From positions 1 through 26,089 of the IMG/VR virus record IMGVR_UViG_3300044630_004124: DNA of 26,089 nt; one strand, 5' to 3'. Every line of letters begins with the position of its first letter. The first letter of the stretch is position 1. The notes beneath the pieces were generated by a model. The model ran no database searches and was not told the DNA's origin. It saw only the letters and a list, made by a program, of their open reading frames with translations. Both the position numbers and the translations under genes were made by a program. The stretch comes from a virus. This document shows positions 1-26,089 of the stretch, piece by piece.

Positions 1-2500
1 CCTGATTCTTTGTAATTGTTTCTTCGTTATCGTTGTATCTTTGAATATCAGCCTTTGTAGTTTCTAATTGATGATTTAATAATTCAATCTTACTATCTGC
101 TGTTTTAATTTCACCTTCCAATCTATCCCTAACAACAATTAATTTATTATACTCACTAGTCCAATGTTTCCATTCTTTGAATTGTTCTTCTACACCTTCC
201 CAAGAATCCAAAGTTTGTTGGATACCCGTGCATTGGATGGTTGCGTTTTGAACAAACCTTTGTAGTTCAGGCAATGCTTCTTTTGCTCGCATTGCATCTT
301 TAACAAATTCATTATCACAACAAAATCTACAATTTGGGTCATATTCATGCTTATCCAAATGATTAATCTTTTCTTCTGCAGAATTTAATTGTGATTTTAC
401 TTTTGAATAAGCTCTTTCTGCTTCAATTAAATTCTTTTGTTCTTTTTGATAATTTGAATATGCAACTTCTATATCAATTCCGTTTATGGTAACTTTAGAA
501 TCAACCATTTCTTTAGCTTCTCTAACTAACTCTTTAGCTTCGGTATGTTTTTCGGTTTTATCAAATTTAGTATCTCCCCAAGTTGTTAATTCACCCTCAA
601 TCTTTGTAACCTTACGATTTAATTCATCAATATCTAAGTTACCTTGAATTGGAACTATTTGTTGAGATAATCCTACAATTTGTTCATCCAACTCACCCTT
701 TCGGATTTCTAATTCAGATTTTTCTTTATCTAAGTTACCATACTCAATTTTTTTCTCACTCAAGTCGGTTTCTTTTTGGGCTAGTTCCGAAGTGAAGTCG
801 GTCCTTTTGAAATTTCTGATAAGTGCGTTCACATCCTTAATATCATTGGTTGCCGTTTCATACAGCTTATCAAACATATCCAATCCCATAAATTGAGCAA
901 GAAGGTCTTTCCTTTCCGATTGTGATTTATCAATGAATAGGGCGTTGTTTCCTTGCAAACTCAATGCTGTCATTACGAAATCCTCATATCTTCCTACATA
1001 AGTTTCAATGACTTGGTTTGTATCCCTTCTCTCCGTTCCGTTTAGGGATTCCTTTCCACTATCACCATCTCTCCAAAAGTCCACATCCACTTTTACGTTT
1101 CTTCCCTTATTAATAGTTCTACCTTCCCTACGGATATGGTACATTACCCCATCAATAGTGAAGTCCAATTGGCAATGGAAATCAGATTTGCGATTGTTCA
1201 TAATTGCAGCTGCCTTATACGCTCTACTACATTTGTCAAACAAGCAAAATGAGATTGCATCAAATAGGGATGATTTACCTTGTGCGTTTGGTGCAAATAA
1301 TCCCATCAGTCCGTTTACTTTATCAAACTTAATGATATTGTTCTCACCATAACTGAACATATTAGAGAAGTCAAATCTTACCGGCTTCCAGCTAATGTTT
1401 CTTTGTAATTCCGATGGTTGGATTCTACTATTAATGTCACGATTGATTTTCTCAATACCTAATAGGTCCTCTTTCGTTACGAATGGCATCATACGTTCGA
1501 TATACTCCCCTATTAAAGAGTTTTGATGGTTTATATCAGCTACATTATCAACATCGACTCTTGCTTCTCTATCACCTGTTTTTTTAGCTTGGAATGAATC
1601 AGTACGAATGATTGTAAAATCTTCCACACCATACTTTGCCGTAATATCTGCCATCATTCTTTTTGTGTCAGCAGTATCCGTATTAGTTATCCTTACCCTT
1701 AAACGAGGAAACTTTGGCATATCAGTTACATCCGGCACAACACCACCATCTACATCTAATGTATAGTATCCGTAATCGTTTTTAATATCAATTTCTTCGT
1801 AGGTCATTGTATCCAAATCCCAAGCTAAGAATCCGTGCTTGTCTAATGTCTCACCAAAGTTTTGTTGTACCAAAGAACCGGCATATACCACCTTACATCC
1901 GCTTGGTGAAATCATTTCTTGTCTTTTATGTATATCTCCTAATAGTGCTAAATCATATCCATCAAATATTTCAGTTGTGAAGTGTCTACTACTAACTACA
2001 TAACCTACATCGGTTGTAGAGTTATCAACAGGTCCATGAAATAGTGCAATCTTTTTATTACCAAACAAAGTATTTGCTTTAGGCCAATTATCTTTGTTAT
2101 CGAATATACTGAATACTGCAAAATCAACTCCACCTATTCCGTACACTTGCGTATCTCTTAAATAATGTAAATTAGGTAACTTCAATGCATCTACAATTGG
2201 AGTAAGTACATCCATTCTGTCCGCATTGTTCATATTACAATCGTGATTACCAGCAATTACAATAGTAGTACATAGTTTATTACATTCGGTAAATAACCAG
2301 CTAATCTCACTCACCAATTCCGGACTCATTTCCAATTTAGCATGTGCAATATCCCCAGCTAAATAAATAATAGAATCTTCCGTTCCCCTTTTCTTAATCT
2401 CATCAAACATAGCATAGAATACTTCTCTGAATTCTTTGTGTCTTTTGATGTTACGGATGTGTATATCCGCAATGTGATAAATCGTTTTTAATTTATTCAT
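1..2500 (-). CDS. Fused Mre11/SbcD (gp47-like) nuclease and Rad50/SbcC (gp46-like) ATPase, C-terminus cut by window edge
   Basis: One frame is open from ATG at 2500 to base 1, giving 833 visible residues. I checked every in-frame triplet and found no stop. Residues 1-230 carry Mre11-type metallophosphoesterase motifs: ADIH (D12, H14), AGD (D50), GNHD (84-87), FHG (H155), GDIHK (188-192) and YAGSL. After a capping region the chain enters a Rad50-type ATPase. This has a Walker A at residues 400-411 (bases 1268-1303, PNAQGKSS), a Q-loop-like SLQGN, a long coiled coil and a zinc-hook CRFC at 724-727 (bases 320-331). The window ends in the returning coiled coil, so Walker B and the signature motif lie outside. 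In T4 the homologues gp47 and gp46 are separate proteins that resect DNA ends for recombination-dependent replication; I infer the same role. The start overlaps the primase stop as ATGA, implying translational coupling. Both domain assignments are firm. Confidence 0.93.
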   Translation of the reverse strand, partial: MNKLKTIYHIADIHIRNIKRHKEFREVFYAMFDEIKKRGTEDSIIYLAGDIAHAKLEMSPELVSEISWLFTECNKLCTTIVIAGNHDCNMNNADRMDVLTPIVDALKLPNLHYLRDTQVYGIGGVDFAVFSIFDNKDNWPKANTLFGNKKIALFHGPVDNSTTDVGYVVSSRHFTTEIFDGYDLALLGDIHKRQEMISPSGCKVVYAGSLVQQNFGETLDKHGFLAWDLDTMTYEEIDIKNDYGYYTLDVDGGVVPDVTDMPKFPRLRVRITNTDTADTKRMMADITAKYGVEDFTIIRTDSFQAKKTGDREARVDVDNVADINHQNSLIGEYIERMMPFVTKEDLLGIEKINRDINSRIQPSELQRNISWKPVRFDFSNMFSYGENNIIKFDKVNGLMGLFAPNAQGKSSLFDAISFCLFDKCSRAYKAAAIMNNRKSDFHCQLDFTIDGVMYHIRREGRTINKGRNVKVDVDFWRDGDSGKESLNGTERRDTNQVIETYVGRYEDFVMTALSLQGNNALFIDKSQSERKDLLAQFMGLDMFDKLYETATNDIKDVNALIRNFKRTDFTSELAQKETDLSEKKIEYGNLDKEKSELEIRKGELDEQIVGLSQQIVPIQGNLDIDELNRKVTKIEGELTTWGDTKFDKTEKHTEAKELVREAKEMVDSKVTINGIDIEVAYSNYQKEQKNLIEAERAYSKVKSQLNSAEEKINHLDKHEYDPNCRFCCDNEFVKDAMRAKEALPELQRFVQNATIQCTGIQQTLDSWEGVEEQFKEWKHWTSEYNKLIVVRDRLEGEIKTADSKIELLNHQLETTKADIQRYNDNEETITKNQ

Positions 2501-3435
2501 ATATTATTTAGTTTTGAAAGTACTAAGTCATCCCATCCGGTTTCTTTAGCTCCTTTCAATAGTTCGTTTACTTTTTCAAATCCCATTTCACCAGCATCTT
2601 TATCAGTTGGTATAATATTCCTTACTCTAATCCCATTCTTCTGAAACCATTCCGTATGTTTAGTAGAATCATCAACGGCATCAGAATCTAACATAATAGT
2701 TACATCCTTAACACCTTTTTCCATAATTTTATTTTTCAATTTGCTAAGTAGGAATTTACCTAACAATGGAATCACATTTCTCTTTACTGAAAATGAATCA
2801 AACACACCCTCTACCAAAGTTATAGGTTCGTTCCAATTAATTTGATTCTCAAACACAATTACATCTCTACTAATTGGTGGATTCTTATACTTCATTTTGT
2901 CATCCTCATAAAAAGAGCGTGCCACAAAGTAGTTAAGTTCGCCACTATCATCATAAGATGGAATAATTACTCTACCACCATACAACCCATCCTCACAATA
3001 TCCGATATTATGTTTTACAATATCTGCTTTCTTAATACCCCTTTTATTTAAGTAGTGTATAGCTTGATTATAGATTGGATTAAATGAACCAGTTGGTTTA
3101 AAATATAATTGTTTAAATTCTTTTGGTAATTGTAATTTAGCTACATATTCTTCTTTCGAATCATATTCAGGCTCATCACCATATACATCCCTAACCTTAT
3201 TCAGGTCTCTAATATCTACATTGAGTTTGCGTAGTAGTGAATATATACTTCTACCCTTAGAATCACATACCCAGCAGTGCCATCTTTGAGTATCTAAGTT
3301 TATTTGAAGTTTCTTTTTATGGTGATTACAAAATGGACAATGGTGTGCCTGTTCATTTCCTTTGAGAGATGAACCTACACCTAGCGTAGAATCTAATATT
3401 GTGATTATTTGTAATTTATTTCTACCAGATAGCAT
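2497..3435 (-). CDS. DNA primase, gp61/DnaG-type (zinc finger plus Toprim)
   Basis: Predicted 312 residues from ATG at 3435. The protein would make RNA primers for lagging-strand synthesis. The N-terminus has a zinc-binding site, CPFC (33-36) with CWVC (54-57), as in DnaG and phage primases. The C-terminal half has a Toprim fold: the VEGVFDS glutamate motif, then MLDSD with DxD, then TDKDAGEMG, which resembles the end of the T4 gp61 Toprim region. A longer version begins at TTG 3465, but a promoter-like sequence (3455-3486) covers that codon, so I prefer the ATG. No helicase domain is fused. The stop overlaps the next gene's start (ATGA), tying priming to the recombination nuclease. No primase-helicase partner is visible in the window. 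Confidence 0.88.
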   Translation of the reverse strand: MLSGRNKLQIITILDSTLGVGSSLKGNEQAHHCPFCNHHKKKLQINLDTQRWHCWVCDSKGRSIYSLLRKLNVDIRDLNKVRDVYGDEPEYDSKEEYVAKLQLPKEFKQLYFKPTGSFNPIYNQAIHYLNKRGIKKADIVKHNIGYCEDGLYGGRVIIPSYDDSGELNYFVARSFYEDDKMKYKNPPISRDVIVFENQINWNEPITLVEGVFDSFSVKRNVIPLLGKFLLSKLKNKIMEKGVKDVTIMLDSDAVDDSTKHTEWFQKNGIRVRNIIPTDKDAGEMGFEKVNELLKGAKETGWDDLVLSKLNNI

Positions 3436-3454
3436 GATTTGGATATTATTATCA

Positions 3455-3486
3455 CAAATATACAAAAAATACCTGATATAACCAAA
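3455..3486 (-). promoter_or_regulatory. Bacteroidota-type promoter (TTTG -33 box, TATATTTG -7 box)
   Basis: On the minus strand TTTG (3486-3483) is followed 20 bases later by TATATTTG (3462-3455). This matches the known Bacteroidota consensus TTTG-N19-21-TAnnTTTG. Transcription would begin near 3449, leaving a leader of about 14 bases before the primase ATG at 3435. It is the only full match I found in a gap. It would drive the primase and the Mre11-Rad50 fusion. Confidence 0.6.
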
Positions 3487-3687
3487 TTAGTAAGATGAAT
3501 TCTTTACATCATTTAGAAAATCCGCTAAGAATTGTAATTTATTAGCGATAGTTTCTCTTGGTTGATTTTGAAGAACCATATTTTTAAGGTCTACTAACGA
3601 TGCAGCTGCTATTTGATGTGCATCATCTTTTGAGTTTAAGTAATTATCGGAGATTCCGTACTTTTTACAAATTTCTTGAATGTTCAT
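3487..3687 (-). CDS. Small helical protein of unknown function
   Basis: 66 residues, not recognised. The sequence is mostly predicted helix, with a short N-terminal stretch (IQEICKKYGIS) that could be a helix-turn-helix-like start but is too short to assign. It contains no cysteine pair, signal peptide or membrane segment. It starts 5 bases after the GIY-YIG gene ends, so it is co-transcribed with it. Its stop lies directly beside the -33 box of the primase promoter. The compact spacing and full-length frame support a real gene. Confidence 0.65.
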   Translation of the reverse strand: MNIQEICKKYGISDNYLNSKDDAHQIAAASLVDLKNMVLQNQPRETIANKLQFLADFLNDVKNSSY

Positions 3688-3692
3688 AACTT

Positions 3693-4103
3693 TTAGTTTA
3701 TAATATCCCTACGGAAAAACTTTCCCATAAGGTTTTCGTTTATTGCTTGTTCGTTGGCAAGGACATCGTAATGAAACTGCCATTTAATTTCGTAATATGA
3801 TAAGGATTTCTTTGAGAAGCAAAATTGAATAATTTCTCTTTCAAAATGTTCAGCGTTTCCAGCTTTAACTTCCGATTTAATCCATTCATTTGATGAATAG
3901 TACTTCTCCCAATCAGATGCTTTCTTTACAACCCTTTTACGAGTCTTTCCTTTAAGGGGTTTTAATCTACGAGTTTGAGTAAGTTGTTTTTTACCTATGT
4001 AGAATTTTCCAGTTGGAATATGTATCATTTTATAGACAAATCCAACCGCACCTTCAGGTGTGTTTTCTTCTGTAACAATATTTCCATTAAATTTCCAAGA
4101 CAT
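3693..4103 (-). CDS. GIY-YIG superfamily nuclease-like protein
   Basis: 136 residues. The N-terminal part has a GIY-YIG-like pair: GFVYK near residue 21 and FYIGKK near 34-39, separated by a TGK turn. A basic stretch with several arginines follows, then a YYE motif (near 103) that fits the catalytic glutamate helix, and an asparagine near the end (NENLMGKFF). This layout matches small phage GIY-YIG proteins, which include free-standing Seg-type homing endonucleases and related nucleases. No DNA-binding tail is fused, and it does not interrupt another gene. It could be a homing endonuclease or a DNA repair/processing enzyme. It lies 3 bases after the previous gene. Confidence 0.72.
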   Translation of the reverse strand: MSWKFNGNIVTEENTPEGAVGFVYKMIHIPTGKFYIGKKQLTQTRRLKPLKGKTRKRVVKKASDWEKYYSSNEWIKSEVKAGNAEHFEREIIQFCFSKKSLSYYEIKWQFHYDVLANEQAINENLMGKFFRRDIIN

Positions 4104-4106
4104 TGT

Positions 4107-4295
4107 TTATCTTTGTACAGTATCAGAGTAAGCTTTATCGTTTAACTTACCACCTCTTGCTTTTTCAAGTTTAGTGTCATTCTTTGACAAATTCAAACCA
4201 CCATCCGGCTCAATTGGAGTTTTATCTTTACCTTTAATATCGATTTTTCCAGTTGTAGGTGGGGTCTTTTTATAAATATCTAAAATACTTGCCAT
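4107..4295 (-). CDS. Small hydrophilic protein of unknown function
   Basis: 62 residues, lysine- and aspartate-rich with several glycines and prolines, probably disordered. No domain is recognised. The opening MASILDIYKK is short and helical. It is the first gene after the 38-base gap holding the shared ATATTTAT motif (4321-4328), and is followed by the GIY-YIG gene after 3 bases. The leader before ATG is A-rich without a Shine-Dalgarno sequence. It may be a minor virion or assembly protein, but nothing in the sequence proves that. Confidence 0.6.
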   Translation of the reverse strand: MASILDIYKKTPPTTGKIDIKGKDKTPIEPDGGLNLSKNDTKLEKARGGKLNDKAYSDTVQR

Positions 4296-4320
4296 TTTGT
4301 TTTTCTTTATGTTTTACTTC

Positions 4321-4328
4321 TATAAATA
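4321..4328 (-). promoter_or_regulatory. Recurrent upstream motif, copy A (ATATTTATA)
   Basis: The minus strand reads ATATTTATA 25 bases before the ATG at 4295. It is one of five gaps sharing this 9-mer (A/T at the last base). Here it is extended to TATATTTATA, one base off the Bacteroidota -7 box TAnnTTTG. Candidate promoter for the 4295-3487 genes. Confidence 0.4.
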
Positions 4329-4333
4329 TAACG

Positions 4334-5182
4334 TTATGTATCGAAACGGATAATAAAGTTTAATGGATAATCAGGTAAAGATTTAATTGGTTGTGGTAAC
4401 TTTGCCACAGCTATCATATCTAAATTGTCATCGTATAAACCAATTGTTGTAATATATGGTGCTAAATAAGAACCAGTTGGGTCAACAGAACCACTAACAA
4501 AATAATCATCAAAGCTACCTTTTTTAGTTTGGTCTATTGAAGAACTAAATGCAAATCGTGCTCCTCTGATATAGTAGTTACCAATTACAGCAGATGGATT
4601 TTGCGAAACATTAAATTCATTTTCTAATACCGATAGGAATACTTCATTTTCATATATTGTAAATGTAGACCTATAATTTAAAGAATAATTTGATAAGGTT
4701 GAACCAGAAACAATATTTCTAGTCAATACAACCAACCCTCTATCATAAAATACATTACCATGTACATTACTTCCACTATCTAATAAATTAGAATTACCAT
4801 CATCTGTATATACATCTCCATTTGAATCCGTTAGTACAACACTACCTACCTTTATTCCTTCACCATAATAATCTTGTGGAATTGATATTACTGCAATATC
4901 ATTTTCCAAAACTCTTTCTGTTGATGATGCATACGATTCACGTCTACCAACTTCCGTTAAAATTGATGCAGTTGCTGAGTTTCTATAAAATTGAGATTCA
5001 ATAGAAGCATATATTACTTTCTTAACATATCCGTGACTTTTATCATCGGAATCAACATCTACAAAAGACCCAGCAGGGTTCTCACCAAAAATTGGTGGAA
5101 CATCATTATGGTCTAATGTCCATTCTTTATAAAGTTTAATCGGTCTACTTACAATATCCGATTTTGGAATTTCTTTAAGCAT
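4334..5182 (-). CDS. Phage structural protein, shorter paralogue of the upstream 411-residue protein
   Basis: 282 residues, probably a virion (tail or baseplate) protein. It shares its C-terminal domain with the neighbour at 5261-6496: both have ITT(I/V)GL, then MIAVAK, then QPI near the end, and both have a FY-DRG--VL block in mid-protein (VFYDRGLVVL here). The body is rich in serine, glycine and beta-type residues with no signal peptide. The neighbour context is baseplate and tail proteins. The N-terminus (MLKEIPKSDI, with a LYKEWTLDHND segment) differs from the paralogue. ATG at 5182 is preceded by AAAGG 9 bases upstream, one of the few Shine-Dalgarno-like sequences here. Exact role unknown. 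Confidence 0.72.
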   Translation of the reverse strand: MLKEIPKSDIVSRPIKLYKEWTLDHNDVPPIFGENPAGSFVDVDSDDKSHGYVKKVIYASIESQFYRNSATASILTEVGRRESYASSTERVLENDIAVISIPQDYYGEGIKVGSVVLTDSNGDVYTDDGNSNLLDSGSNVHGNVFYDRGLVVLTRNIVSGSTLSNYSLNYRSTFTIYENEVFLSVLENEFNVSQNPSAVIGNYYIRGARFAFSSSIDQTKKGSFDDYFVSGSVDPTGSYLAPYITTIGLYDDNLDMIAVAKLPQPIKSLPDYPLNFIIRFDT

Positions 5183-5198
5183 GTATTTTTGCCTTTAC

Positions 5199-5206
5199 AA
5201 TAAATA
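5199..5206 (-). promoter_or_regulatory. Recurrent upstream motif, copy B (ATATTTATT)
   Basis: The minus strand reads ATATTTATT 16 bases before the ATG at 5182, just downstream of the terminator at 5218-5238. A terminator followed at once by this motif supports a new transcription start here. Confidence 0.42.
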
Positions 5207-5217
5207 TTTGATAAATG

Positions 5218-5238
5218 AAAAACCCCCTTTCGGGGGTT
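5218..5238 (-). terminator. Rho-independent terminator after the 411-residue structural gene
   Basis: On the minus strand AACCCCC, a GAAA tetraloop, and GGGGGTT form a perfect 7-base-pair stem (5221-5238), followed by a T run (5222-5218 region). It lies 22 bases past the stop of the 5261-6496 gene. It is the only strong terminator I see. It separates the two paralogous structural genes. Confidence 0.85.
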
Positions 5239-5260
5239 CTTCAAATTAACTATGTGTTAT

Positions 5261-6496
5261 TTAAAATGATAATTTTACTTTAATTAAAACTTCTTTATCA
5301 AACGATTTAACGATTGGTTGAGATGTTTTAGCTACTGCTATCATTTCATTTGCATCATTTAACAAACCTACAGTAGTAATATACGTTTGTGGGTCAGTTT
5401 CAAATGTACCTTCTACGAAGAAACCATCGGCATCTACATAGGTAGGATTGTTGGAGTAGTTAAACTCTCTATTTGTTGCTCTTACAAAGAAATGTTGTGT
5501 TGATACATTTTCAGTTCTTCTTGCTTCAAAATCACCACCTCTTTGGATTGCCTGAAGTAATCTATATTGATTAAACATTTCAGCTCCAGTTGAGTGAGAA
5601 GGAGTTACACTACCACTCTGAACGATAGCTCCATCTTTTGTGTAAATTGTTTGGTTTGCAATAGTACCTAATGTAGCACCAATTGCTTCAGCGTTAAGAA
5701 CGATAATACCTCTATCAGGATAGAATAAACCAAATCCTTGTCCGTTTGATGAAGTTGGTGTATTGATAGTTGCTTGATTTTCAGTTCCTAAATTTAAAGA
5801 ACCAGAAACAACTTTGAATGTTCTACCACTTAAACCCAAATCATCACCGAATTTCTTACCACTATTATCAATGAATGTAAATGTACCATTACCACCAGTT
5901 AATGTTAATGACCAGTTACCAGCATCCATTTTCTCTCTATATCTACCTCTAGCTACATTAATAATGTAAATTGAATTACAATCTTGTAAAGTACCAGATG
6001 TATTTTCAAATGAGAATTTAGTATCAGTTGGGTCTAACAACATTGCTCTATATTGAGCGTAAGTTGCTTTAGTTGCCAACAAAGCATTATCGTTAGTAGA
6101 TAATGTCATCGAACCACTACCATTAACATGTCCATACGCTACAGCAAATTGAACTTCTGCTGAATCAGAAAATGCTACTGGGTTGTAATCGTACACATTA
6201 GCGTAATAGTATCCGCTAGTTGCGGTTGTTTGTGCTGATGCCGTAAAGAATTGTCCTAAAGAACCAGAATCACCAGACCATAAGCCGGTTGTTACTACTT
6301 CTATTTTAGCGTTTACTTTATCGAAATCACCAAATCTTTTATAGATACCTGTGGAAATTAATCCAGAAGTTCCTATTTGTTGTCCAGCCGGTAAAACACT
6401 ATTCAAAATAGATACAATTTGATTTGAATCAATCGTACCACTATTTGCTAGTGCTGATATTTGGGCGGTTACATTAGGGTCATTTATTAGTGCCAT
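5261..6496 (-). CDS. Phage structural protein (paralogue of the downstream 282-residue protein)
   Basis: 411 residues, rich in threonine, serine, glycine and asparagine with a strong beta pattern, typical of tail or sheath-associated virion proteins. The C-terminal domain (about residues 340-411, with TYITTVGL, MIAVAK and QPIVKSFD) is shared with the 282-residue neighbour, as is the LFYPDRGIIVL block. The N-terminal half is unrelated to anything I can name. It follows the 207-residue gene by 14 bases and ends 22 bases before a terminator, so it closes a transcription unit. The start is ATG behind an A-rich leader. A tail, fibre or baseplate component is the likely role; which one cannot be said. 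Confidence 0.75.
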   Translation of the reverse strand: MALINDPNVTAQISALANSGTIDSNQIVSILNSVLPAGQQIGTSGLISTGIYKRFGDFDKVNAKIEVVTTGLWSGDSGSLGQFFTASAQTTATSGYYYANVYDYNPVAFSDSAEVQFAVAYGHVNGSGSMTLSTNDNALLATKATYAQYRAMLLDPTDTKFSFENTSGTLQDCNSIYIINVARGRYREKMDAGNWSLTLTGGNGTFTFIDNSGKKFGDDLGLSGRTFKVVSGSLNLGTENQATINTPTSSNGQGFGLFYPDRGIIVLNAEAIGATLGTIANQTIYTKDGAIVQSGSVTPSHSTGAEMFNQYRLLQAIQRGGDFEARRTENVSTQHFFVRATNREFNYSNNPTYVDADGFFVEGTFETDPQTYITTVGLLNDANEMIAVAKTSQPIVKSFDKEVLIKVKLSF

Positions 6497-6510
6497 TTTT
6501 TATGTCTTTT

Positions 6511-7134
6511 TTATGCTTTATAAGTTACGGTTACAGGTATAGTTTGAGAACCACCGGTTTCATTACCATACACAGTAAGAGTTGTTGCAATATCAATTGT
6601 TAAGCTTGGGTTTGGTGTGAATCTAAATTCTAAACCACTAACTACTTGCGCAGTTGTTGTAATTTCTTCACCTAAGAATACAGGTACTGTACCTGTTCCA
6701 CTTGCTCCTCTTGATACAGTCAATGTACCTGCTCTTTGGTCTGCTAATACAACAGTGTAACCTGCGTTTGTATTTCCAGATGGAGATGTTGTTGGAGTTA
6801 ATCCCACACCACCTTCGGTTTGATTTACAGCGATTGAAGGTACACCCAATCTCACAGTTGGGATTTGTGTAGTTCCTTTTGGAAGAGTCACTAATTTATA
6901 TCTCAATACTTGAGTTTCATCAGGTGAAGCTTCGGTTACAGGAATTGCTCTAATTGCTGAATCGTAATAAGCCGAACCCTTTGGGTGTGCCGGCTCATAT
7001 AATGTATAATCAATTTCATCATCACCCAAAGCGAACTTTGTAATGTTAAGAGATTGACCAGATGCTAATTTTTGTCTTCCTTTTTTGGTAAGAATAGCAT
7101 CTACTGTTATTTCTGTATTATCTAAATATGCCAT
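6511..7134 (-). CDS. Conserved phage virion protein, unknown role
   Basis: 207 residues. The N-terminal 50 residues (LTKKGRQKLASG followed by ITKFALGDDEIDY) match a block I recognise from hypothetical structural proteins of marine and T4-like phages, which supports a virion role. The remainder is threonine- and glycine-rich and beta-type (IPVTVTYKA at the end), possibly an immunoglobulin-like or head/tail decoration fold. It opens a unit after the 61-base gap with the shared motif at 7166-7173, and the next gene follows after 14 bases. No catalytic motif or signal peptide is seen. Confidence 0.72.
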   Translation of the reverse strand: MAYLDNTEITVDAILTKKGRQKLASGQSLNITKFALGDDEIDYTLYEPAHPKGSAYYDSAIRAIPVTEASPDETQVLRYKLVTLPKGTTQIPTVRLGVPSIAVNQTEGGVGLTPTTSPSGNTNAGYTVVLADQRAGTLTVSRGASGTGTVPVFLGEEITTTAQVVSGLEFRFTPNPSLTIDIATTLTVYGNETGGSQTIPVTVTYKA

Positions 7135-7165
7135 TTTATATTGTTTTTTAATTCTTTATTTCTAA

Positions 7166-7173
7166 AATAAATA
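7166..7173 (-). promoter_or_regulatory. Recurrent upstream motif, copy C (ATATTTATT)
   Basis: The minus strand reads ATATTTATT (TATATTTATT with the preceding base) 31 bases before the ATG at 7134, in the 61-base gap after the giant tail gene. Candidate promoter for the 7134-5261 genes. Confidence 0.4.
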
Positions 7174-7195
7174 TAACCAATTATTATTTTCAATC

Positions 7196-10100
7196 TTAAT
7201 CAACTTCAAGTATTGGTTCACCACTACCTCTACCAGTCTTAGCCACTCTAAGAATGTTAGGATTGGTTGTAAATGTTTCTACTGGAGATAACCCGTCCGG
7301 CGTTGTTGCCGCTGTTTGTTGCGAACCCTTAAAGTATGAACGTTGTAATCCTTCACCCAATCCATTAACAAACTTATAGTGAGTAGGAAGGTATCCGTTA
7401 ATAGCTGTTACTTCAGTTACACCACCACCAACATTTACACTACCACTAAAAGGAAGAATGGATACATTATATTTTTCATAAGAGGTTACAATATTATCAT
7501 AAACAATTGGACCGGATGTTGTTGCGGGATAACCACTTATTTGAGTTCTTTGTTTTATAAATTTAGTTTCTTTTACTAAAAATGCACTAACTCTACTACC
7601 TGTTGTTTCTAAGTTTCCAAACAAATCATCCCATTGTCTATATACAGAATTTCCGTGCTTAGCATATAATCCAAATCCTATATTAGCCAATGAATTCTTA
7701 TCCATTCCAATTGCTGTGATTGAACTACCCTCCACTTCACCTATTAAACTTGCACCGGTTGGACATTCAATATGAACTGACCCAACATTTGGATATGTAG
7801 GGAATTCGGTTTCTAAAATATTAACCGAATCATACTGCACCAACCCATCATAGTTTGGATTTGTTGATTCTAATATAATTGAATCCGTTTCATCAATTAC
7901 ACTTTCATAATTATTTAAATCAGAAACTAAACTACCAACATCAGATGTATTTACAATACCTTCTGTATTTTTTACTTCTAGCTCAATTTTGTTGTTATCA
8001 GATGTTGTTATTGTTGAATCGTAATCATTTCTTAAAGATTCCGGTTTATCCCATCTTACTTTACTTCTTTCCAAAAAGTGTGGTTCAATTAATAACCCCT
8101 TTGATACAATTGCTCTAGCCGGAGCTAAATCAGTCAATACATCAAATAATGATTTATCAATATATCTTACAAGTCTGATATATTCGTAGATATTTCTATT
8201 TTGTAATCTTTGGAAATAATACTCTCTTAGTTTTTCAAGCTCACCATAAGAATTTTTATATTCATCTCTTGGGTCACCAATATAATTATCAATATTAAAA
8301 TCACCAAATGATTTTAGAATATCCATATTTAACTCCTTAGTTGGAGAAAAGAATAATCCTAAACGATTTGAATCTATCGGAGCTCTATCAAATGCTTTTT
8401 TAGTTGCTCTAACTTTGTGTGAAAGATTTCCAACTAATTCTTGTGATTCAAATCTAATTTTGTTTCCATAGGTTAATCCTAATGATGGTACATTTGCAGT
8501 TACAGTTCTATCGTATGGTGTGTACTGATATGGGTACGTTGATGCTGAATAGAAGTTTTGAGCGTAAGCAAAATTTTCATTATAAGAATTGTTAATAGAA
8601 ACATTCTTTATATTGTTATCAGCTGTTCTATCTTTAGGATATTCAAAATCCAAACGGAATATTAAATCCGAAGTAGATGCTGTATATGAGTTACCATTAA
8701 TAGCGTCAGGAAATAATGTATGATTATCAAACTTACTTCTTTGTAGAGGAACTGTCCATAAACGGAATTCATCTATATTACCTTCGTATCCATTTCCACC
8801 CAAAACTAAATTTTGAGTAGAACCAGTTTCCCATTGGTTATCATTGTACAAGATTGACATACTAACCGATGTAACAATTCTTTGCCCATCGGAAGTTGCT
8901 AACCAAACTTCATATAAAGAACTACTATTTGCGTAATTTGTTCTATTAATTGCAACATTAGAATAATGTTGAGTTGACATTGGGAAATCTAAACTTCCTG
9001 TTTTTAAATCAGGTCCAAAAACATAAATTATTGATGATGTTATATAAGGTATATTTGGTCCAGTACTAGCAAAGTAAGGACTGGTTGCATCGTTTCCACC
9101 AAAATTTAATTCTAATTTACAAAACGAACCAGTAGTTTGTATCAAATCTAAAGTCCATTCGCTTCCAGAAATTAAAGTTGCTACTGGGTTTATTACATCA
9201 GGCTTTATTCTAAATTCAATACCATCAGGTAATGTACCCAAAGAAGTTGTATGCCATGGAATTCTTATACTTGATTCCTCATCCAATCGTATAGCTGCCG
9301 TTCTATCATCAAACGTAAATTGAGTAACTCCACCATTTGTTGGGTCTTGTGGCCCACCAAATTCCATTATTGTCAACATAGATTGTGGTACACCATAACA
9401 AGCCATAATAGCTTTCATAGCTCTAGAAGTACCTTTATGTTTTAATAGATATGGTAAGTTATTTGCAATTCTTCTCCAAACTTCAAAATTTGCATCTTGT
9501 AAACTTGTTGAATATTTTTGAGAACCATCCATATCAGTTCCAAACATATACTCCCAAAGGAATTGAGAGTCAAATGCTTTTTTAGATTTCCAACCAAGAG
9601 ATTCAAGTAATGAATATATTAAAGTATTAGGAATACCAACCTCTTGTTTGTGTTCTAATTTTTTTACACTTTTTATAGAATTAATATAAGACCAAATTAT
9701 ATCAAAATGCTGACCTATCATATCTAAGAAAAGAATAAAATCATCATTTTCATTACTATTTGTAAGATATTCAGGTATATTATTTTTTAAAGCATTTACA
9801 TTGTACTTATCATAATTTTCACCATAGGAAACTGCAGATTCATACCAACCAACTGCATCATTTGATGTAGATAATTTTGGAAATCTATAAGTAACACCAG
9901 TCCCAATATCTGTATAATTTTCTTTTGGATATGCTAATGTATCTTCATTTTTATATAGATACGTTTCAAATCCATCAAAAGTTGAAATTAAGTTATTAAT
10001 ATCTTCTGATAATTTATGTGCTTCAGCATTACCATATTTAGAACCAGTTAATGGAGCTTGAACTATATATTTTCTACCTGTTATATTAAAATATTTAGTT

Positions 10101-12409
10101 TGATATATTTCTAATGTTTTTATTTTGTAATAAAAGTTATTTACTCGCTCAGTACCAGACCCATAATGAACAAAATTTTCCCAAGCATAATCAGAACCAG
10201 ATACATAAGTTATATTTAGCTTTTCAGTATCGATTGCTGTTTTTTCGGATATTTTATTTACAAGGTTAGAGTGTGCAAATGAACCACTTCCAACTAAATC
10301 AGAAAATAATTGATAACCTATTCCATTATCCGCCTCTATTGAAAAATTTGGACCTTTTAGTGGAGGACAATATAGTTCTTCTTCTCCGCTAAGTGTAATC
10401 GTTTCAATAATTGGATTTGCCTGTAATTTAGAAATCCATATTTCTTGATTTGTTTGTACCGTTGTTGGTAATGGTTCATATAATTTTAATATTAATGAAT
10501 CATCATCATCAACCCAAGTTGTTATTACTTTATTGTCACCATTTCCAAAATGAGCTAAGTGAGTTAAATATTTTGATGTTTCATCATCAAAAATACTCAT
10601 ATCAAATTGGGATATAAATCCATCTGCTATTCTACTAACAACAACTTCTTTTGGTATTGTTATATCACCTTTATCAAACTTAATTGAAATATATTCAGAG
10701 TCCCCAACTAAAACCTGTCTTCCACTTTTATTTATGGGTACAAGTTTTAAACTTAGAGAAATTAAATCATCATCTTCGGATACAGATATATTAAAATTTT
10801 CTAATAAAGATTTAAAATTAAATGTTTGTTGTGTTATACCATTCTGCTTACATGCAATTTGCATGAAGTTACCACCATCAAGTTGTGTATTTCCGCTAAT
10901 GTTAGAATCCGAACTTAATGCATATAATCTTAACTCATCTGTATTTACTGTCTCATATTCGATTGAAAATTCAACATCAGTTCCAACGTAATCAGGTCCT
11001 TTTAGTAAAGATGGGTATCTTATATTTCTAATATCAGGAGTTCCAACATAAACATCATCAACAACATTTAAAATAAATTGAATAGAATCACCACCCGTTT
11101 CGTTACTTGATGGAACTAATATTATTTTATATTGACCTGGTTGAGAAAAGTAATTATGTGGGATTACTATTGTTGCACTTGTTTCTCCTTGATTTAATTG
11201 ATACTCAATTGATTCTTTATTAACATAAGCTATTAAAGAAGTAGTGTTACTACTTTTTAACAATCCAATAGGAAAATGTGCATTGGAATTTTTATTATAA
11301 GCTTTTTTTAATTCTTCTTCATTTGAAAAAGAGATAGATGGATAATTTATTGGAGTTATAACAACAATTTCACTATCAACATCAATTGTTAAATTTGAAT
11401 TTACATCTATATTACCACTTATACTTTCTAATTGGCTTTGAGCTTCCGTTACAATAGTTTCTACTGTGTTGTTTGCAGAGATTCTTAAAAGTCTGTATAG
11501 TTCTGCATTAGTTGTACTTATAATAAGCTTTGTTCCTGCTGCAAATTCAAAATTATTTGCTCCCGCTTGTAAATTTATTGGTATTGTTCTTATTTCAGCA
11601 TTAGTTGCTAACAATTGAGCAGAGTCACCAATGCCATTAAGATTAATACCAACTTTAAATAAAGTAGGTGGTGCTGGTGGGTCTAAAACTACATCTACTA
11701 TTTCTGGTTTAGTGTTATCAAATTTTATTGTTATGGATGCACTTCCCGCATCATAATTAAAAACTTGCTCAACTCCATTTATTAAATGCCTTACTCTCAT
11801 AACAAAACCAGGTTGAGCAGAATAAACATCTTGTCTTCCTGTGTTTGGTATGTATGGTTGTCCATAGAAAGTTACACCAGATGGTGCTTCAACTCTACCA
11901 AGTTCACCAAATGTTAAATTTGGTAAATTATTAAAATCTTGATAACCATATAAACTACTATAAGGGTCAACCTTAATTGTAGATAGAGGTTGTGTATATG
12001 GTATATAATTTGGATTAGTTACAACATCAAATATATATTCATCGTTAAACTTATATCCAGTTTTATTTAAAGTAATTGAAACAGGTTGTATTACTAATTC
12101 TTCGGTAGTTAGAGTTATTGAATTATTTGTTGTTGCAAAAGTATTCGCTCCATTTCTTATAATAGAACAACCATCGATGGAAGATTGTATATAAATTAAT
12201 TTTCCTAAATTACTATTCGCTAAACCAGGTTCGTTAGATATGGTAATTGTACCACCACCGCCGCCACTTATAGTTCCTCCTCCACCACTGCCACCTCCAC
12301 CTAAATCAATAGCAACAGCTGCGTCTTGTGTAAAGAAACCTTTGACAGCCTGTCCATCATTTAATAGACCACCATCTAAACTAAAATCATTTGTTCCTAC
12401 ATACACCAT
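7196..12409 (-). CDS. Giant baseplate/tail protein with tail-protein-I-like module and LamG-like domain
   Basis: 1737 residues. After a short N-terminus comes a glycine-rich linker (about 37-53), then a long beta-rich region (to about 850) that looks like immunoglobulin-type repeats. Around 886-1010 is a helical module (FLDMIGQHFD, then NNLPYLLKHKGTSRAMKAI and CYGVP) matching phage tail protein I and its relatives, which join the baseplate J/gp6 ring to fibres. About 1032-1225 is a concanavalin/LamG-like jelly roll (FTFDDRTAAIRL, then IEFRIKP, then GNGYEGNIDEFRLW). About 1350-1455 (FFSPTKELN, then ALAPARA-like LAPARAIVSKGLLIEPHFLE) continues the gpI-type family. It probably attaches or forms fibres at the baseplate periphery and may bind host glycans. 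The module placement is from motif recognition, so boundaries are rough. Confidence 0.75.
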   Translation of the reverse strand: MVYVGTNDFSLDGGLLNDGQAVKGFFTQDAAVAIDLGGGGSGGGGTISGGGGGTITISNEPGLANSNLGKLIYIQSSIDGCSIIRNGANTFATTNNSITLTTEELVIQPVSITLNKTGYKFNDEYIFDVVTNPNYIPYTQPLSTIKVDPYSSLYGYQDFNNLPNLTFGELGRVEAPSGVTFYGQPYIPNTGRQDVYSAQPGFVMRVRHLINGVEQVFNYDAGSASITIKFDNTKPEIVDVVLDPPAPPTLFKVGINLNGIGDSAQLLATNAEIRTIPINLQAGANNFEFAAGTKLIISTTNAELYRLLRISANNTVETIVTEAQSQLESISGNIDVNSNLTIDVDSEIVVITPINYPSISFSNEEELKKAYNKNSNAHFPIGLLKSSNTTSLIAYVNKESIEYQLNQGETSATIVIPHNYFSQPGQYKIILVPSSNETGGDSIQFILNVVDDVYVGTPDIRNIRYPSLLKGPDYVGTDVEFSIEYETVNTDELRLYALSSDSNISGNTQLDGGNFMQIACKQNGITQQTFNFKSLLENFNISVSEDDDLISLSLKLVPINKSGRQVLVGDSEYISIKFDKGDITIPKEVVVSRIADGFISQFDMSIFDDETSKYLTHLAHFGNGDNKVITTWVDDDDSLILKLYEPLPTTVQTNQEIWISKLQANPIIETITLSGEEELYCPPLKGPNFSIEADNGIGYQLFSDLVGSGSFAHSNLVNKISEKTAIDTEKLNITYVSGSDYAWENFVHYGSGTERVNNFYYKIKTLEIYQTKYFNITGRKYIVQAPLTGSKYGNAEAHKLSEDINNLISTFDGFETYLYKNEDTLAYPKENYTDIGTGVTYRFPKLSTSNDAVGWYESAVSYGENYDKYNVNALKNNIPEYLTNSNENDDFILFLDMIGQHFDIIWSYINSIKSVKKLEHKQEVGIPNTLIYSLLESLGWKSKKAFDSQFLWEYMFGTDMDGSQKYSTSLQDANFEVWRRIANNLPYLLKHKGTSRAMKAIMACYGVPQSMLTIMEFGGPQDPTNGGVTQFTFDDRTAAIRLDEESSIRIPWHTTSLGTLPDGIEFRIKPDVINPVATLISGSEWTLDLIQTTGSFCKLELNFGGNDATSPYFASTGPNIPYITSSIIYVFGPDLKTGSLDFPMSTQHYSNVAINRTNYANSSSLYEVWLATSDGQRIVTSVSMSILYNDNQWETGSTQNLVLGGNGYEGNIDEFRLWTVPLQRSKFDNHTLFPDAINGNSYTASTSDLIFRLDFEYPKDRTADNNIKNVSINNSYNENFAYAQNFYSASTYPYQYTPYDRTVTANVPSLGLTYGNKIRFESQELVGNLSHKVRATKKAFDRAPIDSNRLGLFFSPTKELNMDILKSFGDFNIDNYIGDPRDEYKNSYGELEKLREYYFQRLQNRNIYEYIRLVRYIDKSLFDVLTDLAPARAIVSKGLLIEPHFLERSKVRWDKPESLRNDYDSTITTSDNNKIELEVKNTEGIVNTSDVGSLVSDLNNYESVIDETDSIILESTNPNYDGLVQYDSVNILETEFPTYPNVGSVHIECPTGASLIGEVEGSSITAIGMDKNSLANIGFGLYAKHGNSVYRQWDDLFGNLETTGSRVSAFLVKETKFIKQRTQISGYPATTSGPIVYDNIVTSYEKYNVSILPFSGSVNVGGGVTEVTAINGYLPTHYKFVNGLGEGLQRSYFKGSQQTAATTPDGLSPVETFTTNPNILRVAKTGRGSGEPILEVD

Positions 12410-12415
12410 AGTTTG

Positions 12416-13687
12416 TTACTTTATATATTCTTTTCCAAGTTCACGTCTATCATATACCAAATCAATAGCTCTAATACCAGCATCAAAATCATTCACAGGA
12501 CTATAACTAGACCCACCACCACCTCCAAATGATGGAGTTTCAACTACAATTTCTTTCACAATTATTGGTTCAGGTTCTACATAAGGTGGCATATCTATTG
12601 GTAGTACTATTTTAGGAGGAGGTCCTAAATCAACCACAGGTGGTTTTTGTACATCCAATAATTTTTTAAATGCTATTTGCGCATCAGTTTGAAATGGTTT
12701 TCGTTGTTCTATTTTTGTTATAACAGGCGATGATGTATCAATTAATATATCTTGCTCTAATCTTTGCAAAATCATTTTAACTTCATTAATACCTTCTAAT
12801 TTACCTTCATCAAAAGATACCTTTGTATTTATATCCTGTAATGGTAAGTATTTGATTATAGATTGCACTAATAAGTTTCTACATTGTTCACGTATTTCTT
12901 CTTTAGATAACCCAATTGGTGGCTTTTCTTTTTTTGGCTTTCCATAATTTAGGTCATCTATTTTGGATATTCTATTTGTAAATTCATATATACAAGATTG
13001 AACAAAAAGCTTATGAACATCATTTGCAAAAATATCAAAATCTTTTATTTTAAATTCACTAACCATTTTATTATACCATTTTTCAGTATATTTGGATTTC
13101 ATAAAATCTTTGATTCCGGCTGGTGTTATTTTTTCTACAAAATTAAAAGCTAATGCAATAGTATCATCTCTAAATTCTCCATTTTTTCTAAAAATTTCAT
13201 AACGTAATCCTAAGTTATATGAAATCTCATCTAATCCTTTTTTTAGTGGAAATAACCTTACCTCTGTTCTTGATGGTGAGATTTCAGAAATCCAAAGTTT
13301 ATTATTTGTACTATCACTACCTACTCTTTTATTAATAAGTGTTACGCTTGTTTTGAAAACACCATTTTCGTATCCAGCTTCTTTTAATAATCTTTCTACA
13401 TCTACAAAGTATTCTTTTGGAAACTTATATTGTTCCAATAGAGTTCCTTCTGGTAATAAAAAATAATCACTTATATTAGAACTTGTTAGTGGTATATAAC
13501 GCACTAACTCGCCATTTCTTTGTGGGAGTTGATTATCAGATGAATCGTATATAATAAACTCAATTGCATCAGTTTCACCAAATCCAAAAAAAGATTGAAG
13601 ATTTTCTTCTTCAAAAACTTTTCTATCATTAGCAGTAATTTGATAGCCTTTGTTATTAATAATATCTTTTAAAGCTTTTATCGCCAT
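12416..13687 (-). CDS. Baseplate-region structural protein, unknown family
   Basis: 423 residues, not recognised. The N-terminal two thirds look globular, mixed alpha/beta, with many charged residues. Residues about 340-400 are proline-rich (PPVVDLGPPPKIVLP), followed by a five-glycine run and a short helical tail (DAGIRAIDLVYDRRELGKEYIK). The start overlaps the previous gene's last 10 bases, and the giant tail gene follows after 6 bases, so the three are probably translated together. Position between the gp6 homologue and the gpI-like giant suggests a baseplate wedge or fibre-connector protein. Function is inferred from position only. Confidence 0.7.
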   Translation of the reverse strand: MAIKALKDIINNKGYQITANDRKVFEEENLQSFFGFGETDAIEFIIYDSSDNQLPQRNGELVRYIPLTSSNISDYFLLPEGTLLEQYKFPKEYFVDVERLLKEAGYENGVFKTSVTLINKRVGSDSTNNKLWISEISPSRTEVRLFPLKKGLDEISYNLGLRYEIFRKNGEFRDDTIALAFNFVEKITPAGIKDFMKSKYTEKWYNKMVSEFKIKDFDIFANDVHKLFVQSCIYEFTNRISKIDDLNYGKPKKEKPPIGLSKEEIREQCRNLLVQSIIKYLPLQDINTKVSFDEGKLEGINEVKMILQRLEQDILIDTSSPVITKIEQRKPFQTDAQIAFKKLLDVQKPPVVDLGPPPKIVLPIDMPPYVEPEPIIVKEIVVETPSFGGGGGSSYSPVNDFDAGIRAIDLVYDRRELGKEYIK

Positions 13688-14721
13688 GCCAATTTGTTTC
13701 TTTTACTGATTTGTTTATCATATACATAGTAACAATATTGTTTTCCTACATTATGAATTATCTTACCTATCCAATTATCTTTTGGTAATGTACCAACTTC
13801 ATAAGCCATGTGCTCAGTCCAAGGTTTAACCATCATATAAATCCACTTAGTATTTTGTGGTTTAGCCTTCATATACTTAACTACATGTCTAGCCCACATC
13901 ATATATCCTAATACTAAACGAGGGTCTTTTTCATACATCATCTCACCATAACGTTCATCCGCATTCCATATATGTTGCGGTAAGAAACCTTGATTGTATA
14001 ATTCGTTACAAATGATTTTTTTCTTCTTAGTAGTTGCATTTGTAAGTTGTTGATTAGCAGCAATCAATTGTGTTTGGTTAGTATTCAATTGAGTGTTCAA
14101 CTGATTTATAGTATTTCCCAAATTAATTATTTGGTTTTGGGCGCTTGTTAATTGTTCTTTTAATAAATCATTTTCTTGCGTTAGTGATAAATTTCTAGCT
14201 GCTAACGAAACTCTTTGAATAGATTCTGCGGTTGCTTTTTGTAATGCATTTTGTAAATCAACGGTAGATGATTCTACTCTCGAAGCCATACCTTGTAATT
14301 GATTTTCCAAAACAGTAACATTTAAATCTCTCGAATCCAATTCAATTGCCAAACTTTGTGTTACAATTTCCAATTCTTTTATCTTACCATCCATTCTCAA
14401 TACCGTATCATTCAAAGCTTCAACCACTTCAGTTAAATCTTCAACAGATTTTGTTGCTTCATTAAAAGTTGATGTTAGTATAGTTGGTTCTGTTAATGGA
14501 GGGTCTATATCAATCAACTCAACAATTGTTGTATCTAATGCCTTTATTAATTCTTGTTGATTGTATTTTGGCTTAGTAAGTTGTCCAGAAATAATACCAT
14601 CATTCTCTATCGAACCACTAAATATATGAACACCAAATTCATTTTTAGTTTTGATAGCCGATGAACCACTTCTTAATAGTTCACTTATTAAAGCTTCATT
14701 TTTTAAACCACCTTTTACCAT
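13678..14721 (-). CDS. Coiled-coil virion protein with conserved C-terminal domain
   Basis: 347 residues. Residues about 80-230 form a long coiled coil rich in leucine, asparagine and glutamine heptads (NTINQLNTQLNTNQTQL). A lysine run (TTKKKKI) precedes a compact C-terminal domain (about 238-347) with CNELYNQGFLP, IWNADERYG, WTEHMAYEVG and GKIIHNVGKQYCYYVYDK. I recognise that domain from hypothetical proteins of marine and T4-like phages, but no function is known to me. The N-terminus (IFSGSIENDGIISGQL) looks beta-type. A fibrous, multimeric baseplate or fibre role is likely. It overlaps the next gene by 10 bases. Confidence 0.72.
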   Translation of the reverse strand: MVKGGLKNEALISELLRSGSSAIKTKNEFGVHIFSGSIENDGIISGQLTKPKYNQQELIKALDTTIVELIDIDPPLTEPTILTSTFNEATKSVEDLTEVVEALNDTVLRMDGKIKELEIVTQSLAIELDSRDLNVTVLENQLQGMASRVESSTVDLQNALQKATAESIQRVSLAARNLSLTQENDLLKEQLTSAQNQIINLGNTINQLNTQLNTNQTQLIAANQQLTNATTKKKKIICNELYNQGFLPQHIWNADERYGEMMYEKDPRLVLGYMMWARHVVKYMKAKPQNTKWIYMMVKPWTEHMAYEVGTLPKDNWIGKIIHNVGKQYCYYVYDKQISKRNKLAWR

Positions 14722-14724
14722 TTT

Positions 14725-15795
14725 TTAATCCTTTACAACATTAAAAGTTAATTCAGTATCTATATATTGAGAACCATTTATTCCATCAATTTTAAATTCT
14801 ATTTTATAAACCCTATCAGATTGCCAATTTGTAAAATCAATAGTAATATAGTTTCCATTAGAATCACAATTAATTTTTGAATATTCGGAAAACGGAATTA
14901 TAACATCATTACTTGCAAAATCTCTTATCTGATAATATGAGTTCTTAGGTAAATATTTTATTGTATTATATGCAAAAGAATTTGTAAATGTTTTCAATGG
15001 ATACATTTCTCTTGCAAATATTCTCATAGAAATTGTTGAATTTACTTTATATTCGTTTTTTAAATTAGTAATACCAACTTTAATATTATCCGAAACTAAT
15101 TCAGATAAAGAACCTGTTAAATACGATTGGTCATCCCAACCTACTATAATTTTTGGTTCATATATTGTATGCGTTTCTTTACTAAATAATTTTACAATTC
15201 CATAATCATTTACATCATTTTCTTTATCATTTGCAAACTTAATCATCAAACCATCATTAGGTATAGAACCACTCATCCATGCTTTTAACATATCAGTAAC
15301 ATCCATACTAATATCAGCTGTACTATAATTAAACGATTGAGATGCTGCGTTATATGTGTACCAAGTACCACCAGTTCCATCATTTGGATTTGATGTAGTA
15401 CCTACTGCTAAATTGTTTTCTAACCATTCTAATCTAGTATCTCCTTCTCTATATTTCCAAGTAACACCACCAGTAGATATATCATCGAATCGAGTTCCCT
15501 TACCCATATTCCAACTTCCAGATATTGCGTATGCGTACAATGTATAATCTAAAGGAATTTCTTCACTTTCAGTTTCTTTTAATACCAAATAAGCATTTTT
15601 CATTTTTACAGAACCATCAGATAATGATTTTGATAAATGACCAACATCAAATTTTAGTAATGCTCTTGAAACATCTTTAACTGTTCCATAAAATATCTTG
15701 CTTACCTCTAATATTTCATCCAATCCAGTATTTTGATTTGGTTGTTGAAGATATATTGTTGCATCCTTTGATGCTGTCATGAAATAGTATGCCAT
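14725..15795 (-). CDS. Phage structural protein with DNRLRE/CBM96-like jelly roll
   Basis: 356 residues. The N-terminal 220 residues show the pattern of DNRLRE/CBM96-type beta sandwiches: SKDATIYLQQ at the start, SRALLKFDVGHL, LYAYAISGSWNMG, then SMDVTDMLKAWMSG with NDGLMIKF. These domains bind polysaccharide or act as adhesive modules in secreted proteins and phage fibres. The C-terminal 130 residues are a second beta-type domain of unknown family. There is no catalytic motif or signal peptide. The start overlaps the gp6-like stop by one base (TAATG), so the two are translationally coupled. A baseplate-linked adhesin or fibre component is the best inference. Confidence 0.68.
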   Translation of the reverse strand: MAYYFMTASKDATIYLQQPNQNTGLDEILEVSKIFYGTVKDVSRALLKFDVGHLSKSLSDGSVKMKNAYLVLKETESEEIPLDYTLYAYAISGSWNMGKGTRFDDISTGGVTWKYREGDTRLEWLENNLAVGTTSNPNDGTGGTWYTYNAASQSFNYSTADISMDVTDMLKAWMSGSIPNDGLMIKFANDKENDVNDYGIVKLFSKETHTIYEPKIIVGWDDQSYLTGSLSELVSDNIKVGITNLKNEYKVNSTISMRIFAREMYPLKTFTNSFAYNTIKYLPKNSYYQIRDFASNDVIIPFSEYSKINCDSNGNYITIDFTNWQSDRVYKIEFKIDGINGSQYIDTELTFNVVKD

Positions 15796-17831
15796 TATCG
15801 TACTCTGCCTTTTATATCCGAATCCGGAAATTTAATTTCAAATATAGATGGGTCTAATGAAGGATATACAATTTTATCTTTTGTAGCCGCTTCTATATTA
15901 TATGAATTAGGAGAATAATTATCTCCACATTTATTTTCAATTCGTATAAAAGGAACGGATGATACACCTTCAACATTTGCAATTAACAATTCAACCTCAC
16001 TTAAATTAATAGTTTGATTAAATTGCCAATTATCTATATTAAAATAACTTTTTAATTCACTTATGCATTTAGCTAAAGTTTCACTTTTATTATAGTTCTG
16101 ATAGACTGTTATTTGAAAGTCTATTCCAATATTGATAATGAAACCATCACTCATATTAATTCCATCTGTTAAGATTTTGTATTCATTTAAATAAGTTTTT
16201 AAATTTTCCTTAACTGCTCTATTTAATGGTGCTAATCTACCATTTTGGTCTAAACCTAATAAATAAAGATTAATTGCGAATGGATTGTTTTTTTCATTTT
16301 CGTTAGAAGTTTTTCCAATTAAATATTTTTGAATATCGTCCTGTACAGTCCTTATAGATGGTTCTTCTCCATCTGGTTTATTTACAAAACTCATTACCAA
16401 ATCCGTAAACTCTTGTAACGCGTTTGGTGATGATAAAATTGATGCAGGTGAATTATTATCTAATTTACCATCAGCTATTGCATAAGATTTGGCTACTGCT
16501 CCAAATTTGGTTGGCATTGATAATACTCTAACTTGATAATCTTTAGTAGTTACTGCTCTATTTTGTGCTCCAAAATTTGCTAAAGCATTTTGTCTAATTT
16601 CTTCTAAGGTTTCACCACCCCTACCACCAGAAGCTCCAATTTCATTATCAACCGCTACTGAATTTTTTGTAGCATTGTATATTGCTAATTCAATACTATT
16701 TAATTTTTGAACATCTTCTTCAAATTCGATACCTCTTATTCTTGTAAGCTCACCAACTGAAATATTTGAATTTACACCTCCACCCACTAAATATCTAACT
16801 GTGATAGTTGTCATAGCTGGAGATGTTCCGTATGTTTTTGTTTTCAAAAAGTTAGTAGGGTCAAACGATTCATCTAACTTATCTATTGAATTAGGAAGTC
16901 CCAATCCAACATTTTTTAAATTTGGTATTAAAGTTTCATCACTAGCGGACGGGTCTCCTGCACCAAATTGAATTGTCATAGTAGAATCTTCATTTACTTT
17001 TAATACGAATCTTTTTGGTGTTTTTATTGTTTTTAAAATATATGGTACAGTATCTTTAAACTGATATAAATCTGTATCATTTGCTTCTGTGTTTGGTTGT
17101 TGTATAAAAACCATTTCTTGTGCTAAATACGGAACTTCATACCATTTGTTTCCATTACTATCTCTAACATCGTATATATCAATGATATTAGTATCATTTA
17201 AAACTATCTTTTGAAAAGGTTCATAATTACCAAAAGTAAATGTTTGCTCAACCATTGTAGCTGAAATGCATTGTACAAACTTTTTTATCAAATAAAACGT
17301 TGGTTCTCCTGTAATAGAATCTCTTTGATATATTGTTATACCTCTATCGGTTGGGTCACTAAAATCCACTACATCCGTTGTTCTAAATTCTAAATCATCT
17401 CTTGATGATTCAACAGCCATACCTTCTCTAATTCTTAAAAAATACTTTTCATCTGGTCTATTATTCAAACCACTACCTATTGATGGTACTAATTGATAAA
17501 CAGATAATGTTGTTACCGCAGGTGCTGTTACCTTTGGTTTGTATCCCAAATATTGAGCTAATGCCAATACATTTCTAGTATCTTCAGCAGTAGACATCAT
17601 TGACTCTTTTAATGTATCATCAATATAATACGAAAGAGTATCACCTATATATGATGCCATTTCAATAAACATCATACCAGGAGATGATTCATTGAAATCA
17701 GAATAAGTTCTAGGAAAATAAGTTTTAGTAAACTCTATTAGATTTTCTTTAAATCCATAAAAGTCTTTTCCGATATATTTTATATCTTTACCCTTATTCC
17801 TAAAATTTTTATTTGTAGTAGTTAATGCCAT
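15795..17831 (-). CDS. Baseplate wedge protein, gp6/J-like
   Basis: 678 residues, close to T4 gp6 in size. Features of the gp6/baseplate J family are clear: an N-terminal helical part with FNESSPGMMFIEMASYIGD (about 46-64), LAQYLGYKP near 90, and a central block VGELTRIRGIEFEED followed by the GGRGGETLEEIRQNA motif and AVTTKDYQVRVLSMP (about 402-440). In the virion these proteins dimerise to form the ring joining wedges around the hub. It follows the gp25 homologue by 10 bases, as W precedes J in P2-like phages. The start is ATG behind an A-rich leader. Well supported. Confidence 0.92.
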   Translation of the reverse strand: MALTTTNKNFRNKGKDIKYIGKDFYGFKENLIEFTKTYFPRTYSDFNESSPGMMFIEMASYIGDTLSYYIDDTLKESMMSTAEDTRNVLALAQYLGYKPKVTAPAVTTLSVYQLVPSIGSGLNNRPDEKYFLRIREGMAVESSRDDLEFRTTDVVDFSDPTDRGITIYQRDSITGEPTFYLIKKFVQCISATMVEQTFTFGNYEPFQKIVLNDTNIIDIYDVRDSNGNKWYEVPYLAQEMVFIQQPNTEANDTDLYQFKDTVPYILKTIKTPKRFVLKVNEDSTMTIQFGAGDPSASDETLIPNLKNVGLGLPNSIDKLDESFDPTNFLKTKTYGTSPAMTTITVRYLVGGGVNSNISVGELTRIRGIEFEEDVQKLNSIELAIYNATKNSVAVDNEIGASGGRGGETLEEIRQNALANFGAQNRAVTTKDYQVRVLSMPTKFGAVAKSYAIADGKLDNNSPASILSSPNALQEFTDLVMSFVNKPDGEEPSIRTVQDDIQKYLIGKTSNENEKNNPFAINLYLLGLDQNGRLAPLNRAVKENLKTYLNEYKILTDGINMSDGFIINIGIDFQITVYQNYNKSETLAKCISELKSYFNIDNWQFNQTINLSEVELLIANVEGVSSVPFIRIENKCGDNYSPNSYNIEAATKDKIVYPSLDPSIFEIKFPDSDIKGRVR

Positions 17832-17841
17832 TTTTTATTTA

Positions 17842-18264
17842 TTATACTGTAAAAGTTACCTGATTTAAATCGGGAGTATTAGCCACACCAAATGTAATTG
17901 AAATTTCAACCTGATTTCTATCTTTGTTTTCGTTTGATTGTGCTACATCTATTTGTCGTATATCAACATAAGGTAACCAATTCGTAATAGATTCTGTGAT
18001 TATTTCTTCAATCTTAACAGCTAACCTATCATCGTTAAAATCAAATAATAATTCCTGTAAACCACTACCAAAATTAGGTTGCAATAAACGTTCACCTTTT
18101 TTAGTTAATAGTAAATTTTTAATATTTGAACTAACTTGCTCTTTTGTTGTAAATGATTGATTAAAAGCGGTATTTCCTATTTGTATTGGCAATGTTATTC
18201 CTATCGCATAATCTTGAAATGTTGCGGTATCTTGAACTAATTTTTGCCCTAATACAATTGCCAT
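17842..18264 (-). CDS. 25: Baseplate wedge protein gp25-like (P2 W, lysozyme-like fold family)
   Basis: 140 residues, the usual size of gp25 homologues. The family block is evident: SNIKNLLLTKKGERLLQPNF, then GSGLQELLFDFND, then an alpha/beta tail ending in EISITFGV. In T4, P2 and related contractile machines gp25 sits in the baseplate wedge and primes sheath assembly. The start shares one base with the previous stop (TAATG). The next gene is the gp6/J homologue, matching the conserved W-J order. No catalytic role is expected. Confidence 0.93.
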   Translation of the reverse strand: MAIVLGQKLVQDTATFQDYAIGITLPIQIGNTAFNQSFTTKEQVSSNIKNLLLTKKGERLLQPNFGSGLQELLFDFNDDRLAVKIEEIITESITNWLPYVDIRQIDVAQSNENKDRNQVEISITFGVANTPDLNQVTFTV

Positions 18265-18764
18265 TACTTTTTATTAAATCTTTTTACAAGTTCAGAGTAA
18301 TCTCTATTCAGTGCTTTATCCAATTCAGCTACGCCTGTTTGTACACCCAATCCAGTTGGTTGAGGTCCTCTTGTCAAATCACCATAACCCATTTTTTCAG
18401 CAATTGCAGTTCTACCAACAATTGAACTCATATCACCTTGTCCAAAATTCATTGTTCTGAACCCACCATCACCAGTTGCAGGTGCCATTGCGGTTTCATT
18501 TAGAATTTGGTTAATCATTGGGTTTTTACTGAATTGCTTTCCACCTATCATTTTAGTTTCAATGGATTCTACTAAAGTTTCATCTTCCATCATAGCCTTA
18601 GCCATAGATAATCCAGTACTTTTTGGTTTAGCAGTTTGTTTTCCTTCTGCTATCATTTTTTTCATTTCAGTCCTTACAGTTTCCTTAATCAATGCCGGTA
18701 ATTGTTCTTTCAATTCCTCTTTTATTAGGATTTGTATGGCTTTTAATAGTTTATCAGTATTCAT
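18264..18764 (-). CDS. Small conserved phage protein, helical N-terminus
   Basis: 166 residues. The first 40 residues form an amphipathic, charged helix (LIKEELKEQLPALIKE), followed by a low-complexity middle with glycine- and methionine-rich stretches (NPMINQILNETA, then GGFRTMNFGQG) and a helical tail (ELVKRFNKK). This layout resembles small proteins beside baseplate genes in T4-like marine phages; I do not know their function. It may be an assembly factor or minor virion protein. The ATG is preceded by AAGGAAG, a possible Shine-Dalgarno at short spacing. It leads a unit with gp25 and gp6. Confidence 0.65.
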   Translation of the reverse strand: MNTDKLLKAIQILIKEELKEQLPALIKETVRTEMKKMIAEGKQTAKPKSTGLSMAKAMMEDETLVESIETKMIGGKQFSKNPMINQILNETAMAPATGDGGFRTMNFGQGDMSSIVGRTAIAEKMGYGDLTRGPQPTGLGVQTGVAELDKALNRDYSELVKRFNKK

Positions 18765-18784
18765 ACTTCCTTATTTGTTATGTT

Positions 18785-18792
18785 TATAAATA
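18785..18792 (-). promoter_or_regulatory. Recurrent upstream motif, copy D (ATATTTATA)
   Basis: The minus strand reads ATATTTATA 20 bases before the ATG at 18764, in the 55-base gap after the GH19 gene. Candidate promoter for the gp25-gp6-fibre block. Confidence 0.42.
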
Positions 18793-18819
18793 TTTGAATT
18801 GTTATTTTTGAAAATTAAA

Positions 18820-20043
18820 TTACACCTGTAAGGAATAGTTGTCCACTTTAACCAATGCTTCAGTAGCCAAAAATCCTTTACCACCTCTTTTAATAGCAGT
18901 ACCAGCAATCATACTTGTTACTAATACGTTTGCATTAGCTTGAGTAGGCCCAACTGCAGAAATTCCTGTTAATTTTGACATATATGGTATTCCATTTTTT
19001 ATATACCATGCTGTGGTATCCGCCGCAGTTTGTGGTTGAAGTGCTAAATCAGGATTTGTTACAAGTCTAGTATCTTTATATAATGCCAAAGAAGCTGCTG
19101 TGTAATTAGCTTTGCCTGTAAGTTGTATAAATCCTCTACCTCTATATTTGTAGCCATCTCCTGCTGCAGTATTACCCAATCCCTTTCCTACCTTTCCACT
19201 ACTAACTCCATATATTGCATCAGTAAATAATGGTGTATTTTTCTTTAATTGAGTTAATTGGTCTTCTGTATATTTTGCAACTCTAGAACCAAATATTTCT
19301 CTGATTCTGGAATTTGCCGTTCGCCCATAACCAGCTAAGTCTTCAACTATTACTTGACCTCCAGATTCTTTTAGTGAGTTTGCTTTCACAGCCTTAATCA
19401 TTGCTGCATCGGTTACACCAATTTTAATTAGTGCCGCCTCCATCAATTTTAAATTTTGAGATTGTGGTAATTTTTTAATAACTGGTTTAGGTTCTGTATC
19501 TCCTACAAAAATACTCTGAATATCAGACTCGCCTGTTGTATTAAATGTCATAATAGGGTCTGGTGTAATTGTAGCACCTTCCCCATAGATACTAGTTTGT
19601 TTTTTTTGTAGTGTAAGTTCTTTAAGAGTTTCTCTTATAATTTCAGGTTCTTCAATTTGTTCTTCAAGATTACTAACATAATTTGTTATTATTTCTTCAT
19701 CCAATTCTGTAGAAAATGTACCAGATTGTAATATTTCTTTAGCTTCGCCTAAATTTTGACGTATTAATTCTTCTTCTGTTTTAATTTGTCCCTTTAAGTC
19801 TTCTTCTTCTTCTTCAGTAAGTTCCGATTGTTGTAATGAATTTATTGCAACGGAAGGCATTGCAGGTGTTACGAAATACCCTGTCCAATTTACAACAGAT
19901 GGTAATATTATAGGACTTGGTGCACTTGGAAATACAGAAGTAGTATTTATTACTCCAGTAATCGTAGTTAAATGCTGTTGTGCATATCTAATAAATTCTT
20001 CAATTATTTTTGGTGTATTTTTACTAGGTGGTACTGCTGCCAT
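18820..20043 (-). CDS. GH19-type muramidase/chitinase-like enzyme, virion-associated lysin
   Basis: 407 residues. About 190-400 is a glycoside hydrolase family 19 domain. KESGG (E226) fits the general acid, a second glutamate follows at E234, and GDGYKYRGRGFIQLTG (295-310) is the family signature. Phage GH19 enzymes cut the glycan strands of peptidoglycan. The first 190 residues are not catalytic: a proline-rich start, then an acidic, coiled-coil-prone part (TEEEEEDLKG). There is no signal peptide, and it sits between the M15 peptidase and baseplate genes. I therefore infer a tail-associated wall-degrading enzyme, though a cytoplasmic lysis endolysin is possible. It starts 8 bases after the M15 gene. 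Confidence 0.85.
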   Translation of the reverse strand: MAAVPPSKNTPKIIEEFIRYAQQHLTTITGVINTTSVFPSAPSPIILPSVVNWTGYFVTPAMPSVAINSLQQSELTEEEEEDLKGQIKTEEELIRQNLGEAKEILQSGTFSTELDEEIITNYVSNLEEQIEEPEIIRETLKELTLQKKQTSIYGEGATITPDPIMTFNTTGESDIQSIFVGDTEPKPVIKKLPQSQNLKLMEAALIKIGVTDAAMIKAVKANSLKESGGQVIVEDLAGYGRTANSRIREIFGSRVAKYTEDQLTQLKKNTPLFTDAIYGVSSGKVGKGLGNTAAGDGYKYRGRGFIQLTGKANYTAASLALYKDTRLVTNPDLALQPQTAADTTAWYIKNGIPYMSKLTGISAVGPTQANANVLVTSMIAGTAIKRGGKGFLATEALVKVDNYSLQV

Positions 20044-20051
20044 TTTGTTTA

Positions 20052-21974
20052 TTACTTTTTAGCCATGTTTCTCTTTTGCGCAATAGTATATTGCGGATTT
20101 TTTCTGGGTGTTTCTGCAAATTGCTTCATTAATGCCTTTCTTTGGTCACCTGTTAATGTACTAAATCCTTTATATTCCCAATGCCAAGTTTCATCTGGTT
20201 TTGCACCATCACACAAAGAGGATGGATTATACCATCCAAATTTAGGTGCATGTGCTGCAAAAAATTTGTACAAAGCTGTGGCTCTTACAACTTGATTTGG
20301 TTTTGGTTGAGTAGCTGATACTCCTAATTTTTTTGCTGCTGCTTCGGTTTGTATGCATAAAGTACGAACATCAACAGCTATACCCCAACCATGATTAGAC
20401 CAGCCAGGTGTAGCCGCCCTTCCAGCTTCCATAGTGTTCCACAATCTAACTTGGTTTTCATAATCTCTATAAAATCCTCCTCCTGGAGTAAATTCAACAT
20501 CTATTGAGTTTTCTGTTAAAAAATCTAAAAACAATTCAAATGTAGCTGCTGCTTCTGGATGTAAATATACCGTACCTTCTATATATCCCGGTCTAACTAT
20601 TTTTCTCATAGCTTCATAGGGAATGCCACCATTAATTCCATCGGCTTTATTAGCTCCTTTTCTTGGGGTTTTACTTCGGTTAGTTGCTACATATTTTTCA
20701 AAACCAGGTGGAGCTCCGTTATCTGCGGTTGCTCCCACATTTGTATATATTTGAGGTTCACCACCACCCCCATTGGATTCTTTTGTAGGTGGTTTATAAA
20801 ATTTCTGCGATGCTAAACTAGCTTTTTGAGAACCAACATATTTTAATGCACCCCAATGGTCTATACCGCTTGGTGTTTTTGATGCTCCAACGATTCCAGT
20901 ACCTCTAGCCGCACCAGGACCAACATACACATTACTAGCTGGTACTCCATTTTTTATTGCATTGTCTATTATTTTTTTACTATTTGCCGATTCTACCCAA
21001 GGTTCTATTATAAATAAATTATTGTTATCTACTAAATTACTTTTTGAAAGTGATTCAGCCCTTTCACATCCTTTACTGAATAAAAATACAGGTAGTTTGG
21101 GATTTTCCGATAAAAACGTTGTTATATTAGCTACAGTGGCACCATATACAAATGATTTAATCTTTACATTTCCAAATCCCTGTTTAAACAATTCTTCTTG
21201 TTGGTCAATTTTTAAATCACCACTTCTATTATCAAGACCACCAACTAAAACTGCTTTAAATTCAGATTCTACTTGAGTTTGATTTTGTGAGAACGTTGGT
21301 TCAGGAAGTTGTGTTATATCTATTGTACCCGGTAAAGGTAATCCTGCATCATAGTCAATAACTTCGGGATTTTGTATTAGTTCTAATGTTGCAGTTGGTA
21401 GTGGTGGAAATCCACCGGCATCAAATTCTTCTTGCAAATTATCTCCAAAGTTTTGTGCTTCTAATTGAACTTCTTCTTCCGTTATTGGTGAATCACTAGC
21501 TGCGTTTTCCGTAGAAGGCATATCTATATCATTTGCAATAGAAAATTCATCAGGTTCATCATTAAAAGTATATAGTTCAGTTCCAGGTATAGGTTTTATC
21601 CATTGACCGGGATTCAAAACCATATTTGATGTTACGGAAACGTTTGCAGTTGCACCGGGTGGTAATTGTAATGGTAACGGAACATTTTGCATTATAGCAC
21701 CACTCCAATACGCAATAACACCTTTACCCATTTCCCCAACTAAATCATACGGAGCAGTTGATGATAATCCTTTTTGTAAAGCAGATTTAAATAACTGCTC
21801 CATAGGTTCTTTTTTACCATTTTGTATTTTTATTTTATTAATGGTATCACCACCTCTTTTTATAGCAGCATCGTATTCATCAGCCCATTTTTTAGCAACT
21901 TTATCAATATCGCTTATATTTTCTGGGTTGTCATAAAAACTTACCATATTGTCTTTAAATACTTGCCAAGACAT
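20052..21974 (-). CDS. M15 (VanY/VanX-like) peptidase with extra N-terminal and central domains
   Basis: 640 residues. The C-terminal third is an M15 D-Ala-D-Ala carboxypeptidase/L-Ala-D-Glu endopeptidase domain. SNHGWGIAVD (526-535) supplies zinc ligands H528 and D535, and ExWH (E595, H598) supplies the catalytic glutamate and third ligand, followed by WEY. It would cut peptidoglycan peptides. The N-terminal 130 residues (KKWADEYDAAIKRGGDTI, then APYDLVGEMGKGVIAYWSGA) match a block I recognise from marine phage proteins. Residues 238-390 form a separate alpha/beta domain of unknown type. Between them are acidic linkers. No signal peptide is seen. The neighbours are a peptidoglycan-binding protein and GH19, so it is probably part of the tail wall-penetration set. 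Confidence 0.87.
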   Translation of the reverse strand: MSWQVFKDNMVSFYDNPENISDIDKVAKKWADEYDAAIKRGGDTINKIKIQNGKKEPMEQLFKSALQKGLSSTAPYDLVGEMGKGVIAYWSGAIMQNVPLPLQLPPGATANVSVTSNMVLNPGQWIKPIPGTELYTFNDEPDEFSIANDIDMPSTENAASDSPITEEEVQLEAQNFGDNLQEEFDAGGFPPLPTATLELIQNPEVIDYDAGLPLPGTIDITQLPEPTFSQNQTQVESEFKAVLVGGLDNRSGDLKIDQQEELFKQGFGNVKIKSFVYGATVANITTFLSENPKLPVFLFSKGCERAESLSKSNLVDNNNLFIIEPWVESANSKKIIDNAIKNGVPASNVYVGPGAARGTGIVGASKTPSGIDHWGALKYVGSQKASLASQKFYKPPTKESNGGGGEPQIYTNVGATADNGAPPGFEKYVATNRSKTPRKGANKADGINGGIPYEAMRKIVRPGYIEGTVYLHPEAAATFELFLDFLTENSIDVEFTPGGGFYRDYENQVRLWNTMEAGRAATPGWSNHGWGIAVDVRTLCIQTEAAAKKLGVSATQPKPNQVVRATALYKFFAAHAPKFGWYNPSSLCDGAKPDETWHWEYKGFSTLTGDQRKALMKQFAETPRKNPQYTIAQKRNMAKK

Positions 21975-21980
21975 ATTTTA

Positions 21981-23336
21981 TTAACTTAATTTTCTCATAT
22001 TAATTATATCTGGGTGGCTGGACTTATTCCTATTTATAAGGTCTTGTACGGCATCTTCTTCTTTATAATTTTTATTAAATGATGCTCCATCAATCCTAAC
22101 CCCATCTTTATATACCGTAACTCTCGGTTTTTTATCAATTACTCTATATTCGTATGTGTACCCTAATTGAGATTGTGGTGTTGGTTCTTTACCTCCATTT
22201 ACACTAGAACCCTTCATAACTTTTTTTGCATTTTCCATAGCTTGATTTGCTTTATCAAATTTTGGTTTTGCAGAATCCAAAGCCTCTTTAGAAGATTCTT
22301 GTAAAACTTTTAATTTTTCTTCCTGTACTTTAGATATATTTGTCATTAAATTTGTGGTAAGTGTACCGGGTACATTTGATATAGCATTAGTAACTTGGCC
22401 TTCCAAACTAGTAATAGTATTTATTGTCCCACCAACTACGTTTCCTACCGAAGTGGTTACCGTACCTACCGCATTTTGAACTGCGTTTGTAGCTTGATTT
22501 ACAGTATTTTGTATATCGTTTTTAGCTTTTTCTGCTGCTTTTTTTATTTTATCCGCTTCAGCCTTATAACCAGCAGCAGTATCTTTTAATTGATTTGCAA
22601 ACGCTTTAGCTGCGGCTAATTTATCTTTTAATTTTTTCTTTTTTTTCTCTATTTTGGGTTCAGGTAACTCCTTCTTTTTAAACTTAGGTAATTTTGGTAA
22701 TTGAACTTTTGGTATTTCAATTTTTGGTAATTGTTTTGGAAATGCATCTTTTAGATTTTTTCCAACATCCTTCATACCTTCTAATTGCTGTTTAGCGTTA
22801 TTAGCTATATCCTTTCCAGCTGAACTAATATTTCCACCTAATGTTTTTCCTAAATTTTTTGCAGTATCACCTATTGCAGTACCAGCTCCACCAAGAAAAC
22901 TACCTGCTGCATTTTGTCCAGCTATATTTGATAATGTTTGTGGTTGCCAGTTTTTAATATTATCTTGTGCTTTTTGTTGTAGTTGTTGTAAATTTTCAGT
23001 AGATAATGTGAAGGTTGGTAATGGTGGTCTAGCTAAACTAGTTAAAGTTGCTAATTTTGATACTTCTGCTTTTGGTAAAACATTTAATTTATCCCAAGTA
23101 TTTTTACCAACAACACCATCTGCTGTTAATCCATTTTTCTTTTGAAATGCTTTTACAGCTTCTTCCGTTTTAGGTCCGAATATTCCTAATGGTTCTACAC
23201 CCAATTTAGTTTGTAGTAGTTTAACAGAATCATTTTTATCACCCCTTCGTATTGTTGGTAATTGAGTTTTAGGTGCGGCAGAACCAGATGGAACTAATAA
23301 TGCCGGCGTATTTGTAGGAGTTATTACGTTTGACAT
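21981..23336 (-). CDS. Peptidoglycan-binding (PG_binding_1) protein with long helical repeats
   Basis: 451 residues. Residues about 30-85 are a PG_binding_1 domain: RRGDKNDSVKLLQTKLG, GIFGPKTEEAVKAFQKK and ADGVVGKNTWDKL. The rest is mostly helix and repeats: alanine- and lysine-rich stretches, a proline/lysine run (about 201-235, PKIEIPKVQLPKLPKFKKK), then coiled-coil-prone segments (about 240-375). A small C-terminal domain (about 390-451, YTYEYRVIDKKPRVTVYKDG) is beta-type. It has no catalytic residues, so it would anchor or guide wall-degrading partners. It lies 6 bases from the M15 gene and 3 bases from the spike gene. A tape-measure-like fibrous role is an alternative for the middle part. 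Confidence 0.82.
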   Translation of the reverse strand: MSNVITPTNTPALLVPSGSAAPKTQLPTIRRGDKNDSVKLLQTKLGVEPLGIFGPKTEEAVKAFQKKNGLTADGVVGKNTWDKLNVLPKAEVSKLATLTSLARPPLPTFTLSTENLQQLQQKAQDNIKNWQPQTLSNIAGQNAAGSFLGGAGTAIGDTAKNLGKTLGGNISSAGKDIANNAKQQLEGMKDVGKNLKDAFPKQLPKIEIPKVQLPKLPKFKKKELPEPKIEKKKKKLKDKLAAAKAFANQLKDTAAGYKAEADKIKKAAEKAKNDIQNTVNQATNAVQNAVGTVTTSVGNVVGGTINTITSLEGQVTNAISNVPGTLTTNLMTNISKVQEEKLKVLQESSKEALDSAKPKFDKANQAMENAKKVMKGSSVNGGKEPTPQSQLGYTYEYRVIDKKPRVTVYKDGVRIDGASFNKNYKEEDAVQDLINRNKSSHPDIINMRKLS

Positions 23337-23339
23337 TTA

Positions 23340-24575
23340 CTAAGATGTTTGATTTAATTTACTTAAAATTGTATTTAGCTTTGATTTTATTTTAGCTAAA
23401 GTTGGTACGTTTTCAGGTCCTACTTTAGTTGGGCCCGATGGTGTTAAATATTGTTGATTTGCTAAAGCATCTATAAGTTCCGCAAGAATATCAACTAAAG
23501 TTTGTCCTTTTACTAATGGTTCTAAGTTTTCGTTTCCTAAAAATATAGAACCTTTACCAGTATGAAATGCCACATTCCTATCGTTAGTTATTACATTAAA
23601 ATCATCCTTAACACTTATATCTATTCCTAATTTATTATCTATTGATAATCCACCATCTGAAATAAAACCATAATCTTTTTTAGAATAAAAAATCATTTCT
23701 CCACTTTTTGCAGAAAGTATGATTCTACCAGAGTTTACCAATATTTGGTCACCATTTAATTTTGATGGATAGTTAAAAAACGAATCCGGTTTTGTTTCAA
23801 AATTAGATTTACCTTTATCATCAATAACGCCTGGTTGAAATGGTAATTCATATTGGTCCGATGTGATTGCTATAATACTACCATCTCTATTTATATCTTC
23901 TTCTACTCCAAATTTTACAACTTTTTTTCTGGATTCGTTATTTTCATTATTTCTTATAATAATCGATGGTGAAAATTTTTTATTAGGATTGTTATATCCA
24001 CTAAATCTTATGGATTGTCCAAAACGACTTTCAATCAAACTATCACCTTCATATAACTTTAATTTATGTATACCGGGTGTTCTTGTAAAGTAATCACCCA
24101 ACCCATCATATTTTTTATTTTCATTAATATTACTTCTAACAGTACCAGTAGCCTCAACTTTTTTAATATCCTTTGTCTTATCGGAATCTGTGGGTACTGC
24201 TCCAAACGTTGTTGATATTAATTGTTCATCTGCTTGTGCATTTGGTGAAATTTCAATACCAATTCTTCTATATAATGTAACACCAGCAGAACTTTCATAT
24301 ATTTCTACTGTTTCGTTTCTGATAGGTATATTTTTGAAGTTTTTATCAAATGGATAAGCTACAGGTAAACTTCCTTTATCAGATGATGGTTGTGATGTTA
24401 GTTTATATAAAATAGCACCTATATAACTTGCTTCACTACCCACAACATCTTCTCTATTTTTAAGATACTCGTGGTTTTCATCTAATATAACACTATAAAC
24501 TACACCAAATCCCTTAGAAGTAGCTCCACCTAAAAGTTGTGCCGATAAACCAGCTGCTGCCTTTCCACTTTGCAT
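23340..24575 (-). CDS. Baseplate central spike/hub protein, gp5-like, without lysozyme domain
   Basis: 411 residues. The N-terminal part (FGVVYSVILDENHEYLK, then SYIGAILYKL and VTLYRRIGIE) has the layout of a gp5/VgrG OB-fold. A middle block, LYEGDSLIESRFGQSIRFSG, is familiar from T4-like spike proteins. Residues about 275-350 (QILVNSGRIILSAKSGEM, then GLSIDNKLGIDISV and KGSIFLG) form a beta-helix-like repeat, ending in VKGQTLVDILAELIDAL. In T4, gp5 also carries a lysozyme domain; none is seen here. The adjacent GH19, M15 and PG-binding genes may supply that function. The protein would pierce the outer membrane at tail contraction. Confidence 0.85.
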   Translation of the reverse strand: MQSGKAAAGLSAQLLGGATSKGFGVVYSVILDENHEYLKNREDVVGSEASYIGAILYKLTSQPSSDKGSLPVAYPFDKNFKNIPIRNETVEIYESSAGVTLYRRIGIEISPNAQADEQLISTTFGAVPTDSDKTKDIKKVEATGTVRSNINENKKYDGLGDYFTRTPGIHKLKLYEGDSLIESRFGQSIRFSGYNNPNKKFSPSIIIRNNENNESRKKVVKFGVEEDINRDGSIIAITSDQYELPFQPGVIDDKGKSNFETKPDSFFNYPSKLNGDQILVNSGRIILSAKSGEMIFYSKKDYGFISDGGLSIDNKLGIDISVKDDFNVITNDRNVAFHTGKGSIFLGNENLEPLVKGQTLVDILAELIDALANQQYLTPSGPTKVGPENVPTLAKIKSKLNTILSKLNQTS

Positions 24576-24576
24576 A

Positions 24577-24969
24577 TTACTTCATTTTCTTTTTTAAATC
24601 TTCCAATTCAAATTCCAAATCATCTACTCTCTCAACCTCTTGTTTAGTTTCTTCCAACTCTTTAAGTAATTGATTCTTTTCAAATTCAGTTAAGAACCCA
24701 TCCTGTCCTTCGGTTTTCTTTTCCGATGCTATAATTTTAGTTGCGATTGTTGCAAGTTTAACTAATTGGTCATCGTTCTTTACCGAACTATCAATTAGTG
24801 AAGATAGAATAGGTCCTACGCTTGCCACATCACCGGCATGCTTAATCATCTTTTTAAGTTCTTCGATTAAACTACTTATCTTTGCTTTCTTTGAAGTTTG
24901 GTTGTTATAGATGTCTTCGAAAAGAGAACTTAGATTCTTTCCTTTAAATAATTCGAATTCTGTTGACAT
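24577..24969 (-). CDS. Conserved small coiled-coil phage protein
   Basis: 130 residues, almost entirely helical. The N-terminal block (FELFKGKNLSSLFEDIYNNQ, then GDVASVGPILSSLIDSSVKN and DDQLVKLATIA) is one I recognise from T4-like marine phages next to the spike gene. The C-terminus is a coiled coil (LLKELEETKQEVERV). No function is known to me; position suggests a baseplate hub or assembly component. Its ATG follows the 56-base gap with the shared motif at 24996-25003. The spike gene starts 1 base after its stop. Confidence 0.75.
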   Translation of the reverse strand: MSTEFELFKGKNLSSLFEDIYNNQTSKKAKISSLIEELKKMIKHAGDVASVGPILSSLIDSSVKNDDQLVKLATIATKIIASEKKTEGQDGFLTEFEKNQLLKELEETKQEVERVDDLEFELEDLKKKMK

Positions 24970-24995
24970 ATTAATATATTTACATTTTGTATGTA

Positions 24996-25003
24996 TATAA
25001 ATA
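24996..25003 (-). promoter_or_regulatory. Recurrent upstream motif, copy E (ATATTTATA)
   Basis: The minus strand reads ATATTTATA 26 bases before the ATG at 24969, in the gap after the Ntn-hydrolase gene. Candidate promoter for the spike and wall-enzyme block. Confidence 0.42.
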
Positions 25004-25025
25004 TGATTCTATTAAAATGTTGAAA

Positions 25026-25841
25026 TTAAACTGGGATTACTTCAATTGTAATCTTAGGTTGGTATCCATCAGGTAGTTGTCTATTAATACCTTTGAATTC
25101 GTTTACTTTGTTCTTAAAGTATGTTATTTGTAATATCTTATCGGTTAGATTCATTACAGTTTGAGATGATGTAGACATCTCTTTTGTATCTCTTTTCATA
25201 TTCAATTGAGGTTTCTTTGGAAAGTATTCCTTTCTCATAGCTTGTGCTATTCCTTTCCAATCTTCTACTTTATCAACTGATTTCTCTGCTGATATTTTTC
25301 TCAATTTTGAACTTAGATATTTTTCACCATGTGTATATCCAGCATCGGTAAACATGTGTCCGTGATTTGTACGAACAACTGGTGACTCGGAGTTTTGAAG
25401 TTTAACATCCGGCTTATGCTTTGATGTAGTTTCAATACTAACCATGTGTTTTGGTGATGATACGAATGTATGACCTTTCAAAGATAATCCACTCTTACCC
25501 TTATATTGTAGTGCTGCTCTTACCGCTTTCATTAAGGTAGGTTGCTTAATGATATTTCTCATCTTATCCCCATCAGGTCCCGGCTTTCCACCTTTTTTTA
25601 CAATCTTATGTTCGGCCTCATCGTGTCCAACTAATAGTGCTGAGTTTACAACACCAATTCCGTTTTCATTTAAACCCTCACTCCAATCGGTTATTAAATC
25701 ATGCAGATATGCAACTTCTACACCATCAATGATAGTATGTACAATTTCTAAAGAAGGATTATAAGCTCTATCTCTATTTTTAGCTAAGATAAATTTATCA
25801 TTTATTTCTTTAGAAACAATAATGCACTCTGTAAGTTTCAT
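25026..25841 (-). CDS. Ntn-hydrolase-like protein (C45 acyltransferase/TANGO2-type fold)
   Basis: 271 residues. A cysteine close to the start (C6, MKLTECIIV) is followed by a beta strand and the motif LAKNRDRAY (19-27), then WSEGLNENGIGVVNS and later VVRTNHGHMF. This resembles the N-terminal nucleophile families C45/AAT and TANGO2 (NRDE), where a processed N-terminal cysteine and the NRD arginine/aspartate form the active site. If so, five residues would be removed to expose C6. Substrate is unknown: amide hydrolysis, acyl transfer or virion protein processing are all possible. It lies inside the structural cluster. It begins 4 bases after the upstream gene stops and is followed by a 56-base gap. 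Confidence 0.65.
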   Translation of the reverse strand: MKLTECIIVSKEINDKFILAKNRDRAYNPSLEIVHTIIDGVEVAYLHDLITDWSEGLNENGIGVVNSALLVGHDEAEHKIVKKGGKPGPDGDKMRNIIKQPTLMKAVRAALQYKGKSGLSLKGHTFVSSPKHMVSIETTSKHKPDVKLQNSESPVVRTNHGHMFTDAGYTHGEKYLSSKLRKISAEKSVDKVEDWKGIAQAMRKEYFPKKPQLNMKRDTKEMSTSSQTVMNLTDKILQITYFKNKVNEFKGINRQLPDGYQPKITIEVIPV

Positions 25842-25845
25842 TTTG

Positions 25846-26089
25846 TTATTGGATGTATGCGTTCAATTCGTATGAGTTTCTCATACCATAAACCTGAATC
25901 TGAAGTTTCTTTCTTTGAACCTTACCATCTTTAGATAATTCAATACTAAATTTATTAGTCTTGCCTTCCGATGGTTTTCTAGGACCCATTCCTATTTGTC
26001 TGAAAGAATCATCATCATTTATTTCGTATCCTTTTTTCTCTGCGTATTCTTTAGCTGCTTGGATAGCTGATGTATATGATTTGTGATAT
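25846..26089 (-). CDS. C-terminal end of a conserved phage protein, truncated by window edge
   Basis: The frame is open from the right edge to TAA at 25848-25846, 80 residues visible. The visible part reads as one domain: SYTSAIQAAKEYAEKKGYE, then FRQIGMGPRKP, KTNKFSIELSKDGKV, and ending QVYGMRNSYELNAYIQ. I recognise this ending from hypothetical proteins of T4-like and marine phages, where it forms a C-terminal module. The function is unknown. It ends 4 bases before the Ntn-hydrolase-like gene starts, so the two share a transcript. Confidence 0.7.
   Translation of the reverse strand, partial: YHKSYTSAIQAAKEYAEKKGYEINDDDSFRQIGMGPRKPSEGKTNKFSIELSKDGKVQRKKLQIQVYGMRNSYELNAYIQ

Follow-up and report, generated by a model that had tools for sequence, protein, structure and literature searches.

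A predicted minimal alpha/beta-hydrolase-like domain in baseplate-cluster and other proteins of uncultured phages

The 26,089-base IMG/VR virus record analysed here, referred to in its whole length as the window, encodes in its baseplate cluster a 640-residue protein whose central domain, which we call domain X, resembles a minimal alpha/beta hydrolase and probably acts like one; it belongs to no named family in the libraries searched. From its structural models and from the residues conserved among its relatives, we interpret domain X as hydrolase-like, with a Ser-Glu-His triad and an unusual nucleophile elbow, both the activity and the triad being predictions. As for its role, we lean slightly toward a virion-borne serine hydrolase that would act on the host envelope during entry, with catalysis, substrate and presence in the virion all predicted.

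The host protein and its neighbours

The 640-residue frame is intact, running open from ATG to stop, and contains the peptides quoted in an earlier note on this DNA. The gene is encoded within a contractile-tail baseplate cluster (Table 1), where the phrog_261 and phrog_219 matches stand for what we take to be gp25 and gp6. The protein combines three parts, of which the N-terminal one, delimited by BLAST with X masked, would have an anchoring role. Domain X itself matches profile A3 at E 9.7e-64, a value to be read knowing that the window sequence is a member of A3. Relatives with as little as about 20% identity retain the domain in many protein contexts, which indicates that the frame is no chance frame.

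Table 1. Features of the window that bear on domain X (aa, residues)
Feature	Residues	Position	Strand	Basis
640-aa baseplate-cluster protein (N-terminal anchor-like module, domain X, M15B (VanY) peptidase)		20052..21974	-	open frame; VanY PF02557 E 2.3e-10; gp6-/gp25-type neighbours
N-terminal module, named 'anchor'	1-152	21519..21974	-	BLAST with X masked
Domain X, alpha/beta-hydrolase-like	236-385	20820..21269	-	AlphaFold2 pLDDT 94.3; A3 profile; fold neighbours
Proposed nucleophile	S300	21075..21077	-	58/58 domains; opens helix after third strand
Proposed acid	E324	21003..21005	-	E 56, D 1, Q 1 of 58; directly after fourth strand
Proposed base	H373	20856..20858	-	57/58, absent in L054; just before last helices
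M15B / VanY peptidase domain	470-603	20166..20567	-	PF02557, 40.8 bits vs cut-off 25
Neighbour with endolysin / GH19-like domain		18820..20043	-	phrog_181 E 5.2e-26; Glyco_hydro_19 below cut-off
Neighbour with PG_binding_1		21981..23336	-	PF01471 E 1.9e-14
411-aa baseplate-cluster protein, spike-like by eye only		23340..24575	-	homologues L160, L039 carry X (BLAST E 9.1e-19, 6.0e-8)
gp25-type baseplate wedge subunit		17842..18264	-	phrog_261 E 3.3e-21
gp6-type baseplate wedge subunit		15795..17831	-	phrog_219 E 1.8e-20; 42.5% to Microcystis phage Mel-JY01

The 411-residue protein deserves a separate comment. Profile and PDB tests of its family returned no family match and no PDB match, and a gp5-like or spike identity was not borne out by them. 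Its homologues lie upstream of gp25 in Mel-JY01 and in Flavobacterium phage immuto.

Two other genes of the window, both on the minus strand, are recorded here in passing. One encodes a 1737-residue protein of the baseplate cluster (7196-12409) with no PHROGs match at E 0.01, and the other, downstream of the tail genes, is DNA primase-like (2497-3465; phrog_47, E 1.6e-49).

Predicted fold and conserved residues

AlphaFold2 folds the window's X as a single confident alpha/beta domain (pLDDT 94.3, pTM 0.91), and the same holds for the X of L072, which is 26% identical to it (pLDDT 95.2, pTM 0.92), the two models being built from overlapping alignments. L-numbers are used here as labels of the viral-contig loci that carry X relatives. 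The model of the window's domain agrees with the earlier note, which had described alternating strands and helices over residues 238-390, and sets the domain's bounds as given in Table 1: strands span residues 239-244, 271-275, 296-299, 320-323 and 349-351, and helices 256-267, 281-290, 300-310, 330-341, 375-383 and 385-389 (numbers in the 640-residue protein, equal to the AlphaFold2 domain number plus 231). The sheet has five strands in one model and six in the other and thus departs from the canonical alpha/beta hydrolase sheet, which has eight; minimal alpha/beta hydrolases, too, have fewer than eight.

The fold search that the note had proposed placed minimal alpha/beta hydrolases first. 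In the VIA comparisons they rank at the top for both models (Z 9.3 and 10.2), the leading neighbours being Lip_vut1, Bacillus subtilis LipA, 5cml and 2qjw, aligned over 136-151 residues with an rmsd of 3.2-3.9. One model has alpha/beta-hydrolase entries in all of its first eleven rows and the other in most of its first 29, with FrsA counted among them. Foldseek likewise retrieved the 5cml esterase (probability 1.00, TMq 0.64, E 9.2e-3) and a phage model annotated 'Alpha/Beta hydrolase fold' (probability 0.99, E 7.3e-3), with weak E-values throughout, none below 0.001. No sequence homology of X to a known hydrolase was detected in PDB sequences, in the family libraries or by hhalign, which gave E 0.34-0.46 against LipA.

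Other folds come close. The first row of both Foldseek PDB searches is the flavodoxin-like oxidoreductase 3k1y, and type II dehydroquinases, at Z 8.2 and 9.7, trail the leading hydrolases by only about 1; such a small lead would fit a parallel core shared by these folds. The rank of dehydroquinase, GmhA and flavodoxin-like chains near the hydrolases would suit a different chemistry on a flavodoxin-like sheet, for instance that of an isomerase, lyase or transferase acting on wall sugars, with the conserved Ser, Glu and His as ligands or acid/base residues. We consider such an enzyme distinctly unlikely, given that the top VIA rows are mostly alpha/beta-hydrolase entries in both models and that the order observed, with Ser at a strand-helix turn, an acid behind the following strand and a His late in the domain, is that of a hydrolase. 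It is this placement of S300, E324 and H373 that favours a hydrolase over the other folds.

Residue conservation was evaluated over 58 distinct domains, obtained from 60 unique X proteins by leaving out L027 (match below 120 residues) and L028 (same domain as L029). The serine of the FSKGC turn, which had been noted as following a strand, is invariant and opens the helix that comes after the third strand (strand 65-68 and helix from 69 in domain numbering). S300 therefore occupies the strand-helix turn that defines the nucleophile position of alpha/beta hydrolases, and we predict it to be the nucleophile. The absence of GxSxG was confirmed as well, since over the 58 domains the elbow reads [L/M/C/T/V]-[F/Y]-S-x-[G/S], chiefly L/M-F-S-x-G. 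The position two before the serine holds L in 41 domains, M in 12, C in 3, T in 1 and V in 1 instead of the usual Gly, a departure from the Sm-x-Nu-x-Sm elbow. The late histidine suspected from the window sequence alone proved to be H373, and E324, which the note had not named, is an acid in 57 of the 58 domains (the single Q is in L066). In addition, G246, Q259 and G358 are each present in all 58 domains and G302 in 56. In the AlphaFold2 model of the window's domain G246 directly follows a strand, and in the models G246, S300, E324 and H373 would share one edge of the sheet.

Of the residues proposed earlier to come together, S300, C303 and H373, all three letters are correct in the window and the serine and histidine hold across the family, whereas C303 is found in 47 domains only; a catalytic role for this cysteine is not supported, as 11 domains lack it. 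Similarly, of the two layouts suggested, alpha/beta hydrolase or SGNH-like, the first agrees with AlphaFold2 and VIA and the second was discarded. In SGNH hydrolases the serine follows the first strand, within a GDS block; in the window the first strand leads into GGLD, and the sole invariant Ser lies after the third strand.

Cysteines at columns 328 and 356 occur together in eight of the 58 domains (L072, L153, L070, L071, L031, L034, L150 and L122) and never singly. These eight rows form one clade (SH-aLRT 82), which argues for a single origin of the pair, and a possible disulfide is suggested. As a separate observation, the X of L054 (467-2434) lacks H373 and its neighbours, as in a decayed copy or an assembly fault.

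Relatives, carriers and partner domains

Domain X alone (165 residues) retrieved eight loci in viral contigs, and alignments of its relatives used as queries retrieved 34, 69, 72 and 49, in overlapping sets. A profile search of all fetched DNA yielded the 60 distinct X proteins, the window's included. By hand count the carriers lie on about 100 distinct viral contigs, some of which hold the same protein; the X protein of L040 recurs in many samples. The X gene of L027 (about 1645-2754) is broken into two frames, which is not the case in L025 and L026.

Known families gave no counterpart. X has no match at E 0.001 in PHROGs (eight members searched) or in Pfam and NCBIfam (the 50 of the 58 distinct domains that form alignment A6). 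The lowest values there, DUF7488 in Pfam (E 0.0039 in two of 50 members, and below the cut-off for L031) and AMEP412 in NCBIfam (E 0.0095 in four of 50), were taken as chance. PDB sequences gave no match at E 0.001 either, with none for alignment A1 and CheY (E 0.25) as the best for A6. With X and its relatives in L031 and L018 as queries, tblastn at E 1 retrieved nothing from 50,697 phage records, and the profile found X in none of the three records nearest by gp6 (Mel-JY01, immuto and LR756508). Two scans of genome contigs, with one narrow pattern each, confirmed none of 17 and none of 4 candidate stretches as cellular relatives. The family as found here thus appears to be one of uncultured viruses only, the bacterial scans being too narrow to prove absence from bacteria. 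Among the matches listed in open-licence papers, domain X is not named anywhere.

The carriers of X differ widely. With X masked, BLAST relates the window's N-terminal module (1-152) to residues 1-164 of L010 (43%), to residues 228-381 of L036 (28%, E 4.8e-10) and to L054 (28-29%, E 1e-8); in L036 and L054 X is placed before the anchor-like module, and L036 also carries DUF2272. L068 is a homologue of the N-terminus of the GH19-like neighbour with X as its cargo, residues 6-58 of the neighbour matching the piece that precedes X (BLAST 38%, E 8.2e-7). The homologues of the 411-residue protein have X at the C-terminus in L160 and at the N-terminus in L039. Three of the window's baseplate-cluster proteins thus have homologues that bear X elsewhere, the same carriers with other cargo.

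By sequence comparison the clearest tail fusion of X is L006, a homologue of T4 gp5: its residues ~542-644 align with T4 gp5 from the PDB (E 7e-21), the protein hits phrog_430, which is annotated 'baseplate hub subunit and tail lysozyme' (E 2.3e-53), and X stands at its end. Fusion to a recognised tail or baseplate protein, the mark of a virion-associated lysin, is thus found in L006; the window protein has gene position and carrier homology only. The hub, OB or spike character of several other carriers is a judgement by eye.

VanY stands beside X in the window, in L010 and in L008, a 1262-residue protein whose residues 1-862 gave no PDB match, and a stretch of L025 resembles the window's M15 (E 2.8e-27). 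PG_binding_1 lies above the cut-off in L059, L110, L122 and L170 and below it in L040 and L067, with LysM also present in L170. Taken together, these architectures indicate that X is a cargo moving among carriers and accompanied by wall-binding and wall-cutting domains. In this regard, a tree of the family implies 13 carrier changes among 7 classes, 6 of them between tail-fused and small proteins, as read from a quickly built tree, 23 of whose 55 inner branches are open, with hand-set labels, partly by eye, on 54 of the 58 rows (L031, L034, L037 and L122 left out) and no shuffle control.

The company of PG_binding_1 or LysM, together with the lack of a standard elbow, raises the question of whether X might merely bind. 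In such a binding or docking module for a glycan or cell-wall peptide, a Rossmann-like fold would use its S, E, H and Q to hold a ligand with no cutting. We regard this as unlikely. Single polar positions that end strands and stay almost invariant while identity falls to about 20% would sooner be expected of an active site; PG binding is, moreover, assigned to another protein of the window, and some versions of X comprise 169-178 residues with little else.

Some architectures are given for the record. In L150 (3998-7057) an N-terminal X is followed by collagen-like repeats (PF01391) and by a C-terminal stretch with GDS and a late His that recalls, by eye, an SGNH hydrolase. L122 (1079-8209, running off the contig end) encodes at least 2377 residues with PG_binding_1 and X inside and an N-terminus that is kinase-like by eye. 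In L031 (1209-3152) and L034, X follows a stretch resembling LNESIKNILREEL and precedes a region that recalls a ParB-like motif by eye.

More than half of the carriers (32 of 60) have at most 275 residues and, except for L068, show no recognised tail part. It is possible that these small proteins follow a packaged route. T4 internal proteins use L/I-X-E-type starts as capsid-targeting sequences, and T4 gp21 cleaves after L/I-X-E, according to one paper (PMC9026906). In line with this, [L/I]xE occurs in residues 4-25 of 30 of the 32 X proteins of at most 275 residues versus 4 of the 28 longer ones (one start-cut), a contrast drawn from a short motif and related rows, with a size limit chosen once the data had been seen and without a shuffle control. 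A T4-type S77 prohead protease and Gp23 were both found in the same 6 of the 11 records examined. On these grounds X could be mainly an injected effector: where a phage has a T4-type prohead protease, X would travel inside the head, led by a capsid-targeting sequence, and the tail fusions would be a second route. This is the least probable of the readings considered: the X gene of L046 is one gene away from a tail sheath gene, several small X proteins have a PG-binding domain, odd for a cytoplasmic enzyme, and the window protein has no such start.

Similar starts are shared by other, otherwise different genes of these phages (L087, 3131-13675; L093; L095; L097), with a sequence like MKIIITESQLKK. 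The corresponding pattern, [ST]E[SNQ][QE][LYF], occurs in the first 30 residues of 11 of 204 frames, one of them an X protein, versus 2 occurrences in 54,077 residues elsewhere, the pattern having been composed after seeing examples. This recurring start may be a virion or capsid targeting signal.

Proposed function and comparison with known systems

Returning to the serine hydrolase that we favour, we infer the course of its action, that is catalysis, oxyanion hole, substrate, virion presence of the window protein and timing, from the features described above. S300, placed where the third strand turns into its helix, would be the nucleophile, activated by H373, which E324 would in turn orient from its place after the fourth strand; main-chain groups near G246 and G302 would provide the oxyanion hole. 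As its gene belongs to the baseplate cluster and X is held between the anchor-like module and the VanY-type peptidase, X would reach the host envelope on tail contraction, alongside the M15, GH19-like and PG-binding proteins. The bond that X would cut there is an ester or amide, most probably one within peptidoglycan or linked to it, and its cleavage would let the tail tube pass. A second enzyme beside the M15 peptidase, as the earlier note had supposed, is likely. The partner domains of X point to peptidoglycan or another envelope layer, not specifically to surface glycan.

A broader proposal is possible but tentative: that X defines an undescribed family of virion-borne serine hydrolases of uncultured T4-like contractile-tail phages, that it cuts a novel envelope bond, for example a peptidoglycan-linked ester, and that it arrives by two routes, at the piercing tail end or as small head-packaged proteins behind a capsid-targeting-like start. 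Tail-borne wall enzymes are already known as a kind, mostly glycosidases, transglycosylases, amidases and peptidases; domain X is new to the family libraries and, among the matches listed, to the literature. A widely shuffled serine-hydrolase-like cargo, if it replaces or joins the known tail enzymes, would imply that the envelope of some uncultured hosts contains a bond worth a dedicated cutter. In addition, the X profile allows unknown proteins of environmental phages to be recognised, and the domain is small and can be tested through three named residues.

Among known systems, the predicted fold of X is, by a small lead, most like that of B. subtilis lipase A and other minimal alpha/beta hydrolases (1isp, 6nkc, 2qjw and 5cml; 136-151 residues, Z 8.9-10.2), and like the LipA-type enzymes X has a Ser at a strand-helix turn and a late His. 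It differs from them in having no sequence homology, no GxSxG, five or six strands and an occurrence, here, in phages only; moreover, its acid follows the fourth strand, whereas that of LipA lies later.

The type VI secretion Tle lipases are reportedly hydrolases delivered by the gp5-like VgrG spike, as X would be on a gp5 homologue. X is set apart by its size of about 150 residues, by being phage-borne and by its place beside wall-degrading domains.

Mycobacteriophage LysB, a mycolylarabinogalactan esterase, is of alpha/beta-hydrolase type and lies in some phages behind a PG-binding domain, according to two papers (PMC8309991, PMC7022511); X is likewise an alpha/beta-hydrolase-like phage domain with a PG-binding domain in some carriers. 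LysB, however, acts at lysis, and the tblastn search of the 50,697 phage records at E 1 gave X no sequence similarity to known phage LysB, that is to LysB- or cutinase-like esterases.

Finally, X resembles the T4 gp5 tail lysozyme and the virion-associated lysins in being an enzyme-like domain on a gp5 homologue (L006) and, in the window, in being encoded beside gp25- and gp6-type genes. It differs from the gp5 lysozyme in its predicted fold and in riding on several unrelated kinds of carrier, not on the spike alone.
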